Source: an uncultured Clostridia bacterium
GTDB taxonomy: Bacteria; Bacillota; Clostridia; Christensenellales; UBA1242
DNA: 64,000 nt
Assembly (NCBI GenBank): GCA_944372365.1
Contig: CALVYP010000001.1
Coordinates: 187,691-251,690, forward strand
Direction: 5' to 3'
The notes under the pieces were generated by a model. It worked only from the letters and a program-made list of their open reading frames with translations. It had not been told where the DNA came from and searched no databases. Made by a program: the position numbers and the translations under genes. Shown here in pieces: positions 1 to 64,000 of this stretch. Position 1 is the stretch's first letter. Every line of letters begins with the position of its first letter.

Positions 1-76
1 TTATACCATATTTTAGCCTTATATGTCAAACAATACGCGCATGCTACTTCGGCGCGACTTATCACATAAAAAAACG

Positions 77-185
77 CGCCAGCGTAAGCGCGATTTTCGT
101 CTGGCCGCGAGAAGAAAATTTCAAGCGTCAGAGCGCAACTTTTCGGGCAAAGCCCGAAAACAAGCAAACAGTGCAGAAATTTTCT
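77..185. repeat. Dispersed hairpin repeat, family A, copy 1
   Basis: A 109-base unit that recurs at 30374-30482 with about six base differences and, as a 3' part, at 30097-30148. It has nested symmetry: outer arms AGAAAATTTC and GAAATTTTCT, inner stem TTTTCGGGC-AAA-GCCCGAAAA, plus a GCGCG-rich stem at its left end. It directly abuts the encoded CCA end of the neighbouring tRNA-Arg, so it sits where that tRNA's 3' trailer would be. Short reading frames through it are not conserved between copies and I do not consider them genes. Confidence 0.85.
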
Positions 186-260
186 TGGTGCGTCTGCCGG
201 GACTCGAACCCAGAATAACGGTTCCGTAGACCGTCGTGATATCCATTTCACCACAAACGC
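186..260 (-). tRNA. tRNA-Arg (anticodon ACG)
   Basis: The reverse strand folds into a standard cloverleaf: 7-bp acceptor stem GCGTTTG/CAGACGC, a D-arm, anticodon stem ACGGT/ACCGT around loop CTACGGA, and a T-arm with loop TTCGAGT. The anticodon is ACG, normally modified to inosine to read CGN arginine codons. The CCA end is encoded at 186-188. No simple terminator follows; a folded repeat (77-185) begins immediately at the 3' end. Confidence 0.96.
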
Positions 261-281
261 ATATTTTTGTTTGCGTTGTTA

Positions 282-310
282 ATTATAGCAAAAAAAAATC
301 AAAATGTAAA
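282..310 (-). promoter_or_regulatory. Promoter of tRNA-Arg
   Basis: Reverse-strand hexamers TTTACA (305-310) and TATAAT (282-287) with 17-base spacing, 22 bases upstream of the mature tRNA 5' end. Confidence 0.75.
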
Positions 311-353
311 TTAGTTTTTTAAACTTATTGCAATTATTTTTTTTATATGTTAA

Positions 354-455
354 GCGGTTAAAGATGGCGTTGAGCAAAGCAAGTTTTGCAAAGACTGCGG
401 GGCAAAAATTGATGAGGATGCAAAGTTCTGCCCTTTCTGCGGCAAAAAGCAATAA
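354..455 (+). pseudogene. 3' remnant of a zinc-ribbon protein gene
   Basis: An open frame of 33 codons without any ATG, GTG or TTG start lies between an in-frame stop at 351-353 and TAA at 453-455. It encodes the classic C-terminal zinc ribbon seen at the end of many small Bacillota membrane proteins: KFCKDCG, then ten residues, then FCPFCGKK. The four cysteines are at 387, 396, 429 and 438 (CxxC-x10-CxxC). No ribosome site or upstream coding sequence remains, but the gene's own terminator follows at 466-489. I read it as the intact tail of a deleted or decayed gene. Confidence 0.75.
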
Positions 456-465
456 TAAATAAATT

Positions 466-489
466 AAACTGCACTTAGCAGTTTTTTTT
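466..489 (+). terminator. Intrinsic terminator after the zinc-ribbon remnant
   Basis: Stem AAACTGC (466-472) / GCAGTTT (478-484) with loop ACTTA, running into a T tract at 482-489. Confidence 0.8.
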
Positions 490-537
490 ATATTTTTTCA
501 ACTTTTGCACAAACTAGAAGTGTGAAAGGAGGAAAAT

Positions 538-1011
538 ATGTTTAAAAACGCAATTTACAAAGGCTTGATTGGGGCAACTTGTTTGCTTGCAACAACTGGA
601 CTTGTTGGCTGTGGCGAAACCGACAATCATTCCACTTACAAATTTGTCACCGACAATGTAAGCCAAGTGACAGTCAACCAACAAAAGAATGTTGGCGTAA
701 CGCTTAAAGCCGACGAAGTTCGCGAACTTGGTTATGACAAGGTGTTGATTAAGGTGAATGCTTCTGACAAGACTAATCTTGAACTCAAAGCCACTGACAC
801 ACAAGATCAAGAGTGGGATGTGGCACAAGTTGGCTACTGGGGACCACCGGACGGTTTTGCAATAAGCAACGACTATGATGTTACAACAACATTTAAAGTA
901 ACCGCCAAGAAAGCCGGCGACTACACTGTGAAACTTGATTTGGTTGATTTAGCAAACGCTGAAAACATTATCACAACCAAAACAATTTCATTCAAAGCGG
1001 TAAACGCTTAG
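538..1011 (+). CDS. Predicted lipoprotein, function unknown
   Basis: 157 residues. The start has a strong AAAGGAGG site six bases upstream. The N-terminus is a type II signal peptide: FKNAIYK, a hydrophobic core, then lipobox LVGC at about residues 22-25, so the mature protein should be lipid-anchored on the outer face of the membrane. The rest (about 130 residues) looks beta-rich with charged turns and no cysteines or catalytic motif I recognise; a phrase near the end (AKKAGDYTVKLDLVD) is typical of Ig-like or cadherin-like folds, which is only a hint. It stands alone between tRNA-Arg and the convergent uvrC and shares a two-way terminator with uvrC. I cannot assign a function. Confidence 0.85.
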   Translation: MFKNAIYKGLIGATCLLATTGLVGCGETDNHSTYKFVTDNVSQVTVNQQKNVGVTLKADEVRELGYDKVLIKVNASDKTNLELKATDTQDQEWDVAQVGYWGPPDGFAISNDYDVTTTFKVTAKKAGDYTVKLDLVDLANAENIITTKTISFKAVNA

Positions 1012-1012
1012 C

Positions 1013-1038
1013 AAAAAAGAGAGTTTAACTCTCTTTTT
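1013..1038. terminator. Two-way terminator between lipoprotein gene and uvrC
   Basis: AAAAAAGAGAGTT paired with AACTCTCTTTTTT around a tiny loop, A-rich on one side and T-rich on the other, so it can stop transcription from both convergent genes. It overlaps the uvrC stop codon. Confidence 0.85.
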
Positions 1039-2842
1039 TATTTTGAAAATGTTTTTTTATCTCAATGGCAAGGGCTTCGTGGATGCCTGGGACGATTTTT
1101 AACTCGTCCACACTTGCGTTTTTAATTTGCTCTATGCTGCCAAACGCATTTAAAAGTGCCGCCGCTTTTTTTGCGCCTAGCCCATTTATCTCTTCAAGTT
1201 CGCTGTGCGACTGCATCTTTGTGCGGGTCTGCCTGTGAAATGTGATTGCAAAGCGGTGCGCCTCATCTCTGATGCGCTGCAACAATTTTAACTGCGCGCT
1301 GCCCGGTTTCAATAAAATTGGCTGGCTTTGGTTTGGCACAAAAACTTCTTCAATTCTTTTGGCAAGCGAAATCATTGGAATGTCAAGCCCGCTCTCTTTC
1401 AAAATCTCCTGACAGGATGAAAGCTGCCCTTTGCCGCCGTCGATAATCAACAAATCCGGCGCTTCTTTAAAACTTTCGCCATCGCCGTCTTTCAATCTTT
1501 TAAGCCTGCGCCTGAGTGCTTCTTGAAGCGACGCAAAGTCGTTTGAGCCTTGCACGGTTTTGATTTTAAATTTTCGATAGTCTCCCTTGCTTGGCTCGCC
1601 GCCTTTAAAAACCACCATAGACGCAACTTTGTTTGTTCCGCTGATGTGAGAGATGTCATAGCATTCCATGCGATTAGGAAAATTTGGTAAACCCAGCGCC
1701 TGTTGCAACTTTTCAAGCGCACCTAAAGTGTTGGCAAACTTGATTTTGTTTTTGTCGATGTGCTTTTCAAGATAATCCTTGGCGTTTTCTTTTGCCATGT
1801 TTAAGAGAGTGAGATTTACTCCATGCGGATTGCAAACCAACTTGCACTTTTTGCCAAGCTGATCAAACAGCAAATTTTCATCTTCAATCTGATGGCTTAA
1901 AACAATTTCGTCTGGCACAATCATATTTTCGTAATATTGCAGCAAAAAGTTGAATAAGGTTTGCCCTTCTTCTAAGCTTGCATCTTCACAAGCATAGTTT
2001 ATCACACCCAAAATTTTGCCACCGCGCACAACCATTGCTGTTATCACGCCGTTGAGCCCATCTGTAACATACGCAAACACATCCTTGTTTACATCCTTTG
2101 GAAGATTGGCAACAATGCGCTGCTTTAATTTTTCCACCATTTTAAGCCTGTCGCGATAAATAAGCGCACTTTCAAAGTTCTCATTCTCGGCTGCCTGATT
2201 CATTTTTTGGGTGAGAATGCTTTCCACTTCGTCATCGTTGCCGTTTAAAAAGTTGATCGCCCTTTTCAGTCGTTCGGCATACTCAGCTTGATCCACCCGC
2301 TTGGTGCAAGGTGCGCAGCAAAGCCCAAGAAAAAAGTTTAGGCATTCCCGCTTTGCCACCGATGTTGGAGTGATTTTTTGGCTGCAAGTTCTAAGCCCAA
2401 ACGCAGAGTTTGCGGTTTTTACAATCTCCGCCGCGTTAAGCCCTGCAAAGTAAGGCCCAAAATATTTATAGCCCTTTTTGCCAACCTTTCGCAAAATTTG
2501 AAGCTTTGGAAAAGGGTCGTTCATGTTTATTGCGATGTATGGAAAAGCCTTTCCGTCTTTAAGCAAAATGTTGTAGTGCGGCTGATATTTTTTAATCAAA
2601 TTGCTTTCAAGCGCAAGCGCGTCGCGCTCGGAAACAGTGATGAAATAATCAAAGTCATCGATGTTGTCAACCATCGCTTGAACCTTGCTGGCTTTTGGCG
2701 AATTTCTAAAATACTGGCTGACTCTGTTTTTCAAACTTTTTGCCTTGCCAACATAAATGACAGCGCCGCTTGCGTTTTTCATAACATACACGCCACTTTT
2801 TGTTGGAAGCATTTTAAGTTTGTTTTTTATGTTTTGATTCAT
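1025..2842 (-). CDS. uvrC: UvrC, excinuclease ABC subunit C
   Basis: 605 residues, the usual length. UvrC makes both incisions around a UvrAB-marked DNA lesion in nucleotide excision repair. Visible in order: N-terminal GIY-YIG nuclease (GVYVMKN...VIYVGKAKSLKNRV, about residues 17-95), a cysteine cluster near 150-180, the UVR motif that contacts UvrB (about 195-235), the C-terminal RNase H-like nuclease (YDISHISGT and IIDGGKGQL, about 375-530) and the helix-hairpin-helix DNA-binding tail. Its start overlaps the stop of tmk by four bases, so the two are translationally coupled. No key residue appears to be missing. Confidence 0.97.
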   Translation of the reverse strand: MNQNIKNKLKMLPTKSGVYVMKNASGAVIYVGKAKSLKNRVSQYFRNSPKASKVQAMVDNIDDFDYFITVSERDALALESNLIKKYQPHYNILLKDGKAFPYIAINMNDPFPKLQILRKVGKKGYKYFGPYFAGLNAAEIVKTANSAFGLRTCSQKITPTSVAKRECLNFFLGLCCAPCTKRVDQAEYAERLKRAINFLNGNDDEVESILTQKMNQAAENENFESALIYRDRLKMVEKLKQRIVANLPKDVNKDVFAYVTDGLNGVITAMVVRGGKILGVINYACEDASLEEGQTLFNFLLQYYENMIVPDEIVLSHQIEDENLLFDQLGKKCKLVCNPHGVNLTLLNMAKENAKDYLEKHIDKNKIKFANTLGALEKLQQALGLPNFPNRMECYDISHISGTNKVASMVVFKGGEPSKGDYRKFKIKTVQGSNDFASLQEALRRRLKRLKDGDGESFKEAPDLLIIDGGKGQLSSCQEILKESGLDIPMISLAKRIEEVFVPNQSQPILLKPGSAQLKLLQRIRDEAHRFAITFHRQTRTKMQSHSELEEINGLGAKKAAALLNAFGSIEQIKNASVDELKIVPGIHEALAIEIKKHFQNKKES

Positions 2843-3486
2843 TTCACCAAATTATATATTTGATTTGAAATCTCTTCTGGCGATTTAATTTTGCCATCTT
2901 TCAAACAATTTATTTTTATAAAATCAAACATTTCAAGCATTTTTACATAGGTTTTTTCGGCTTTAAGCAGATATGAATCATCTTTTTCATGGCCGTCAAC
3001 TCGCTCGGCTCTTGCCGCACGCAATTTTTTAACCTGCTCGACAGGAAGGTATAAAAATATCGCTTTGTCAGGTTTTGGCAAGCCAAGCATTTTAAATTCA
3101 AGATCATATATAAACTTAAAAAACTTTTCTTGCTGATTTTCTGGCAATTTGCAACCCTGATGTGCCATATTTGAAAAAACATACCTATCCAAAATTACAT
3201 AATCATTCTCTTTTAATGCCTTTTGAATGATTTCGGCATTGTATTTTCTATCCGCTGCAAAATAAAGCGATGCGACATATGGATCTACATTTGCCGCGCC
3301 TTCTTCAAAATAGCTGTTGTTATCTTTGCCCAAATATTGCCTGCCTATAATTCTGCCAGTTGGCGAATCGTAGAAAGGATAGCTAAACCTTGCAACTTTT
3401 TTGCCACAGGAAATAAGTTTTTGCTGCAACAATTTTGATTGCGTTTCTTTGCCAGAGCAATCCACGCCTTCAATTACAATCAGCAT
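2839..3486 (-). CDS. tmk: Thymidylate kinase (dTMP kinase)
   Basis: 215 residues, normal length. It phosphorylates dTMP to dTDP for DNA synthesis. Features seen: N-terminal P-loop GVDCSGKETQ, the substrate motif DRYVFSNMAHQG (DRY...S), and a lid segment RAARAERVDGHEKDD with several basic residues. The P-loop is unusual: the residue after the lysine is Glu instead of Ser/Thr; TMP kinase subfamilies with non-Ser/Thr residues there exist, so I do not regard it as dead. Ribosome site GAGGTG precedes the ATG. It sits just after hisS (3-base gap) and overlaps uvrC by four bases, suggesting a hisS-tmk-uvrC unit. Confidence 0.93.
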   Translation of the reverse strand: MLIVIEGVDCSGKETQSKLLQQKLISCGKKVARFSYPFYDSPTGRIIGRQYLGKDNNSYFEEGAANVDPYVASLYFAADRKYNAEIIQKALKENDYVILDRYVFSNMAHQGCKLPENQQEKFFKFIYDLEFKMLGLPKPDKAIFLYLPVEQVKKLRAARAERVDGHEKDDSYLLKAEKTYVKMLEMFDFIKINCLKDGKIKSPEEISNQIYNLVK

Positions 3487-3489
3487 TGT

Positions 3490-4785
3490 TCACCTCAGTA
3501 TATTTAAAATTTGCTGTTTGGTTAGGGTTTGTTGTGACGAAACAGACATATCTTTAAGCGTGATTTTATCTTGTTTAACTTCATCTTCGCCTATGATTGC
3601 AACATAGTTTACGCCGCGTTTGTTTGCTTCTTTAAGCTTTGATTTAAAGCTTTTGTTTTCGCCATAAATTTCGGCACAAACTCCATTTTGCTGCAAATAG
3701 TCAACAAAATTTAAACATTTTTCAAGCGTGTTCCCCATCGGAATTACTGCACACTTGCAAAACTCAACTTTTTCGCATGTGTTTTGCTGAATGATGTCAA
3801 ACAACCTGCTCATTCCAATGCTCATTCCAACGCCCGGCAATTTTTTTGAAGTGAAATAGCCAGCAAGATCATCGTATCTTCCGCCGCCGCCTATCGCACC
3901 TGCGCCCCTGTTCCATGCGAGATAAGCTTCAAAAACCGTGCCTGTATAATAGTTGTGCCCGCGAATAATTGAAAAGTTGAATTTATAGTCGTTGCCATCA
4001 AGGCCATATGCACGCAAATAGCCGTCAATCTCTTTGAGTTCTGCCACGCCTTGCAAAAAGGTTGGATTGCTGCAAAGCGCTTCGGCTTTTTCAAAAATTT
4101 CTGCGCCGCCATTTAATTTTACAAAACTTATAAGTTTTTGAATTTGCTCGCCGTTAAGCCCAAGCTCTTCAAGGCCTTGTCTAACGCCGTCTTCACCAAT
4201 CTTATCAAATTTATCAAGGCAGATTGAAATGTTTGAAAACTGCTGTGCCTGCCCCAAATCTTCAATCAAACCAAAAAGCACCTTACGGCTGGAAATTTCA
4301 GTTTGCACTGGCAGGTTTAAGTTTTGAAAAATGTCTTTATATAACTTCACGCATTCGGCATCGTTGACAAGCGAAAGTTCGCCATCGCCAATGATGTCGG
4401 CGTCGCACTGATAAAACTCTCGCAGTCTTCCCTTTTGCGGCCTTTCACCACGATAGACCTTGCCAATTTGATAGCGCTTAAAAGGAAAAGAAAGGGTGTT
4501 TTCATTCATGGCCACAAACCTTGCAAGCGGAACGGTTAAATCATATCTCAGACATGCATCGGTTGAACCTTTTACAAAACGATATATCTCTTTATCTATA
4601 TCTCCACCACTTTTTGCGAGCAAGATTTCTGAAAGCTCCATAGCAGGAGTGTCAAGCGGCAAAAAACAATGCCTTTTAAAAACCTCTTTAATTTTATCAA
4701 GCATGCCCTCAAATATAACTTGTTTTTCTGGTGGCAACTCCCAAAATCCTTGCAGTTTGCGAGCCACAATTTTTTTCTCTTCCAA
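3490..4785 (-). CDS. hisS: Histidyl-tRNA synthetase
   Basis: 431 residues when started at the TTG at 4783-4785. HisRS charges tRNA-His. Class II motifs are clear: motif 2 YRGERPQKGRLREFYQ, the histidine-specific RGHNYYTGTVFEA and GGGGRYDDLAGYF, and a C-terminal anticodon-binding domain. The open frame continues 140 codons upstream to 5205, but that part is a translation of hairpin repeats. I chose the TTG because it has AAGGAG six bases upstream, because a promoter (4811-4838) ends just before it, and because family homology begins right there (EEKKIVARKLQGFWEL). Downstream tmk and uvrC probably share the transcript. Confidence 0.95.
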   Translation of the reverse strand: MEEKKIVARKLQGFWELPPEKQVIFEGMLDKIKEVFKRHCFLPLDTPAMELSEILLAKSGGDIDKEIYRFVKGSTDACLRYDLTVPLARFVAMNENTLSFPFKRYQIGKVYRGERPQKGRLREFYQCDADIIGDGELSLVNDAECVKLYKDIFQNLNLPVQTEISSRKVLFGLIEDLGQAQQFSNISICLDKFDKIGEDGVRQGLEELGLNGEQIQKLISFVKLNGGAEIFEKAEALCSNPTFLQGVAELKEIDGYLRAYGLDGNDYKFNFSIIRGHNYYTGTVFEAYLAWNRGAGAIGGGGRYDDLAGYFTSKKLPGVGMSIGMSRLFDIIQQNTCEKVEFCKCAVIPMGNTLEKCLNFVDYLQQNGVCAEIYGENKSFKSKLKEANKRGVNYVAIIGEDEVKQDKITLKDMSVSSQQTLTKQQILNILR

Positions 4786-4810
4786 AGTTTTCTCCTTAAT
4801 TTCATTTAAG

Positions 4811-4838
4811 TGTATAACATTTGCGGGCAAATTGTCAA
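4811..4838 (-). promoter_or_regulatory. Promoter of hisS
   Basis: Reverse-strand TTGACA (4833-4838), 16-base spacer, TATACA (4811-4816). Transcription would begin near 4804, leaving a leader of about 20 bases before the TTG start and excluding the longer reading frame. Confidence 0.7.
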
Positions 4839-4912
4839 ACAAAAGGTGTGGATGTTGCGATGCAAAATAAAATTTGCGCATCGTTTTACTGCCATGTGAT
4901 ATAGCATGGCTA

Positions 4913-4981
4913 GCGGGGTGCAGCGTTTGAAAAAACGCTGCGCTGCGGCCCATTCGGGCGGCAGAAATGCGCAGCATAACC
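4913..4981. repeat. Branched hairpin repeat, copy 1 (69 bp)
   Basis: Identical over 69 bases to 5094-5162. It contains stem GCAGCGTTT-GAAA-AAACGCTGC and a second compound stem GCTGCG/CGCAGC enclosing GCCC-ATTC-GGGC. In this copy the outer closing arms found in copy 2 are not preserved; instead a small hairpin GCCATG/CATGGC lies just before it (4891-4910). Confidence 0.85.
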
Positions 4982-5089
4982 AAAAAGCCAAACCTAAATC
5001 CACCAAGAACAAGCTGTGATAGAAGAGCGCAAATGTTATCATGAGAAGCGCGAACTTGCTTGCAAGGGTGAGCGCGCCGAAGTGATATC

Positions 5090-5170
5090 TTTTGCGGGGT
5101 GCAGCGTTTGAAAAAACGCTGCGCTGCGGCCCATTCGGGCGGCAGAAATGCGCAGCATAACCCCGCAAAA
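5090..5170. repeat. Branched hairpin repeat, copy 2, with closing stem
   Basis: A complete three-way folded element. Outer arms TTTTGCGGGGT (5090-5100) and ACCCCGCAAAA (5160-5170) are perfectly complementary. Inside are a 9-bp stem with a GAAA tetraloop (5101-5122) and a compound stem GCTGCG/CGCAGC (5123-5156) holding GCCC-ATTC-GGGC. The inner 69 bases match copy 1 exactly. The GC content is far above the surroundings, and it looks like a REP-type or MITE-like intergenic element. Confidence 0.85.
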
Positions 5171-5284
5171 GTTATCCACATTTCCACATATAAATATTTA
5201 TGCAAAACTGCTTATTTTTATACAATATGGCGGTTTATGGGGACAATGTGGGCAACTTTGGGTAAGTTATCCACATTTCCACAT
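5171..5284. promoter_or_regulatory. Two perfect DnaA boxes in a 19-bp direct repeat
   Basis: The sequence GTTATCCACATTTCCACAT occurs at 5171-5189 and again at 5266-5284. Each copy holds a perfect DnaA box TTATCCACA (5172-5180, 5267-5275) in the same orientation, 95 bases apart, close to nine helical turns. They lie in non-coding DNA between the hisS promoter and the end of helD, about 57 kb from the origin. A role as a DnaA-binding cluster outside oriC is inference. Confidence 0.7.
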
Positions 5285-5413
5285 CAATTTTTTACGATTT
5301 TGGCATTTTTGGCTTTGTTTTGGTTTTTGCAAATTGATTTTTTTTACACTAAAATTACGCTTTGGTTTGTCGCAACTTACTCTATGCTTTTGCCAATGCA
5401 AAAAACAACCAAA

Positions 5414-7471
5414 TTATTTATCGTTTTTTGCATAATCATGCCTTTTTAGGAACTTCGATTTTCTGCCTTCATAGATAAATTCTATCTGATGCAGAGCCCT
5501 TGTTGTGGCAACATACAGCAGGTTGCGATCGAGTGAAGAGTGATAGTTTTCGGCAGTTGCGTATGGCACAATCACATGGTCAAACTCAATTCCTTTGGCG
5601 GTTGAAGCTGTTGTTATCACAAGTGGATAGTCAAATGTTAAATCAGCCCCCACCAAAATTTCAAACTTAACCTTGCCATTAAGCATGTCGGCGATTTTTT
5701 TAACTTCATCGCTGTTTTTGCAAACTATCGCCGTGTGCCCGAACTTGCCAAAATTTTCATTTAACAATTTTAGCAATGCTCGCTCGGTTGACGATGTTTT
5801 TATAATTCTCGGCTCACTGCCTTCGCGACTGAAGTTGACAACATTTTTAAGCCCGATCATATGCTCGCTGAATTCTGATATCTGTCTTGTAGAGCGATAG
5901 GTTTTGTTAAGCACGATGGTTTTGGCTTTCAAAAACCTTGCAAGTTGAAGCAGATATTTTTTTGACAATGTTTTTTCTATGCACTGATTGATATCGCCAA
6001 GCACAATTTTTGGACATTGCCAAATGCTGTTAAAAAAGTAAAAGTGTGCGGGGGTGAAATCTTGCATCTCATCAATGATCACATATTTTGCAGCATATTG
6101 ATTTTTCAACCCCTGAGTAAACTCTTTAATAACCAGCAGCGGTGCGATATCTTCATATGCCACATCTTTAAATGACGGTTGTTTCAACCCCTTTCTTGCA
6201 TAAAACACATTGCAAATTTTGTAGATGTCATCAATCGGGAAGAATTTGTAAAGAATGTTTTTAAAGCGCGGTTTGATAAGCTCGGTTTGTTGCGGATTTA
6301 ATGCAAAACGCTCGGAAAGATAGTCAACCATATATTCTATACGCTTGTTTACAGGAAGCGTGCCAAAGGCGTTGTAATATAAATCCTTCAACTCTTCCTT
6401 TGAAAACACAAACGCGTTGTAGGCGTTTTCTGCCGCTCCTTTTGGTTTGAATTTCAAGTCGGTTGGATCAAAAAGCTTGGCATAGACATTGTTTAAAAAG
6501 TCCAGCAGATCATCTAAAAATTCAAAAGAAGATTTATATGCAATCTCGTTTAACTTATCTTGGTCTTTATCTTTGTAAATTTCGTCGATCAACTTTTCGC
6601 GCGATACAAGTTGCTTTTTGAGTTCGGTTTTTGCTATGTGTGAAAATGTTGTTTCAATAACGTTATCTTCGCCAAGCTCTGGCAGCACTTCGCTTACATA
6701 ACTTGAAAACAAATTTGATGGCGACAAAATTAAAATATCGTCGCTGGTAAGCTCGCCGCGGCGCTTGTAGAGCAGCCATCCTGCCCTGTGCAAAGCGATG
6801 CTTGTCTTGCCCGAGCCTGCCACACCTTGCACCAAAATGGTTTTATATTTTTCTTCGCGAATAATTGCGTTTTGCTCTTTTTGAATGCTTGAAACAATTT
6901 CTTTCATTTTTGTTGAAGCATTTTTGCTTAGCACCTGCTGCAATATTTCGTCGTTGATGTTTTGATCGGTGTCAACATAGTATTCAAGCTTTCCATTGGA
7001 AATTCCAAACTGTCTTTTAAGGGTGACTTCACCTTTGATAACTTCATCTGGCGCTTGATATGAAGCCTTTCCAACATCATAGTCATAATACATGCTGCAA
7101 ATTGGTGCGCGCCAGTCATAGACAAGCGACTGCCCTTCTTGCGCAACGCGCGAAAAGCCTATGTAAATTTTTTGAGAAGTGTTTTCACCATCTTGTTTAA
7201 AATCTATTCTTGCAAAATAAGGGCGTGATTTTTGTTTTGCGATGCGCTTTTGTTTTAAATCACAATTATCTATGTGCAGTTTGATATCTGCCAACTCTTG
7301 GTTGTATTGGCTGCGCTCTTCAATGTCAATTTCGTCATAAAACGCTTCCGTATATTGTTTTTGCAATGCTTGATATTTTTCTTGGCTTTGCTTGCTTTCG
7401 GTTTGCAAAGCTTGAATTTGCTCGTCCATTGCTTTTTCAACTTGGTTTAAGTATTTCTCTTCCTGCGTCAT
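5414..7471 (-). CDS. helD: HelD-type UvrD/Rep-family ATPase
   Basis: 685 residues, close to the length of Bacillota HelD. HelD binds RNA polymerase and uses ATP to free stalled polymerase from DNA. Seen here: an N-terminal coiled coil of about 75 residues rich in Glu/Gln (the arm reaching into polymerase in known HelD), then the conserved block FARIDF...IYIGFSRV...YDWRAPICSMYYDYDVG, Walker A GVAGSGKTSIALHR near residue 215, the helicase motif IIDEMQDFT, and C-terminal motifs GDINQCI, TYRSTRQI and YVATTRALHQI. Ribosome site AAGGGGTGG lies before the ATG. It is transcribed alone, following the DUF2188-like gene with its own terminator between them. Confidence 0.93.
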   Translation of the reverse strand: MTQEEKYLNQVEKAMDEQIQALQTESKQSQEKYQALQKQYTEAFYDEIDIEERSQYNQELADIKLHIDNCDLKQKRIAKQKSRPYFARIDFKQDGENTSQKIYIGFSRVAQEGQSLVYDWRAPICSMYYDYDVGKASYQAPDEVIKGEVTLKRQFGISNGKLEYYVDTDQNINDEILQQVLSKNASTKMKEIVSSIQKEQNAIIREEKYKTILVQGVAGSGKTSIALHRAGWLLYKRRGELTSDDILILSPSNLFSSYVSEVLPELGEDNVIETTFSHIAKTELKKQLVSREKLIDEIYKDKDQDKLNEIAYKSSFEFLDDLLDFLNNVYAKLFDPTDLKFKPKGAAENAYNAFVFSKEELKDLYYNAFGTLPVNKRIEYMVDYLSERFALNPQQTELIKPRFKNILYKFFPIDDIYKICNVFYARKGLKQPSFKDVAYEDIAPLLVIKEFTQGLKNQYAAKYVIIDEMQDFTPAHFYFFNSIWQCPKIVLGDINQCIEKTLSKKYLLQLARFLKAKTIVLNKTYRSTRQISEFSEHMIGLKNVVNFSREGSEPRIIKTSSTERALLKLLNENFGKFGHTAIVCKNSDEVKKIADMLNGKVKFEILVGADLTFDYPLVITTASTAKGIEFDHVIVPYATAENYHSSLDRNLLYVATTRALHQIEFIYEGRKSKFLKRHDYAKNDK

Positions 7472-7542
7472 ATACCCACCCCTTAAATCAAACGGGTATA
7501 TTTTATCATATTTACAAAATTTTTACAAGCGTTTAAATAAAA

Positions 7543-7562
7543 AACTTGGGGCAACCCAAGTT
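7543..7562 (-). terminator. Terminator after the DUF2188-like gene
   Basis: Stem AACTTGGG/CCCAAGTT with loop GCAA; on the reverse strand it is followed by a run of T. It overlaps the stop codon of the gene. Confidence 0.85.
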
Positions 7563-7851
7563 ATGATTTCTTTTGAAATTTGCCGTCTTTTTTATGTAAT
7601 ATCAAATTTAGGTTTTGATTTTCTGAAAGCTCTTTTGCCACCTTGGTTGCCTCCGCCTTGGTTGCAACTTTGCGGATTATCCGCTTTGCGCCGTCTTTTT
7701 TGATAAGCCAAACTTTTTCAACCGAATCGTAAACAACGCGATAGCTTGCCTTTGCTTTTGGCTTTTCCTGCTTATCTTTTTGCTGCTTTTCAAGCTTTTG
7801 CGGATTGTCTTGCTTTTTATCTTCCTTTTGATTTTTATTTTTAAACCACAT
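7561..7851 (-). CDS. Small DUF2188-like protein
   Basis: 96 residues. The N-terminal 35 residues are almost all Lys, Gln, Glu and Asp (low complexity). The C-terminal 60 residues match the pattern of DUF2188: YRVVYDSVEKVWLIKKDGAKR, then a helix KAEATKVAKELSENQ, then LILHKKDGKFQ. That domain has no established function. The start ATG has GGGGAGAG upstream and the gene has its own perfect promoter, divergent from htrA, and its own terminator, so it is expressed alone. The highly basic tail suggests nucleic-acid or acidic-polymer contact, but that is only inference. Confidence 0.8.
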   Translation of the reverse strand: MWFKNKNQKEDKKQDNPQKLEKQQKDKQEKPKAKASYRVVYDSVEKVWLIKKDGAKRIIRKVATKAEATKVAKELSENQNLNLILHKKDGKFQKKS

Positions 7852-7871
7852 TTTTCTCTCCCCTAATTAAC

Positions 7872-7900
7872 ATTATAGCACGATTGCTGATTGATGTCAA
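7872..7900 (-). promoter_or_regulatory. Promoter of the DUF2188-like gene
   Basis: Perfect consensus on the reverse strand: TTGACA (7895-7900), 17 bases, TATAAT (7872-7877). Confidence 0.88.
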
Positions 7901-7906
7901 ATCCGC

Positions 7907-7935
7907 TTGCATAAACGCAAACAAGATATTATAAT
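7907..7935 (+). promoter_or_regulatory. Promoter of the HtrA-like gene
   Basis: TTGCAT (7907-7912), 17 bases, TATAAT (7930-7935), back to back with the divergent promoter at 7872-7900. Transcription from here excludes a start codon at 7907 and supports the ATG at 7952. Confidence 0.75.
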
Positions 7936-7951
7936 AATAATTGAGGTGAAT

Positions 7952-9151
7952 ATGAAGCTATCAAAAATTTTACCTGTTGTTGGCTGTGCAGTGATTGGCT
8001 GCACGCTTGCGCTAACCGGATGCGGCGGTGTGTCGACAACATATGTTTCTCCCACCGTGACAGTTGACGAAATCACCACTTCCGACATAGAAAAGTCTGT
8101 AAACAAAGCGGCTCTGAGCATTGTAAGCGTTTGGGCGGAAGGCAGCGTTGCTGCAAACATGGGCATGACCGCAACAAGTTACAGCACAGGCAGTGGCGTG
8201 ATCTACTATCTCGACAAAGATGTTGGCACGGCATACATCATAACCAACTATCATGTGGTTTACAACCAAGATTATCTCACAAGCGATGACATTGCTTCAA
8301 AAATCATGGTGGAGCTATACGGCTGGGAAGACACTTACATTCAAACCGACGCGTTTGGAAATCAAAGTTTTGTGTATGGTGAAAACGCGATTGAATGCGA
8401 GTTTGTTGCTGGCTCGCTTGAATATGATCTGGCAGTTTTAAAGGTGCTAAACAACCAAACATTAAAAAACAGCAGTGCTAGACAGGTGGAGCTTTGCTCC
8501 GAACCAGCACATCTTGGGCAAACGACGATTGCAGTGGGCAACCCGCTTGGCTATGGCATAAGCGCAACAACTGGAATGGTGAGCGTTGAAAGCGAATATA
8601 TACAATACTCCGACTTTTACGACGTTGTGATAAGATGTCTGCGCACAGATGCGCCAATCAACAGTGGAAACTCGGGTGGCGGATTGTTTGACGAAAAAGG
8701 CAGGTTGCTTGGCATTGTCAACGCTGGCAAGGATGATGCCCAAAACATGGGCGATGCCATTCCAACCGCACTGGTTGTAAGCGTGGTTGAAAACTTGATC
8801 TATCAATATGAAACTTTTGATGAGCCAAAGTTAAGCGTGTATGACTTTGGTGCAGAAGTGGTTGCGCAAAACAGCCATTCGGTGTATGACGAAGAAGTTG
8901 AGCTGGTTTACATCAAAGAAGACATCATGGTTGAATCTGTAAGTGGCGAAGCTGCAAAATATCTTAATGTCGGCGACAAAATTGTGTCTGCAAGCTATCA
9001 AGAAAAAGACATTGAATTTAGCCGCACATTTGAATTTGAAGAGCTTTTGCTTAACATTCGTCAAGGCGAAAGTTTTCAGCTTACGGTTGTTACAAACGGC
9101 GGATTGTTTACGCATGAAATCACCGCAAACAGTTTTATAGAAGTTGATTAA
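7952..9151 (+). CDS. HtrA/DegP-like serine protease, lipid-anchored
   Basis: 399 residues. HtrA proteases degrade or refold damaged proteins outside the membrane. The trypsin-like domain shows the full triad: His101 (NYHVV), Asp159 (EYDLAVLK) and Ser241 (NSGNSGGGLF). A degenerate PDZ-like region follows at about residues 320-395 (YLNVGDKIVSA). I start at 7952 because GAGGTG lies five bases upstream and because this gives a clean type II signal peptide ending in lipobox LTGC (residues 25-28). Most Bacillota HtrA proteins have an N-terminal membrane helix instead, so a lipoprotein form is unusual. Single gene with its own promoter and terminator. Confidence 0.92.
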   Translation: MKLSKILPVVGCAVIGCTLALTGCGGVSTTYVSPTVTVDEITTSDIEKSVNKAALSIVSVWAEGSVAANMGMTATSYSTGSGVIYYLDKDVGTAYIITNYHVVYNQDYLTSDDIASKIMVELYGWEDTYIQTDAFGNQSFVYGENAIECEFVAGSLEYDLAVLKVLNNQTLKNSSARQVELCSEPAHLGQTTIAVGNPLGYGISATTGMVSVESEYIQYSDFYDVVIRCLRTDAPINSGNSGGGLFDEKGRLLGIVNAGKDDAQNMGDAIPTALVVSVVENLIYQYETFDEPKLSVYDFGAEVVAQNSHSVYDEEVELVYIKEDIMVESVSGEAAKYLNVGDKIVSASYQEKDIEFSRTFEFEELLLNIRQGESFQLTVVTNGGLFTHEITANSFIEVD

Positions 9152-9177
9152 GGCGAAAAATTTTCGCCTTTTATTTT
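9152..9177 (+). terminator. Terminator after htrA-like gene
   Basis: GGCGAAAA/TTTTCGCC stem with a minimal loop followed by TTTTATTTT; it starts one base after the stop codon. Confidence 0.85.
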
Positions 9178-9193
9178 GTAAACTTTTGATTTG

Positions 9194-9223
9194 TTGTGAA
9201 ATAAATTGAATATATGATATAAT
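9194..9223 (+). promoter_or_regulatory. Promoter of the nucleoside hydrolase gene
   Basis: TTGTGA (9194-9199), 18 bases, TATAAT (9218-9223) preceded by TGA, an extended -10. Confidence 0.7.
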
Positions 9224-9263
9224 TTACATAAACTTTGAGCAAATTACATATGGAAGGTGAAAA

Positions 9264-10190
9264 TTGAAAAAACAAAAGATTATTTTAGATGTAGACCCTG
9301 GTGTGGACGACTCGATTGCGATGATCTACGGCTTTCTTTGCGAGAGTTTAGATATAAAGCTTATAAGTGTTGTCGGCGGAAATGTGGACGCAAACCAATG
9401 CACGCTCAACGCGCTTTTCATCACTCAAACCTTTGCTAGGTATGACATACCCGTGGTGAAAGGCAGCGTCAAGCCGCTTAAAAAGCGCATGGTTCATGAT
9501 TTGAATGTGCATGGCAAGAAAGGCCTTGGCAATTTGATTGAAGTAACCGAAACGCATCAAAAAACCATAAACCGCCGCGGCTATGGCGTTTGTGAAGCAA
9601 TGCGCGACACAATTTTGGCGAATAAAAATCAAATAACCGTTGTCTGCCTTGGCCCAAGCACAAACCTTGCCAAAACATTTGAAAAATATCCGGACATAAA
9701 AAAATATATCAAAAAAGTTGTGCTTATGGGCGGCTCGCTTGACGGCAGTGGCAGCATAACGCGCTATGCTGGATTTAATGTTTACAGCGATCCCGATGCC
9801 TGCGACCTTATTGTGAAAAGTGGTGTAAAAATTGTGTTTAGTCCAAAAGAGCTTGGGCTTAACACATATATCATTCAACCTATTTTGGATAGGTGGTGCA
9901 AGTTTGGATTCGCCGGCGACATGGTTAAAAAACTCTACAACGGCTATCACGATTTATTGTTGCCAACCGATAGATTCGCAACTCACGATTTGTGCGCGCT
10001 GATGAGTTTGGTTAAGCCACAATATTACACTTTTAAGCAGGTTGACGCTTTTGTCAACACCGACATTGGCAGAAAGCGTGGGCAGACGCTTTTTAAGGAT
10101 AACCCAGAAAGCAACATCACCCTGCTTTGCAGCGTGGATCGCAAAAAAGTGCTTGGCGAACTTGAAAGAAAACTTAAAAATGCAAAATAA
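9264..10190 (+). CDS. Inosine/uridine-preferring nucleoside hydrolase family protein
   Basis: 308 residues, typical. These enzymes split ribonucleosides into base and ribose for salvage. The hallmark calcium-binding N-terminus DVDPGVDDSIAM is present at residues 9-20, together with the LGPSTNLAK segment, the VLMGGS loop and the late catalytic-region histidine in ATHDLCALM (about residue 240). Specificity (purine, pyrimidine or mixed) cannot be read from sequence by eye. The start is TTG, preceded by GGAAGGTG; no in-frame ATG fits the family N-terminus. It has its own promoter and a terminator shared with the convergent cardiolipin synthase. Confidence 0.92.
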   Translation: MKKQKIILDVDPGVDDSIAMIYGFLCESLDIKLISVVGGNVDANQCTLNALFITQTFARYDIPVVKGSVKPLKKRMVHDLNVHGKKGLGNLIEVTETHQKTINRRGYGVCEAMRDTILANKNQITVVCLGPSTNLAKTFEKYPDIKKYIKKVVLMGGSLDGSGSITRYAGFNVYSDPDACDLIVKSGVKIVFSPKELGLNTYIIQPILDRWCKFGFAGDMVKKLYNGYHDLLLPTDRFATHDLCALMSLVKPQYYTFKQVDAFVNTDIGRKRGQTLFKDNPESNITLLCSVDRKKVLGELERKLKNAK

Positions 10191-10217
10191 AAACAAGCCT
10201 AAGGGCTTGTTTTTTAA
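10191..10217. terminator. Two-way terminator between nucleoside hydrolase and cls
   Basis: AAACAAGCC (10191-10199)/GGCTTGTTT (10204-10212) with loop TAAG and a T tract. It reaches the cls stop codon on the other strand. Confidence 0.85.
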
Positions 10218-11671
10218 AGCAGCGGTGCAAACAATCGGAAGAACGCCTGCCCCATTTTTGAAATTATCGGTGCTTTTTTAAAGTAGCTCTCGTCTGCCAA
10301 AACCGAATCGGTTATGTCTTCTTCAAAGCATTCTAGATATTGCCTGTTAACTTCTTCACTGTAAATGATTGCCGTGCATTCAAAATTGAGCCCAAACGAG
10401 CGGTTATCCAAATTGCAGCTGCCCACCGAAAGTTTGTTGTCATCCACAAGCAGCGTTTTTGCATGCATAAAGCCATTGTAGAAATAAATTTTAATGCCGA
10501 TTTCAGCCATTTCGCGCGCATACGAAAGCGTTGACATGAAAACGGTTTTCTTGTCCGGCTTGCCCGGAAGCATTATGCGCACGTCCACTCCGCTTTTTTT
10601 TGCGATTGTAAGCGCCGAAATGAATGCATCGTCTGGCACGAAATATGGTGTTTGCAAATACACTCGCTTTTTTGCGCCGATTATCATTTTGATGTAGGCT
10701 TCTTTAATTTTTTGTAGCTTGCTGTCTGGCCCAGAAGTTATCACTTGCAGCGTTGCGTTTCCTTTAACTTCTGGCATAGGAAAATATTGCTTGATGTAGT
10801 TTTCAACTGGAGTTTTATCATTTTTTGCATAGCGCCAGTCATCTAAAAAGATGTTTTGCAGCGGATATGCGCCGCCGCCTTCAATCCTTACGCTTGCGTC
10901 GCGCCAAGGGCTGAGTTTGCGCTTCATGCCCATGTGGTCGTCACGAATGTTGATTCCGCCAGTGTAGGCAATTTTGCCGTCGATTACAACAATCTTGCGG
11001 TGATTTCGATAGTTGAGTTTTAAGTTTATCATTCTCATGTGCAAAAATGGTGGAAAAAACTCTGCCACTTCGCCGCCAGCCTTTTCAAGCTTTCTAAAAA
11101 AGCGTTTTGGCGAATTTTTGCTGCCAACCGAGTCGTAAATCAGCTTAACCTTAACACCTTGCCTTGCCTTGTGAATGAGAATTTGCATAATCTCTTTGCC
11201 CACCTTGTCGTTGGCAAAGATATAGTATTCCATGTTTATATTTTTTTTGGCGGCAAGCAAATCCTGCTTTAAAATTGCAATTTTTTCAAGGCCGTGGCAG
11301 AAAATTTTTACATCATTGCCAAGGCAAGGATATCCGCCCATATCCATGCACAACCTTAACAAGTCGCCGTCCTTGGCAAGCGACCTTATTCCGCTTACTT
11401 CCGAAAATGTTTTAAGCCCGCGAATGTTTTTTAGAACGTCGCGTTCGGAAATTGCCTTTTTCTTGATCATCCGCCTTACGCGGTGGCTGAGCCCGCTGCC
11501 AAGCAGAATGTAAAAGATAAAGCCAACACCCGGAAGGAATGTTAAAATTGCAAGCCACGCAATGATTGTTTGCGGCTTCTTTTTTTCAAGAAAAACCATA
11601 CCAACCAGCAACAGCAAGTTGATTGCGGCAAGCACACCAAACGCTAAAAACACCCAAAACGCCCAATGCAT
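10214..11671 (-). CDS. cls: Cardiolipin synthase (phospholipase D type)
   Basis: 485 residues from the ATG at 11669-11671. It joins two phosphatidylglycerol molecules into cardiolipin at the membrane. Two N-terminal membrane helices (FWVFLAFGVLAAINLLLLVG and TIIAWLAILTFLPGVGFIFY) are followed by two HKD catalytic motifs: HRKIVVIDGKIAYTGG and HAKTLLVDDNKLSVGSCN. The frame extends 13 codons further up, but those codons lie inside the terminator of the previous gene. With the chosen ATG the -10 box TATAAT ends only six bases before the start and there is no ribosome site, so the mRNA is probably leaderless. Confidence 0.92.
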   Translation of the reverse strand: MHWAFWVFLAFGVLAAINLLLLVGMVFLEKKKPQTIIAWLAILTFLPGVGFIFYILLGSGLSHRVRRMIKKKAISERDVLKNIRGLKTFSEVSGIRSLAKDGDLLRLCMDMGGYPCLGNDVKIFCHGLEKIAILKQDLLAAKKNINMEYYIFANDKVGKEIMQILIHKARQGVKVKLIYDSVGSKNSPKRFFRKLEKAGGEVAEFFPPFLHMRMINLKLNYRNHRKIVVIDGKIAYTGGINIRDDHMGMKRKLSPWRDASVRIEGGGAYPLQNIFLDDWRYAKNDKTPVENYIKQYFPMPEVKGNATLQVITSGPDSKLQKIKEAYIKMIIGAKKRVYLQTPYFVPDDAFISALTIAKKSGVDVRIMLPGKPDKKTVFMSTLSYAREMAEIGIKIYFYNGFMHAKTLLVDDNKLSVGSCNLDNRSFGLNFECTAIIYSEEVNRQYLECFEEDITDSVLADESYFKKAPIISKMGQAFFRLFAPLL

Positions 11672-11677
11672 AACTAT

Positions 11678-11705
11678 ATTATAACCAATATTAAAAAAAT
11701 GCCAA
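11678..11705 (-). promoter_or_regulatory. Promoter of cls, predicted leaderless
   Basis: Reverse strand TTGGCA (11700-11705), 16 bases, TATAAT (11678-11683), then six bases to the ATG. The -35 box overlaps the stem of the preceding terminator. Confidence 0.7.
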
Positions 11706-11729
11706 AGCATTTTGCCTTGGCATTATTTT
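11693..11729 (-). terminator. Terminator of the giant surface-protein gene
   Basis: On the reverse strand AATGCCAA ... TTTGGCATT followed by seven T, 32 bases after the giant gene's stop codon. It also has T residues on the forward side. Confidence 0.8.
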
Positions 11730-11760
11730 TAGATTGTTGATGAAGAATCTTGCTTGCCAC

Positions 11761-14700
11761 CTACACAAGCGTGATGATTATAAATCCAAGCAGTTTGTCG
11801 TATTCGTCATCGCCTTCCCATAGCGTTTGCTCCCATTGTCCTACACCATGAGATGCTTTAACGTAGATGTTGATTCTAATGTATTGGTTTTTGCCAATTT
11901 GGTAATCTGCACCTGTGTAAAGCGTTTTTCTTTCATCTCCTGTTTCTCCACCAAACGACGCTGTAGGTGGATTAGGATCATCGTCGTTGAGTTTTGCAAC
12001 TTCATAACGAAGAGATACCTGCCAAGCGTCCGTCAAATCTGATCCTGCAGGGTCAAGCGCAATACCGCCGCTGTCGCCATCAGTTGCTTTGTAAACCCTG
12101 ATGTTTCCAGCCCATTCACTAAATTCCACTTCATATCCTTTGTCAGTTTTGTCAGCTTCAGTTATACCTTCTATCTCATAAACCGTGTCGCCGCCGGTTA
12201 AACCGTCGCTAAAGTAGGTGTAGCGCGATGTGACGAGATAGTCATGGCGATATTGATAGTATTGCATATCTGGATTATCTTCACTGCCGTAATTTACACC
12301 AACAATATATGACTTTCTAACTTGGAAGCTGTCGCTGCCAGAAATTCTGCCAGCGTGCTCTATATAAAGAACATCTCGTGTGACTGGTACAAGTTTCACT
12401 GGTGTTTCTGTGTTTGCCGCAATTGATGGATAAGTTGCCACATCCATCCATATTGGTTCTTTAGTCTCTTCATCTTTCATAGTAGTTTCTACCGAATCTT
12501 CGACACTATGATAATAAACTGCGGCTTCATCAAGGTTATCTGTTGACCACGTAACTTTTATTGGAACAGAAGGATCAAGCGTTTTGCCGTAAAGCTCGCT
12601 GAGTGAAACATAGTTTGAAACCTTCCTTGTGTAGTTGGTGTTTGTGATTGGTGTGATTTTTTCAACTGCGCTGTCACCTGAACCAAATGTCACTGTCAGT
12701 GTAACCTGCCCTTGCTTTGGAACAACAACAACAAGCGTGTCGTCGTAATAAACTGCTTTTCCAGTTGGCGCCGTGCCTTGGTTTGAGACACTGATTTTGT
12801 CTTCAAGATTAAACCCAACTGCATCCACAACAACCCTAGATTTTGATGAAATTCTTATATTCTTAACGATTGTTGCGTTGTAAGCAACTTGACATGTTTC
12901 TGTGTTTGTTGTGCCACCAGTGCCTTCGACTGCATATTGCAGCGTGATGTAAATTGTCACATTGGCGCTGTCGCTTGTGCCGTAAATCCAACCCGGCATG
13001 ATTGGCACTTTAAAGTATGCCGCTGAAATATCTCTATAAACATCAGTCCAAGCTCCTAAAGAAGCAGTGTTTGTGCCTGCTTGTGGTGTTGTATAGAGCG
13101 GCGCAAGTGTTACATCAGTTGCCAAACGAGTGGTGGATGCTTCTTCGGTTGTATAGTTTGTTGGGTCTTCTTCAAGGTCAAGATAAATCTCCTTGCCTGT
13201 TCCTGTGAAAGTAAAGTTTAGATATGTGTTTGTGCCTTGTTTTCTCACTTTAAACGACATGGTTGTGGCGCCACTAATAGTGTATGTTCCATTGTTGTTG
13301 GTTACTGCCTTTTTGTTTATTGTCGCTATATCTCCATTCTCACCAAATGTTACTTCATACCTGTAGCCGTCTTCATCTTCGCCTATTGGATCGCCTGTTG
13401 GATCAGTTGCCCCATTCATATAAATATAATATTTTGTCACTTTTTCATCTTTGCCCGCCACTGCTTCTTCTTTTGCAATCACTTGCAAGGAAGTTGTAAG
13501 TTGAATGCCGTTTGCGGTTGGATTGTAAGTGTATTCAACACCATTATATGAAACTCCTTGGCCTGGCATTGCGTCGCAGGTTGTGTTGTAGAGATCTTTC
13601 AACATTTGAACATTTTGAATTGGCACATCTTTTGCCGTGCTTTCGTCAAAGCGGAATGTGATGTTTGTGATTGTGACATTTGCAAAAGTTGGCGCATTGT
13701 AATATTTTCCATCAATGCCTGGAGCATCATCTCTCTGAACGCCAGCAGTTGTGTAGCCCCATGCGTCTATGTTTTGCAAGATGATTGACGAAACATCTTG
13801 TGTGTTAGGCGTCAAGCTTCGGTTGACAGTAACCGATGCCTGAGTGCCGGTTTCTGAATCCGCCTTTTGCACTGCAATTGAATCATAAACCAAACCTACA
13901 TCAAACGGAGTGCCTTCGGTGAAAGTTGCCGCCGAAGCGCTTTCATACACAACAGGCTGCTGATCGCTTGATGGAACAAGGTTGAAATAGAAACGAATTA
14001 TATAGCCAAAATTATCAGAAAGCTCAACCATATAGCTTTTTGTTCCAAACACAACCGAAGCAGGTGCGATTGAAACATCGCCGGTTTTTGTGTATACAGA
14101 GCCCGCCGAAGTTCCAGAACCTTCCCAGTAATCTGCTGGCTTATTGTCAGGTTTTTTAAGCGGTTTTTGAAGCATCAATTTGCCAATGGTTGATTCTGCA
14201 TTGTAACCGGTTCCGTCGGTTTGCACGGTGATTTTATAGTTAAACGAGTAGGCAATGTTTGTTGCGTTCCAGTTTTGTCTGACAACCGAAATAAGTTGAT
14301 CGGTTGGCTGTTCGCTTGAAGCAAGCGTCATTGCCTTGTAAGTGGTCTCCTTACCCTCGCCCGTTACAACTGGCGTAAACTCGTATGGACGCTGCTGATT
14401 TGAAACATAGTAATCTTCGCCTGTTTTGCTGTCGGCATCTTCATAGACGTTTCCCGCTTCGGCAACAACATTGCCTGCGATTGTAACTTGATAGTCAGGG
14501 ATGATTTTTACGATGATTATAAACGATTCGCTAACACCTGAGATTTCGTAGGTAAACTTAACTGCCGCATAGTCGCCATCCACCGAGCAGCCTTGTGCGT
14601 AAAGATAGAAGTCGTAAACCACCTTATTGTCACCTTCGCCGCCCGTGATGTTGGTGAAAAGCAAGTAAGCAGAGCCGTCATCATTTTGATAAACTAAATC

Positions 14701-17700
14701 TTTTTTGTTCCAGCCGTCTGGTTTTGTATCAATAATCTCAACCGAAAGTTCTGCGTCGCCAATGTTGGCGGCCGTAAGTTTTTCACCCGTTGAAGCAAAG
14801 GTTATGCCTGCAAGTTCCGAAAGTTTGTAGTAAGAGTTTTTGTGTGCTTCAACTTCAACAATCGTTGGTGAAGCGGCTGAATATTCCATTTCCACGGTTA
14901 TGTCAAGCTTTTTAACAAGCGTCAAGGTTGTTGCGCCAGCGCCTGTGGTTGATTTAAGATTATATGTGACTGTGAGTTTCGCTGTTTCGTCTTTGTCCCA
15001 AATTCCATCTTCGTCAACATCCCCATCTTCGTCAACATCCAAGACGTTATAGTATGTAATATCTGTGCTTGTGATTAAAATTGAGTTGCCATCGTTGGTT
15101 GCATAGTGATATTCAACCCTGCCTGCAAGCCTTGAGAAGGTTATGCTGCCATCTGCAATCTGCACATTGCCAATGCAAATGATGATGTCAACTTCTTCTT
15201 CTTTCCCTTCTTCAACCAGTTTAAATGTGTCTCCTACTTGCTTGAGGCCGTTGTTGCCGTGGTCGACATAGATTGTGCTGTTAAAATAGGTGCTGCTCAT
15301 CTTAAAGGATGTAAGGAACGTTCCAAGGTTGGTTTCGTCATCAGCCTGCGTTTGGTTTTTTGACCTTGCGTAAATTGAATAGATGCTGCCGTTGCTTGCG
15401 TTTTCGGTTACATTAAGCTCCAGCAGCCTGTATCTGCCGCCCAACTCGTCTGTGTTTGTGCGGTCGGCATAGATCACTTCGGTTGTGCCTACTTTGTTGA
15501 TTGTTGCGTTTGGCGTTGATGTGATCAGTTTGTCAAACGCATAGATTGTGTATTGCGCAACCACGCCTTTGTATATAATTTGAATGGTTGCATAGCTAAG
15601 CCCCGCTTCTGTTCCGCGTTTGATTGTTAGGTCGTCACCGTTTCGCGTAACTGTGATGTTGCTTGATTGAACAACTGAGAAGGTGATTTTGCTCACTTCT
15701 TCTGCTGCAATTTGTGACGCGGCTCCTAATCCTGCATCTGTATATGCTTGCACGGTGAACCTTGCTTTGTCTGCAAACAAAGCTTTGCCGGTGAAGAATC
15801 CTTCCACCGTTGCTGTGTCTGTAGTTGTGCCTGTAGTTGGGTCTGTAGTTGTCGCTTGGATTGATTCATAGCCAAGGCTTTTGCCAGCAGGCGCTGGATA
15901 GTTGACTGAAATTTTAATCGCCGGAGTTACAACCAACGAAATTTGCGTTGTCAAAGTGAATAAGACTTTTTTATCAACTTTTTCTACATAATTAAACACA
16001 ACCGTAACAGAAGTTGGCGTGTTTGCCCCAACATATTCTGGTGTAATGTATAATTTTGCAGTCTCTGAATTATATGTTACGCTGCCCGCTTTAACAATGT
16101 TTGCGTCTTGAGGCGTAGCCGAGATTGTGAAGTTTTTCATGTCATCGCCTGTAATCTCTCCACCATTTATCGTATCCACAAAGTATGTTAAAGCGTCAAT
16201 CTCCTTCGTTGTGCCCGCAATTATGCTGCCTGCATTATATTCTTTAACCCCTACCATGTTTGCCTGTGCCGTGTAGGCAAAAGTTACATGGCCATTATCT
16301 CTGCCCACTTTATATGTGAATTTTAATTTAAATTCTTGGTCTTCAATAGCGTTTTCAAGTGTGATTCCTGTTGCGCCGTTGACAGTGACATAGTTGTTTG
16401 TGGTATCGTTTCCAGCATCATCGACAACTTGTATGCCGGTAATAGTAGCGCCTGCATCTTCGCTTAATGTGATAAGGCCGCTCGTTTCCACAGTGTTTCC
16501 TGCAGTAAGAGTGGTGGCCGCCTGAGTTGCCTCAACTGTGGCAGGAATCAAAACATTAAGCGTTGCGGTTGGTGAACCATTGACTGTGAAGTAGATATGA
16601 TATGTTGTGTCTTGCGGCACAAAGGCTGGCTGGGTTATTGAGAGTGTGAAGTTTTCCTTATCGTATTCAACAGTATATCCGTCTTTTATTACAGTCCCAT
16701 CTTCCGTTTCTGTTTTTAGTGGCAAATCGTGAGTTATTGTTGTGGTTACCCTTGCCGTGTCTACATTGCTTTCGCCGCCAGTTGTGCGCTGCTTTGTGAC
16801 TGCGTTTATTGTTTGTTTTGTTTGTGTTTCTTCGCCTTCTTCGCCGCGTGAAAGCGTCCATGTGTCGCCATCAAGCGTGCCATTGTTTTCATCTGGATTT
16901 GTGTATTCAATAAAGTATTCCACCGACTGAGCGTTGATTGAGAAGGAATAGGTTATATCGCCGCCGTAAACTTGGGTGTAAGAGCGCTCTAACACAACGG
17001 TTATGTTTTGCCCACTTACATTTTTGAAGATAACCTTCATGCCTTCAAGTTTAACGCTGAATCTTGCATCGTTTGCCTCTAAGCCATCTGGGCTTATTGC
17101 AATCACATCGTTGCCAATTTTCACTTCCTTGATTTTTAAGGTTGCGTCTTCGCTTACATCGCTTGTTCCAAACATATCGGAAATTCTTGCTACGCCTGGA
17201 TGCTGAGTGTCATCGCCCATTTTGTCGTTAAGAACAATTTCTTTAATCGTTGGCTGCTTTGCCGTGCCTGCATCCATTTCAACAAACTCACTTGTTGAGC
17301 CGTCAAACGGATAGGTAGGCTGTGCGATGATGCCATCTGATTCGATGATAAGGTTGTAGTTATATTTATATGAATGATTGCTTTTAGACTGCAAAATTTC
17401 AATGTAAGCTTGAATGTAACCGTCGGTGCAGACGCTGTTGTCTATATGCTTTACAATAAGTTCTGGAACATTGAAAGTTGAGTTTGTGGCAATTCTCATA
17501 AAATCTTCAAACTGATTTGGCACTGAAAAATTCACTAAGTAGCTGTTTTCTTTAGCGCCAAGCCCTGTCAAAACCGTCTTGCCGCCCAGGCTTGCAATTT
17601 CCAAGCCAAATGCACCTTCTGCGAAGGAGTATTCTATCCCCTGCAACTCTTCCACTTGATAAAGCCCGATGTTGTAAACTTCGCCTGCTTGCTCAAGGCT

Positions 17701-20700
17701 TTCAAGATAAAGCGTATATGATGTTTTGCCTGAGTCGTCTGTAACTGTCAATGTGAAAACATCTCCAACGCCAACCGCACTTGGACTAATCTCTACGCCT
17801 GTGGCTTGTCCAACAAGAGAAAAGCTTAGTATTAGATCATTGCCGTCGCTGAGCCCGATTTCAAATTCTTTGTTGTCGATAGTGAAACTTGCGTTTGTGC
17901 CAGATAATTTGCTGTTGATTAAATAAATTTTATTGTCTTCTGTGCTTTCATTGCCTTTTGTGCCTTCAACAATGATATAATCCTTATCGTTTATTTTGTC
18001 AGGCAACGCCAACAAGTAGCTTTTGCCCGCATCAATTTCAAACGGAGCGTGCGTGCCGTCAAGAATTTCTTTTAAATCATCTTCTGTATTTTGATAGGAT
18101 GCAAATCTATCGCCCACCGCCGAAATTAAAATTGGCACTTTGATGCTTGCAAAATCGCTGTTCCCGCTTGTGAATCTTATGCTTATATAGTATCTATCGC
18201 CAACAGAAATTTCATTTGCTAAAACAAACGCCAAAGATCTGCTGTTTGGAGTGGTGGCTTGGTTGTTGCTGTAAGCGTTGCGGTTTTCGCCTACTGTAAC
18301 CGAAATTGCTTCCGAGCCGGATCCCGTTTCGCCAGAAGTTATTATTATGTTGTTGAATATTTCGGTGCTGTTTGCCACCAAAATCACCTCTCGGTTATCA
18401 TAGAACACAGTGTTGCCAAGCCAGTCGCCCGCGCCGTTGTCGATCATGTCATCAACAGTTATGCCAATTTGAATGTTGACATCGGCAGAAGCAATTTCTA
18501 TGCCGTCGTCATCGCGCATTGAAACAACAACCTGTTTGGACATTTCGCCGTAATCATATTCTATACCTTTGTTTAATTTGATGGAAATGTCGGAAACCGT
18601 GCCTGTGTCGTAAACCGAAACAGTTTTGTCAAAATTTAGATATCCTGATTGGTCTATAAATTCAAAGTTTTCTAATTTGTAGCCAAGGTCATTAGTATAA
18701 ACAAAGTCATTATTGTTGTTGTTTTCTGTTATGCGTTTTAAAGCAAGAATGTTGGCTATGTTGTATTTGCCAGCAGTCAGATACAAATCTTTTAGTGACA
18801 GCGTTATCTCTTCACCCACATCTTTTGCAGTCAGCTCAAAGTTTGGCAAAATTGTCACACTGATGCTGCGATTGTAGGCATATGGATTGCCATTGCCATC
18901 GCCATCAAACAACGAATATAACACAAATGTTTTTGTCACCGGCAACTGCACATCGTTGAAAATAAGATATATTCCTTCTGTAAACTCGTCTGGAACTGCT
19001 GCAAGGTTCTGAATTGTTGCAATCTCCGATCCGTCATCAGCTCGCAATTTATATTCTGTATCCTTATAAGCGCCCACATCGCCCCATGAGAAAGTTGAGC
19101 CTTCTACATTGACTTTTAAGTAGCTATCTAGATTTATCTTATATCCTGAATACACAACTATATCAGCAAGCTGCCCTTCGCCGGTTGGTTTATCCTGCTC
19201 ACGAACGCCGCTTTCAACGCCTTTAATGTTGTAATTTATGTTGCCTAAATTGTTGATGCCGTCACTTGCCACACTTGTGATGTTTAAGGTGAAATTGAAA
19301 TTAAGCGTTCCTTGCTCGTTTGCCGCATTAAACAAAATGCTTACATTTTGCCCAAAATTGTGGTTGATTTTCACTTGGTTTATTTCGCCTTCGTAAGTTG
19401 TGTCACCACCATTGAATTCAAACATATCCCAAAGCGACTCATCTTGCTCGCTTATGGTGAATTGCGAAATTTTAAGATTGTAGGCATCCGAATTATATTT
19501 TCCAGCGCTTACATAAACTTCAATAAGGTCTTTAAGCGTAACATATTCGCCAGCTTTGCCCGCCATTGTATATTGCGCAGATGAAATGCTGTCTTGCTTA
19601 ACGCCGCCCACCTCAATTGAAGTGATGCCTGTGCTTTTTGAATTTATTGTGAAAGTAAACTCTTGCCTGCCTGCCCTTACTGTTATGCCAACATCTTTGC
19701 CAGCAGGATCAGATGCACCAAATGTGACATTGTGGTTGCTGCCTTCGGAGCTGAAACTTACAACCGAGTTGTCGTCAGAAACAATTTCATAGGCATATTC
19801 AAACTGCCTGCCGTATTGATCCTTGATCACCATGCCGCCAGTTCTTTCGCCTTCTTCATTTGTTATGCCGTTGATCAGTTGGTTAAACGCTTCAACGCTG
19901 TCCAGCATAACCGGCTCTTGCCCTGTTTTGTTGCCGACGATTGAAATGCTGCCATTGCCATTGGTTTGCAGGCTTTGCTGCACATCAAATTTCCAGCCTT
20001 CAAGCCTGTCGTTTGAAATTGATGACGGCGTTTGATTGTAAACCCTGATTGCGCCATAGAAGTCGCCTTCGCCAGTAGGCTGAGCCACCCAAACATTAGT
20101 GTTTATCGAGTTGTTGTAGGAAATGCAAACATAATAATCTTCGCCATTCAATTCTGAGACGCTAAAATTTGAAACGCCAACTTGAATTGTAACTTGATTT
20201 CCAACCACTTCTGGCTGGCCAAACGAGAACACTCCGTCTTTTGCTCTTTCGCCGGTGGCGTCTTCCGCTGCATAAAATTTAATTCTGCCTGCGTTGTATT
20301 CTTGCATGAAAATTTCACTGTCGCCATCCACAAGCGTCAAGTTAAGAGTAAACGCTTCTGCCGTGCCGGTTGGAATTACAAAGAAGTTTCCGCCTTCTTG
20401 ATTTAGCCATTTTTCTTCAACCTGCAAGTTGTAGGCTTCTAAGCCTTGCAGCGTTTTGTCAACCGAAACAGAAATGCTTGTTGAAACTTGTTCAAGCATA
20501 TATGTTCCAGAAGTTGTTTTAAGCACGTTGCCATAGGCGTCTGTTCGCACCGTGGCAAAAATTAAGTAGAAATCTATGGTGTCTTTAACGATAAGCTCGC
20601 CGCCCATAAGCGGATATAAATAAGCGCTTGTGCCGTTAAATTGATATCTGCTGCTGCCTTCTTTGCTTACCGAAACATAGTCGGCAAGAGTTTTGCCTTC

Positions 20701-22293
20701 TGGAAGAGCGCTGCTTTCGTCAATGTAAACAAAGAAAATCTTTTTTTGATAAATGTTGCTGCTTGGAACATTTGAAACAGTGTTTAAGTCTTTTTCATAT
20801 TGCGCAGGAATGGTGTTGCCGTTTTCGTCGTAGATTATCGAAAGAGAAAGCTGCTCTTCTATATCTCCCCAAGTGACCGCATCTTCCGTGCGTTCTTCGG
20901 TTTCAAAATAAACCAGCCTTTGTGTTTGCTTATCAAAAACCTGCTTTTGACCTTCTTCATTTTCAATTATAAGCACAACTTCCAGCACAAAATCGTGGCT
21001 GCCGGTTGTGGAAACTTCCCAATATGCGTGGTTAAGGTTTTTTACATCCGAGTTGAACAACACATAGCTTGCTTTTTCTTCACCATCTTCAATCGTGACA
21101 GTTTCACCACCTTTGATTGTGACTTCGGTTGAGTTTTCATCTGGTGTTTTGCCGTCGATTGTAAACACTCTTACGCCAACGTTCTTTATCAACGCCGAAA
21201 CAACATTATCTTGCATGTCGATGATTTGTGCGTTGATTGTTGCATCTGAAAGTGCGCTTGTGCCAGCAGAGACGCGGAAGAGTTTGTTTGTTGTGATTTT
21301 AAGCGATGAAGAAGATGTGTCGTTGATTGTAAACGATCTCACATTTGCCTCAACGATGTCAATTGAAACTGAGGCAGAAACTGCGTCTTCTTGCGTTGAC
21401 AAAACGCGGATTGCCTCGTTATACAATGGCTGCCCCGATGTTTGGCTGTTTTCTTGATAGAAAGATAATTGCTGCGTTGCATTTGCAAAAGCATAGCCGT
21501 TGATTATGTTGTTTTTAGAAGGCTCTTCGCTTGCGATGAAATATACATCGCCGCCGTTATAAACAAACGAAACGCCGTTTACTGACTCTATGTTTGAAGG
21601 TCTAAAAAACACTTGTTTTTCACGCTTTTGAGTGACGGCGGTGTTTTTGTCGTCACTGAAAAGGTATTTGCTGTTTTGCGGATAGAACTCTGTTTGAATT
21701 TCAAAGTTTGTGTTTTCTGCAATCTTGTTTCCTGTTTGGAACACTTCGCCAGTTGTGCTGTCAACAAGATTGAATGATATTGCATGAACAGGCACATCTA
21801 CCGCAATTTGGATTGTGGTTGATGAAAGCAAATTGTTTTCGGTTGTGATTACAAGCGATGAAATTCCGCCCACATTGCTTTCGTATGCCAGCCCATCATT
21901 ATCAACAAGCCCTGTTTTAACTGGCTGGATTGTAAACTCTTCACCCAAAGTTACTTGTTTAGGAACAATGATTGTTCCGTCGCTTATCGTGCCGTTTTCT
22001 TTATCTTCAACAACTTGCTTGCCAGGGGCGAAATTTAGCGTAACATTTCCATTCGTCACTCCTTCGGTTGGAGAAGTTATCTTCAACTTAAAAGCATCCA
22101 CAATTTCATATTGTGAATTTTGCGAGTTGTAGGTTGAATCTAAATCGTCAATTACAATCGACTGTGGATAAACCAGTTGAGGCCTAAACCCTGTGGTTAA
22201 ATAAACAGCCAAAACGCTGCCGCCTATTGCTAAAACAAAAATCGCAACAAGTATAACCACCAACTGCCATGTTTTAGGTGCTTTTAATTTCAT
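11761..22293 (-). CDS. Giant secreted or membrane-anchored surface protein (3510 aa)
   Basis: One uninterrupted 10.5-kb frame. The first 40 residues form a basic start (MKLKAPKTW) and a strong hydrophobic helix (VVILVAIFVLAIGGSVLAVY), either a signal peptide or an uncleaved anchor. Everything after it looks extracellular: Thr/Ser/Asn/Gly-rich, almost no Cys, and long runs of alternating hydrophobic residues with motifs such as AGKEYVTL, TVNGSPTATLNV or KAGDYTV typical of stacked Ig-like/cadherin-like beta domains. Around residues 2410-2430 there is a D-x-D-x-D-G calcium-binding-like run (VDEDGDVDEDGIWDKDE). There is no LPXTG motif, dockerin or wall-binding repeat at the C-terminus (it ends GFIIITLV). 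Ribosome site AAGGGGTGAT supports the ATG. Function unknown; adhesin or surface stalk are inferences. Confidence 0.85.
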   Translation of the reverse strand: MKLKAPKTWQLVVILVAIFVLAIGGSVLAVYLTTGFRPQLVYPQSIVIDDLDSTYNSQNSQYEIVDAFKLKITSPTEGVTNGNVTLNFAPGKQVVEDKENGTISDGTIIVPKQVTLGEEFTIQPVKTGLVDNDGLAYESNVGGISSLVITTENNLLSSTTIQIAVDVPVHAISFNLVDSTTGEVFQTGNKIAENTNFEIQTEFYPQNSKYLFSDDKNTAVTQKREKQVFFRPSNIESVNGVSFVYNGGDVYFIASEEPSKNNIINGYAFANATQQLSFYQENSQTSGQPLYNEAIRVLSTQEDAVSASVSIDIVEANVRSFTINDTSSSSLKITTNKLFRVSAGTSALSDATINAQIIDMQDNVVSALIKNVGVRVFTIDGKTPDENSTEVTIKGGETVTIEDGEEKASYVLFNSDVKNLNHAYWEVSTTGSHDFVLEVVLIIENEEGQKQVFDKQTQRLVYFETEERTEDAVTWGDIEEQLSLSIIYDENGNTIPAQYEKDLNTVSNVPSSNIYQKKIFFVYIDESSALPEGKTLADYVSVSKEGSSRYQFNGTSAYLYPLMGGELIVKDTIDFYLIFATVRTDAYGNVLKTTSGTYMLEQVSTSISVSVDKTLQGLEAYNLQVEEKWLNQEGGNFFVIPTGTAEAFTLNLTLVDGDSEIFMQEYNAGRIKFYAAEDATGERAKDGVFSFGQPEVVGNQVTIQVGVSNFSVSELNGEDYYVCISYNNSINTNVWVAQPTGEGDFYGAIRVYNQTPSSISNDRLEGWKFDVQQSLQTNGNGSISIVGNKTGQEPVMLDSVEAFNQLINGITNEEGERTGGMVIKDQYGRQFEYAYEIVSDDNSVVSFSSEGSNHNVTFGASDPAGKDVGITVRAGRQEFTFTINSKSTGITSIEVGGVKQDSISSAQYTMAGKAGEYVTLKDLIEVYVSAGKYNSDAYNLKISQFTISEQDESLWDMFEFNGGDTTYEGEINQVKINHNFGQNVSILFNAANEQGTLNFNFTLNITSVASDGINNLGNINYNIKGVESGVREQDKPTGEGQLADIVVYSGYKINLDSYLKVNVEGSTFSWGDVGAYKDTEYKLRADDGSEIATIQNLAAVPDEFTEGIYLIFNDVQLPVTKTFVLYSLFDGDGNGNPYAYNRSISVTILPNFELTAKDVGEEITLSLKDLYLTAGKYNIANILALKRITENNNNNDFVYTNDLGYKLENFEFIDQSGYLNFDKTVSVYDTGTVSDISIKLNKGIEYDYGEMSKQVVVSMRDDDGIEIASADVNIQIGITVDDMIDNGAGDWLGNTVFYDNREVILVANSTEIFNNIIITSGETGSGSEAISVTVGENRNAYSNNQATTPNSRSLAFVLANEISVGDRYYISIRFTSGNSDFASIKVPILISAVGDRFASYQNTEDDLKEILDGTHAPFEIDAGKSYLLALPDKINDKDYIIVEGTKGNESTEDNKIYLINSKLSGTNASFTIDNKEFEIGLSDGNDLILSFSLVGQATGVEISPSAVGVGDVFTLTVTDDSGKTSYTLYLESLEQAGEVYNIGLYQVEELQGIEYSFAEGAFGLEIASLGGKTVLTGLGAKENSYLVNFSVPNQFEDFMRIATNSTFNVPELIVKHIDNSVCTDGYIQAYIEILQSKSNHSYKYNYNLIIESDGIIAQPTYPFDGSTSEFVEMDAGTAKQPTIKEIVLNDKMGDDTQHPGVARISDMFGTSDVSEDATLKIKEVKIGNDVIAISPDGLEANDARFSVKLEGMKVIFKNVSGQNITVVLERSYTQVYGGDITYSFSINAQSVEYFIEYTNPDENNGTLDGDTWTLSRGEEGEETQTKQTINAVTKQRTTGGESNVDTARVTTTITHDLPLKTETEDGTVIKDGYTVEYDKENFTLSITQPAFVPQDTTYHIYFTVNGSPTATLNVLIPATVEATQAATTLTAGNTVETSGLITLSEDAGATITGIQVVDDAGNDTTNNYVTVNGATGITLENAIEDQEFKLKFTYKVGRDNGHVTFAYTAQANMVGVKEYNAGSIIAGTTKEIDALTYFVDTINGGEITGDDMKNFTISATPQDANIVKAGSVTYNSETAKLYITPEYVGANTPTSVTVVFNYVEKVDKKVLFTLTTQISLVVTPAIKISVNYPAPAGKSLGYESIQATTTDPTTGTTTDTATVEGFFTGKALFADKARFTVQAYTDAGLGAASQIAAEEVSKITFSVVQSSNITVTRNGDDLTIKRGTEAGLSYATIQIIYKGVVAQYTIYAFDKLITSTPNATINKVGTTEVIYADRTNTDELGGRYRLLELNVTENASNGSIYSIYARSKNQTQADDETNLGTFLTSFKMSSTYFNSTIYVDHGNNGLKQVGDTFKLVEEGKEEEVDIIICIGNVQIADGSITFSRLAGRVEYHYATNDGNSILITSTDITYYNVLDVDEDGDVDEDGIWDKDETAKLTVTYNLKSTTGAGATTLTLVKKLDITVEMEYSAASPTIVEVEAHKNSYYKLSELAGITFASTGEKLTAANIGDAELSVEIIDTKPDGWNKKDLVYQNDDGSAYLLFTNITGGEGDNKVVYDFYLYAQGCSVDGDYAAVKFTYEISGVSESFIIIVKIIPDYQVTIAGNVVAEAGNVYEDADSKTGEDYYVSNQQRPYEFTPVVTGEGKETTYKAMTLASSEQPTDQLISVVRQNWNATNIAYSFNYKITVQTDGTGYNAESTIGKLMLQKPLKKPDNKPADYWEGSGTSAGSVYTKTGDVSIAPASVVFGTKSYMVELSDNFGYIIRFYFNLVPSSDQQPVVYESASAATFTEGTPFDVGLVYDSIAVQKADSETGTQASVTVNRSLTPNTQDVSSIILQNIDAWGYTTAGVQRDDAPGIDGKYYNAPTFANVTITNITFRFDESTAKDVPIQNVQMLKDLYNTTCDAMPGQGVSYNGVEYTYNPTANGIQLTTSLQVIAKEEAVAGKDEKVTKYYIYMNGATDPTGDPIGEDEDGYRYEVTFGENGDIATINKKAVTNNNGTYTISGATTMSFKVRKQGTNTYLNFTFTGTGKEIYLDLEEDPTNYTTEEASTTRLATDVTLAPLYTTPQAGTNTASLGAWTDVYRDISAAYFKVPIMPGWIYGTSDSANVTIYITLQYAVEGTGGTTNTETCQVAYNATIVKNIRISSKSRVVVDAVGFNLEDKISVSNQGTAPTGKAVYYDDTLVVVVPKQGQVTLTVTFGSGDSAVEKITPITNTNYTRKVSNYVSLSELYGKTLDPSVPIKVTWSTDNLDEAAVYYHSVEDSVETTMKDEETKEPIWMDVATYPSIAANTETPVKLVPVTRDVLYIEHAGRISGSDSFQVRKSYIVGVNYGSEDNPDMQYYQYRHDYLVTSRYTYFSDGLTGGDTVYEIEGITEADKTDKGYEVEFSEWAGNIRVYKATDGDSGGIALDPAGSDLTDAWQVSLRYEVAKLNDDDPNPPTASFGGETGDERKTLYTGADYQIGKNQYIRINIYVKASHGVGQWEQTLWEGDDEYDKLLGFIIITLV

Positions 22294-22341
22294 TATGTAA
22301 TCACCCCTTTTATGATATTCTTTGCAAATTACTTCAATTTA

Positions 22342-22370
22342 ATTATACTTTTTTTGACAAGTTTTGCAAA
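22342..22370 (-). promoter_or_regulatory. Promoter of the giant gene
   Basis: Reverse strand TTTGCA (22365-22370), 17 bases, TATAAT (22342-22347), about 48 bases before the ATG. Confidence 0.65.
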
Positions 22371-22578
22371 GCAAAAAGCATTGCAAATTTTTATTTTTTT
22401 ATTTTTTAAATATATTTATATATTTACTAATCTTCATTTTAATTTTTGCGCCGCATTTTAAAGCGCTTTAAAATGTTGCAATTTTTTAATAAAAATTTAC
22501 TAAAATTTTAATAATTAGGCGTTTTTTACACTATTTTTTTAATTTTTTTGCGTTTTTTTATAATTTTTTAATTTATTA
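22371..22578. other. AT-rich spacer with a perfect 22-bp palindrome
   Basis: About 200 bases of very AT-rich DNA between the divergent giant gene and ABC-F gene, with no reading frame of note. At 22454-22475 there is a perfect palindrome whose centre is TTTAAAGCGCTTTAAA. It could be a protein-binding site or a hairpin; nothing else is recognisable. Confidence 0.55.
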
Positions 22579-22607
22579 TTGACTTAAAAAATTTTTTACT
22601 TTATAAT
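22579..22607 (+). promoter_or_regulatory. Promoter of the ABC-F gene
   Basis: TTGACT (22579-22584), 17 bases, TATAAT (22602-22607), followed by an AAAGGAAG ribosome site before the ATG at 22634. Confidence 0.88.
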
Positions 22608-22633
22608 TTTAATGTTATTAAAAGGAAGAAAAT

Positions 22634-24211
22634 ATGATTCAAGTAAACAATGTTTCTCTGGCTTTTGGCGGCAGGGTGCTTTACAAGGAAGTAAACTTAA
22701 AATTCACAAAGGGCAACTGCTATGGCATCATTGGTGCAAACGGCGCAGGAAAATCCACCTTTTTAAAAATCTTAACCGGCGAAATCGAGCCTAACACCGG
22801 CGATGTTTTCATCTCGCCTGGCGAAAGAATGAGTGTGCTGCAACAAAACCAAAACGTATTCGACAGCCAAACCGTGCTTGACACCGTTTTGCTTGGCCAC
22901 AAAAGATTGATGGAAATTCAAAGGCAAAAAGACGAACTTTATGCCAAAGAAGATTTTAGCGAAGCAGACGGCATTTTGGCGGGCGAACTTGAAACCGAGT
23001 TTGCCGAGCTTGGTGGCTGGGAAGCAGAAAGCGACGCGAAAAACCTGTTGCAAGGCTTGGGCGTGGGAGAAGAGCATTATTATGCCCTTATGAAAGACAC
23101 CGACCCTAAAATAAAGGTTAAAGTGCTGCTTGCACAGGCTCTTTTTGGCAACCCAGACATTTTGGTGCTTGACGAACCAACCAACAACCTAGACTTTAAA
23201 ACAGCCGTTTGGCTTGAAAACTTTTTGCTTGATTTTGAAAACATTGTTATAATCGTTTCGCACAACCGACACTTTTTAAACAAGGTTTGCACCCATATTT
23301 GCGATGTAGACTTCGGGCAAATAAATATGTTTATCGGCAATTATGATTTTTGGTATCAATCCAGCCAGCTTATTGCAAAACAGCTTAAAGACCAAAACAA
23401 AAAGGCTGAGCAACGCGCAAAAGAACTTAAAGAATTTATTGCTCGCTTCGCTGCAAACGCATCAAAATCTAGACAAGCAACCAGCAGAAAGAAGGAGCTT
23501 GAGCGCCTTACCATTGAAGACATCAAACCATCATCTAGAAAATACCCTTACATTGATTTTAGGTTTGAGCAAGAAATTGGAAAAGAAATTTTGAAGGTTG
23601 AAAATCTAACAAAAAAAGGAATGTTTAATAATTTAACTTTTAATGTAGAAAAAGACCAAAAAATCGCTTTTTTTGCAAAAAATAGTCAAATTATCACAAC
23701 ATTATTTAATATTTTGGTTGGAAAAGAACAAGCCGACAGCGGCACAATTCACTTTGGAAAAACAATTTCTGTCTCCTATCTGCCGCAGGATAACCGCGAA
23801 TATTTTGAAGGTTGCACTCTTTCAATCGTTGACTGGCTAAGGCAATTTTCTAAGGATCAAAACGAAACCTTTATCAGAAGCTGGCTTGGCAGGATGCTGT
23901 TTACTGGCGAAGAAAACTTAAAGCCTGTAAATGTTCTATCTGGCGGCGAGCGTGTGCGATGCATGTTTGCCAAAATGATGCTGCAAGGCGCAAACCTTAT
24001 CATCATGGACGAACCAACCAACCATCTTGACCTTGAAAGCATCACATCGCTCAACAACGGCATGAAAAATTTTAAAGGTCCACTGCTTTTCACTTCACAT
24101 GACCAAGAAATTATTGAAACCGTTGCAAACCGCATCATCGACATTCGCGACGAAAACCACATCGTCGACAAACCGGTGACCTATCAAGAATATGTTGAAA
24201 GCCAAAAATAG
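22634..24211 (+). CDS. ABC-F family ATPase (YkpA/YbiT-like)
   Basis: 525 residues with two ABC domains and no membrane helices: a ribosome-associated ABC-F protein, a family that rescues or protects translating ribosomes. Domain 1 has an intact Walker A (GANGAGKST, residues 36-44) and Walker B LVLDEPTNNLD but a worn signature (DTDPKIKVKVLLAQ). A lysine/glutamate-rich linker follows at about 245-305. Domain 2 has signature LSGGERVR and Walker B IIMDEPTNHLD, but its Walker A is degenerate (FFAKNSQIITTLF, no GK[ST]). I recall degenerate second P-loops in the YkpA-like subfamily but cannot check here. Own promoter; 200 bases before glyS. Confidence 0.9.
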   Translation: MIQVNNVSLAFGGRVLYKEVNLKFTKGNCYGIIGANGAGKSTFLKILTGEIEPNTGDVFISPGERMSVLQQNQNVFDSQTVLDTVLLGHKRLMEIQRQKDELYAKEDFSEADGILAGELETEFAELGGWEAESDAKNLLQGLGVGEEHYYALMKDTDPKIKVKVLLAQALFGNPDILVLDEPTNNLDFKTAVWLENFLLDFENIVIIVSHNRHFLNKVCTHICDVDFGQINMFIGNYDFWYQSSQLIAKQLKDQNKKAEQRAKELKEFIARFAANASKSRQATSRKKELERLTIEDIKPSSRKYPYIDFRFEQEIGKEILKVENLTKKGMFNNLTFNVEKDQKIAFFAKNSQIITTLFNILVGKEQADSGTIHFGKTISVSYLPQDNREYFEGCTLSIVDWLRQFSKDQNETFIRSWLGRMLFTGEENLKPVNVLSGGERVRCMFAKMMLQGANLIIMDEPTNHLDLESITSLNNGMKNFKGPLLFTSHDQEIIETVANRIIDIRDENHIVDKPVTYQEYVESQK

Positions 24212-24221
24212 GCAAAAATCA

Positions 24222-24250
24222 TTGACAAATTTTGTTTTTAAGCATAAAAT
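24222..24250 (+). promoter_or_regulatory. Promoter of the glyS T-box transcript
   Basis: TTGACA (24222-24227), 17 bases, TAAAAT (24245-24250). Transcription would start near 24257. Confidence 0.88.
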
Positions 24251-24253
24251 AAT

Positions 24254-24392
24254 TGTTGCAATGAAGGGCTTGGCAACCCAGAGCAAACGCGTGTCGGCGT
24301 AAAGACAACCAACAAGGCGGACTATCCGTAAATTAGGGTGGAACAGCGACCAATAAATCGCCCCTATGTCAATTTTTGGCATGGGGTTTTTT
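24254..24392 (+). promoter_or_regulatory. T-box riboswitch (glycine) with terminator
   Basis: The conserved T-box AGGGTGGAACAGCGACC is at 24335-24351 (one difference from the usual AGGGTGGNACCGCG core). It can pair with TCGCCCCT (24358-24365) as antiterminator, or be replaced by the terminator stem CCCC.ATG/CATGGGG (24361-24386) with six T. Stem I is short: closing GTTG/CAAC (24254-24257, 24305-24308), an AGAG bulge, and GGC at 24296-24298 as the best candidate glycine specifier codon. Uncharged tRNA-Gly would stabilise the antiterminator and switch glyS on. The specifier assignment is by eye. Confidence 0.85.
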
Positions 24393-24410
24393 AATTAAAA
24401 GGAGCAAAAT

Positions 24411-25793
24411 ATGAAAGCAACAATGGATAAAATTGTAAATTTATGTAAATCGCGCGGGTTTATTTTCCCAGGAAGCGAAATTTATGGTGGGTTGGCAAAC
24501 GCGTGGGACTACGGCCCGCTTGGCGTGCAGATGAAAAACAATATTAAAGCTGCTTGGTGGAAAAAGTTTGTGCAGCAAAACCCATACAATGTTGGGCTGG
24601 ACTGCGCAATACTCATGAATCCAACCGTATGGCAAGCAAGCGGACACTTGGGCGGGTTTTCTGATCCGCTTATGGATTGCAAAGCTTGCAAATCTCGCCA
24701 CCGCGCGGACGACTTGATTGAAGCCTATATAAAAAAACACGGCTGTGAAGAGAACATCTCCGCTTGGAGCAATGAGGATTTTGAAAAATACATCTCTGAG
24801 CACAAAATTCCTTGCCCGATTTGTGGCAAAAGCGATTTTACGCCTATACGCAAATTTAACCTTATGTTTAAAACCTTCCAAGGCGTGACGGAAGATTCTT
24901 CTTCAACCGTCTATCTTCGCCCAGAAACCGCACAAGGCATTTTTGTTAACTTTAAAAATGTGCAACGCTCCACAAGAAAGCGCGTGCCTTTTGGGATTGC
25001 ACAAATTGGAAAAAGTTTTAGAAACGAAATCACTCCCGGAAACTTCATCTTCCGCGTTCGTGAATTTGAACAGATGGAGCTGGAATTTTTCTGCAAGCCC
25101 GGCACAGACCTTGAATGGTTTGCATACTGGAAGGATTTTTGTAAAAATTGGCTGCTTGAAATCGGCATACAAGAAGAAAATCTTAAACTGCGTGATCACG
25201 ACAAAGAAGAGCTTTGCTTCTACTCCAAAGCCACCACCGATTTTGAATTTAAATTTCCATTTGGCTGGGGCGAACTTTGGGGTATCGCAGATAGAACCGA
25301 CTATGATTTAAGCCAACACGCTAAATTCAGCGGCAAGGATATGAATTATCTTGATCCTGTGACAAACGAAAAATATATTCCATATGTTATCGAGCCGTCG
25401 CTTGGTGTGGAAAGGCTTATGCTGGCATACCTTTGCAACGCTTATGACGAGCAAACCCTTGAAAATGGTGAAACAAGAGTTGTGATGCATTTCCACCCTG
25501 CAATATCTCCTTACAAAGTTGCAATTTTACCGCTGCAAAAAAACATGGGCGACAAGGCGCGCGAAATATATCAAAATCTTTCTCAACACTTTATGTGCGA
25601 CTATGACGAAGCTGGCTCGATTGGCAAACGCTATCGTAGACAGGATGAAATTGGCACTCCATTTTGCGTAACCATCGATTTTGATACGCTTGAAGATGAT
25701 ACCGTCACAATAAGAGAGCGCGACAGCATGAAACAAATTCGCATGAAAACCAGCGAACTTGCAGGTTATATTTCAAAGTTTATTAACATTTAA
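24411..25793 (+). CDS. glyS: Glycyl-tRNA synthetase, single-chain type
   Basis: 460 residues, the homodimeric (alpha2) GlyRS, which charges tRNA-Gly; it is not the alpha/beta pair found in many bacteria. Seen: N-terminal block [25 protein letters not shown], a zinc-type cysteine set CKACKSRH and CPICG (about 84-145), motif 2 region [14 protein letters not shown]...[11 protein letters not shown], motif 3 [13 protein letters not shown] and a C-terminal anticodon-binding domain (VAILPLQKN...[24 protein letters not shown]). Ribosome site AAAAGGAG lies before the ATG. It is controlled by the T-box at 24254-24392. Confidence 0.97.
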
Positions 25794-25822
25794 AAAAATG
25801 AGAGAAACTTCTCTCATTTTTT
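25794..25822. terminator. Two-way terminator between glyS and membrane protease
   Basis: AAAAATGAGAGA/TCTCTCATTTTT stem with loop AACT, A-rich on the left and T-rich on the right; serves both convergent genes. Confidence 0.85.
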
Positions 25823-26540
25823 AATCTCTTTTTGTAAAAGACAGCGCAATCAGCACAATTCGTGCAAGCGAAAGCAAGCTGATTAGCAAGGCAGCAACAT
25901 ATGTCCACGCCGCCGCTGAAAGAACTTCTTTAACATACCCTAGCTCGTTTTGGCTTAATATGTTCATCTCTTTAAGTTGCGCCATCGCTCTTTTGGATGC
26001 ATTTATTTCAACAGGAAGCGTCACTAAATTTGCAAGAGCACCAAGCGAAAAAATCCCAACGCCCACCCATATAAACACTTCGCCAACAAGCGAACTTGCC
26101 AGTGTGAAAAACAGCACAAGCCCCACAATGATGAGCGGCAAAAACAAGGATGAAGTAAAGTTGCTGAGTTTTATAACCGCCGAGCGCAACTTCATAGGTG
26201 CGTAGTTTTTTGCATGCTGCAACGCGTGCCCTGTTTCGTGCGCCGCCACGCCTATTGCCGCAACCGAAGTTGAATCCACAACCGTTGCCGACAGGTTGAT
26301 TGTTTTTGTTTTAGGGTTGTAATGATCGGTAAGCGAGCCGCTTGTTCTTGCGATTTGAACGCTGCTGATAGAATTTTTTTGCAGCATTTTTCTTGCCACT
26401 TCTGCTCCAGTGAGATTGCAGTTTGCGTTTAGCAATGAATACTTACTAAACGAAGATTGCACCTTTATTTGTGCATAAATTGCAAACGCCATTGCTGGCA
26501 ACAACAAAAGTGAAATGATGATATATTCCCAATAATACAT
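25821..26540 (-). CDS. YugP-type zinc membrane metallopeptidase
   Basis: 239 residues. Family PF04298 (YugP): membrane proteins with a cytosolic or membrane-face zinc active site. Layout: N-terminal helix (IIISLLLLPAMAFAIYAQI), the soluble part with GAEVARKML and conserved SGSLTDHYNPKTKTINLS, then the HExxH-type motif AAHETGHALQH at about residues 105-115, two central helices, PVEINASKRA, and a final helix. The function of YugP is not settled. Ribosome site AAAAGGAGAGAC. A second copy of the family follows upstream on the same strand (26812-27525), separated by a repeat-filled gap. Confidence 0.9.
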   Translation of the reverse strand: MYYWEYIIISLLLLPAMAFAIYAQIKVQSSFSKYSLLNANCNLTGAEVARKMLQKNSISSVQIARTSGSLTDHYNPKTKTINLSATVVDSTSVAAIGVAAHETGHALQHAKNYAPMKLRSAVIKLSNFTSSLFLPLIIVGLVLFFTLASSLVGEVFIWVGVGIFSLGALANLVTLPVEINASKRAMAQLKEMNILSQNELGYVKEVLSAAAWTYVAALLISLLSLARIVLIALSFTKRD

Positions 26541-26553
26541 TGTCTCTCCTTTT

Positions 26554-26591
26554 AAATCGCGGTTAGCCGTAAGGCGTGCCCGCGATAATTT
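26554..26591. repeat. Hairpin repeat, family C, copy 1
   Basis: A 38-base unit also present at 26755-26792. Stem ATCGCGG/CCGCGAT encloses a small stem GCC-GTAA-GGC. It lies just upstream of the start of the 25821-26540 gene. Confidence 0.75.
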
Positions 26592-26610
26592 TTTTGTTAT
26601 CCAAATTCAA

Positions 26611-26686
26611 ATATGCTGTGATAAAATTTGGAGTCAAATTTTTATGAGGCAAAGGCTGTGCCTGTTCATGAAAATTTGCGAACCCC
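26611..26686. repeat. Dispersed hairpin repeat, family B, copy 1
   Basis: A 76-base unit matching 30177-30253 apart from a few changes. Its right half folds: CAAATTTTTATGA with TCATGAAAATTTG (one G-T wobble), around GGCAAAGGCTGTGCC. The second copy has a perfectly paired version of the same stem. Confidence 0.8.
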
Positions 26687-26738
26687 TATTCAGCGCCAGG
26701 CGAGTCCAGAGGCAAGCCCAGCGAGGCGGAAGGGGGCA

Positions 26739-26808
26739 CACGGGGGAAACCAAGAAATCGCGGTTAGCCGTAAGGCGTGCCCGCGATAATTTCTTGGGTT
26801 CCCCCGTG
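26739..26808. repeat. Long hairpin containing repeat C copy 2
   Basis: A 70-base near-perfect inverted repeat. Left arm begins CACGGGGGAAACCAAGAAAT, right arm ends ATTTCTTGGGTTCCCCCGTG; the centre is repeat C (ATCGCGG...CCGCGAT). It ends four bases before the stop codon of the next minus-strand gene and probably acts as its terminator. Confidence 0.8.
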
Positions 26809-26811
26809 AGT

Positions 26812-27525
26812 TTACTTAAACATCTTCGTCTTTCTCACAAGCCCACTCCAACCAAACAGCAGCCTTACCAAATCGCTCCAGTAAGTTAGTCTTGCGCTAT
26901 TTAAAAATTTTTTTACATCTTTCATAACACTGTTTGGCAAAAATTTGTTTAAGTTTTTGATCGCGCGCTTAGAAGCATCTTTTTCCAAACTGATTGTAAC
27001 ACATTTGACCACCACCGCAAACACAAAGATCGCAGCCGCAACGCTGCCGCACACTATCGCCCAAACTAAATATTGCGGGAAGAATAGTAGCACTATCGCC
27101 GCGATGATCGCTGGCAAAAACAGTTTTCCAAGCACCCAACCTATTTTATGAAACACCCCAAGCACCACAAACTTTTTGCTTGCAAAATCTTGCTCCGCGT
27201 GGCCAAGTTCATGCGCAACTATTGCAAACGCTCCTGCCGAGTTTGAAGAAAGAGTTTTATCCGTTAAAATTAACACTTTGTTTTTGTGGCTATAACCATC
27301 GCCTGCAATCTTTTTTGTTCTTGCAATTTTAAGCTTACCATCAAAATGTGAATAGTTTTGCTCGTTTATATATTCAATTATTGTTTTATGCGCCTGCGCA
27401 GGAGTTTGGAACATCTTGTTATACATCGCCAAAAATCTGTCATAAGAAAAGTTGCCGATCGCCAAAATCGCACTAAGAAACGCCACAACCGCAACAACAA
27501 TTAAAATAATAACCCAAATTTCCAT
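26812..27525 (-). CDS. Second YugP-type zinc membrane metallopeptidase
   Basis: 237 residues, same architecture as the 25821-26540 protein: N-terminal membrane helix, AQAHKTIIEYI, SHKNKVLILTDKTLSSNSAG, the zinc motif VAHELGHAEQD at about 104-114, two central helices and EKDASKRAIKNL. The two proteins differ enough to be an old duplication, not a recent one. No ribosome site precedes the ATG; instead a good promoter has its -10 box six bases before it, so translation is probably leaderless. The -35 box overlaps the stop codon of the upstream penicillin-binding protein gene. Confidence 0.87.
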   Translation of the reverse strand: MEIWVIILIVVAVVAFLSAILAIGNFSYDRFLAMYNKMFQTPAQAHKTIIEYINEQNYSHFDGKLKIARTKKIAGDGYSHKNKVLILTDKTLSSNSAGAFAIVAHELGHAEQDFASKKFVVLGVFHKIGWVLGKLFLPAIIAAIVLLFFPQYLVWAIVCGSVAAAIFVFAVVVKCVTISLEKDASKRAIKNLNKFLPNSVMKDVKKFLNSARLTYWSDLVRLLFGWSGLVRKTKMFK

Positions 27526-27531
27526 GCGTAT

Positions 27532-27560
27532 ATTTTAACACGCACCGAATTTTTTATCAA
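27532..27560 (-). promoter_or_regulatory. Promoter of second protease gene, predicted leaderless
   Basis: Reverse strand TTGATA (27555-27560), 17 bases, TAAAAT (27532-27537), then ATACGC and the ATG. Confidence 0.75.
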
Positions 27561-29455
27561 GTGATTAAAACTACAGTGTCACCTTTATATAGTTTTGTGC
27601 CGGCTGGTGGAAGTTGGCGCAAGATTTTTCCACCATCGCCATCGGTTTCAAAATATATGCCAACAGCACGCAACGATGACATCGCCTCTTCCAAAGTCAG
27701 CCCTGCGACATCTGGCATTTGCACTTCCTCCAGCTCCACCGACTGGTTTTGCTTTTGAATGCCAAGATAATTGAACAATCCTGTAAAAATTTGTTTGCCA
27801 TACGGCGCTGCAACCACGCTGCCATAGTATGCCCCCGCGCCCGGCTCATCCACCATAACCATAACAAGATATTCAGGATTGTCGGCAGGAAAAGTTCCAA
27901 TAAAACTTGAAATATACTTGCCCTGCGCTATATGTCCTGTTTCGTCATATTTTTGCGCCGTTCCTGTTTTGCCGCCAACATCATAGCCTTCAACAAAAGT
28001 GTAAGCCCCTGTTTTGTTGGTGGCAAGCGAAAGCATGCGACAGACGGTTTGTGATGTTTGAGATGAAACAACGCTTCTCTTCACCTGAGTTTGACTTTGC
28101 AAAAGAGTGTTGCCATAGCAATCTGTGATGTTGCTTATGATGCTTGGAGTAATCAAATTGCCGCCGTTGACTATCGCTGCAACCGCGGTGAGCAGTTGCA
28201 ACGGAGTGACTGCAACCGCATGGCCGAAACCCATACGCGCGAGATCGACGGGTTTAACAAGGCTTTTACCCATCAAAATGCCTGTCGCCTCGCCTGAAAG
28301 ATTTATGCCGGTTTTTTGCCCCAGGCCAAACTTTTGCATATACTCATAAAATTTATCCACGCCTAGCCTGAGCGCAAGTTCCATAAACACGCAGTTGCAG
28401 GAATTGGCAAGTCCTTCTTGAAGCGTTTGACTGCCGTGGCCGATCGAGCGCCAGCACTTGATTTTAACGCCGTCGATCACGCGCGAACCACCGCAATAAA
28501 ACCTATCATTTTCGCTTACAACGCCTTCTTCTAAGGCTGCCGCAAGCGTGAGAATTTTGAAAGTCGAGCCCGGCTCATAAACATCGGTGACAGCCTTGAT
28601 TTTAGATTGATCGAACAGTTTTGACAGATCTTCACGCGGGATATCATTTAAATCAAAGCTTGGCTTGGTGGAAATTGCCAACACTTCGGCGGTTTTTGCA
28701 TTCATGATAAGCCCCGTGGCGTTTTTTGCCTGCTGCTCGGTCATGATTTTTTCAAGTTCCTGCTCTAAAATCAGTTGCATTTTTGAATCAATGGTCAGTG
28801 TGATGTCCGCGCCCTTTGTGGCAGGAACATAGTATCTCAGCGTGCCGCCAATCTCCTTGCCTTGTAAATCGCTTTGTGTAAAGGAATAGCCATCCTCGCC
28901 TTTGAGATAGCTGTCAAAATAACTTTCGATGCCGCTCTGCCCCACGTTGTCCACGCTTACAAAGCCCAGCACCTGCGAAAGCAAATTGCCGTAGGTGTAA
29001 TATCTTCCCACGCTCTCCGCCAAATACACGCCTGCAAAATTTTTGTTGTAAATATGATCGGCGATGTTTGCCGACACCTGCATTTTGATCAGCACTTCGG
29101 AAACATTTTTTGTTATCACTTTTTGATAGACATTAAGATAGTTTAAATCTAGAATCTGGGAAAGATACTGCGAAACCGCCTTGGCGTCTTCAATCTCTCT
29201 TCCGCGAACATACACATTGAAAGTGGTGTAGCTTACGGCAAGCCGCGAGCCGGTTGCATCATAGATATCCCCGCGCGGAGCGACAATGGCAAGGTCGCGC
29301 GTCCACTGCGAAGTTGCGCGCAGTTGCAAATCTTTGCCGTTGATTATTTGCACCACGAAAAGCCTGACAAACAATGCGCAAAAAAGAAAGGCTACCACCA
29401 TGCTTAAAGCGAGTAACCTTTTTTTGAAAGAAAATAATGTGAAAGGGTTTTGCAA
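27557..29455 (-). CDS. Class B penicillin-binding protein with one PASTA domain
   Basis: 632 residues. A peptidoglycan transpeptidase of the FtsI/PBP2x/SpoVD group used in septum or spore-wall synthesis. Order: N-terminal anchor (LLALSMVVAFLFCALFVRLFVV), dimerisation domain starting APRGDIYDATG, transpeptidase with SxxK in EPGSTFK (near 294), SCN (near 352) and KTG in GGKTGTAQ (near 493), then a single C-terminal PASTA domain (MPDVAGLTLEEAMSSLRAVG, about 575-632). The start is TTG with GGAGG seven bases upstream, overlapping the end of the previous gene, so the pair is translationally coupled. One PASTA domain favours the SpoVD-like type, but no sporulation gene is seen here. Confidence 0.93.
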   Translation of the reverse strand: MQNPFTLFSFKKRLLALSMVVAFLFCALFVRLFVVQIINGKDLQLRATSQWTRDLAIVAPRGDIYDATGSRLAVSYTTFNVYVRGREIEDAKAVSQYLSQILDLNYLNVYQKVITKNVSEVLIKMQVSANIADHIYNKNFAGVYLAESVGRYYTYGNLLSQVLGFVSVDNVGQSGIESYFDSYLKGEDGYSFTQSDLQGKEIGGTLRYYVPATKGADITLTIDSKMQLILEQELEKIMTEQQAKNATGLIMNAKTAEVLAISTKPSFDLNDIPREDLSKLFDQSKIKAVTDVYEPGSTFKILTLAAALEEGVVSENDRFYCGGSRVIDGVKIKCWRSIGHGSQTLQEGLANSCNCVFMELALRLGVDKFYEYMQKFGLGQKTGINLSGEATGILMGKSLVKPVDLARMGFGHAVAVTPLQLLTAVAAIVNGGNLITPSIISNITDCYGNTLLQSQTQVKRSVVSSQTSQTVCRMLSLATNKTGAYTFVEGYDVGGKTGTAQKYDETGHIAQGKYISSFIGTFPADNPEYLVMVMVDEPGAGAYYGSVVAAPYGKQIFTGLFNYLGIQKQNQSVELEEVQMPDVAGLTLEEAMSSLRAVGIYFETDGDGGKILRQLPPAGTKLYKGDTVVLIT

Positions 29456-29458
29456 AGG

Positions 29459-29995
29459 TTATCCTCCAAATAACCCCGATAGAAAGTTGCAAAATCTGTC
29501 AAACCAGTTGGATTGCTGCTGAATCTGCTGCGGCCGCGAAATTTCGTTTGGATAGGTTTGAATAAGTTCTGCCATTTTATTGCCGGAATCCACAGACGAG
29601 ATGTTTTTTAAAAGGTTTGCAAGATTAACTGAATATTGGCTGTTTGCTGCGTTGTAGGCGGAAATGGAATTGGAAAGATCCACTGCTGAAAACACGCCAA
29701 GCCCAACTGTCAGCGCCAAGATGCTTGCAACGATGGCTTTTTTTAAAAAAGAAGTTTTTTTCTTTGGTTTGGTTTTTTCAACTTCGCGCTGCAAGTGCAA
29801 AATGCGCTTTTGCTTTTGCGGCGGAGAATCCGGAATTAAGTCATAGTTCGGGGTTTCAATGACTATATTTTCCTGTTGAGGCTGCTCTTTTATTTGAGAC
29901 TGAATAGAAGAAAGGTTGATTTTTTGTTTGGCTTTTTCAAGTTTTTCTTCAACCCTTACTTCCTTTTCAAGCAAAAGAGTTTGCTTCTCTTCCAT
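29459..29995 (-). CDS. Single-span membrane protein in the ftsL position
   Basis: 178 residues from the ATG at 29993-29995, chosen for its AGGAG site five bases upstream; an upstream ATG in frame has none. About 95 charged cytoplasmic residues (Lys/Glu/Gln-rich) precede one helix (KKAIVASILALTVGLGVFSAVDL) and about 60 outside residues ending in FCNFLSGLFGG. It lies immediately before the penicillin-binding protein gene, where ftsL sits in ordinary division clusters, and the two are coupled. However, the outer part is short and lacks the leucine-heptad coiled coil of FtsL, so FtsL is only a position-based guess. Confidence 0.65.
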   Translation of the reverse strand: MEEKQTLLLEKEVRVEEKLEKAKQKINLSSIQSQIKEQPQQENIVIETPNYDLIPDSPPQKQKRILHLQREVEKTKPKKKTSFLKKAIVASILALTVGLGVFSAVDLSNSISAYNAANSQYSVNLANLLKNISSVDSGNKMAELIQTYPNEISRPQQIQQQSNWFDRFCNFLSGLFGG

Positions 29996-30096
29996 GTATA
30001 CTCCTAAACATAAAAATATATTCATGCCCCGACTTTTCAAATAATCCCTGTTTTAAGTTATGCCGGCGTCACAAACGGCGCTTTTGGCAATTTGCT

Positions 30097-30148
30097 GCAA
30101 AGCCCGAAAACAAGCAAACAGCGCAGAAATTTTCTAGGTTGTCTCCGC
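30097..30148. repeat. Repeat family A, partial copy 2
   Basis: 52 bases identical to the right part of copy 3, from GCAAAGCCCG through GAAATTTTCT to AGGTTGTCTCCGC. The left arm is missing. Confidence 0.8.
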
Positions 30149-30176
30149 AAACAATCAAATAGGCTGCGACAGAAAA

Positions 30177-30253
30177 ATATGCTTTGATAAAATTTTGGAG
30201 TCAAATTTTCATGAGGCAAAGGCTGCGCCTGTTCATGAAAATTTGCGAACCCC
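30177..30253. repeat. Dispersed hairpin repeat, family B, copy 2
   Basis: 77 bases matching 26611-26686. The stem CAAATTTTCATGA/TCATGAAAATTTG is perfect here (13 bp), around GGCAAAGGCTGCGCC. Confidence 0.8.
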
Positions 30254-30373
30254 ATATTCTCTCTGCGAGAGAATGCGACTCGGCAGGCTCACCCTTGCAA
30301 GCACGTTCGCCTTTCTCGTCTAATGCGCCCGGCGAGACTATTTAAACCCATCTATTTTAAGTCGCGGCAAAAT

Positions 30374-30482
30374 CGCCAGCGCAAGCGCGATTTTCGTTTG
30401 GCCGCGAGAAGAAAATTTCAAGCGTCAAGGCGCAGCTTTTCGGGCAAAGCCCGAAAACAAGCAAACAGCGCAGAAATTTTCT
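30374..30482. repeat. Dispersed hairpin repeat, family A, copy 3
   Basis: 109 bases, about six differences from copy 1 at 77-185. All stems are kept: AAAATCGC/GCGATTTT within TCGCGGC/GCCGCGA (30362-30406), TTTTCGGGC/GCCCGAAAA, and outer AGAAAATTTC/GAAATTTTCT. Confidence 0.85.
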
Positions 30483-30501
30483 AGGTTGTCTCCGCGCAGA
30501 T

Positions 30502-32283
30502 TTATTGAAACTCCGGCGATCCCGGCCACTGCGATTCTTCATGCAAGTTTGAAATTGCAACATGGAACGCATAGTTTGTTGTTGTGTCGCCCGGTGTTTT
30601 GATTACATTAAAGGCAATTTCAAGATAGCTGCCTTCAATGCGGCTTTCGTCTAAAACGCCATATCCGCCATAGGTGGTGCTTTCAATAACTTTGTAGTAT
30701 CTTCTTGCATCGGTAAAGCCTGTGAGTGTGAGTTTATGTCCCATCTCTTCAGTTGTTTTAAGTGCATCAGGCTCGTTAAACTTGCCAATTTCAACAACTT
30801 CGCCAAACTCGGTTTCAAGCTCTATTTCAAGCGTTGTGCCGTCTTCAAGCGGATCGGCCGGGCCGTCATAGACGCGCATGGTTTTTTTGGCTTCTCTAAT
30901 TTCGCTGCCGTCGCCTTTGTTCCACCTTGCGATGACTTCAATGTCTAAATAAAGATTTTCGTCGTAAATTTCTCTGCCGTCGCGGTTGGCGTCGTATTCA
31001 AAATCAAGCCAAATATCGGTTATGCGAATGGTTGGGTTCTCTTCGGTGACAAGCGGCATAAGCACAAAGCTTTGATATTCGCTTGGCTTAACGCCAAATG
31101 CTTCCAAGTATGCAAACGGCTCTTGGTCAAACGCCGTCATAAACGATGTTGCTGGAAAATCCATAACTTCACTTGCCATAAAGCTGTCACCAACGGTGGT
31201 TTCGCCTTCGCCGGCTTCTTCATTTGCTTGGCCGATTGTGGTTAGCGTTCCGCAATAGTCGACGATTGCTGAAACAACATCTTCATAGTAAAGATCGTAG
31301 AAATAAGGCAGGCTTTGCGCGGTTTCGCCGATGATTTCATCCAAAATAAATTGAGCGATTGCGGTTTTGTTGCGCTCGGTTAACCCAACATAACTGCCAA
31401 GTTGGTTGAACAAAAGTTTAACATTCGCCAAAGCGACTTCGGCACTGGTTTGGTCGGCGGTGGCTGCATAGCCTTCCACCGAAAGAACTGGCGAGCCAGA
31501 AGAATAGTCAACCGACATCGCCGCCGGTTCAAGCCCAAGCACCAACGAATAGATTGCATATGTCAAGCCGTTTATGTAGTCTTCGTTTACATAGGCGGAT
31601 TGGAAAGCGGTTGGGTCAAAATAATCTGTTCCCAGTGGCTGTCCGCCTGTATAAAACTCATTAAAATATGAATATGTAAATTGTGTTTCAGTAAAAGTGT
31701 TTGAAACCAACGCACCATTTTCTTGCTCGCTTGAATTTAACCCATAAATCAAAGCAGGATAATTTGTTGCATTTGCCGTTAGCGCCCAATTCCAACCTTT
31801 GGAAGTGTCGGCGGTGACAACATAGTTTTGCGTTTCTGCATCTTGATTTACTGATGAGATTTGATAGCGGATTGCATCATAAAAATAAACAAAGTCATCT
31901 GGATTGGTTTCAAACTGCTGTGCAAGTGCACCTATCTGGGCGTTGTTTGTTTCTTGATACAAAAAGCCAAACAAATCATCTCCTGCATATGTACTTGTAT
32001 TAAAATTTCCATATGTATAAAATAAATATGAGAGAACGTCTTCTGCATATGAAAAATAAAAATCTGTAGTCCCGTCATTTTCTGGAACATTTTCATCAAA
32101 GGAATAAGATAGCGGCTTGCGCAGCACCTTAACGCCTTCAAGGCTGATGCCCGTGTCCCAATCGGGTTCGTCTGGATCGGAGCCAGCACACCCGACCAAC
32201 GAAAAACACAAAATCGCAAGCAACACGATTTGGAAAACCCTGACAAGGTTTGTTTTTAAATTTAATTTTGTAAACGCTTTCAT
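30502..32283 (-). CDS. Large lipoprotein, function unknown
   Basis: 593 residues. Signal peptide of about 32 residues (VFQIVLLAILCFSLVG) ends in lipobox LVGC, so it is a surface lipoprotein. The body is acidic and rich in Tyr, Phe, Glu and Asp, with stretches such as YFSYAEDVLSYLFYTYGNFN, an alpha-helical middle part and a beta-type C-terminal third (YLDIEVIARWNKGDGSEIREAKKTMRVYDG). No family comes to mind. The start codon is ATG with a promoter whose -10 ends six bases before it; the only ribosome-site-like bases (AAGG) are too close, so initiation may be leaderless. Three copies of a 12-base motif lie upstream of the promoter. Confidence 0.85.
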   Translation of the reverse strand: MKAFTKLNLKTNLVRVFQIVLLAILCFSLVGCAGSDPDEPDWDTGISLEGVKVLRKPLSYSFDENVPENDGTTDFYFSYAEDVLSYLFYTYGNFNTSTYAGDDLFGFLYQETNNAQIGALAQQFETNPDDFVYFYDAIRYQISSVNQDAETQNYVVTADTSKGWNWALTANATNYPALIYGLNSSEQENGALVSNTFTETQFTYSYFNEFYTGGQPLGTDYFDPTAFQSAYVNEDYINGLTYAIYSLVLGLEPAAMSVDYSSGSPVLSVEGYAATADQTSAEVALANVKLLFNQLGSYVGLTERNKTAIAQFILDEIIGETAQSLPYFYDLYYEDVVSAIVDYCGTLTTIGQANEEAGEGETTVGDSFMASEVMDFPATSFMTAFDQEPFAYLEAFGVKPSEYQSFVLMPLVTEENPTIRITDIWLDFEYDANRDGREIYDENLYLDIEVIARWNKGDGSEIREAKKTMRVYDGPADPLEDGTTLEIELETEFGEVVEIGKFNEPDALKTTEEMGHKLTLTGFTDARRYYKVIESTTYGGYGVLDESRIEGSYLEIAFNVIKTPGDTTTNYAFHVAISNLHEESQWPGSPEFQ

Positions 32284-32289
32284 AGCCTT

Positions 32290-32318
32290 AGTATAACAAA
32301 ACGCAACAAAAAAAACAA
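32290..32318 (-). promoter_or_regulatory. Promoter of the 593-residue lipoprotein gene
   Basis: Reverse strand TTGTTT (32313-32318), 17 bases, TATACT (32290-32295), six bases before the ATG. Confidence 0.6.
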
Positions 32319-32348
32319 CAAAATCTAGGTTTTTTAAAATTTGTTGAT

Positions 32349-32401
32349 TTTTTTACAAAAATTAGTAATTTTTTACAAAAATAAGTGAATTTTGTAAAAA
32401 A
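32349..32401. promoter_or_regulatory. Possible operator: repeated TTTTTTACAAAA motif
   Basis: Two direct copies with a 20-base period (32349-32366 and 32369-32386; TTTTTTACAAAAATTAGT / TTTTTTACAAAAATAAGT) and a third inverted copy TTTTGTAAAAAA (32390-32401). They sit 30-80 bases upstream of the lipoprotein promoter, a place typical for an activator. In such AT-rich DNA chance is possible. Confidence 0.4.
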
Positions 32402-32498
32402 TTCTTCGTAGCGATGCGTAAAATGCTGTTGTTTATAAAAAATCCGGCAAGCGGCATTCGCATTCATCATATCGCGACCGCTGAATTTTATAAAAAAT

Positions 32499-32521
32499 AA
32501 CCTGAAAGTAAATTTCAGGTT
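32499..32521 (-). terminator. Terminator of the 562-residue lipoprotein gene
   Basis: AACCTGAAA/TTTCAGGTT with loop GTAAA; on the reverse strand it is followed by ATTTTTTAT. It overlaps the stop codon. Confidence 0.85.
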
Positions 32522-34208
32522 ATACTAAAAACATATCTGTAATCGCTTTGCTGTGCTTATCTTTCAACATAACACCCATAAGCGAAGAATCGTTTTCATT
32601 CACCATAACATATAGGTCTATTGGATTCTCTATCGTTGTGGTTTGGGTGTCTCTTAATTTATATGTTCCGCCATCTTTTACGAACTCTTCATACTGACTT
32701 TGGTTTGTTGAATTTGTATACCATGGAACAAGGCATTCCGTTGTTACAATTGAAATTTCGTCGCCGTTTTGATATACGACCACTACATCAAAAGCTTTTA
32801 AATAACCTGCATCAAAAATTCCTGTCGCATAATCTCTTCCGCTTAAGTCTCCAACATATGTTGCAATAATTGTGCCGCTTGCGCCAATATCTTGCATAAG
32901 AGCTTCGCCAAAGTCATTGGATGGAGCAGGAAGAGAATTGTTTGTCGCCGATCCATAAATTTTGTTTTGTAAATCTGTAATTGTTAAACCATCAGCGACT
33001 GAACCCGGGTCATATGAATTGATTGCGTTGCCTATCAATGAAACATATTTGTCTGTTTCATCAACTGGGACTTCGGTTGAAGCGTTCAAACCAAGTTGCT
33101 GCAAAATGACTGCTTCAAGATTTTCGCCGTTTGGCAATCCGTCAGGGGTTGGGAATGTCATCCCTCCAAAATGTGTTTTTCCACCCCTTATCATTTCGTA
33201 ATATACAGTTGTTTTGTTTCCGTTTTCATCATAGAACATTGGGTCAACGCTTGTAGCATCAGGGTAGCCAATTTTTACAATATCTACAAACATATCATTC
33301 AATTTGTCATTAAAATCTATATTCGCAAAGTTTTGATCAAATATCTCACCGATTGTAATTGTCTCTTCATCGCCGCCTGGGGTTGGGTCGTCTGGGTTGC
33401 TGCCGCCCCAATCTGGATCTGGCTGAAGCTGGCCTGTTGGTGGCGAAGTGTATGCTTTGCTGGTGTCAATTGGTCTAGGATCGCTGGAAACAAATTCTGC
33501 GCCGTTTTGATATGCATCATAAACTTCTTCTTGCTGCATGTCTTTGGCGCCTTGAACTAAAATGACTGTTTCAACAATTTCGCCATTTTCACTTACATCA
33601 AGTTTAACAAAAGTGCCATCGCTGCGCACCGGGCCAAACACGCAAAGCAGATTGCCGGTTTGCATGGTTTGCTCAAAAGGATAATAGTTTACGCGGTTGA
33701 TATTGCCATCGCTGATTTTGCAAATTCGCTGCTCTATGTATTCAATGGCTTGGGTAAGATTTTCAACCGCTTGTGCTTTTTGACTTTCTGCAATTTCTTG
33801 ATCACCGGTGTAGCCTGCGCGTTCGATTGCCGAGCTTTTTACATCGCCTTCAAGCAACGGCCGAGTTTGCGTTGAAATTGTTGCGGTTACAGAGCCTAAG
33901 CTGCTGCTTGTTACTTCTGCCACAACAGAAATCAATCCGTCATCAACATTAAAGCCAATGATCTCTTTGCCGTTGCCAAAAGCGCGGTCGGCAAGCTGTT
34001 GTGCTTCTTCCGCCAAAAGTTGGTTTACATCAAGCGAAACATTCATATCGTTGTAAATTTCATCAATAGTGAATGTTTTTTCGGTTGGGTCGCCACCTGG
34101 GTTGATTGGGTTTTGCGAAGTTTCTCCCGTTTTATTGCATGCCGCAATAGCCGCTGGCAGTGCCGCTATTGTGAGAATTGTTGCTGCACCCTTTAAAAAT
34201 TTTTTCAT
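32520..34208 (-). CDS. Two-module lipoprotein, function unknown
   Basis: 562 residues. Signal peptide (ATILTIAALPAAIAAC) with lipobox IAAC; surface-anchored. Two related modules are visible: the first opens KTFTIDEIYNDMNVSLDVNQLL (about residue 45), the second ETITIGEIFDQNFANIDFNDKL (about 285), separated by a Pro/Gly/Asp-rich linker (QPDPDWGGSNPDDPTPGGDE). This points to an internal duplication. Each module continues with an alpha/beta segment ending in strands like YVVVYQNGDEISIVT. No known family recognised. Ribosome site AAGGAG and its own promoter are present. It lies between rsmH and another lipoprotein inside what is normally the division cluster. Confidence 0.85.
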   Translation of the reverse strand: MKKFLKGAATILTIAALPAAIAACNKTGETSQNPINPGGDPTEKTFTIDEIYNDMNVSLDVNQLLAEEAQQLADRAFGNGKEIIGFNVDDGLISVVAEVTSSSLGSVTATISTQTRPLLEGDVKSSAIERAGYTGDQEIAESQKAQAVENLTQAIEYIEQRICKISDGNINRVNYYPFEQTMQTGNLLCVFGPVRSDGTFVKLDVSENGEIVETVILVQGAKDMQQEEVYDAYQNGAEFVSSDPRPIDTSKAYTSPPTGQLQPDPDWGGSNPDDPTPGGDEETITIGEIFDQNFANIDFNDKLNDMFVDIVKIGYPDATSVDPMFYDENGNKTTVYYEMIRGGKTHFGGMTFPTPDGLPNGENLEAVILQQLGLNASTEVPVDETDKYVSLIGNAINSYDPGSVADGLTITDLQNKIYGSATNNSLPAPSNDFGEALMQDIGASGTIIATYVGDLSGRDYATGIFDAGYLKAFDVVVVYQNGDEISIVTTECLVPWYTNSTNQSQYEEFVKDGGTYKLRDTQTTTIENPIDLYVMVNENDSSLMGVMLKDKHSKAITDMFLV

Positions 34209-34238
34209 ACATCGCTCCTTAAAAAGTTATCTAGTAAG

Positions 34239-34267
34239 ATTATATCATTTTTGATTGCGTTTTTCAA
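34239..34267 (-). promoter_or_regulatory. Promoter of the two-module lipoprotein gene
   Basis: Reverse strand TTGAAA (34262-34267), 17 bases, TATAAT (34239-34244) preceded by TGA. Confidence 0.82.
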
Positions 34268-34275
34268 TACTTTTT

Positions 34276-35214
34276 TTAATTTAACTTTTCCACCACTCTA
34301 AGTTTTGCCGAATGGCTGCGGCTGTTTGTGGCAAGCTCTGTCTCTGACGGCAGGATCGGCTTTTTTGTTATCAGTTTAATTTGCGCCTTGTGCCCGCATA
34401 TGCAAACTGGGGTTTTGGGCGGGCAGATGCAATCGGTTGCGGCAAGTTTGAAGGCGTTTTTCACAATCCTATCTTCCAAGCTGTGAAAAGTGATAACCGC
34501 AAGCCTTCCGCCCGGCGCAAGCAGCGAAATAAAATCTTCCACCGCGCCCTGCAAAAGTTCAAGTTCGCCGTTAACTTCAATCCTGATTGCCTGAAAGGTT
34601 TTTTTGCTGACTCCGCCCTTGCCAAAAATCATTCTTTTTGGAAACACGCTTTCTATCACCTGTTTTAACTGTGCGGTGGTGGCAATTTCACCCTTCGCCC
34701 TGGCTTTGACGATTGCCGCGGCAATTTTTGGCGCAAAAGGCTCTTCGCCATATTTATATATAATGTTTTTAAGCTGTTCTTGCGAATAGAAATTCACCAC
34801 ATCAAACGCGCTTTTTTGCTGACGCACATCCATGCGCATATCAAGCGTTCCGTCAAGAAGATAGGAAAAACCGCGCTCTGGCGTGTCTATTTGATGCGAA
34901 CTTACGCCAAGATCCGCCAAAATTCCATCCACCTTAGAGATGCCCATTGCGTTTAAAACAGCTTTGGCGTTTTTAAAATTATCATTTACAAAACTCACAC
35001 ACGAAAAAGGCGAAAGCCGCCTTTTGCACGCTTCAATCGCATCGCCATCTTGGTCGAAGCAGATAAGTCTGCCGCTGTTGCCAAGTTTTTTTGCGATTTT
35101 CACGCTGTGGCCTCCGCCCCCGCAAGTCATGTCAACATATATGCCGTCTTTTCTTATGTTCAAGCCGCTGATGCACTCATCAAGCATAACCGGCGTGTGT
35201 TTAAATTCTTTCAA
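34276..35214 (-). CDS. rsmH: 16S rRNA m4C1402 methyltransferase RsmH
   Basis: 312 residues, usual length. RsmH (MraW) methylates N4 of C1402 in 16S rRNA using S-adenosylmethionine. Signature elements: HTPVMLDECISGL at the start, SAM motif VDMTCGGGGHS, the ADLGVSSHQIDTPERGFSY block and the C-terminal AVITFHSLEDRIVKNAF. The start is TTG with GGAG seven bases upstream and overlaps the stop of the CvpA-like gene by four bases. Normally it is followed by ftsL and a penicillin-binding protein gene; here two lipoprotein genes come between. Confidence 0.97.
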   Translation of the reverse strand: MKEFKHTPVMLDECISGLNIRKDGIYVDMTCGGGGHSVKIAKKLGNSGRLICFDQDGDAIEACKRRLSPFSCVSFVNDNFKNAKAVLNAMGISKVDGILADLGVSSHQIDTPERGFSYLLDGTLDMRMDVRQQKSAFDVVNFYSQEQLKNIIYKYGEEPFAPKIAAAIVKARAKGEIATTAQLKQVIESVFPKRMIFGKGGVSKKTFQAIRIEVNGELELLQGAVEDFISLLAPGGRLAVITFHSLEDRIVKNAFKLAATDCICPPKTPVCICGHKAQIKLITKKPILPSETELATNSRSHSAKLRVVEKLN

Positions 35215-38027
35215 GCCCCAACTCCAAAAATGTTTTTAAGGTTTTCAATAATAGTTGCGCTTACAGTGTCTTTTTGTTCAAGTTCGCTAATTTTTTGTTT
35301 AACAACGCTCTGGTTTTCTTGCGACAACTCTACATTAAATTCAAGGTTTGTTGCGATATCCAAAATCTGCTCAACAGCCTGTTGATTTTCTTCAACCGCA
35401 TCCATCAAAGTGCCAATCGCCTGCTGTTTTTCTTCTTCGGTTTGCAAGTCGCCAAGCGTTAGATCTTTAAACGCGGTTGCAAACTCGTTTGCATCGTTGA
35501 TTAAGTCAAGCAGTTCAAACATTTGCGTAAAGTCAATTTGATATATGTAATCCTTGCCAGCCACATCGCACAGCGCAGCCCGTTCAAAGCTAAACTGCTG
35601 TTCTGCGGCAAGAATTAGCGCTTCAAATATGCTTTTCATCACGCCTTGCTCTTGTTTTTTATACAACTGTTGCCTGTATGCGTTTTGTTTTATGCTTTCA
35701 ATCAAATCGCCAAGCATGGTTGCATCGATGTTTTCAAGGCTTGTTAAATCTTGTGTGTTTTTATAGATTCTTACAAAGTTTTTAACGATGGTTGTAAATT
35801 CATCAGTTTGATCTTCTGCTCTGGACGAATTGAATGTTGCGCTTGAAAGCGGCAGGCTTAATCCTGTTTGCCCCGTCACATCCTGCATAACATCAACAAT
35901 CACTGTTGAAAGCTCGTCTTTAAGTGGCTGAGTGGATTTTGCTTGCATAATTGCAGGAACAATGTCGTCAACGGCTTCGTCGTCAAGCAGTTTGATAACT
36001 TCGTTGATGTCGCCGCCTGCAAGAAGATAGTCAAGCATGGTTTGGCTCTCATCAAACTTCCTGCTTTCAAACTCGCTGATGATTTGGCTGATCAGCGGCA
36101 GATCTGCCTGCCAATTTGCATAGGATTGTTCAAAATCGTTTTCCACTTCAAGCAGCGAGAAGTCAATCACTCCCGTTCCCGCACTTGCGCTGATGATTTG
36201 GTCGAACACTAAGTTTTTAAGTGCACTTACTTTGTAAATTGGCAAGAGCGTGTCTTCAAGCATGGTTGAATAGGTTGTTTCGCCGCCCACCGTTGTCATT
36301 TCGCTGGCAAGACGCGATGCAAACTTTTTAAGCACGGTGTTGTAATCAACATCACCTTGCAGCGCGTCATATATATCAAGACTGATCAAGTTTTCAATCG
36401 GTGTTGAAACAAACTCGAACAGAGCTTTGTAGGTTGTGATGTCTTCGCCTTGAACATCCAGCAAGTTGCCAATGGCAAACTCTTCAAGCACCTTTGGCAA
36501 AAGTTTTTCGCCCTGTGTGTTTTTCATAATTTCCATGCTGTCAACAGTGTCAAGCATAGTTCCAACTTTTGAAAGTATGGTTGATGCACCTGTTTTAACT
36601 TTTAAAAGGTTGTTGACATCGTCCACCACATCGCTGATTGACATGTTGTTCTTTTCTAACTCTACATTTATATTTCCAAACTCAATCAAAACTGTGCTGA
36701 TTTGGCTTTTTAAAACATCCCAGTTGCTTACTTGCGTGTTGATGTCTTGGAAGATGGATTCTTCTCCTTCTTCACTCAGCCCATCAAGCGCATAATCCAA
36801 AACTGACGAAAAACTATCGCGCAGAAGGTTGGTGTCGATTATTCTGTCAATAGAGTTTGTCATGACAACCGTGTATTCTTGCGACAGCAGCGTGATTGCA
36901 GAAACAACATCTACATCGCCATTGAAAACATAGTCTAGATAGCCACTTTTTGCAAGGTCGCGGAAGGTGTAGTAAATGTTGTCTATGTCGCTTGCAAGAT
37001 AGGTTGCGTAGCTTTGTGCGTTTTCAAGCCCGGTTTTAACATCGGCCAAAATTTCTTCATACTCGGCAAGCTCTGGGAAAAGCGAAATAAGCGTTGGATA
37101 ATCTACAATAAGCTCGCCTGCAACATTAAGCAGCACGCCCTTGTAAAGTCCGCTTTGCGACGCGGTTTTGTAAAGCCCGTCAATCTTATCCCAATCCATG
37201 CTTGAAACTTGATTTGAAACTTCAAGAGCGCTGACATCGCGCATAATGTCAAGATAGGTTGAAAGCTCTTTTCTCATTTCAACTTTTTCGCCATTCATGT
37301 CAAATTGAGAGATGTTGTCGAAAATATAATCATCAAGCCCAACCGCTCCGTTAAGCACGCCAAACGCACTTGCGTCGATTGCATGCAGAACATCCTTTAC
37401 TTGTTGCGGCAAGCCATCAAGCGTTTCGTCGATCTGTGTTGCTGAGCCATCTGCAACAGCCGCCTTGGATTGATAAACCTGATTGTCAACAAACTTTACT
37501 AAGCTTGTGATAGGCATGCTTATTACAAGCAACAACATAAACATTTTAAACACGCCAAGCGCGCCGCCAACCCAGCCGTTGCGCTTTAAGCCTTCTTGCT
37601 TTTCTTTCTTTTTTGATTTAAACGCGATGGCGGATATGATTTTGTAGATTATATACACAACAAGGCGCATAATCAAATTTAAAACCAAAAACACAATGCT
37701 GCACAACAGCACACCCGGAAGATGCGTTAAAAGCGACTCTAAACTTGGAGAGCTTTCAATAAGTGAGCCGATTGTTGCATCCTGCGCAAGCATCTCTACA
37801 ATAAGCCCTTGCAAAGTGGTGGTCTCTCCGCCCGCCGAAATATTGATGCCAAGCAGCGCGTTGGTGATTGGTGGCGTGATAAACCCACAGATAAGAATTC
37901 CTGCAAAAGTTAAACCTAGTTCAAGAGCGGAACGCTTAACTCCGCGCCTAAATCCAGCCCAAAAGCCTATAAGTAAAATAACAATAAACAAAACATCAAG
38001 TATTGCAATAATCGCTGTTGAAGACAT
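35211..38027 (-). CDS. CvpA-like membrane protein with very long C-terminal extension
   Basis: 938 residues. The first 180 residues match the CvpA/YshB type of membrane protein: DVLFIVILLIGFWAGFRRGVKRSALEL, then three more helices (GVLLCSIVFLVLNLIMRLVVYIIYKII, GVFKMFMLLLVISMPITSLV). CvpA proteins are normally 160-230 residues. The remaining 750 residues are almost wholly helical, with repeated Leu/Ile-x-x-Leu patterns, many Asp/Glu and no cysteine motif. By the inside-positive signal KSKKKEKQEGLKRN between helices, the large part should lie outside, but this is uncertain. Ribosome site GGAGGGAT. It is translationally coupled to rsmH, suggesting a link to envelope growth. Confidence 0.8.
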   Translation of the reverse strand: MSSTAIIAILDVLFIVILLIGFWAGFRRGVKRSALELGLTFAGILICGFITPPITNALLGINISAGGETTTLQGLIVEMLAQDATIGSLIESSPSLESLLTHLPGVLLCSIVFLVLNLIMRLVVYIIYKIISAIAFKSKKKEKQEGLKRNGWVGGALGVFKMFMLLLVISMPITSLVKFVDNQVYQSKAAVADGSATQIDETLDGLPQQVKDVLHAIDASAFGVLNGAVGLDDYIFDNISQFDMNGEKVEMRKELSTYLDIMRDVSALEVSNQVSSMDWDKIDGLYKTASQSGLYKGVLLNVAGELIVDYPTLISLFPELAEYEEILADVKTGLENAQSYATYLASDIDNIYYTFRDLAKSGYLDYVFNGDVDVVSAITLLSQEYTVVMTNSIDRIIDTNLLRDSFSSVLDYALDGLSEEGEESIFQDINTQVSNWDVLKSQISTVLIEFGNINVELEKNNMSISDVVDDVNNLLKVKTGASTILSKVGTMLDTVDSMEIMKNTQGEKLLPKVLEEFAIGNLLDVQGEDITTYKALFEFVSTPIENLISLDIYDALQGDVDYNTVLKKFASRLASEMTTVGGETTYSTMLEDTLLPIYKVSALKNLVFDQIISASAGTGVIDFSLLEVENDFEQSYANWQADLPLISQIISEFESRKFDESQTMLDYLLAGGDINEVIKLLDDEAVDDIVPAIMQAKSTQPLKDELSTVIVDVMQDVTGQTGLSLPLSSATFNSSRAEDQTDEFTTIVKNFVRIYKNTQDLTSLENIDATMLGDLIESIKQNAYRQQLYKKQEQGVMKSIFEALILAAEQQFSFERAALCDVAGKDYIYQIDFTQMFELLDLINDANEFATAFKDLTLGDLQTEEEKQQAIGTLMDAVEENQQAVEQILDIATNLEFNVELSQENQSVVKQKISELEQKDTVSATIIENLKNIFGVGA

Positions 38028-38104
38028 CCCTATCCCTCCAAAACATAATCATTCATATTTTAAAACATTTTTGCATTTTTAGCAAACATTTCAAACGCAA
38101 AAAT

Positions 38105-38134
38105 AATAAAGGCAAAGTTTTTATTGCCTTTATT
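38105..38134 (-). terminator. Terminator after the 239-residue membrane protein gene
   Basis: AATAAAGGCAA/TTGCCTTTATT with loop AGTTTTTA, followed by T residues on the reverse strand, 22 bases past the stop codon. Confidence 0.8.
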
Positions 38135-38156
38135 AAAATATTTACACTTTGTTTTG

Positions 38157-38876
38157 TTAAATATACATATCAAGCAATTTAAAAGCCGCCTCTTCCTCTT
38201 GTGATAAGGCCTTTTTTCGCAATGCCGCTTTTACATTTTGAGCGATGTTGGCGTCGAATCTTGCAAGATATTTTTTGCGGAAATTGTCGATTTCGACCGT
38301 TCTTAATTGAGGATCTTGAATGTGGATAAACCCCACAAAATTCTTTAAACAAAATTCGGCAATTTTCACATATTCTTCTGCAACAGGCTGCTCTGAAATC
38401 GGCTGCTCTTGAGCGCTCTCCGAGGCGCTTTCTTCAACTTGCGGCGTTGACTGAGAAGCTTTGTTTTGACTGCGCTTGTTAAACATCAAAACAATGATGA
38501 TTCCTGCGGCTGTAAACACCCCACTAAACACAATGTTGATGATAAAGCTGCTTAGATTATCGGCAACCATATCATTAAACGCTTTGCTTGCCACATCAAA
38601 TGGCACGCCAAATTTGTTTTGATAGGAAACAATAAGCGTAAGGCAAATTGACGCCACATTCAGCCCAACCGACAAAATCGTCATCCAAATATAGTAAAGT
38701 GTGCCCTGCTTTAAACAAAAAGCACGATAGCATGCGCCGGCAGCAACTGTTGCAATCAGCACAACCCATGCGCTGAAAACATTGTAATAATACAACAATC
38801 CCGCAATCACCGCACCTGCGGCCATTATCAAAAGCGAAGTTATTAAAGCAACGCCCGTGTTTCTTTTATTTTGCAT
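38157..38876 (-). CDS. Membrane protein of unknown function
   Basis: 239 residues. Four predicted helices: GVALITSLLIMAAGAVIAGLLYYY, FSAWVVLIATVAAGACYRAF, IWMTILSVGLNVASICLTLIV and FIINIVFSGVFTAAGIIIVLMF, then an acidic linker (VEESASESAQEQPISEQPVAEE) and a cytoplasmic helical tail of about 70 residues (FRKKYLARFDANIAQNVKAALRKK). No family recognised. Ribosome site AAGGAGAG. It follows the superoxide reductase gene after nine bases, so the two are probably in one transcript, ended by the hairpin at 38105-38134. Confidence 0.82.
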   Translation of the reverse strand: MQNKRNTGVALITSLLIMAAGAVIAGLLYYYNVFSAWVVLIATVAAGACYRAFCLKQGTLYYIWMTILSVGLNVASICLTLIVSYQNKFGVPFDVASKAFNDMVADNLSSFIINIVFSGVFTAAGIIIVLMFNKRSQNKASQSTPQVEESASESAQEQPISEQPVAEEYVKIAEFCLKNFVGFIHIQDPQLRTVEIDNFRKKYLARFDANIAQNVKAALRKKALSQEEEAAFKLLDMYI

Positions 38877-38885
38877 ATTCTCTCC

Positions 38886-39263
38886 TTAATTGCTCCAAAG
38901 TCCATGCAAATTGCACAGCGAATAAGCTTTGAGCACTTTTTCATCATCTTGAAGAACAAACTCTGCCTGCGGCAGCATGTTTGGCGAAAGCTCTCTGATT
39001 TGCGACCCACCGCTTGTAAGCAAGATGATGTGTGAAATATAGTGCTCTGCCAGCATAGGATGAGCAATTTCGCCAACCTTAACAAAAACGCCTTTGTTTT
39101 TGAACTCCACAACCGGCACATGTTTTTCGGTTGCGGCGTCCTGAGTGTTTGGCATGATTTGAGCCATTTGCTCTCCACAGCAAAAAACTTCCACCCCGCT
39201 GTCTGCAAGCTTTACAATAATATTGCCACAACGATGGCATCTAAAAAGTTTAAACTCTTTCAT
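38886..39263 (-). CDS. Superoxide reductase (desulfoferrodoxin, two-iron type)
   Basis: 125 residues from the ATG at 39261-39263, chosen for the GGGGGA site just upstream. It reduces superoxide to hydrogen peroxide without releasing oxygen, a defence typical of anaerobes. N-terminal iron centre I ligands are present (CHRCG ... CCGEQM), so this is the desulfoferrodoxin class. Catalytic centre II ligands are EKHVPVV, HPMLAEHYISH and CNLHGLW. The lysine of EKHVP, which helps guide superoxide, is kept. It overlaps the stop of the phosphoesterase gene by four bases. With rubrerythrin (51538-52077) it forms the oxygen-defence set of this window. Confidence 0.95.
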   Translation of the reverse strand: MKEFKLFRCHRCGNIIVKLADSGVEVFCCGEQMAQIMPNTQDAATEKHVPVVEFKNKGVFVKVGEIAHPMLAEHYISHIILLTSGGSQIRELSPNMLPQAEFVLQDDEKVLKAYSLCNLHGLWSN

Positions 39264-39856
39264 TTTTCCCCCATAAACCAATTGTTTTCATCTTTATCCC
39301 AATATTTTTGTTTAACATAGAGCAATCTTTTAATATAATCTAAATCAAACAACTTTAAAAAGTTAAGTCCGTAATACATATTAAACCCAAACGGCTTCCA
39401 AAGCCCTGTCGCCAAGTGAGTGTGCCCAAACAAATTTATGTATCCCTTTTTGTAATCCATTGGCTTGTGCGTTAAGTAAAACTTTAACCCTTCACTTTTT
39501 AATATATCATGTTTTTTGACATCTGTAAACCCGCTCTCCAAACAAAACTGGCGAAACTTGTTAAAACTGCCGTTAAACTTGTCTTTAATCAACCGCTCTT
39601 CATTGTTGCCGATAATCAAAATGCATTTTGCTTTAATTTTTTTAATCAACTCAAATGCTTGTCTCCATTGATTGTCAACATTTTCGTAATTGATAAAATC
39701 ACCTAAAAAATATATTAAATCGCATTTTTTAGCCTGTTTATTCCATATTTTAATAAGTTTTTTCGCAAATTTTTGCCAATCTTTGGTTATCCAGTTCTCT
39801 CGTTGCAGCTTGTCGTCATCGCCAAAATGAGTGTCACTTGTAAAAAAATATTGCAT
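39260..39856 (-). CDS. Calcineurin-like metallophosphoesterase
   Basis: 198 residues. The metal-binding motifs of the superfamily are all in order: SDTHFGDDD (residues 7-15), FLGDFIN, IIGNNEE, LTHKP and FGHTHLA. In the third motif the usual GNH[DE] is GNNE, so the histidine that often serves as proton donor is replaced by asparagine; several bacterial members share this, and I would not call it inactive. Substrate unknown. Ribosome site AAGGAGAAGG. It is coupled to the superoxide reductase gene by a four-base overlap. Confidence 0.88.
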   Translation of the reverse strand: MQYFFTSDTHFGDDDKLQRENWITKDWQKFAKKLIKIWNKQAKKCDLIYFLGDFINYENVDNQWRQAFELIKKIKAKCILIIGNNEERLIKDKFNGSFNKFRQFCLESGFTDVKKHDILKSEGLKFYLTHKPMDYKKGYINLFGHTHLATGLWKPFGFNMYYGLNFLKLFDLDYIKRLLYVKQKYWDKDENNWFMGEK

Positions 39857-39912
39857 TCCTTCTCCTTATTGTATTACTGGCTTTTAATGCCTTGCAAACT
39901 TTTTCAGGCTTC

Positions 39913-40473
39913 TTAATTGAATGTTATTTTCATGTTGTAGATAACTCTGTCATGGTCAAACTCATACTGAAACAGTTTGCGTTGAAAAGCAATCAAATCC
40001 ACCGCTTCCCAAACAAAACCCCACGTGATGATATCAATAACTTCGGTGACAATAAAAGGGGCGCCAAAATAATCTGCAACAAAAAGCCCTGCAACAAACA
40101 AAAGCGAGCAGGCGATCATCAGCCAAAAAATTTTAATGTTGCTTTTCATCTTGCGCTCTGTTTCAATCAAGCTGTTAAAGAAATAGTGCTTTATTGCTCC
40201 TGCAAGCTGCTGTTTTTCTTCCTGTTTCCAACCCTTACATTTTAAATTAAAGTGCAAGTTATCTTTGGGGGTGAGAGATTTGCCCAAGTTATCCAACATG
40301 TTGGCAAAATCCGAGTTGATAGAAAATTTTCCATCCACCTTGTAAGGAGCGATAACTTCCGAGCGTTCTCTTATTTCAACCTCAACCAAAGGATTGCCTT
40401 CTTCATCACGCCTAAATTCGCGTTTTAAACTTTTGTTTTTATGGCTTTTTAAATATGCTATAAATTTAAACAT
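39913..40473 (-). CDS. Membrane protein of unknown function
   Basis: 186 residues, ATG at 40471-40473 preceded by AAGGAGAG (an upstream TTG in frame lacks a site). The first 120 residues are soluble and charged (SLKREFRRDEEGNPLVEVEI; KDNLHFNLKCKGWKQEEKQQLAGAIKHYF), followed by two helices (FWLMIACSLLFVAGLFVADYF and IVTEVIDIITWGFVWEAVDLIAF) and a short tail. It may be a membrane-tethered cytoplasmic domain. No family recognised. It reads away from the deaminase gene, with about 100 bases between them. Confidence 0.78.
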   Translation of the reverse strand: MFKFIAYLKSHKNKSLKREFRRDEEGNPLVEVEIRERSEVIAPYKVDGKFSINSDFANMLDNLGKSLTPKDNLHFNLKCKGWKQEEKQQLAGAIKHYFFNSLIETERKMKSNIKIFWLMIACSLLFVAGLFVADYFGAPFIVTEVIDIITWGFVWEAVDLIAFQRKLFQYEFDHDRVIYNMKITFN

Positions 40474-40573
40474 TCTCTCTCCTTGCTTAAATACTAACAT
40501 TTTAGTTAAAAAAATAAAAGCAAAAAAGATGCTTTTTGTTAATTTTGTGATATTATCTTTCTAGGAGAAAACT

Positions 40574-41035
40574 ATGAACAAATTTATGCGCGCTGCACTG
40601 ATTCAAGCAAAAAAGGCTGTGGATGGCAACCACGGTGGGCCTTTTGGTGCGGTGGTTGTTAAAAACGGAAAAATTATTGGCAAGGGTCACAACAGCGTTG
40701 TTAAAAACAACGATGCAACTTGCCACGGCGAAATACAGGCCATTCGAAGCGCAAGCAAAGCGCTTAACAGTTTTGATTTAACCGGCTGCACTCTTTACAC
40801 AACTGGCGAGCCATGCCCCATGTGTTTGTGCGCCTGCCTATGGGCAAACATCGACAATGTTTACTATGCCTGCTCGCTTGAGGATAACAAAAAAGCAGGC
40901 TTCCGCGACAGCGATTTTGATGATTTGATGGGCGGAAGAGAGAAACTTAAAAACTATCTCTCTTGCATCGATCGCCAAGACGTTCTACCGCTGTTTGAAG
41001 AATATCAAAATAAACAAAACACAATTAAATATTAA
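40574..41035 (+). CDS. Nucleoside/guanine deaminase (CDA fold)
   Basis: 153 residues. Zinc deaminase of the cytidine-deaminase superfamily: the catalytic CHGE (in ATCHGEIQAIR, about residues 55-60) and zinc ligands PCPMC (about 81-85) are intact. Length, the N-terminal GGPFGAVVVKNG and the C-terminal layout resemble Bacillus GuaD guanine deaminase, which converts guanine to xanthine; tRNA adenosine deaminase (TadA) is less likely because the TadA RNA-binding residues are not obvious. Ribosome site AGGAG. A two-way terminator follows. Confidence 0.85.
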   Translation: MNKFMRAALIQAKKAVDGNHGGPFGAVVVKNGKIIGKGHNSVVKNNDATCHGEIQAIRSASKALNSFDLTGCTLYTTGEPCPMCLCACLWANIDNVYYACSLEDNKKAGFRDSDFDDLMGGREKLKNYLSCIDRQDVLPLFEEYQNKQNTIKY

Positions 41036-41059
41036 AAACCGCACAAAAAGTGCGGTTTT
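41035..41059. terminator. Two-way terminator after the deaminase gene
   Basis: AAAACCGCAC/GTGCGGTTTT with loop AAAAA; shared with the convergent small gene, whose stop codon it touches. Confidence 0.87.
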
Positions 41060-41291
41060 ATTCTTTCAGCTTAAAAAACAGGTGCATGTTGTGGTTGTTA
41101 AACGATTCTATATCTGGCGCGTTCATAATTTCACCAATTAGTTCAGATTTTATCGTACCAATGTGCTTATATTCTTTTTCTCCTGTAAATTGATAAAGCT
41201 CTGCCACAGACAGAAAACAACTTTTGTTGTAAGACTTTCTAAGCAGGTTTTTAATATCTTCTACTGTCATGTTAAGTTCTTTGCGCTTCAT
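41058..41291 (-). CDS. Small protein of unknown function, paired with a P-loop protein
   Basis: 77 residues from the second of two adjacent ATGs, which has the better distance to the GAGGTGA site. The N-terminal half looks helical (TVEDIKNLLRKSYNKSCFLS), the rest mixed (KEYKHIGTIKSELIGEIMN). No recognised domain. It begins within the last 20 bases of the upstream P-loop protein gene, so the two are translated together. Such tight pairs can be toxin-antitoxin systems, but neither sequence matches one I know. Confidence 0.65.
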   Translation of the reverse strand: MKRKELNMTVEDIKNLLRKSYNKSCFLSVAELYQFTGEKEYKHIGTIKSELIGEIMNAPDIESFNNHNMHLFFKLKE

Positions 41292-41811
41292 CATTCACCT
41301 CTTTGTTAAAAGTTTTATCAAAAATTTTTAAAAGATATGTTGACACATACTCCCCTGAATTTAAAATAATTTTGAATTCAGGCCGAGGGTCTTGCAGCCT
41401 TTCAGCAAATTTTTCGACAGTAGTGTTGCCAAATTTTTGAATAAAATTTTCATCACTGCCCCTTTTTCTCATTCTGTCAACATATTCTTGCACCTGACCA
41501 GGAGCAGCAAAAACTGTGCAAAATGGAATTTTGTTTTCCTCCAAATACTTTAAAAATCCGCTATGAAAGGCATTTATCACTATCTTCCCCTGTCCAAACA
41601 TTTCCTCAGCCTTAGGCAAAGTTCTTTCCGCAAAATCTGGAACGCCTCTATGCAAAAGTTCAGCACCCCATTTATCCAAATCAAAAAACCTGTCATCTTG
41701 CTGGCACAAAACACTTTTCCCGCTCGCTGTGGCACATACAAACACTTTAATTTTATTAAGTTGTTGTTTGCAACCTTCCATTTCTTGGACGCTTTTTATA
41801 ATAATTGACAT
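41272..41811 (-). CDS. Possible P-loop kinase, phage-type
   Basis: 179 residues. Near residue 25-35 is VFVCATASGKSVL, a Walker A-like loop (ASGKS) after a hydrophobic strand, followed by FFDLDKWG, as in small nucleoside or nucleotide kinases found in phages. Later segments (IPFCTVFAAPGQVQEYVDRMRKRGSDENFIQ) fit the lid region of that group, where RMRKRG often contacts phosphate. The classic first glycine of the P-loop is missing. Function is therefore tentative. The start at 41811 has AGAGGA rather far upstream (12 bases); an ATG at codon 11 is the alternative. Own promoter; coupled to the next small gene. Confidence 0.65.
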   Translation of the reverse strand: MSIIIKSVQEMEGCKQQLNKIKVFVCATASGKSVLCQQDDRFFDLDKWGAELLHRGVPDFAERTLPKAEEMFGQGKIVINAFHSGFLKYLEENKIPFCTVFAAPGQVQEYVDRMRKRGSDENFIQKFGNTTVEKFAERLQDPRPEFKIILNSGEYVSTYLLKIFDKTFNKEVNDEAQRT

Positions 41812-41835
41812 TTTATATATAGTCCTCTTTTAACA

Positions 41836-41864
41836 ATTATAGCCAAGTTTCTTTTATATTTCAA
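41836..41864 (-). promoter_or_regulatory. Promoter of the P-loop protein gene
   Basis: Reverse strand TTGAAA (41859-41864), 17 bases, TATAAT (41836-41841). Confidence 0.82.
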
Positions 41865-41887
41865 GCGTTTGAAAAATTTTATCTTGA

Positions 41888-41995
41888 GACATACACAAAC
41901 AGGATGTTGAGGCAAGCCTCGACAATGGAGTTTTAAAAATTGTTTTGCCAAAGCAAGACAAAAACTCTGGCTCAAACAGAATTGAAATAAAATAA
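41888..41995 (+). pseudogene. 3' remnant of an Hsp20 (small heat-shock protein) gene
   Basis: 35 codons from just after an in-frame TGA (41885-41887) to TAA at 41993-41995, with no usable start codon. The peptide contains VEASLDNGVLKIVLPK followed by NRIEIK, the hallmark end of the alpha-crystallin domain (A.[LY].[ND]GVL...[LI]PK) and the I-x-I tail. The upstream 100 codons of a normal Hsp20 are gone, replaced by the promoter of the divergent P-loop gene. Its terminator (42000-42023) is still intact. I read it as a deletion remnant. Confidence 0.8.
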
Positions 41996-41999
41996 AAAG

Positions 42000-42023
42000 C
42001 AAGGCCACCGGCCTTGTTTTTTT
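42000..42023 (+). terminator. Terminator of the Hsp20 remnant
   Basis: CAAGGCC-ACC-GGCCTTG stem and seven T, five bases after the remnant's stop codon. Confidence 0.88.
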
Positions 42024-42073
42024 ATAACCGAATGTAAAACACGCAATTTAGAGATTTTTTGTGGTGGGAATCT

Positions 42074-42727
42074 TTACCCCAACTGAGCATTTTTAGCATT
42101 ATAAACAAACTCTTTTACAAGTCTTTCATTTTTTATTCCGTTTAGCTTACAACCAGAATTCACATCAACTCCGCTAGGATTTGCTGTTTTAATCGCATTA
42201 GCAACATTTTCGGGCGTTAATCCGCCAGCAATAAAGGTTGGTTTATCCAATTTTTTTATCAATTCACGATCAATATTCCAATCGTGAATTAAGCCTGTTC
42301 CTCCTACTTGATTGGTTTCAAGATTGACACTGTCCAAAAGATAATAATCGGCATATTTCATAGTCTTATAATCAGTGAGGATTTGTCCGTTTCGAGAAAC
42401 ATGAATCAAACGAATTAGTTTGATACTTGGCAAAACATTTATGATTTTTTCAACTTCATCTTCATCAATGTTTGAGTGAAGCTGTATGACATCGTTTCCA
42501 ATGAATTGTGTCAGTTCGACAATCTCTTCACCGTTCGTTAGGTGCGTGACCAAGACAGTTTTTATTTTTCCTTTTGAAAAAGTTGCTATTTCTTTGGCTG
42601 TGTATTTGTCGATAAAGTCTGTGCTGTTGTGTCTTTGCCCTACCAGCAGCCCAAGGAAATCAGCCCCCGCATCTATACACATCTTTGCATCATTTATGCT
42701 TTTGTTTGCACATATTTTTACTAACAT
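42074..42727 (-). CDS. trpF: Phosphoribosylanthranilate isomerase-like protein
   Basis: 217 residues from the ATG at 42725-42727; a GTG four codons earlier (42739) is an alternative. TrpF is a TIM-barrel enzyme of tryptophan synthesis. Matching elements: LVKICANKS at the start (usually KICG), AGADFLGLL, VIQLHSN, LLDS, GGTGLIHDW and AGGLTPENVANAI...PSGVDVNSG, the phosphate-binding end. No other trp gene is in the window, so it is either a dispersed trpF or a related isomerase with another substrate. Only a weak ribosome site (GGGA) is seen. The promoter region overlaps the terminator of tRNA-Ser. Confidence 0.83.
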   Translation of the reverse strand: MLVKICANKSINDAKMCIDAGADFLGLLVGQRHNSTDFIDKYTAKEIATFSKGKIKTVLVTHLTNGEEIVELTQFIGNDVIQLHSNIDEDEVEKIINVLPSIKLIRLIHVSRNGQILTDYKTMKYADYYLLDSVNLETNQVGGTGLIHDWNIDRELIKKLDKPTFIAGGLTPENVANAIKTANPSGVDVNSGCKLNGIKNERLVKEFVYNAKNAQLG

Positions 42728-42745
42728 ATTATATCCCACATATCT

Positions 42746-42779
42746 AAAAACCCAACTAAACTAAAGCGTTCAGTTGGGT
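42746..42779 (-). terminator. Terminator of tRNA-Ser
   Basis: Reverse strand ACCCAACTGAAC ... GTTTAGTTGGGT followed by TTTTTAG, a few bases after the tRNA CCA end. Confidence 0.82.
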
Positions 42780-42785
42780 ACATAA

Positions 42786-42876
42786 TGGCGGGAAGAGAGG
42801 GATTTGAACCCTCGCGCCGGTTGCCCGACCTACAGCCTTAGCAGGGCCGCCTCTTCGACCACTTGAGTATCTCCCC
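42786..42876 (-). tRNA. tRNA-Ser (anticodon GCT)
   Basis: Reverse strand: acceptor GGGGAGA/TCTTCCC, discriminator G, encoded CCA (42786-42788), anticodon stem CGGCC/GGCTG with loop CTGCTAA, giving GCT, which reads AGC/AGT serine codons. The long variable arm (GTCGGGCAACCGGC) confirms the serine type. Confidence 0.96.
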
Positions 42877-42891
42877 TCGTCGATGTTGTAT

Positions 42892-42920
42892 ATTTTAGCA
42901 TAACAGATGCGCTTTGTCAA
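42892..42920 (-). promoter_or_regulatory. Promoter of tRNA-Ser
   Basis: Reverse strand TTGACA (42915-42920), 17 bases, TAAAAT (42892-42897). Confidence 0.87.
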
Positions 42921-42960
42921 TTAAATTTGTTTGCCAAAGTTTGTTTTTTTAAAAGCATCA

Positions 42961-42969
42961 TGATATAAT
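42961..42969 (+). promoter_or_regulatory. Extended -10 promoter of dut
   Basis: TGATATAAT (TG-n-TATAAT) 30 bases before the ATG; the -35 region is weak (TTGTTT, 17 bases away). Confidence 0.6.
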
Positions 42970-42998
42970 TATGCTAGAAATTGCTTTTGGAGGCGCAT

Positions 42999-43493
42999 AT
43001 GAAAACTGTCTATTTTGCAAAAGTCAAAGACGAGGCAAAAATTCCAAACAAGCGCGATGAAGACGCCGGCTTCGACATTTATGCCTGCTTTGATGAAGAC
43101 TACATAAAATTTTCTCCGTTTGAAACAAAACTTGTTCCAACCGGCATTGCCTGCGCTTTGCCGAAAAGTTTATACCTGCAAATAGAAGAGCGCTCTTCAA
43201 CAGGTTTTAAAGGCCTTAAAAAGAGTGCCGGCGTGGTTGACAGCGGCTATCGTGGCGAGATTTTTGTATGCCTATACAACGCCAATCCTGTGCCGCTATA
43301 TATCTCTAAACTGCCGTTTGAAGAGATTGAAAAGCTTGAAAAGAAATTTGTTTACATATCCTATCAAAAAGCCATTGCACAGGCAATTTTGCATAAGATC
43401 AGTAAGGTTAAAATTAAGCAAATTTCTCATGCAAAGCTTAAAGCCATACCATCTTTAAGAAAGGACGGGGCGCTGGGTTCTTCTAAAAAATAA
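42999..43493 (+). CDS. dut: dUTP pyrophosphatase (dUTPase)
   Basis: 164 residues from the ATG with GGAGG five bases upstream. It splits dUTP to dUMP and pyrophosphate, keeping uracil out of DNA and feeding dTMP synthesis. Trimeric dUTPase motifs are visible: DEDAGFDIYA (1), EERSSTGFKGL (2), AGVVDSGYRGEI (3), AIAQAILHK (4) and a C-terminal arm SLRKDGALGSSKK (5), the last less canonical than RGxGGFGSTG. An insertion of about 20 residues (LPFEEIEKLEKKFVYISYQ) lies between motifs 3 and 4. A cloverleaf-shaped terminator follows. Confidence 0.93.
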   Translation: MKTVYFAKVKDEAKIPNKRDEDAGFDIYACFDEDYIKFSPFETKLVPTGIACALPKSLYLQIEERSSTGFKGLKKSAGVVDSGYRGEIFVCLYNANPVPLYISKLPFEEIEKLEKKFVYISYQKAIAQAILHKISKVKIKQISHAKLKAIPSLRKDGALGSSKK

Positions 43494-43494
43494 C

Positions 43495-43599
43495 GGCAAC
43501 TTGGCGTTTTGCTTGCAAAGCAAAACCGCCCGCCCGCGTGCCGCAGGCCGCGTGGCGGGCACAAAAGCGCGCCCGCGCTTTTGCCAAGTTGCCTTTTTT
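43495..43599 (+). terminator. Cloverleaf-shaped terminator after dut
   Basis: A 99-base, almost fully paired four-way junction begins one base after the dut stop. Outer stem GGCAACTTGGC (43495-43505)/GCCAAGTTGCC (43583-43593), then three hairpins: GTTTTGCTT-GCA-AAGCAAAAC (43506-43526), a GC-rich one with loop GCA (43528-43560; GCCCGCC...GGCGGGC), and AAAAGCGCG/CGCGCTTTT (43563-43582). Only three bases separate these parts. Six T follow directly. It stands out by its GC content and would also end transcription. Confidence 0.85.
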
Positions 43600-43600
43600 A

Positions 43601-43629
43601 TTGCATCAACCGCGCAAATATGCTAAACT
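43601..43629 (+). promoter_or_regulatory. Promoter of the 146-residue protein gene, predicted leaderless
   Basis: TTGCAT (43601-43606), 17 bases, TAAACT (43624-43629), then six bases to the ATG at 43636. Confidence 0.65.
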
Positions 43630-43635
43630 AAACCT

Positions 43636-44076
43636 ATGGCATGGTGGAAAAAACTTTTAATTTGGCTTGGCGGCGCAGCAGCATTTTGTGTGCTGATTTT
43701 TCTTTTATTTCACTATCTTTCATCCAATGCTGAGTATGCACAGATGTCGCTTGGCCGCTACAACCTTACATCCATCACCCAAACTGATGCCGACGGCAAC
43801 CAAACCACGATTCAAGAATTTGAAAACGGCGAATTTTACATTGTTGTTGAAGAAGATTTTATGATCATAAGCCACTCTGGCGAATATGGCATATTGCCGA
43901 ACGATGGCGGCTATCAATACTTTTTGCACGGGATTGAGCTTATTGTGTTAACACCGCAAGACGGCGGCACTCTCGCCTACACAGGTTTGTATCAAGACAA
44001 CACAATCAGCATCCAAATAACTAAGGACAATATAACAACTTGCTACAACTACATTTTAGATAAAAACAGCGAATAA
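43636..44076 (+). CDS. Membrane-anchored extracytoplasmic protein, unknown function
   Basis: 146 residues. MAWWKKLL precedes one helix (IWLGGAAAFCVLIFLLFHYL); the remaining 115 residues are outside and beta-rich, with repeated short strands (YNLTSITQTDADGNQT, FENGEFYIVVEEDFMIIS, GEYGILPNDGGYQYFLHG, LAYTGLYQDNTISIQIT). The pattern resembles small beta-barrel or lipocalin-like domains, but I cannot name the family. No ribosome site is present; the -10 box TAAACT ends six bases before the ATG, so it is likely leaderless. Next gene on the same strand is nrdG with its own promoter. Confidence 0.8.
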   Translation: MAWWKKLLIWLGGAAAFCVLIFLLFHYLSSNAEYAQMSLGRYNLTSITQTDADGNQTTIQEFENGEFYIVVEEDFMIISHSGEYGILPNDGGYQYFLHGIELIVLTPQDGGTLAYTGLYQDNTISIQITKDNITTCYNYILDKNSE

Positions 44077-44089
44077 AAGCATCAAACTC

Positions 44090-44118
44090 TTGACTTTTTT
44101 GTTTATAAATTTTAAACT
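44090..44118 (+). promoter_or_regulatory. Promoter of nrdG, predicted leaderless
   Basis: TTGACT (44090-44095), 17 bases, TAAACT (44113-44118), then TTTAAT and the ATG at 44125. Confidence 0.8.
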
Positions 44119-44124
44119 TTTAAT

Positions 44125-44811
44125 ATGAAAATATATGGCTTTGAAAAACTTTCTATGGTGGATTATGACGGACATTTGTGCGCCACAATTTTTACTGGCG
44201 GATGCAATTTTAGGTGCCCGTTTTGTCAAAACTCCGACCTTGTAAATGTTACAAATTTAGAGCAGTATGGCGAAGATGAAATTTTTGCGCACCTTGAAAA
44301 ACGCAAAAATATAATTGACAGCGTTTGCATCTCAGGCGGCGAGCCAACCCTTAATCCAGACCTTAAAGACTTTATTAAAAAAATAAAAAGCCGCGGCCTG
44401 CTTGTCAAGCTTGACACCAACGGCACAAAGCCAGAGCTTATTAAAAACCTTATTGAAGAAGGGCTTGTCGACTATGTGGCAATGGATGTAAAAAACTCGC
44501 GAGAAAGCTATCAAAAAACTGCTGGCGCGATTGTAGATCTTGATGCAATAAGCCAAAGCATTGAACTATTAAAAACAAACATAGTGCCATATGAGTTTCG
44601 CACCACTCTTGTCAGTGGTCACCACACCAATGAAAGCATTGAAGAGATGGGCAAATGGCTGGACGGCGGTGAAAAAATATTTTTGCAATGCTTTAAAGAT
44701 TCTGGCAGCTGCCTGCAACAAGGCTTGCAAAAAATCACAAAAGACAGAGCGCTGATATTTAAAACAATCTTGCAAAAATACATAAAGAAAGTTGAACTTA
44801 GAGGTTATTAA
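44125..44811 (+). CDS. nrdG: Anaerobic ribonucleotide reductase activating protein
   Basis: 228 residues. A radical-SAM enzyme that installs the glycyl radical in NrdD. The iron-sulfur ligands are in GGCNFRCPFCQN (CxxxCxxC, about residues 27-34), followed by SAM-binding segments CISGGEPTLNPDL and LDTNGTKPE. Length and the early position of the cluster fit the NrdG2 type. Its target is presumably NrdD at 46295-48664, 1.5 kb away on the opposite strand, so the pair is not in one operon. No ribosome site; the -10 box ends six bases before the ATG. A terminator follows. Confidence 0.9.
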   Translation: MKIYGFEKLSMVDYDGHLCATIFTGGCNFRCPFCQNSDLVNVTNLEQYGEDEIFAHLEKRKNIIDSVCISGGEPTLNPDLKDFIKKIKSRGLLVKLDTNGTKPELIKNLIEEGLVDYVAMDVKNSRESYQKTAGAIVDLDAISQSIELLKTNIVPYEFRTTLVSGHHTNESIEEMGKWLDGGEKIFLQCFKDSGSCLQQGLQKITKDRALIFKTILQKYIKKVELRGY

Positions 44812-44839
44812 AAAACGCAGAGATGTTGCTCTGCGTTTT
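44812..44839. terminator. Two-way terminator after nrdG
   Basis: AAAACGCAGAG/CTCTGCGTTTT with loop ATGTTG, shared with the convergent gene at 44838-45317. Confidence 0.85.
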
Positions 44840-45317
44840 ATCTTATTGTGTAACTTCTTATGCTGCCCTCTGGGCGTTTAATTCTCTCTCGTTTTGCTTC
44901 GTCAATCTCTTGCATCGCTTCTTGGTTGAGTTGTTTGATTTGCTCAGCGTCAGTGACGCCAAAGCCTTTTAAATATTCAGCGTCTGCAAACGAATTGAAT
45001 GTTGCTGCCTTAAACACTCTGCCCGTCACAGAAAGCTCCCACGGATTGATTTTGCCTTTTTCATATATGCAAATTTTGCCATTGATTGAAGCAACCGCTT
45101 CTATTGGGCATTGAGTTTTATAGCTGGTTTTCCACGAATATTCGGTTGATTCGCCGTCAGAAGTTTTGATTGTAAAGCCATAATGCTCGCCGCGGATTTT
45201 GCTTCCTGGGTCAACCGGCAAAGTTCTGTCTATATCAGAATATGTAAAACCCTGATGTCCGCTTGTGAACCCAAACACGATTTCGTCTTTAAATTGTTTT
45301 GGAAATTTTGTTTGCAT
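44838..45317 (-). CDS. Protein of unknown function
   Basis: 159 residues, soluble, no signal peptide. The first 115 residues look beta-rich (EIVFGFTSGHQGFTYSDID, HYGFTIKTSDGESTEYSW, AVASINGKICIYEKGK), ending with a helical part (DAEQIKQLNQEAMQEIDEAKRERIK). The ribosome site AAAAGGAGAAG is good, so it is probably expressed. No family recognised. It sits between nrdG and trxB-nrdD but is oriented with trxB and separated from it by about 75 bases with a terminator, so it is a single gene. Confidence 0.75.
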   Translation of the reverse strand: MQTKFPKQFKDEIVFGFTSGHQGFTYSDIDRTLPVDPGSKIRGEHYGFTIKTSDGESTEYSWKTSYKTQCPIEAVASINGKICIYEKGKINPWELSVTGRVFKAATFNSFADAEYLKGFGVTDAEQIKQLNQEAMQEIDEAKRERIKRPEGSIRSYTIR

Positions 45318-45373
45318 TGTTTTCTTCTCCTTTTATATTTTAAAACATATGTCAGCTTTTGTCAATATCAAAA

Positions 45374-45394
45374 AAACTGCTTTGAAAGCAGTTT
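45374..45394 (-). terminator. Terminator of the nrdD-trxB operon
   Basis: AAACTGCTTT/AAAGCAGTTT with minimal loop and, on the reverse strand, seven T; overlaps the trxB stop codon. Confidence 0.83.
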
Positions 45395-46298
45395 AAATTG
45401 TTTGAAGATAGTTGCTTGCGCTTGTGGCAGCAACAGCCCCGTCTGCGCACGCGGTGGTAAGTTGCCTTACCTTTTTAACGCGGCAATCTCCCGCAACAAA
45501 CAAACCTTGTGTTTTGGTTGCCATGTTTTCATCGCAAATTATGTAGCCGTCTTTTGACAAATCCACCAAATCTGCAAACACTTTGTTGTTTGGAATCTGC
45601 CCTATCGCAACAAAAAGCGCTTTGGTTTTTAAGCTCATCTTTTCGCCGTCAGTTTTTTGGAAAACCAACCCCTCGAGCTGATCCTTGCCAACAAGCTCGA
45701 TGAGTTTTGCGTTGTGCGTAACCTTTATATTAGGCTTATTTTTCAGTGCGTTTACAAGCACTTCGTCGCCAAAAAACTTGTCAAACAGCGTCACCACGTG
45801 CACGCTTTTGCAGTATGAAGAAAGCAGCAATGCATACTGCAACGCCGTGTTGGCATCGCCAATAAGCACCACATCTTCACCTGCATAGAAAGCCCCGTCG
45901 CAGAGCGCACAGTAGCTTATGCCATGCCCGATTAACTCTTCTTCATTTTTGAGCCCAAGCTTTCTGTGCTCCACCCCGCACGCGATGATCACCGACTTTG
46001 CTTGAAAATTTTCAAACTCGCTGTGCGCTTCAAAATAGCCCTGCTTTTTTTCAAGTTTTGTTATTTTTGCAAAGGCAAAATCTGCACCCTTTTGCGTGAT
46101 TTGTTCAAAAAGCTGATCGGCAAAATCTGCACCCGCAATCTGCATGATTGTTGGAAAATTTTCCACGCGCGGCGATTCTGCAATCTGTCCACCTATGTTG
46201 TTTTGCTCTACAATTGTAACGCTTTTTCCATTTCTAAGTGCATAGAGAGCAGCAGTCATTCCTGCTGCCCCTGCACCGATTATTAAAACATCTTTCAT
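45393..46298 (-). CDS. trxB: Thioredoxin reductase
   Basis: 301 residues, usual length. A flavoprotein that passes electrons from NADPH to thioredoxin-like proteins. FAD motif IIGAGAAGMTAALYA at the N-terminus, redox-active CALC (about residues 130-133, YCALCDGAFY), the second dinucleotide motif IGDANTALQYA and the FAD tail FVAGDCRVKKVRQLTTACADGA. In the NADPH motif the usual GGGNSA reads GDANTA. The ATG overlaps the nrdD stop by four bases. Its natural partner is likely the thioredoxin-like domain fused to NrdD. Confidence 0.93.
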   Translation of the reverse strand: MKDVLIIGAGAAGMTAALYALRNGKSVTIVEQNNIGGQIAESPRVENFPTIMQIAGADFADQLFEQITQKGADFAFAKITKLEKKQGYFEAHSEFENFQAKSVIIACGVEHRKLGLKNEEELIGHGISYCALCDGAFYAGEDVVLIGDANTALQYALLLSSYCKSVHVVTLFDKFFGDEVLVNALKNKPNIKVTHNAKLIELVGKDQLEGLVFQKTDGEKMSLKTKALFVAIGQIPNNKVFADLVDLSKDGYIICDENMATKTQGLFVAGDCRVKKVRQLTTACADGAVAATSASNYLQTI

Positions 46299-48664
46299 GC
46301 CCTTATTTTCAACCCCTCAACATATCTGTTAATTTCGCTTGCATTGTCAAAGCGCAAATATGTTTCGCCGTTTGGAACTAAAAGAGTTGGTGCTTTTTTG
46401 ACATTATATTTGATTGTCAAATCCTTTTGATCTTCGGCATCTATTGCAACATATTTAACGCCTGCGGCATCCAAAATTCGTTTTGCCATTTTGCAGTTTG
46501 GGCAGGTTTTGGTTGTAAACAGAAGAGGAAGATCGCCGCTCACCTTTGCCTCCGCCTGTTTTTGATCGTTGCAACAGCAGTTTTTCTTTTTGAGCACGGA
46601 GTGAGAAATATCATATGTCACCCTGTCTTTAAACTCCTGAGCTTTTCCATCGTTCCAGTTTTGAACAGGACGATAGTAACCTGTGATACGGCTGTAAACT
46701 TCGGTTTTTTCACCGCAGTCTGGGCAGGTGTAAACTTCGCCAGTGATGTAGCCGTGGTTGCGGCAAACAGAGTAGGTTGGGCTGATTGTGTAGTATGGCA
46801 GTTTATAGTTTTCTGCAATCTTTCTAACAAGCTCTGCGGTTGCCTTCCAACTATCGAGTTTTTGCCCTAAGAAAGCGTGGAATACCGTGCCCGATGTGTA
46901 AAGCGTTTGCAGATCATCCTGAATGTCAAGCGCTTCAAAAATGTCGGCGGTGTATCCAACAGGAAGGTGTGAAGAATTGGTGTAGTAAGGCGTTTTGCCT
47001 TCGTTTGCGGTGATGATGTCTGGGAAGCGCTCTTTATCATGTTTTGCAAGCCTATATGATGTGCTTTCGGCAGGAGTTGCTTCCAAATTGTAAAGATCGC
47101 CATATTTTTCTTGATAATCCGAAAGGCGTTCTCTCATGTGATTAAGCACTTTCTTAGTGAAATCTTGCGCCTGTTTTTGAGTCATGTCGGCTCTGATCCA
47201 CTTAGCGTTCAAGCATGTCTCGTTCATTCCAACAAGGCCGATTGTTGAGAAGTGGTTGTTAAATGTGCCAAGATACCGCTTTGTGTATGGATACAAGCCT
47301 GCTTCCAAAAGCTTTGTGATGGTTTCTCTTTTCATTTTAAGCGAACGCGCAGAGATGTCCATAATCTTATCAAGCCTGTCAAAGAACTCATCTTCTGTGG
47401 CAGAAAGATATGCAATCTTAGGCATGTTGATGGTTACAACGCCCACCGACCCTGTGCTTTCTCCGCTGCCAAAGTACCCACCGCTCTTTTTGCGCAATTC
47501 TCTCAAATCCAATCTCAAGCGGCAGCACATGCTTCTCACATCAGTTGGCTCCATGTCGCTGTTGATGTAGTTTGAGAAGTATGGCGTGCCATATTTGGTT
47601 GTCATTTCAAAAAGCAATTTATTATTTTCTGTTTCCGACCAATCAAAATCTTTGGTTATTGAATATGTTGGGATAGGATATTGGAAGCCTCTTCCGTTTG
47701 CATCACCTTCAATCATAATTTCAATGAAGGCTTTGTTTACCATATCCATTTCTTTTTTGCAGTCTTTATATTTAAAGTTTTGTTCCTTGCCGCCAACGAT
47801 TGCTGGAAGCTCAGCCAAGTCGGCAGGAACCACCCAGTCAAGCGTGATGTTTGTAAATGGCGCTTGCGTGCCCCATCTAGACGGAGTGTTAACGCCGTAA
47901 ACAAACGATTGAATGCACTGCTTAACTTCTTTATATGTTAAATTATCAATCTTGACGAACGGCGCAAGATATGTGTCGAATGAAGAGAACGCCTGAGCGC
48001 CCGCCCATTCATTTTGCATGATGCCCAAAAAGTTTACCATCTGATTGCAAAGCGTTGAAAGATGTGACGCTGGCGAAGATGTGATTTTGCCAGGAACGCC
48101 ACCAAGCCCCTCTTTGATGAGTTGTTTAAGCGACCAGCCTGCGCAGTAGCCTGTGAGCATTGAAAGATCGTGAATGTGAATATCACAATTTTTGTGAGCG
48201 TCTGCAATTTCCTTGTCATACACTTCGCTAAGCCAGTAGTTTGCCGTCATTGCACCAGAGTTGGAAAGAATAAGCCCGCCAACCGAATAGGTTACCGTTG
48301 AGTTTTCTTTAACGCGCCAGTCAGAAAGTTTAAGATACTTATCGATGGTGTTTTTGTAGTCCATAAGCGTTTCAGAAACATTTCTCATCTTCTCATGGCT
48401 CTTTCTGTAGAGAATATAGCATTTTGCAACATTTTCAAATCCATTGCGCATAAGCACCTTTTCAACGGTGTCTTGAATATCCTCCACACTCGGCAATTTG
48501 TTTTCAAACTTTTCGGTGAGTTCAAGTTCTGTGATTTTTGCAAGCTTTCGCGCGTCTCGCACATCCCCCTCGCCCAAAGAAAGCATTGCCTTAACAATTG
48601 CGTTCTCGATTTTTGTGATGTCGTAGTCGACAATCCTTCCGTCTCGTTTGATAATTTTGTCCAT
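46295..48664 (-). CDS. nrdD: Anaerobic ribonucleotide reductase with fused thioredoxin-like domain
   Basis: 789 residues. Makes deoxyribonucleotides without oxygen using a glycyl radical. Order: N-terminal ATP-cone (IIKRDGRIVDYDITKIENAI, about 1-90), the ten-stranded barrel with MCCRLRLDLRELRKKSGGYFG and VGVVTINMPKI, zinc-site cysteines (VCRNHG, YTCPDCGEKT) and radical loop RITGYYRPVQNW near residue 660. After a short Lys/Cys-rich link (KKKNCCCNDQ), residues 705-789 form a thioredoxin/glutaredoxin-like domain with CPNC (LLFTTKTCPNCKMA near 720). Typical NrdD ends before this. Ribosome site AAAAGGGGTG. Controlled by a tandem NrdR operator and coupled to trxB. Confidence 0.94.
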   Translation of the reverse strand: MDKIIKRDGRIVDYDITKIENAIVKAMLSLGEGDVRDARKLAKITELELTEKFENKLPSVEDIQDTVEKVLMRNGFENVAKCYILYRKSHEKMRNVSETLMDYKNTIDKYLKLSDWRVKENSTVTYSVGGLILSNSGAMTANYWLSEVYDKEIADAHKNCDIHIHDLSMLTGYCAGWSLKQLIKEGLGGVPGKITSSPASHLSTLCNQMVNFLGIMQNEWAGAQAFSSFDTYLAPFVKIDNLTYKEVKQCIQSFVYGVNTPSRWGTQAPFTNITLDWVVPADLAELPAIVGGKEQNFKYKDCKKEMDMVNKAFIEIMIEGDANGRGFQYPIPTYSITKDFDWSETENNKLLFEMTTKYGTPYFSNYINSDMEPTDVRSMCCRLRLDLRELRKKSGGYFGSGESTGSVGVVTINMPKIAYLSATEDEFFDRLDKIMDISARSLKMKRETITKLLEAGLYPYTKRYLGTFNNHFSTIGLVGMNETCLNAKWIRADMTQKQAQDFTKKVLNHMRERLSDYQEKYGDLYNLEATPAESTSYRLAKHDKERFPDIITANEGKTPYYTNSSHLPVGYTADIFEALDIQDDLQTLYTSGTVFHAFLGQKLDSWKATAELVRKIAENYKLPYYTISPTYSVCRNHGYITGEVYTCPDCGEKTEVYSRITGYYRPVQNWNDGKAQEFKDRVTYDISHSVLKKKNCCCNDQKQAEAKVSGDLPLLFTTKTCPNCKMAKRILDAAGVKYVAIDAEDQKDLTIKYNVKKAPTLLVPNGETYLRFDNASEINRYVEGLKIRA

Positions 48665-48704
48665 ATTTTCACCCCTTTTAATTTGCCATTGCTAGCATAC
48701 CCCA

Positions 48705-48734
48705 ACTTTATCACAACACAATATATTGTGTCAA
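48705..48734 (-). promoter_or_regulatory. Promoter of nrdD-trxB
   Basis: Reverse strand TTGACA (48729-48734), 18 bases, TAAAGT (48705-48710). The NrdR box at 48716-48731 covers the spacer and part of the -35. Confidence 0.75.
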
Positions 48735-48763
48735 GCGTTTTTCAAATATTACATATATTGTGT
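48716..48763 (-). promoter_or_regulatory. Tandem NrdR operator of nrdD
   Basis: Box 1 ACACAATATATTGTGT (48716-48731) is a perfect palindrome and matches the known NrdR consensus acaCwAtATaTwGtgt. Box 2 ATTACATATATTGTGT (48748-48763) matches 12 of 16 positions. Their starts are 32 bases apart, three helical turns, the usual NrdR spacing. NrdR, a nucleotide-sensing repressor, is not encoded in this window. Confidence 0.88.
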
Positions 48764-48921
48764 TTTTAGTCATTTTTTAGCTATTTTTGCTTTGCCCGAT
48801 TTTTTGGCTATAACAGTTCTAATTTGATAATAATTGTGCTACTTTTCGGTTTAAAAATTTTTTAAAAATCTCTTTGATTTTTGCTCTCACAAAAGTTTTT
48901 TTATTTTTTTTGGCATATATA
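48764..48921. other. AT-rich spacer without visible features
   Basis: About 160 very AT-rich bases between the nrdD operator and the promoter of the 48972 gene. I see no gene, RNA structure or repeat here. Confidence 0.5.
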
Positions 48922-48950
48922 TTGACTTTATATTTATTATTTAATAAAAT
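48922..48950 (+). promoter_or_regulatory. Promoter of the 130-residue protein gene
   Basis: TTGACT (48922-48927), 17 bases, TAAAAT (48945-48950). Confidence 0.85.
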
Positions 48951-48971
48951 AGAAAACCTAAGGAGTAAACC

Positions 48972-49364
48972 ATGAAAATTGTATCTTATCACACTGGCAA
49001 TTTGTGCGTTTGCAAATCAATCGCGCCAGAAAGCATCAACTCAAACAACGCATTCTCTTCTGAAAAAATGTCATCAAAACAGGTTATGGTTGCAGCGGTT
49101 GACAACTCGCCTTTTTTAATTCCTGTTTATCTTTACACAAATTGTGGCAAGGATAAAGTTGCAAGGCTTCGCAAATGTTTATCAGAAAATTTTAACGACC
49201 CAAATTTTGTGGTGTTAAAAAAATCTTGCGTAGAACAAGTTGGTGATTTTTTTGTTGAAATTGATGAAACAATAACCAAGCAAACCGCAACGCCAGAGCA
49301 GCTTAAACAAATTCAAAAATTTGAGACTCTGTTAAGACCTTTTGAAAAATCAAGGAGCCTGTAA
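48972..49364 (+). CDS. Small protein of unknown function
   Basis: 130 residues with a TAAGGAG site and a strong promoter, so probably well expressed. Cytoplasmic by sequence: no signal peptide or helix. It begins MKIVSYHTGNLCVCKSIAPE and has a middle part with strands (KQVMVAAVDNSPFLIPVYLYTN) and a helical end (TATPEQLKQIQKFETLLRPF). Four cysteines are scattered without a metal-site spacing. No family recognised. It is a single gene closed by an unusually long terminator hairpin. Confidence 0.75.
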   Translation: MKIVSYHTGNLCVCKSIAPESINSNNAFSSEKMSSKQVMVAAVDNSPFLIPVYLYTNCGKDKVARLRKCLSENFNDPNFVVLKKSCVEQVGDFFVEIDETITKQTATPEQLKQIQKFETLLRPFEKSRSL

Positions 49365-49400
49365 TTTTAATAATTTAAATAATTTTTAATAAATTTAATT

Positions 49401-49447
49401 AAAAATCGTTATTTTTGTGTGTTTTTTGCAAAAATAACGATTTTTTT
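49401..49447 (+). terminator. Long terminator hairpin (17-bp stem)
   Basis: AAAAATCGTTATTTTTG (49401-49417) paired perfectly with its complement at 49429-49445, loop of 11 bases, followed by more T. Confidence 0.88.
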
Positions 49448-49514
49448 GTCTTATAAACGCGCCGGCGCATACAACAATTTTTTTTACACATTTTAACTGC
49501 GTAAGGAGGTTTAT

Positions 49515-50342
49515 ATGAAAAAAATTCTAACAAAATTATTCTGCTTTTCATTGATTTTTGCATGCATTTTTTATGCCGCGTTTTCTGCGACAAATGTTTC
49601 GGTGGCTTTAGCTGAAAGCGTTGAAGATTTTTCTCAACAGCAGGAAGTTTCACCGGAAGTTATTCAAGATGAAACCTTGGCAAACGACGCGCCAAACAGC
49701 AACCAAAACGCTTTGCCAAACGGCGAAGCTCAACAAGAGCCGATTAACCCTTCACCAAGGTTCGTTATGGTTCTTGGCGGCGGAAAGGTTACCGCGCAGC
49801 CCGATGTGGCGTTTGTTGAGATTGGCGTGGAGAGTTTAAATTCCGATTTGCAAACCGCCCTGGATGAAAACAATCAAATTATTTCAAGTTTGATCGACTA
49901 TCTCACCGAACAAGGCGTTTCGCAGGACGATATTAAAACAAAATATTACTCGATTTATCAAAAACACGACTATTCTGCAAGCGAAAGATTTTTAGGATAT
50001 CAAGTCAGCAGCACGCTTGAGTTTAAATGCACCGACATTAACAATCTCGGCAATCACATCAAACAGCTCACTTCTTTGGGCGCAAACCGACTTGGCGGAA
50101 TCTCTTTTGACTGCCTAAACACATCTTCCTATTATCAACAGGCCCTTAAACTTGCAATAGAAGATGCAAAAAGCAAGGCGGAGGCTCTTTGCGACAAACC
50201 GCTTTCAATAGTTAAGATTATTGAAGAAAGCGTTTACACCAGCTTGCCATACAGAATGCTTGAAACATCTCTTTCAAACGCGTCAACCATTTTAAAAGGA
50301 AGCATGACGGTTGAAGCAAAAATTAAAGTTATTTTCGAATAA
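49515..50342 (+). CDS. Secreted SIMPL-domain (DUF541) protein
   Basis: 275 residues. Signal peptide (KLFCFSLIFACIFYAAFSATNVSVALAES, cleavage near residue 34), an acidic Gln/Asn/Pro-rich linker (about 35-80), then a SIMPL domain (about 82-275): FVMVLGGGKVTAQPDVAFVEIGVES, LTEQGVSQDDIKTKYYSIYQ, GYQVSSTLEFKCTDINNLG, a helix with ALKLAIEDAKSKAEALC, and the final strand SMTVEAKIKVIFE. SIMPL (YggE-like) proteins are envelope proteins linked to oxidative stress; their biochemical role is unsettled. A strong AAGGAGG site lies before the ATG. Confidence 0.88.
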   Translation: MKKILTKLFCFSLIFACIFYAAFSATNVSVALAESVEDFSQQQEVSPEVIQDETLANDAPNSNQNALPNGEAQQEPINPSPRFVMVLGGGKVTAQPDVAFVEIGVESLNSDLQTALDENNQIISSLIDYLTEQGVSQDDIKTKYYSIYQKHDYSASERFLGYQVSSTLEFKCTDINNLGNHIKQLTSLGANRLGGISFDCLNTSSYYQQALKLAIEDAKSKAEALCDKPLSIVKIIEESVYTSLPYRMLETSLSNASTILKGSMTVEAKIKVIFE

Positions 50343-50407
50343 CCGCACTTCTTTAAGCATATAAATTTATAAATTGATGCTTTTTATGAAAAAAGACATC
50401 ATTTCCC

Positions 50408-50436
50408 TTGTTTTTTTCTGTAAAAGCGCCTATAAT
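50408..50436 (+). promoter_or_regulatory. Promoter of the 74-residue membrane protein gene
   Basis: TTGTTT (50408-50413), 17 bases, TATAAT (50431-50436). Confidence 0.7.
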
Positions 50437-50458
50437 TTAAGAAAAAAAGGAGTGTAAT

Positions 50459-50683
50459 ATGATAAAAGCATTAGACAAACTTCCAAAGTGGGCGAAGATT
50501 ATCCTTGCTCTTCCTGTTTTGGATATCATCTGGAACATCTACAGACTTATCAAAAGCGTGAAGAAGGATAATGTTCTCGGCATCGTTCTTGCTGTTGTGC
50601 TTATTGTTATTGGCATTGCTTTTATGTGGCTTGTCGATATCATAACAATAGCTCTCAACGACAGAGTTCTTTGGATAGATTAA
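50459..50683 (+). CDS. Small two-helix membrane protein
   Basis: 74 residues. Two hydrophobic segments (WAKIILALPVLDIIWNIYRLI and LGIVLAVVLIVIGIAFMWLVDIITIAL) joined by KSVKKDN, with positive charges on the linker and N-terminus suggesting both ends... lie with the linker inside. The AAAAAGGAG ribosome site and a promoter just upstream argue that it is a real gene. Related short YqaE/DUF-type membrane proteins exist but I cannot assign one. A two-way terminator follows. Confidence 0.75.
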   Translation: MIKALDKLPKWAKIILALPVLDIIWNIYRLIKSVKKDNVLGIVLAVVLIVIGIAFMWLVDIITIALNDRVLWID

Positions 50684-50711
50684 AAAAAGCCTTTTAAAAA
50701 GGCTTTTTTTT
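50682..50711. terminator. Two-way terminator
   Basis: AAAAAAAGCCTTTT and AAAAGGCTTTTTTT pair around a one-base bulge; A and T runs on both sides serve the two convergent genes. Confidence 0.83.
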
Positions 50712-51498
50712 ATTTCTCTTTTTTTGGTTTTTGTTTTGTTTTTTGCGTTTTGTTTGATTTTTGGGTTGATTTTGTTGTTTGTTTTGGCTTTTTATTATAT
50801 TCCTGCAAGAATTTTATTGTTTGCTTATCTTCTGCCAAAACTTTTTGAACAAAACTTTTTTCTCCAATGTTTATTTGTGCTTCAAAAACCTTTCCGTCGC
50901 CTTCATCTTCAATAAAGTTAACTTCGACAAAATAATCTTCAATCGCGCATTTAAATATATTGTTTATATCTACCGTCAACACTTTTTGCTTTCCAAAGAA
51001 GAAGAACATATCTCCAATTTTAAAAAACTGTTGCGAACCGAAATATCTTTGCTGTTCAAAATCTAATTTGGTTTTGTTTAGTCCCAGCACTTCAAAAATT
51101 TGCGCCCCCTGCTTTTCTTGTTCCAACTCGCCCATAAACTGCTTTATTTTACAAGGCGCATGCAAATTTTTTAACAATTCTTCAACCTGCTGTTTTTTTG
51201 TTGCTTTATAGATTTCGCCGATGAGCTTTACATTTTCCTTTATATTCTCAATCGCTTTTATATTCTCTTCAACAGCTTGCCATGAAAGAAGCGAATCTTC
51301 AAGCTTACATTCATATTCCGCCGCGACAAAATTTATGCCATTCTTTTTTAGAAAGACATAAAGCTTTGAAAGCCTGTCGTTATACTTCTTTGTAAGCAGT
51401 TCGGTAACCACCGTTGGAGTTTTGATTTTCCTGCTTAAAACAAAATACAAAATCAAAGCCACAAGAAGCAGCGATAAGATAATTATAGAATAAATCAT
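50710..51498 (-). CDS. Membrane-anchored protein with lysine-rich tail, unknown function
   Basis: 262 residues from the ATG at 51496-51498 (GGGAG five bases upstream; a TTG four codons earlier is the alternative). One N-terminal helix (SIIILSLLLVALILYFVLS), then a cytoplasmic-looking, helical Lys/Glu-rich region (VEENIKAIENIKENVKLIGEIYKATKKQQVEELL), a beta part (QFFKIGDMFFFFGKQKVLTVDINNIF) and a tail of repeated Lys/Gln/Thr (KPKQTTKSTQKSNKTQKTKQ). No family recognised. Single gene. Confidence 0.78.
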   Translation of the reverse strand: MIYSIIILSLLLVALILYFVLSRKIKTPTVVTELLTKKYNDRLSKLYVFLKKNGINFVAAEYECKLEDSLLSWQAVEENIKAIENIKENVKLIGEIYKATKKQQVEELLKNLHAPCKIKQFMGELEQEKQGAQIFEVLGLNKTKLDFEQQRYFGSQQFFKIGDMFFFFGKQKVLTVDINNIFKCAIEDYFVEVNFIEDEGDGKVFEAQINIGEKSFVQKVLAEDKQTIKFLQEYNKKPKQTTKSTQKSNKTQKTKQKPKKEK

Positions 51499-51511
51499 AT
51501 CATCTCCCAAT

Positions 51512-51537
51512 AAAAAGTCCGCTTATGCGGGCTTTTA
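51512..51537 (-). terminator. Terminator of rubrerythrin gene
   Basis: AAAAGTCCGC/GCGGGCTTTT with loop TTAT, immediately after the rbr stop; T-rich on both sides. Confidence 0.82.
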
Positions 51538-52077
51538 TTAAAATTCTTCGCTTAAAATTTCAAAGTAAGCTTGTGGATGGTTGCAAACCGGACAAACCTT
51601 TGGCGGCTCTTTTCCTACAAAAACATGGCCACAATTTCTGCAAATCCATATTTTTTTATCGGTTTTTTTGAAAACTTTGCCTTTTTTAACCAAATCTGCA
51701 AGTTTTCTATATCTTTCTTCATGCCTTTTTTCAATAGCGGCAACTCCGGCAAATTTAAAAGCCAAATCGGCAAAACCTTCTTCTTTTGCTTCTTTTGCCA
51801 TTCTTTCATACATTTCCGTCCATTCGCCATGCTCGCCAGCAGCAGCATCAAGCAAATTTTCTAATGTTGAAGGAATGTCTCCGCCATGCAATGCTTTAAA
51901 CCAAAGTTTTGCATGTTCTTTTTCATTGTTTGCCGTCTCTTCAAAAACCGCAGCAATTTGCTCAAACCCTTCTTTTTTTGCTTTTGAGGCATAATAGGTA
52001 TATTTGTTTCTTGCCTGGCTTTCACCAGCAAAAGCCTCCATTAAATTTTTTTCTGTTTTACTTCCTTTAAGTTGCAT
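51538..52077 (-). CDS. rbr: Rubrerythrin
   Basis: 179 residues. A non-haem iron peroxidase that removes hydrogen peroxide in anaerobes. The four-helix diiron domain shows the ligand motifs [39 protein letters not shown] and [11 protein letters not shown]; the C-terminal rubredoxin domain carries [10 protein letters not shown] and CPVCNHPQ. Full length and no missing ligand. AGGAGG-type ribosome site and a strong promoter. Together with the superoxide reductase at 38886-39263 it completes a superoxide-to-water pathway. I saw no clear PerR box. Confidence 0.96.
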
Positions 52078-52099
52078 AATTTCCTCCTTATCTTTTAAT

Positions 52100-52128
52100 A
52101 GTTTACACTTTTATATAAGCTTTGTCAA
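52100..52128 (-). promoter_or_regulatory. Promoter of rubrerythrin
   Basis: Reverse strand TTGACA (52123-52128), 17 bases, TAAACT (52100-52105). Confidence 0.85.
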
Positions 52129-52191
52129 CTAATTTGCGGCATTGTTTTGACTTTTGTTTTAAGTATGATAGTTATGTTTTTATATAAAAAA

Positions 52192-52288
52192 TGTTTCATG
52201 TGAAACAATTTGTTTTTAAGCCTTTTTAAATTGTTTCATGTGAAACATTTACTGTTTGTAAAATAAAAAAATTGTTTCATGTGAAACA
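52192..52288. promoter_or_regulatory. Three parS sites
   Basis: TGTTTCATGTGAAACA occurs identically at 52192-52207, 52232-52247 and 52273-52288, spaced 40 and 41 bases. It differs by one base from the near-universal chromosomal parS TGTTTCACGTGAAACA. These are the loading sites for ParB, placed just past the parB stop. The third, flanked by AAATT/AATTT, could also act as the parB terminator. Confidence 0.92.
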
Positions 52289-52292
52289 ATTT

Positions 52293-53189
52293 TTATTTAT
52301 TCTTTTCAAGCAATGTAACTATGTCTGCAAGCCTGTCTAAGTCATCTCGAGAATAGTAATCAATATAAATTCTTCCTTTTTGATCGTTTCCAATTGCCGA
52401 AACCTTTGTTCCCAACACCCTTTGCATTGACACGATCAAATCTTTAAGTTCGAGAGATTGGTCGGCTTTTGGCCTTGTTTTGTTTTCTGGATGTTGAACT
52501 CTTTTAACAGCTCTTTCTAAATCTCTTACATTCCATTTGTCTTTAACTGCTTGGTTGGCAAGTTTAATTTGCGACATATGATCATCAACCACAACCAAAG
52601 CCCTTGCATGTCCTGCAGAGAGCGAGCCTTTTTCGATCATGTCTAACACTTCTGGATAAAGAGTAAGTAATCTTAATGTGTTTGCAATGTTGGAACGGCT
52701 TTTGCCAATTCTTTCAGCAACGGCTTCTTGGGTTAGCTTATATTCTTCCATAAGCTGTTTGATTGCTCGTGCCGCTTCAACCGGATTTAAATCTTCTCTT
52801 TGCAGGTTTTCAATAATTGCAATCTCTTTAACCTGCTTATCAGTGTAATTCTTAATAATTGCAGGAACTTCTTTCAAGCCAGCGATTTTTGAAGCTCTAT
52901 ATCTTCTTTCGCCCGCAATAATTAAATATGTTCCATCGCCATTGTCGTTTAACACAATCGGCTGAATAACACCGTGTATTTTAATTGATGCGGCAAGCTC
53001 GTTTAAACCATCTTCGTCAAAATGTTTTCTAGGCTGGTTTGGGTTGGTTTTGATTTTGCCGATCTCAACCATATCAACTTCTTTTGGGTTTGCCTGTTTT
53101 TTTGCCGGCTGTGGGGAAGTTTTTTCAACTTCTTCATCATACATCGCAAACAGACTTTCAATACCTCTGCCTAAGCCTCTTCTCATCAT
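52293..53189 (-). CDS. parB: Chromosome-partitioning protein ParB (Spo0J)
   Basis: 298 residues. A CTP-dependent clamp that loads at parS and spreads along DNA. N-terminus MRRGLGRGIESLF (ParA-stimulating type), CTP/clamp domain with VEIGKIKTNPNQPRKHFDE, GERRYRASKIAG and IIENLQREDLNPVEEA-type segment, helix-turn-helix TQEAVAERIGKSRSNIANTLRLL, and a C-terminal dimer domain (YIDYYSRDDLDRLADIVTLLEK). Of two adjacent ATGs the first has the better spacing to GGGAGGTAA. Follows parA by one base; three parS sites lie just downstream. Confidence 0.97.
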   Translation of the reverse strand: MMRRGLGRGIESLFAMYDEEVEKTSPQPAKKQANPKEVDMVEIGKIKTNPNQPRKHFDEDGLNELAASIKIHGVIQPIVLNDNGDGTYLIIAGERRYRASKIAGLKEVPAIIKNYTDKQVKEIAIIENLQREDLNPVEAARAIKQLMEEYKLTQEAVAERIGKSRSNIANTLRLLTLYPEVLDMIEKGSLSAGHARALVVVDDHMSQIKLANQAVKDKWNVRDLERAVKRVQHPENKTRPKADQSLELKDLIVSMQRVLGTKVSAIGNDQKGRIYIDYYSRDDLDRLADIVTLLEKNK

Positions 53190-53190
53190 A

Positions 53191-54009
53191 CTACTTTACC
53201 TCCCTTAACTTTATTTTCGTATGTTTAGTTATGCTTTTATACTTAATTTTGTTTCTGTTTAAAAACTCTTCCGCAAGCGAAAGATATGCTTCTGCGCCCT
53301 TAGACGCCGGATCGTAAAGCACGATTGGCAGCCCATGACTTGGCGCTTCAGCAAGCCGGATGTTCCTTGGAATGTATGTGTCAAAAACCTTACTCTTAAA
53401 AAATTTGATAATTTCTTGGCTTACTTGGTTTATAAGGTTGGAGCGGTTATCTTTCATAGTTCTAACAACGCCCTCAACATCTATATTAGGGTTAAGATGA
53501 AATTTTACAAGTCTTATCGTGTTCATAAGTTGCGTCAAACCATCCAGCGCATAAAATTCGCACTGCATTGGGATTATAACACTGTCGGACGCAGTTAAAG
53601 CGTTGACTGTCAACAACCCTAATGACGGCTGGCAGTCAATCATTATAAAATCATAACTTTCGCGAATGTTTTCCAATATTGTTTTTAAAACTTTTTCTCT
53701 GTCCGGAATAGAAACCAGCGAAATTTCTGCAGCCGCAAGGTCAACCGTGGACGGAATTATGTCAAGCCCGTCAATCATCGTTGGAATAATAACTTCATCG
53801 ATAGGACTTTCACCGTCGATTAAGTCATAAATTGTTTTAAGCCCCTTGCGCTTTTCAATTCCAACGCCGCTTGTTGCATTGCCCTGAGGATCAAGGTCTA
53901 TCATAAGCACCTTTTGCCCCATAACGGCAAGGTAGGCAGAAAGATTGACACAAGTTGTGGTTTTGCCAACGCCGCCTTTTTGATTTGTAAATGAAATAAT
54001 TTTTCCCAT
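53191..54009 (-). CDS. parA: Chromosome-partitioning ATPase ParA (Soj)
   Basis: 272 residues. Deviant Walker A ATPase that moves or separates ParB-bound origins and, in Bacillus, regulates DnaA. Motifs: FTNQKGGVGKTTTCVNLS (residues 6-23), MIDLDPQGNATSG, and DFIMIDCQPSLGLLTVNAL (Walker B). Ribosome site GAGGT before the ATG. A TATAAT box (54037-54042) lies 27 bases upstream of the ATG but its -35 is poor, so read-through from rsmG may also feed it. Forms an operon with parB. Confidence 0.97.
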   Translation of the reverse strand: MGKIISFTNQKGGVGKTTTCVNLSAYLAVMGQKVLMIDLDPQGNATSGVGIEKRKGLKTIYDLIDGESPIDEVIIPTMIDGLDIIPSTVDLAAAEISLVSIPDREKVLKTILENIRESYDFIMIDCQPSLGLLTVNALTASDSVIIPMQCEFYALDGLTQLMNTIRLVKFHLNPNIDVEGVVRTMKDNRSNLINQVSQEIIKFFKSKVFDTYIPRNIRLAEAPSHGLPIVLYDPASKGAEAYLSLAEEFLNRNKIKYKSITKHTKIKLREVK

Positions 54010-54070
54010 AACAACCTCTTATGTTTAGTTTTTATCATTATAACACACATTTTTTATATAAAAAAGCATA

Positions 54071-54757
54071 TTAAAGTGGATTTTTTCGCGGAAGATTGCC
54101 GCCGCGCGGAAATTTTGAAGGCGCAGCCGAAATTTTTCTTAATACAACGATTGCACGCATCGCATCTTTTAAATTGTATCTTTCAATCTCTTCCAGCTGA
54201 CCACCGAGCGTTTTTATTGCATTTTGAGAATTTTCTAACTCATCAAAAAATTCTGCGCCCTTATAAATTATAGCTCTGCCGCCGATTTTTACAAAAGGAA
54301 GAAGATATTCGCTTAGCGTCTGCATATTCGCCACCGCACGAGCTGTGACGCAATCAAACTGCTGTTTTTCTTTAAAATCTTCAACTCTCGCGTGAACGGC
54401 TTTAATATTTTTAAGTTGAAGAAGCATAATAAGCTGATTTAAAAAATTTACGCGCTTATTTAGGCTGTCTAAAAGCGTAATTTGCAAATCGTCTCGCAAA
54501 ATTGCAAGAACAACGCCCGGAAAACCTGCCCCGGAGCCGACATCCAAAACGCTGCCTTTAAACCTCCCAACAGCAACCGCGCTGTCTACAAAATGTTTTA
54601 AAACAACATCTTCAAAATTTGTGATAGCTGTTAAATTGAATTTTTGATTCTCTTGCACTAAAAAATCATAATATTTTTTAAATTTTTGCGCTTGTTGCTG
54701 CGAAATTTTCATTCTGTGATGTAAAAACGCTTGCGTTATATATTCTTCTTGTGTCAT
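54071..54757 (-). CDS. rsmG: 16S rRNA m7G methyltransferase RsmG
   Basis: 228 residues. Methylates N7 of a guanine (G527 in E. coli numbering) in 16S rRNA. SAM-binding motif VLDVGSGAGFPG near residues 69-80, conserved NLTAITNFEDVVLKHFVDS before it, TARAVANMQTLSEYLLPFVKIGG after it, and a basic C-terminal tail FPRGGNLPRKNPL resembling other Bacillota RsmG. Its first base shares the last base of the mnmG stop, so it is coupled to mnmG, the common gene order near the origin. Confidence 0.95.
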   Translation of the reverse strand: MTQEEYITQAFLHHRMKISQQQAQKFKKYYDFLVQENQKFNLTAITNFEDVVLKHFVDSAVAVGRFKGSVLDVGSGAGFPGVVLAILRDDLQITLLDSLNKRVNFLNQLIMLLQLKNIKAVHARVEDFKEKQQFDCVTARAVANMQTLSEYLLPFVKIGGRAIIYKGAEFFDELENSQNAIKTLGGQLEEIERYNLKDAMRAIVVLRKISAAPSKFPRGGNLPRKNPL

Positions 54758-56619
54758 TATTTGCTCTCCTTATGCTTTTTAATCAAAACACCAAGCACCG
54801 CAATATCGGCAGGGGACACGCCAGAAACTCTGGACGCCTGACCTAGGTTTGCCGGCTTGACCGCAGCAAGCTTTTGTATGGTTTCAATTTTTAAACCTTT
54901 TTGCGAAGAATAATCAAAATCTTCTGGAATCGACTGACTTTCCATCTTTTTAAGTTTTGCAATATCTTCTTCTTGTTGTTTTAAGTATCCCTCATATTTT
55001 GTGATAAGGTTGACTTCGTTGATAATTTCATCATCAAACCCTTCAAAAACATTAAATTCCGCATTTAATTTAAACGCATCAATATTTGAGCGCTTTATAC
55101 ACTCTTTTAAAGAAATTGAATTTTTTGGCGGATTTTCGTTATTTTTTTTGAAAAAATTGATTGTTTTTTCATCAATTTTTAACTTTTGTTTTAAAAGTAA
55201 AGAAATGTTTTGTAATTTTTGTTTTTTATCTAAGAATATTTTATATCTTTTATCATCGACTAGTCCAACTTTTCTTCCGATTTCTGTAAGTCTTAAATCG
55301 GCGTTGTCTTGCCTAAGAGAAAGACGATATTCCGCACGGCTTGTCATCATGCGATATGGCTCTTGCGTTCCTTTTGTGACAATGTCATCAATCAGCACGC
55401 CGATGTATGCGTCGCTTCGAGATAAAATAAGCGGCGGCTTGTCTTCTAAGTATAGCGCCGCGTTTATACCAGCAATCAAACCTTGCGCTGCGGCTTCTTC
55501 ATATCCGCTTGTTCCGTTTATCTGTCCAGCAAAAAACAAACTTTCATGCAATTTGCTTTGCAAAGAAGCTTTAAGTTGCAAAGGGTCTATGCAATCATAT
55601 TCAATCGCATAGGCGTCACGCATGATTTCTGCGTTCTCCAAACCTTTTAGTGAACAAATCATCTGTTTTTGAATGTCGGAAGGCATAGAAGTTGAAAAAC
55701 CTTGGATATACATCTCGTCGGTTGAAAGCGCTTCCGGCTCTAAAAATAGCTGGTGACGATCTTTATCTGCAAAACGAACAATTTTTGTTTCAATAGAAGG
55801 GCAGTATCTTGGCCCTATTCCTTTTATCTCTCCTGAGATGGCGGGTGCTTTATCTAAATTATCTAAAATAATTTTATGTGTTTGTGGGTTTGTGTAAGTT
55901 AAATAGCAATTTGCTTTATTTTTTATAGGTTTTTTTGTTAAAAATGAAAAAGGCTGTATATTTTCTTCGCCTTGCTGCAGTTCAAGACCTTCAAAATTTA
56001 TGCTTCTTTTGTTCACTCTTGCAGGCGTGCCAGTTTTAAACCTTAAAAGTTTGTATCCTAATTTTGAGAGAGAGGACGAAAGCTGTTTGGCGTTTTTAAA
56101 TCCGTTTGGCCCAACGCTTTCTGTGTAGCTTCCAATAATAATGCGGCTATCAAGATATACGCCGGTTGCAAAAACCACAACTTTTGCTTCGAATTCGTCT
56201 CCGACAGCTGTTTTTACCGTTGTTGAATTCTTTCCAACCGTGATTTTTGTTGCTTCCGCCTGTTTTAAAAATAAATTTTTTGTGCTTTCAACAACTTTTT
56301 TCATCTGTGTGTGATAGTTGACTTTATCGGCTTGCGCGCGCAAACTTTGAACAGCTGGGCCACGACCGCGATTGAGCATGCGAATTTGAATTGCGGTTTT
56401 ATCGGCAATAATTCCCATTTCTCCGCCAAGCGCATCAATCTCGCTTACAAGCTGGCCTTTTGCCGTTCCGCCGATGGATGGATTGCACGCCAAAAAAGCC
56501 ACTGCATCTAAACTTATTGTCAAAAGCAGTGTTTTGTGTCCTTTTCTTGCAAGCGCAAGCGCAGCTTCACAACCAGCATGCCCCGCGCCGATTACTATTG
56601 CCTGATAACTTTCTTTCAT
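54757..56619 (-). CDS. mnmG: tRNA uridine-34 carboxymethylaminomethyl modification enzyme MnmG
   Basis: 620 residues from the ATG at 56617-56619. The frame continues 29 codons upstream but that part overlaps mnmE, and family homology starts at ESYQAIVIGAGHAGCEAALALA. An AGGA site lies before the ATG, and the start overlaps the mnmE stop (TAATG). MnmG with MnmE modifies U34 in tRNAs that read split codon boxes. FAD motif GAGHAGCE, the GTPARVNKRSI segment and C-terminal QASRVSGVSPADIAVLGVLIKK are all present. Typical length. Confidence 0.96.
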   Translation of the reverse strand: MKESYQAIVIGAGHAGCEAALALARKGHKTLLLTISLDAVAFLACNPSIGGTAKGQLVSEIDALGGEMGIIADKTAIQIRMLNRGRGPAVQSLRAQADKVNYHTQMKKVVESTKNLFLKQAEATKITVGKNSTTVKTAVGDEFEAKVVVFATGVYLDSRIIIGSYTESVGPNGFKNAKQLSSSLSKLGYKLLRFKTGTPARVNKRSINFEGLELQQGEENIQPFSFLTKKPIKNKANCYLTYTNPQTHKIILDNLDKAPAISGEIKGIGPRYCPSIETKIVRFADKDRHQLFLEPEALSTDEMYIQGFSTSMPSDIQKQMICSLKGLENAEIMRDAYAIEYDCIDPLQLKASLQSKLHESLFFAGQINGTSGYEEAAAQGLIAGINAALYLEDKPPLILSRSDAYIGVLIDDIVTKGTQEPYRMMTSRAEYRLSLRQDNADLRLTEIGRKVGLVDDKRYKIFLDKKQKLQNISLLLKQKLKIDEKTINFFKKNNENPPKNSISLKECIKRSNIDAFKLNAEFNVFEGFDDEIINEVNLITKYEGYLKQQEEDIAKLKKMESQSIPEDFDYSSQKGLKIETIQKLAAVKPANLGQASRVSGVSPADIAVLGVLIKKHKESK

Positions 56620-57938
56620 TATTTTCCTACGCAAAATTTTGAGAATATAACAGAGATTATATCTTCGTTTTCTGTTTCTCCTGTGATTTTTCCAAGTGTG
56701 TTCCAAACATTTTTGATCAGCATAGACAAAATTTCTAGGCTTTGATTTTTTTGTTTGAAAACCTCATTGATTTGTTTTATCGCTTGATTTATGTGTTGCA
56801 TCTGTCGCTCATTTGTAACAACAAGCCCGTTAAAATCAATACTCTTTTTTATTGCAGTTTTAAATATTTTTTCTTTAAGTTTTTCTATGTTTTTATTTTC
56901 AAGCGCTGAAACTTCAATTTCGTTTTCTTGCTTTGCCAGCTTGCGCGTTTTATCTTGTTTGTTTATAACAGAAATAAATGGTTTTTTAATTATTTTTTTA
57001 ATATTTTCATCATTTTTTGTTAAATTTTCACTTCCATCATAAATTATTAAAACAATATCGCACTCATCAAGTGTTTTTTTGCTTTTTTCTATTCCAATTT
57101 TTTCAACTGCATTGTCGCTTTCGCGAATGCCTGCGGTGTCGTAGAAATTTAGCCTTATGCCGTTGTAGTCTATACTTGCTTCAACAACATCTCGAGTTGT
57201 TCCTTCGATGTCTGTGACTATAGCCTTATTTTCTCCCACAAGGGCGTTGAGCAGACTGCTTTTACCCACATTTGTTTTTCCAACCAAAGCAATGTTTATT
57301 CCGTTTTTTATAAACCTTGATTGGTTTGCTTGATCTAAAATTTGTTTTAAAAGCTGCCTGTTTTCATCAAGGGTTTTAAAAATTTCGTCTCTTACAATTT
57401 CGTTTTCATCTTCTTCGGGATAATCCATGCTCACTTCAATGTGCGCAAGCAGATTTGTGAGAGAAGTCTGTATGTTTTTAATCTGCTGATTAAGTTTTCC
57501 GCTTGCAAGAGAGAGCGCGCTTTTAAGCTGCGCTTCGCTTTCGCTGTTTATTTCTTCTACGATTGCTTCTGCCTCGTCAAGAGAGATTTTTGCGTTTTCA
57601 AACGCTCGTTTTGAAAACTCTCCCGGTTGAGCTAAGGTTGCTCCGCCTTGGATAAGTTTTTCTTGAATAAGGCGCGTAACGGTTACTCCGCCATGAATTT
57701 GAAACTCGACAACATCTTCGCCCGTATATGAAAAAGGCGCTTTAAAATATGCCATCAAGCATTTTTCTTTAACATCACCCAAATCAAATTGTCCAAGCAC
57801 AAGCTTGCGTGGTTGAATTTGACAGTTGCAATTAAAAAATTTAAGTGCTATTTTTAGCGCTTGCTTGCCACTCATTCGCACAATACTTATAGCGCCTTTG
57901 CCAAGCGGTGTGGCAACGGCTACAATTGTGTTTTCCAT
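56619..57938 (-). CDS. mnmE: tRNA modification GTPase MnmE
   Basis: 439 residues. Partner of MnmG. N-terminal folate-binding domain (TIVAVATPLGKGAISIVRMSG, SYTGEDVVEFQIHGG), then a GTPase domain with P-loop GKTNVGKSSLL near 217, switch EGTTRDVVEA, DTAGIR and NKQDK, and the C-terminal cysteine motif FCVGK. No ribosome site is found; the -10 box TATAAT ends seven bases before the ATG, so the mRNA is probably leaderless. jag upstream has its own terminator, so mnmE-mnmG-rsmG form a separate transcript. Confidence 0.95.
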   Translation of the reverse strand: MENTIVAVATPLGKGAISIVRMSGKQALKIALKFFNCNCQIQPRKLVLGQFDLGDVKEKCLMAYFKAPFSYTGEDVVEFQIHGGVTVTRLIQEKLIQGGATLAQPGEFSKRAFENAKISLDEAEAIVEEINSESEAQLKSALSLASGKLNQQIKNIQTSLTNLLAHIEVSMDYPEEDENEIVRDEIFKTLDENRQLLKQILDQANQSRFIKNGINIALVGKTNVGKSSLLNALVGENKAIVTDIEGTTRDVVEASIDYNGIRLNFYDTAGIRESDNAVEKIGIEKSKKTLDECDIVLIIYDGSENLTKNDENIKKIIKKPFISVINKQDKTRKLAKQENEIEVSALENKNIEKLKEKIFKTAIKKSIDFNGLVVTNERQMQHINQAIKQINEVFKQKNQSLEILSMLIKNVWNTLGKITGETENEDIISVIFSKFCVGK

Positions 57939-57945
57939 GAGTTTT

Positions 57946-57973
57946 ATTATATCACAATAACAAAATTTTTCAA
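57946..57973 (-). promoter_or_regulatory. Promoter of mnmE, predicted leaderless
   Basis: Reverse strand TTGAAA (57968-57973), 16 bases, TGA-TATAAT (57946-57951), then seven bases to the ATG. Confidence 0.78.
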
Positions 57974-57980
57974 CATAAAA

Positions 57981-58003
57981 AATAGAGCTGTTTTTGCTCT
58001 ATT
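57981..58003 (-). terminator. Terminator of the rpmH-jag operon
   Basis: AATAGAGC/GCTCTATT with loop TGTTTTT, T run on the reverse strand, overlapping the jag stop codon. Confidence 0.83.
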
Positions 58004-58787
58004 CTTTATATTCTCTTGGAAATATTATAACATATCTTTTAGGCTCTGTGCCTTTTGACATTGTTGTAACTTTTTGATTGTCTTGAAGCGCAAGATGAAT
58101 AAGCCTTCTTTCGCTGGCATCCATTGGTTCAAGTTTTGCGTATCTGCCGGTTTTTGCAACTTTTGCAGCCATACGGTTTGCAAGGCTTGCAAGTGATTGA
58201 GCTCTCTTTTCACGATAGTCACAAATATCCAAAACTTGTTTTTTACTCTCTCTCTTGCAGATTGTGTTCATAAGATAGGAGAGAGCAAACATTGTTTCGC
58301 CGCGGTAGCCGATAAGCTCGTTTAACCCTTCGCCGCTTACTTCAATTTTGATAACGCCGTCTTCTTCAATTTCACTTATTTGACCATCTTTGCCAAACGC
58401 TTTAAGAAGACCGTCCACAAATTCAACTGCCGAAATTTTTTGTTCTTTTTCTTGGGCCGCTGGCTTTTCTTGTTTTTCTGTTTTTTCTTGCGGCTGTTCG
58501 TTTTTAGGTTGTTTTTTTGGTTTTTCTTCTTTCTGTTTAGGCTGCTGCTTTTCAGGCTGCGGTTTTATCTCTTCCTGCTTAAGCTCTTCTTCTTTAAGTT
58601 TTTCGCGTTTTTGATATTTTTGAATTTCATCTTGCGAAATGCTTACAACAACTTTTGCCTTTTTAAATAGTCCGCCTTCACTAATTATCTTAATATCAAC
58701 ATCTTCTCTTGGTGCTTTAAGTTCAAACAATGCGTTTTCTATTGCTTGCTCAATGTTCTTTCCTGTCGCTTCAACGCTGGTTTTCAT
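57999..58787 (-). CDS. jag: RNA-binding protein Jag (KhpB)
   Basis: 262 residues. Jag_N domain (residues 1-50, SVEATGKNIEQAIENALFELKA), a long Glu/Lys/Gln/Pro-rich linker (about 58-115), a KH domain with the GxxG loop as GYRG (IEVSGEGLNELIGYRGETM) and an R3H domain with RRLIHLAL and FPREYK. KhpB-type proteins bind RNA and affect cell division and wall growth in streptococci. Ribosome site AGGAGG. It is the last gene of the rpmH-rnpA-yidD-yidC-jag operon. Confidence 0.94.
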   Translation of the reverse strand: MKTSVEATGKNIEQAIENALFELKAPREDVDIKIISEGGLFKKAKVVVSISQDEIQKYQKREKLKEEELKQEEIKPQPEKQQPKQKEEKPKKQPKNEQPQEKTEKQEKPAAQEKEQKISAVEFVDGLLKAFGKDGQISEIEEDGVIKIEVSGEGLNELIGYRGETMFALSYLMNTICKRESKKQVLDICDYREKRAQSLASLANRMAAKVAKTGRYAKLEPMDASERRLIHLALQDNQKVTTMSKGTEPKRYVIIFPREYKE

Positions 58788-58813
58788 TTTTTCTTCCTCC
58801 TAGGCTGATTATA

Positions 58814-60202
58814 TCACTTTCTTCTGTAAGATACAACTGAATTTTGCTTTTCTTGTTCTTTCTTTTCGTCGTGCTCATCCCATTTTTTGATTATCAAGTT
58901 TTCAATAGGGGCAAGCACTGCGTTTATTGCTTGACCAACAACAAGATATATCGCAAACACAGAGTTGTAGAATATTGCAAAGATGCCCATGATTATTGGC
59001 AAAACAAACATCATAACTTTTGTTGCAGTTGGCTGTTTAACTTTTTCACCTTTCTTTTTGTTTGTCATGTTGCTAAGCCAAATTGAAAGGAAGCTTATGC
59101 CAATACTCAGCACTGCCAAAATCAAATATCCGTTAACTCTTCCGGCGCGTGCGTCAAGGTTTGGAATAAAGGAATTGTAAATTGTTTTTTCATATTCGCT
59201 TACATTGTTTGAGCCTATTTCTGTAACAAATTCATCGTATGAGAATATTGAGTTTTTAAACGGGCTGTCTGCAATCCAGTAGTTTTCAATCCAAAGGAAA
59301 GACGATTTTTCTGGACGATTTTGATAGGTTGAGTAAATAAAATTTGATGCCATTTCATCGATTGCTTTCTTGTATGTTATCTCGCCGCTTACAATCTTGT
59401 TCCCAACATATTCGTCTTGATAAACTGGGTTTTCTCCGTCGAAAACAGGGTTTCCTTCTTCGTCAAGTTTTTGTTGAGGAGAGATGTATTTTACAACAAG
59501 ATCATATATCGCCTCGTCGCTTGAAACTGTAACTTTAATTGGCTGACCTGTCTGCTCGTCTAAAACAACGTTTCCTTCTTCATCAAGCAGATCTTCGTCG
59601 GTTTGATATGAAAAATCGGTTTTATATTGCTCTTGCGCAACAACCTGTCCGTTTTCGTCTTTTGCAATTATGGTTTCATCTTTAACTTCAAATGTAAGAT
59701 TTTGATAGTTTTCAAAAAAGGCAGTGTTGTTTTGAGAGTATTGCTTGTCGGTTAGGTTTAACATGTTGGCATAGTTATATTTTAGATAGTCATATTCCTG
59801 ACTAATTTTATAATCTGCCATAGAGTTTAACCCTGCAAACAGTGAGAAGAATATTAAAAGGTTTAACCCTAAAAACAACAGCATGAAAAGGCAACTGCCT
59901 GTCATTGAAAAATTGTATCTTTTGTAAACTTCTTGTGTCTTTCGGTTTAATAAGTTTTTGTCTGCACCATACTTGGCTTTAATCTTTTCAAGTTCTGGCT
60001 GCATTTTGGCTTGTATTCTTGAATTTTTTTTGTTGAATTTTTTGTTTATTGTGTCAAGAGGTGCCCAAATTATTCTTATGATAAGCGTGATTAAAACAAC
60101 GGCTAGAATATAACTTCCAACCCCTGCTTCAAATGCTTTTATTATTGTTTGCCAAACTCCCGTTGGTTCGGCAACTGACATCATGGCGCTTAAAAAAGCC
60201 AT
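58814..60202 (-). CDS. yidC: Membrane insertase YidC with a large inserted domain
   Basis: 462 residues, against about 250-280 for usual Gram-positive YidC. YidC inserts membrane proteins alone or with SecYEG. First helix GSYILAVVLITLIIRIIWAPL and cytoplasmic loop with AKMQPELEKIKAKYG are canonical, as are the C-terminal helices (YLILAVLSIGISFLSIWLSNM, MMFVLPIIMGIFAIFYNSVFAIYLVVGQAIN). Between TM2 (CLFMLLFLGLNLLIFFSLF) and TM3 lies an insert of about 190 acidic residues (roughly 135-325; repeats like DEEGNVVLDEQTGQPIKV and DEEGNPVFDGENPVYQDE), expected outside the cell. Start overlaps yidD by 13 bases. Confidence 0.94.
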   Translation of the reverse strand: MAFLSAMMSVAEPTGVWQTIIKAFEAGVGSYILAVVLITLIIRIIWAPLDTINKKFNKKNSRIQAKMQPELEKIKAKYGADKNLLNRKTQEVYKRYNFSMTGSCLFMLLFLGLNLLIFFSLFAGLNSMADYKISQEYDYLKYNYANMLNLTDKQYSQNNTAFFENYQNLTFEVKDETIIAKDENGQVVAQEQYKTDFSYQTDEDLLDEEGNVVLDEQTGQPIKVTVSSDEAIYDLVVKYISPQQKLDEEGNPVFDGENPVYQDEYVGNKIVSGEITYKKAIDEMASNFIYSTYQNRPEKSSFLWIENYWIADSPFKNSIFSYDEFVTEIGSNNVSEYEKTIYNSFIPNLDARAGRVNGYLILAVLSIGISFLSIWLSNMTNKKKGEKVKQPTATKVMMFVLPIIMGIFAIFYNSVFAIYLVVGQAINAVLAPIENLIIKKWDEHDEKKEQEKQNSVVSYRRK

Positions 60203-60453
60203 TTGCTTTCTCCTTTTATGTTTGGCGGAAGTGGATCATATCCACCTTGCACGCCTGGGCGGCATCTTAAAATTCTTTTGATGCCCAAATAAAACCCTTT
60301 CACAACACCATAGCTCTCAACCGCTTGAACAAAATAGTTTGAGCAGCTTGGCGTAAACCTGCAAACTTTTGGAAGAATGGGAGAGATTAGATACTTATAA
60401 AAATAAATTGGCGTGCAGCAAACTTTTTTTAACGCGGCGTGCAAATACTTCAT
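60190..60453 (-). CDS. yidD: Membrane protein insertion efficiency factor YidD
   Basis: 87 residues, typical. Small protein that supports YidC-dependent insertion. Conserved features: YKYLISPILPKVCRFTPSCSNYFVQAVESYGVVKGFYLGIKRILRCRP (in parts: RFTPSCS and YGVVKG), ending GGYDPLP. It overlaps rnpA upstream by four bases and yidC downstream by 13, the standard origin-region arrangement. Confidence 0.94.
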   Translation of the reverse strand: MKYLHAALKKVCCTPIYFYKYLISPILPKVCRFTPSCSNYFVQAVESYGVVKGFYLGIKRILRCRPGVQGGYDPLPPNIKGESKWLF

Positions 60454-60761
60454 TTTTCAAACAAGCTTGTTATTTGTTTTTTTATCTCTTCAAAACTAAG
60501 TTCTGCTGCACCTGTCTTTGCAAGTAAAATATAATTATGGTTTGGTTTTGCAAGAGAGTTTGTTCTAACAATTTCTTTCAATCTGCGTTTCAACAAATTT
60601 CTTTTGTTTGCTTTGCCAATTTTTTTTGAAATAGAATATCCAATTTTATAATTTGCAAATTTGCTTTCAACCGAAAAAAGCGTAAAGTGCTGAGAGTTTG
60701 CTCGTTTGCCCTTTTTGTAGATATACGAAAATTGTTTTGCTTTTTTCAGTCTGTGATCCAT
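60450..60761 (-). CDS. rnpA: Ribonuclease P protein component
   Basis: 103 residues. Protein subunit that helps RNase P RNA process tRNA 5' ends. Conserved basic core RNLLKRRLKEIVR preceded by GYSISKKIGKANK, and N-terminal LKKAKQFSYIYKKGKR. Ribosome site AAGGAAT precedes the ATG, only nine bases after the rpmH stop. The RNase P RNA gene itself is not in the window. Confidence 0.95.
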   Translation of the reverse strand: MDHRLKKAKQFSYIYKKGKRANSQHFTLFSVESKFANYKIGYSISKKIGKANKRNLLKRRLKEIVRTNSLAKPNHNYILLAKTGAAELSFEEIKKQITSLFEK

Positions 60762-60770
60762 TTTAATTCC

Positions 60771-60905
60771 TTACGCAGCGATATTTTTTCTTCCACGAGC
60801 GCGGCGTCTTTTTAAAACATTTCTTCCGCCCTTAGTTCTCATTCTTTCTCTAAAACCGTGAACTTTTTGTCTTTTGGCTTTTTTAGGTTGGTATGTTCTT
60901 TTCAT
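60771..60905 (-). CDS. rpmH: Ribosomal protein L34
   Basis: 44 residues, too short for most gene-length cut-offs. The reverse strand reads [20 protein letters not shown] and continues with [20 protein letters not shown] and NIAA, a textbook L34. AAGGAGG lies before the ATG. First gene of the rpmH-rnpA-yidD-yidC-jag operon. L34 is a small basic protein of the large ribosomal subunit. Confidence 0.98.
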
Positions 60906-60937
60906 GGTTTTCCTCCTTAAAAGTTAGTAACCGTTTT

Positions 60938-60966
60938 AGTATAAAGCAAAATGTTTTCTTTGTCAA
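60938..60966 (-). promoter_or_regulatory. Promoter of the rpmH operon
   Basis: Reverse strand TTGACA (60961-60966), 17 bases, TATACT (60938-60943). Confidence 0.88.
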
Positions 60967-61065
60967 CTGTTTTGCTTTTTATTGCGGGCTAAAAAATTTG
61001 CTTTATTTAATTTTATTTTTTGTTTTAATTTTTCTTTTGTCGCTATCTGGCGTTTTTTGGCAAAT

Positions 61066-61094
61066 AAAAAAGAGCAAGTTTTTTTTGCTCTTTT
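61066..61094 (-). terminator. Terminator of dnaN
   Basis: AAAAAAGAGCAA/TTGCTCTTTT stem around a T-rich loop; T run on the reverse strand, touching the dnaN stop codon. Confidence 0.85.
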
Positions 61095-62193
61095 ATCCAA
61101 ACATTCTTACTGGCAAAATCAGATATAAAAATTCGTCGCCTTCGGTTGGAACAATCACACATGGGTTTGAAGAACTGTTTAGGCAAAGTTTAACAAACTC
61201 TTCTGTGTTGGATTTAAGTGCTTCTAAAATAAACCTTGGGTTGAAAGCGATTGTAACATCCTTGCCATTTAGCACTGCTGAAATTTTTTCTTTTATGTTT
61301 CCTATTTCAGAGTTGGATGTAAGATTTACACTTGCTTCTTTTATATCTAGTTTCACAAAGTTGTTTTGTCCAATTTTGCTTAAAAGAGAAACTCTTTCAA
61401 GGGCGTCTTCAAGCTGAGATTTGTTCACGATCACAAAAGTTTCATAGTTCATCGGGATGATTTGCTTGTAGTTTACAAAGTCGCCTTCCAAAAGCCTTGA
61501 AATAATTTTTGTGTCGGATGTGTCTATCATAATTGCATTTGAATCGATGTAGATGTTTATTATTTCATCGTTCTCATCAAGAAGTTTTGAAATTTCGTTG
61601 AGCGATCTTGTTGGAACAACAATTTGCTTTTTGATGTTTGATGAAACTTTTTTCTTTACCATTGCAAGACGATAGCCATCAAGCGCAACTGCAGTTACTT
61701 GTTTTTGATCTATGTCAAAAAGCACTCCTTTAAGAATCGGCCTAGAGTCATCCATTGCAACCGAAAAGATGGTTTTGCTGATAAGGCTTTTTAAATTCTT
61801 TTGTGATATGCCAAACCACTCGTCGGTTTTAAGCTTTTTAAATCCAGGATACTCAACAGGGTTGTAGCATTGGATTATGCTTTCGTTTCCGTCATAGCGA
61901 ATAAGCAGTTGGTTTTTGTCGTTTACTTCAAGTTCTATATCTGAGTTTGAAAGTTTTTTAACAAACTCGGTGATAAACTTTCCCGGAACAACCGTTTCAC
62001 CTTCAACTTTAACATCTGCCTTAATCTTTTTTTCGATTGAAAGATCTGTGTCCGTTGCAGAAAGAGTGAGTTCGTTGTCTTCTGCCGAAATTTTTATTCC
62101 TTCTAAAATTGGGTTTGTAACCTTGTTTGAAATTGCTTTGCTAACTTTTAAAAATGCATCTGAAAGTTCAAGACCTATACAATTTAATAACAT
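61093..62193 (-). CDS. dnaN: DNA polymerase III sliding clamp (beta)
   Basis: 366 residues, usual length. Ring-shaped clamp that holds polymerase on DNA. Three similar domains: DAFLKVSKAISNKVTNPILEGI at the start, the LKSLISKTIFSVAMDDSRPILKGVLF block and DGYRLAMVKKK in domain 2, and the C-terminal NPRFILEALK ... PCVIVPTEGDEFLYLILPVRM, which forms the peptide-binding cleft. Ribosome site AGGAGAG. A spacer of 212 bases with DnaA boxes separates it from dnaA. Both genes point away from recF, unlike the usual dnaA-dnaN-recF order. Confidence 0.97.
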   Translation of the reverse strand: MLLNCIGLELSDAFLKVSKAISNKVTNPILEGIKISAEDNELTLSATDTDLSIEKKIKADVKVEGETVVPGKFITEFVKKLSNSDIELEVNDKNQLLIRYDGNESIIQCYNPVEYPGFKKLKTDEWFGISQKNLKSLISKTIFSVAMDDSRPILKGVLFDIDQKQVTAVALDGYRLAMVKKKVSSNIKKQIVVPTRSLNEISKLLDENDEIINIYIDSNAIMIDTSDTKIISRLLEGDFVNYKQIIPMNYETFVIVNKSQLEDALERVSLLSKIGQNNFVKLDIKEASVNLTSNSEIGNIKEKISAVLNGKDVTIAFNPRFILEALKSNTEEFVKLCLNSSSNPCVIVPTEGDEFLYLILPVRMFG

Positions 62194-62414
62194 TTTTTCT
62201 CTCCTTTGGCGCGCGCCCTTGATATAGATTATTTTTATTTTTTTTTAATACTAGATTTAATAATAGTGCGATGTGTAAATGTGGATAAGTTTTGAAAGGA
62301 ACAATTTATTGTGCCAAAAACAGCCAGTTTTGTTTTTGTGACACTATATATTGTTTACATTGTTGTGGACAAAATGTTTATAAGTGTGTGTGTAACTTTG
62401 ATAAGTTATCCACT
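62194..62414. other. Probable replication origin (oriC) in the dnaA-dnaN spacer
   Basis: DnaA boxes: TGTGGATAA (62280-62288, perfect, reverse), TGTGGACAA (62364-62372, one mismatch, reverse) and TTATCCACT (62406-62414, one mismatch, forward, overlapping the dnaA stop). An AT-rich stretch at 62228-62265 could be the unwinding element. No DnaA boxes were seen upstream of dnaA (63756-63892). The small number of boxes leaves the exact origin open. Confidence 0.75.
62299..62356. promoter_or_regulatory. NrdR-like boxes in the origin spacer
   Basis: ACACTATATATTGTTT (62341-62356) matches the NrdR consensus at 14 of 16 bases against the perfect box upstream of nrdD. A second, weaker one GAACAATTTATTGTGC (62299-62314) matches 12 of 16. 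They are 42 bases apart, about four turns. The first also covers a possible dnaN -10 (TATAGT on the reverse strand, 62343-62348, with TTGTCC at 62367-62372). Regulation by NrdR is inference. Confidence 0.45.
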
Positions 62415-63755
62415 TGTTAACATTTTTTTAATTTCACTGACAAAGGTTTGTGTTTTGCGATTGTGTTTTATTTCGTCGGTGATTTTATCTCTTGCATGCA
62501 TTATTGTTGTGTGATCTCTGCCGCCAAAAATTTTTCCTATGGTGACAAGTGGAAGTTCAAGCATTTCACTTATCATATATATAGCAATCATTCTTGGCTC
62601 AACAATTTCTTTGGACTTTTTCTTTCCAACAATATCTGATCGAGAGATGTCAAAATATTCGCACACGGCTGAAATAATTTGTTCGGTGTTTGCTCCGCCT
62701 TCATTTCTCTCTTCATACTTATCGTTGAAGGCTTCTTTAACATCAGCAAGATCAGCTGTTGTTTTGCCAACAAGGTTTGAAAGAAAGCAAACTTTTGAAA
62801 GCATTCCTTCAAGTTCTCTCACGTTGGAATCTATCTTGTCGGCAATGTAGGAGAGAGCTTTGTCGGTGATGGAATATTTTTCTATCTGACATTTTTTTCT
62901 TAAAATTGCAACCCTTGTTTCAAAATCTGGCGATTGCAAATCTTGAATAAGCCCCATTGTAAAGCGAGAGCGCAATCTTTCTTCAAGAGTTTCAATTTCT
63001 TTAGGTGGACGATCAGATGAGATTATAATTTGTTTGCCGTATTGATGCAGATCGTTGAAAGTGTTGAAAAACTCTTCCTGAGTGCTGGTTTTTTTGGAAA
63101 TAAACTGAATGTCGTCAACCATCAAAACATCGCAGCTTCTATATTTATCTCTAAATTCCGAATAGGTTTTTGCTTTGCTGGTTGAGCCAAGCGATTCGAT
63201 ATAGTCGTTTGTAAACTGCTCGCATGTGACATACTTTATTTTCAAGTTTGGGCTTGCCGAGCGAATATAGTTGCCGATAGCGTGCAGAAGGTGAGTTTTT
63301 CCAAGCCCAACGCCGCCGTATATAAACAGCGGGTTAAAGTTTTTTCCTGGATTTTCAGCAACCGCCCTTGCAGCGGCATAAGCTGTTTGATTGCATTTGC
63401 CAACAACATAGTTGTTGAAAGTATACTTTGGGTTAAACGGATTTTTGTTTGCTTCAACATCAAGCGCGGTTTTTGTTGGTTTGTTTTTTGCAATGTATTG
63501 CGCTTCTTCTTGCGGATCTAAAATTTCAATGTCTATGTTTTCACCAAAAACGTCGCCAGTTGCACTTTTAAGCTTATCAAAATAGTTTTTAAGAATTTGA
63601 TTTTTTGCAAAGGTTGATTTTGTGGATAAAACAAGCGTGTCGTTTGCCATATCTACAACTTTCAGTGGCTTAAACCACATAACAAAAGAAACATTGGAAA
63701 CCGAAAGTTCCAATTTTTCTAAAACAATATTCCAAAGTTTGTTTATCTCTTGCAT
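62406..63755 (-). CDS. dnaA: Replication initiator DnaA
   Basis: 449 residues. Binds DnaA boxes, melts oriC and loads the helicase. N-terminal domain I (NKLWNIVLEKLELSVSNVSFVMWF), a short linker, AAA+ domain with Walker A GGVGLGKTHLLHAIG near 147 and Walker B VLMVDDIQF near 210, sensor segments, and domain IV with the signature GGRDHTTIMHARDKI near 415-430. Ribosome site AAAGGA before the ATG and a good promoter (63774-63802). The gene points the same way as rpmH, while recF starts divergently on the other side. Confidence 0.98.
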   Translation of the reverse strand: MQEINKLWNIVLEKLELSVSNVSFVMWFKPLKVVDMANDTLVLSTKSTFAKNQILKNYFDKLKSATGDVFGENIDIEILDPQEEAQYIAKNKPTKTALDVEANKNPFNPKYTFNNYVVGKCNQTAYAAARAVAENPGKNFNPLFIYGGVGLGKTHLLHAIGNYIRSASPNLKIKYVTCEQFTNDYIESLGSTSKAKTYSEFRDKYRSCDVLMVDDIQFISKKTSTQEEFFNTFNDLHQYGKQIIISSDRPPKEIETLEERLRSRFTMGLIQDLQSPDFETRVAILRKKCQIEKYSITDKALSYIADKIDSNVRELEGMLSKVCFLSNLVGKTTADLADVKEAFNDKYEERNEGGANTEQIISAVCEYFDISRSDIVGKKKSKEIVEPRMIAIYMISEMLELPLVTIGKIFGGRDHTTIMHARDKITDEIKHNRKTQTFVSEIKKMLTSG

Positions 63756-63773
63756 GTGAAATCCTTTAATCTA

Positions 63774-63802
63774 ATTTTACTCATATCAGCCGTTTAAGTC
63801 AA
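63774..63802 (-). promoter_or_regulatory. Promoter of dnaA
   Basis: Reverse strand TTGACT (63797-63802), 17 bases, TAAAAT (63774-63779). Confidence 0.85.
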
Positions 63803-63880
63803 GCAAGGGTGAAACAAAAATCAAAAATAATTTTTTTGTTACATAGCCCAATTAAAACGCAAAAAGTTTTTTAAATATGA

Positions 63881-63892
63881 TATAATAATAAA
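63881..63892 (+). promoter_or_regulatory. -10 element of recF, predicted leaderless
   Basis: TGA-TATAAT (63881-63886), an extended -10, then AATAAA and the GTG start. No convincing -35 and no ribosome site. Confidence 0.6.
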
Positions 63893-64000
63893 GTGAAAAT
63901 AAAAAGCCTTAAACTTAAAGATTTTAGAAACTATCAAAGCGCGCAAATATCTTTTTCATCGGGCGTAAACTCTTTGGTGGGAAAAAACGCACAAGGTAAA
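63893..64000 (+). CDS. recF: RecF, DNA repair protein (5' part, cut by window edge)
   Basis: 36 codons are visible from a GTG start: KIKSLKLKDFRNYQSAQ, then ISFSSGVNSLVGKNAQGK. The LKLxxFRNY start and the Walker A beginning GKNAQGK are diagnostic for RecF, which loads RecA at gaps and stalled forks. The rest lies beyond the window. It reads divergently from dnaA rather than following dnaN. No ribosome site; the -10 box ends six bases before the GTG. Confidence 0.9.
   Translation, partial: MKIKSLKLKDFRNYQSAQISFSSGVNSLVGKNAQGK

Follow-up and report, generated by a model that had tools for sequence, protein, structure and literature searches.

Leaderless genes have been predicted in 56 of 209 Firmicutes genomes, at a mean of 4.2% and with a concentration in Lactobacillales and Mycoplasma (Zheng et al., PMC3160421). 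In the same survey, five Mycoplasma genomes averaged 18.3%, Actinobacteria 19% and Deinococcus-Thermus 39% (PMC3160421). The Deinococcus-Thermus genes share the arrangement of -10 box and start codon described below, which is far more used there (PMC12340547). Among clostridia with mapped transcripts, the leaderless fraction was 2-3% (PMC9045289) or about 2% (PMC6873888), and 15 leaderless genes were reported in C. difficile (PMC7438776). In C. phytofermentans, 4% of starts are leaderless; these are mostly secondary starts, the Shine-Dalgarno (SD) site is mostly retained, and most candidates have a further promoter upstream (PMC5171806). A sequence-only reading of the DNA studied here had described leaderless mRNAs as rare in Bacillota, which is correct for the mapped clostridia (2-4%) but not for Lactobacillales and Mycoplasma, where they have been predicted repeatedly (PMC3160421). 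Among the papers searched, none linked the term 'leaderless' with Christensenellales.

The window, that is, the whole 64-kb stretch of DNA that was analysed, belongs to the genome of an uncultured Clostridia bacterium (862,550 bases in 8 contigs, rated 100% complete). The sequence-only reading had listed seven genes in the window with a -10 box six or seven bases before the start codon. All seven boxes lie where it placed them (Table 1), at six bases from the start codon in six genes and at seven in mnmE. An SD site before the start codon was absent in all seven genes, and inspection of the upstream sequence bore out the earlier statement that nrdG lacks one.

Table 1. Predicted leaderless genes of the 64-kb window and their promoter elements
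Feature	Position	Strand	Basis
cls (PLDc_N, two PLDc_2), predicted leaderless start at 11671	10214..11671	-	domain matches
cls -10 TATAAT, 6 bases before ATG 11671	11678..11683	-	sequence
Second YugP-type protease gene (Zn_peptidase_2), predicted leaderless	26812..27525	-	orthologues leaderless in G348, G352
Second YugP-type protease -10 TAAAAT (TGT-extended), 6 bases before ATG	27532..27537	-	sequence
Second YugP-type protease -35 TTGATA, 17-bp spacer	27555..27560	-	sequence
593-aa lipoprotein-like gene, predicted leaderless	30502..32283	-	sequence
593-aa lipoprotein-like gene -10 TATACT, 6 bases before ATG	32290..32295	-	sequence
146-aa gene -35 TTGCAT (layout TTGCAT-17-TAAACT-6-ATG)	43601..43606	+	sequence
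146-aa gene -10 TAAACT (TGC-extended), 6 bases before ATG	43624..43629	+	sequence
146-aa gene, predicted leaderless	43636..44076	+	homologues leaderless in L220, L224
nrdG -35 TTGACT (layout TTGACT-17-TAAACT-6-ATG, ATG at 44125)	44090..44095	+	sequence; kept in L218/L219
nrdG -10 TAAACT, 6 bases before ATG	44113..44118	+	sequence
nrdG-type gene (NrdG2 family), predicted leaderless	44125..44811	+	TIGR02495
mnmE, predicted leaderless, also in about 50 relatives	56619..57938	-	TrmE_N match
mnmE -10 TATAAT (TGA-extended), 7 bases before ATG	57946..57951	-	sequence
mnmE -35 TTGAAA, 16-bp spacer	57968..57973	-	sequence
recF -10 TATAAT (TGA-extended), 6 bases before GTG	63881..63886	+	sequence
recF start (GTG), cut by window end	63893..64000	+	sequence

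The start codons in Table 1 are anchored to different degrees. Position 1 of the TrmE_N profile falls at residue 4 of MnmE, indicating that the mnmE start codon is right, and positions 2-191 of TIGR02495 align to residues 3-189 of the nrdG-type product. The 146-aa product matched no Pfam family, and its start codon is backed by alignment only. The 593-aa lipoprotein-like product likewise matched no Pfam family, and homology gave no confirmation of its start codon. Upstream of cls, a terminator-like hairpin (11692-11723; ATGCCAA..TTGGCAT) is followed by T7, and judging from the letters, TTGGCA in its 3' arm (11700-11705) may double as the -35 element of the predicted cls promoter. A 95-base element with 65% GC (43498-43592), followed by a T run, precedes the 146-aa gene. 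It is predicted to fold as a closed three-hairpin structure (-58.8 kcal/mol), is single-copy in this genome and has a 76% identical copy near nrdG in a related genome (G341). An Rfam search with this element gave no match; it is possibly an elaborate terminator.

The distance from -10 box to start codon, a genome-wide check proposed in the sequence-only reading, was plotted for 20 stretches of 20 kb, of which 72 kb were N; with the window, this sample covered 392 kb and 305 genes called by a simple home-made gene caller. Distances (d, in bases) were taken from a strong extended -10 box to each plausible SD-less ATG or GTG start. The plot bore that reading out, with a sharp peak at 6-7 bases: at the strict cut-off, 25 genes fell at d = 6 and 5 at d = 7, against a mean of 1.67 per distance at d = 9-44 (P 7e-19). 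For ATG starts alone, the counts were 23 and 5 against a mean of 1.08. Moreover, none of the 463 internal ATGs tested had a strong -10 box at d = 6-7. Across the whole genome, TATAATN{5,7}ATG occurred 58 times versus 14 for the reversed control, and TATAATN{6,7}ATG 44 times versus 24 for TATAATN{11,12}ATG. When such raw pattern counts were extended to 147 genomes from the class and 200 from the phylum, background in the larger genomes swamped them, and gene-level tests were used instead.

The excess at d = 6-7 corresponds to 8.7% of genes at the strict cut-off and 10.5% at a looser one, a share that varies with the score cut-off and the gene caller. By this measure, about 9-10% of genes have the leaderless layout. 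A promoter of their own would fit upstream of about 224 of 298 genes, so the leaderless type may account for roughly one in seven promoter-bearing genes. At a cut-off of 10, chance yields 3.5 matches per distance, and several low-scoring members of the candidate list are probably such matches.

With the A of the start codon as the reference point, the consensus reads TTGaaA at -35 to -30 (T 92%, T 69% and G 51% at -35 to -33) and TATAAT at -12 to -7, with TG upstream of the -10 box. These are the textbook promoter positions relative to a transcript start. The -35 element played no part in the selection, yet 22 of the 30 strong cases match TTGACA in at least four of its six bases at a spacing of 16-18 bp, and the -35 consensus was seen again in the pooled relatives. 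Among SD-less starts, a box at d = 6-7 preceded 28 of 298 ATG, 2 of 151 GTG and none of 266 TTG start codons. Family models begin at residues 1-6 of MnmE, LepA, MiaB, YsxC, Ung and NrdG2, and these six start codons therefore cannot sit much further downstream. At the sequence level, five marks of a sigma70-type bacterial leaderless gene were found, namely an abutting -10 box, no SD site, a -35 element, a bias to ATG and a start supported by homology.

It is conceivable, but unlikely, that these transcripts carry very short leaders of 1-5 nt, with the transcript start slipping by a base or two. The spacing at mnmE, which ranges over 6-8 bases in the relatives (d = 7 or 8 in L025, L026 and L070), is in keeping with such slippage, whereas the main peak lies at exactly 6 and would put the A of ATG at +1. 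In practice the mode would be the same, since no SD site fits in 1-5 nt.

The coexistence of two initiation modes, also proposed earlier, agrees with the gene-level data: an SD match of 5 bases or more precedes 60% of genes, and the genome retains an intact anti-SD sequence. Loss of the anti-SD was accordingly rejected as a cause of the leaderless mode. Loss of bS21 was also considered as a cause and rejected, bS21 being kept in 29 of 29 genomes tested. A possible functional theme is that many of the predicted leaderless genes serve tRNA, the ribosome or DNA repair (mnmE, miaB, lepA, rsmD, ysxC, dusB, recF and ung).

The nearest relatives, identified by an MnmE scan of named genome contigs, are uncultured Clostridia metagenome-assembled genomes of 0.8-1.3 Mb with MnmE identities from 79% downward; 'Christensenella sp. 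UBA1242' (L056) falls within the same MnmE clade. All five clade members sampled (G341, G329, G345, G348 and G352; small samples) showed the 6-7-base peak, the leaderless excess amounting to 3.6-7.0% of genes under the strict cut-off. The peak was absent in one genome of the same family (G284), one of the same order (G235) and two of the same class (G317 and G294), and weak in another outgroup (G316). Very large genes were also observed in the reduced 0.86-Mb genome under study: a 3510-codon open reading frame occupies 11761-22293 of the window (minus strand), and further frames of about 6318 and 3730 codons lie on contig C1 near 74412 and 259775.

The leaderless state is conserved gene by gene. 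Specifically, TGnTATAAT precedes the mnmE ATG by 6-8 bases in about 50 genomes, the most divergent of them at 48% protein identity, whereas mnmE of the outgroups has a leader and an SD site. Overall, mnmE was scored as leaderless at 52 of 80 MnmE loci, including one doubtful call with the ATG 9 bases after the -10 box (L064), and this state required 5 changes on the MnmE tree versus 23 with shuffled labels. Seven relatives have a leaderless recF, with ATG as the start codon (L035, L039, L043, L048, L060, L066 and L078). Inside the clade, 20 of 37 orthologues of the leaderless set were themselves leaderless, a figure that understates the true share because distant paralogues are among the 37; in two outgroups the count was 0 of 8. 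Of the orthologues of SD-led genes, 1 of 255 was leaderless. In the alignments, the start codons of the orthologues coincide (offset 0). A conserved leaderless start was also observed in one subclade (L055, L057, L058, L059, L062, L065 and L068) for a protein of about 320 aa (MLKN..KYxKLKPIDL..GIST), whose gene mostly lies just upstream of mnmE. Outside the main clade, two distant genomes that are Mollicutes-like or unplaced (L086 and L093) have TATACT 7 bases before the GTG of mnmE, possibly an independent case of a leaderless mnmE.

Individual genes switch between the two modes. In the two close relatives with the upstream region present (L218 and L219), nrdG is leaderless. In L220, L221, L222 and L224 it is SD-led and lies 2-12 bases behind the homologue of the 146-aa gene; in two of these operons (L220 and L224), the first gene, the 146-aa homologue, is leaderless and the second, nrdG, is SD-led. 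Since nrdG is leaderless in the closest relatives and SD-led within an operon farther off, the leaderless mode appears to follow a gene's position at the head of a transcription unit. Similarly, ten relatives (L240-L247, L250 and L252) have a leaderless miaB and several others an SD-led one.

The leaderless genes also differ in their gene gaps. Among genes of this genome that follow a codirectional neighbour, 8 of 20 leaderless genes have an upstream gap of 27-45 nt versus none of 76 SD genes (P 1e-6). In the pooled relatives the counts were 8 of 28 versus 4 of 278, and the outgroups had no such difference. Leaderless starts could be a stable, inherited second mode of expression tied to genome compaction in this clade: a gene at the head of its own transcription unit would give up leader and SD site for a promoter that just fits a gap of 31-41 nt, and would return to an SD site once inside an operon. 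We put this extension forward tentatively and hold it to be somewhat less probable than its opposite.

The gaps and the conservation also bear on the suggestion that these genes are led but simply lack an SD site, with transcription starting farther upstream and the box at 6-7 bases being a non-functional AT-rich match. The genome is 60% A+T, led genes without an SD site are common in some bacteria (PMC5397173), and low-scoring matches do arise by chance, as the background count given above illustrates. However, neither composition nor chance would yield a sharp peak at 6-7 bases or an aligned -35 element at 16-18 bp, nor would chance matches be restricted to start codons and conserved in divergent genomes; moreover, where the preceding stop codon lies 31-41 nt away, a separate promoter plus a leader would not fit. 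We therefore consider this explanation highly improbable. Least credible of all is a misassignment of start codons, with a real -10 box and translation from a start further downstream, behind a short leader and an SD site of its own: the list does include poorly conserved membrane proteins and lipoproteins whose N-terminus is not fixed by homologues, but the family models reach the first residues of the six proteins named above and orthologue starts coincide.

Leaderless transcription from an abutting promoter is thus the preferred reading. As far as can be judged from DNA, it is very probable that a subset of genes has a housekeeping-type promoter from which transcripts begin at the start codon, without a leader, and are read directly by the ribosome. 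The promoter (TTGACA, 16-18 bp, TGnTATAAT) lies where transcription would begin with the A or G of the start codon. The resulting mRNA would have neither leader nor SD site, and its 5'-terminal AUG would be read directly, presumably by 70S ribosomes with initiator tRNA, by analogy with leaderless mRNAs elsewhere. Genes inside operons, and most others, would rely on SD sites. In the cases examined, a leaderless gene would start its own transcription unit, often in a gap just large enough for the promoter. A second promoter further upstream may be compatible with a -10 box abutting the ATG. Within this clade of small-genome Clostridia, each gene inherits its mode separately and can switch, and selection for compactness may have favoured the leaderless one.

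These observations extend abundant leaderless expression to a lineage of Clostridia, a group in which transcript mapping had found it rare. Additionally, nrdG, miaB and mnmE provide orthologues that are leaderless in one species and SD-led in another, and exchanging the natural upstream regions within such pairs makes the origin of leaderless genes and their ribosome requirements testable. Programs that rely on SD sites to predict gene starts may place them wrongly in these genomes.

Compared with known systems, the genes described here resemble those of Actinobacteria and Deinococcus-Thermus in combining a -10 box just upstream of the start codon with the lack of an SD site, and in coexisting with SD-led genes (PMC3160421, PMC3898074, PMC12340547). 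Unlike in those phyla, the share is lower (about 9-10%), the consensus is low-GC with a clear -35 element and a TGn extension, and the lineage is one of Clostridia. Lactobacillales (the Lactococcus-Streptococcus and Oenococcus-Leuconostoc groups) and Mycoplasma also belong to Bacillota in the broad sense and share TATAAT with a TG extension (PMC3160421); however, Lactococcus probably lacks a -35 region (PMC3160421), whereas a -35 element was seen here in most cases and in a different, uncultured lineage. The mapped clostridia are of the same class in the broad sense and have the same promoter type, but their leaderless genes are rarer, whereas the genes described here lack SD sites and have a conserved leaderless state. 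The present case is therefore a new instance of a known phenomenon and stands out by its lineage, its abundance and its deep conservation.
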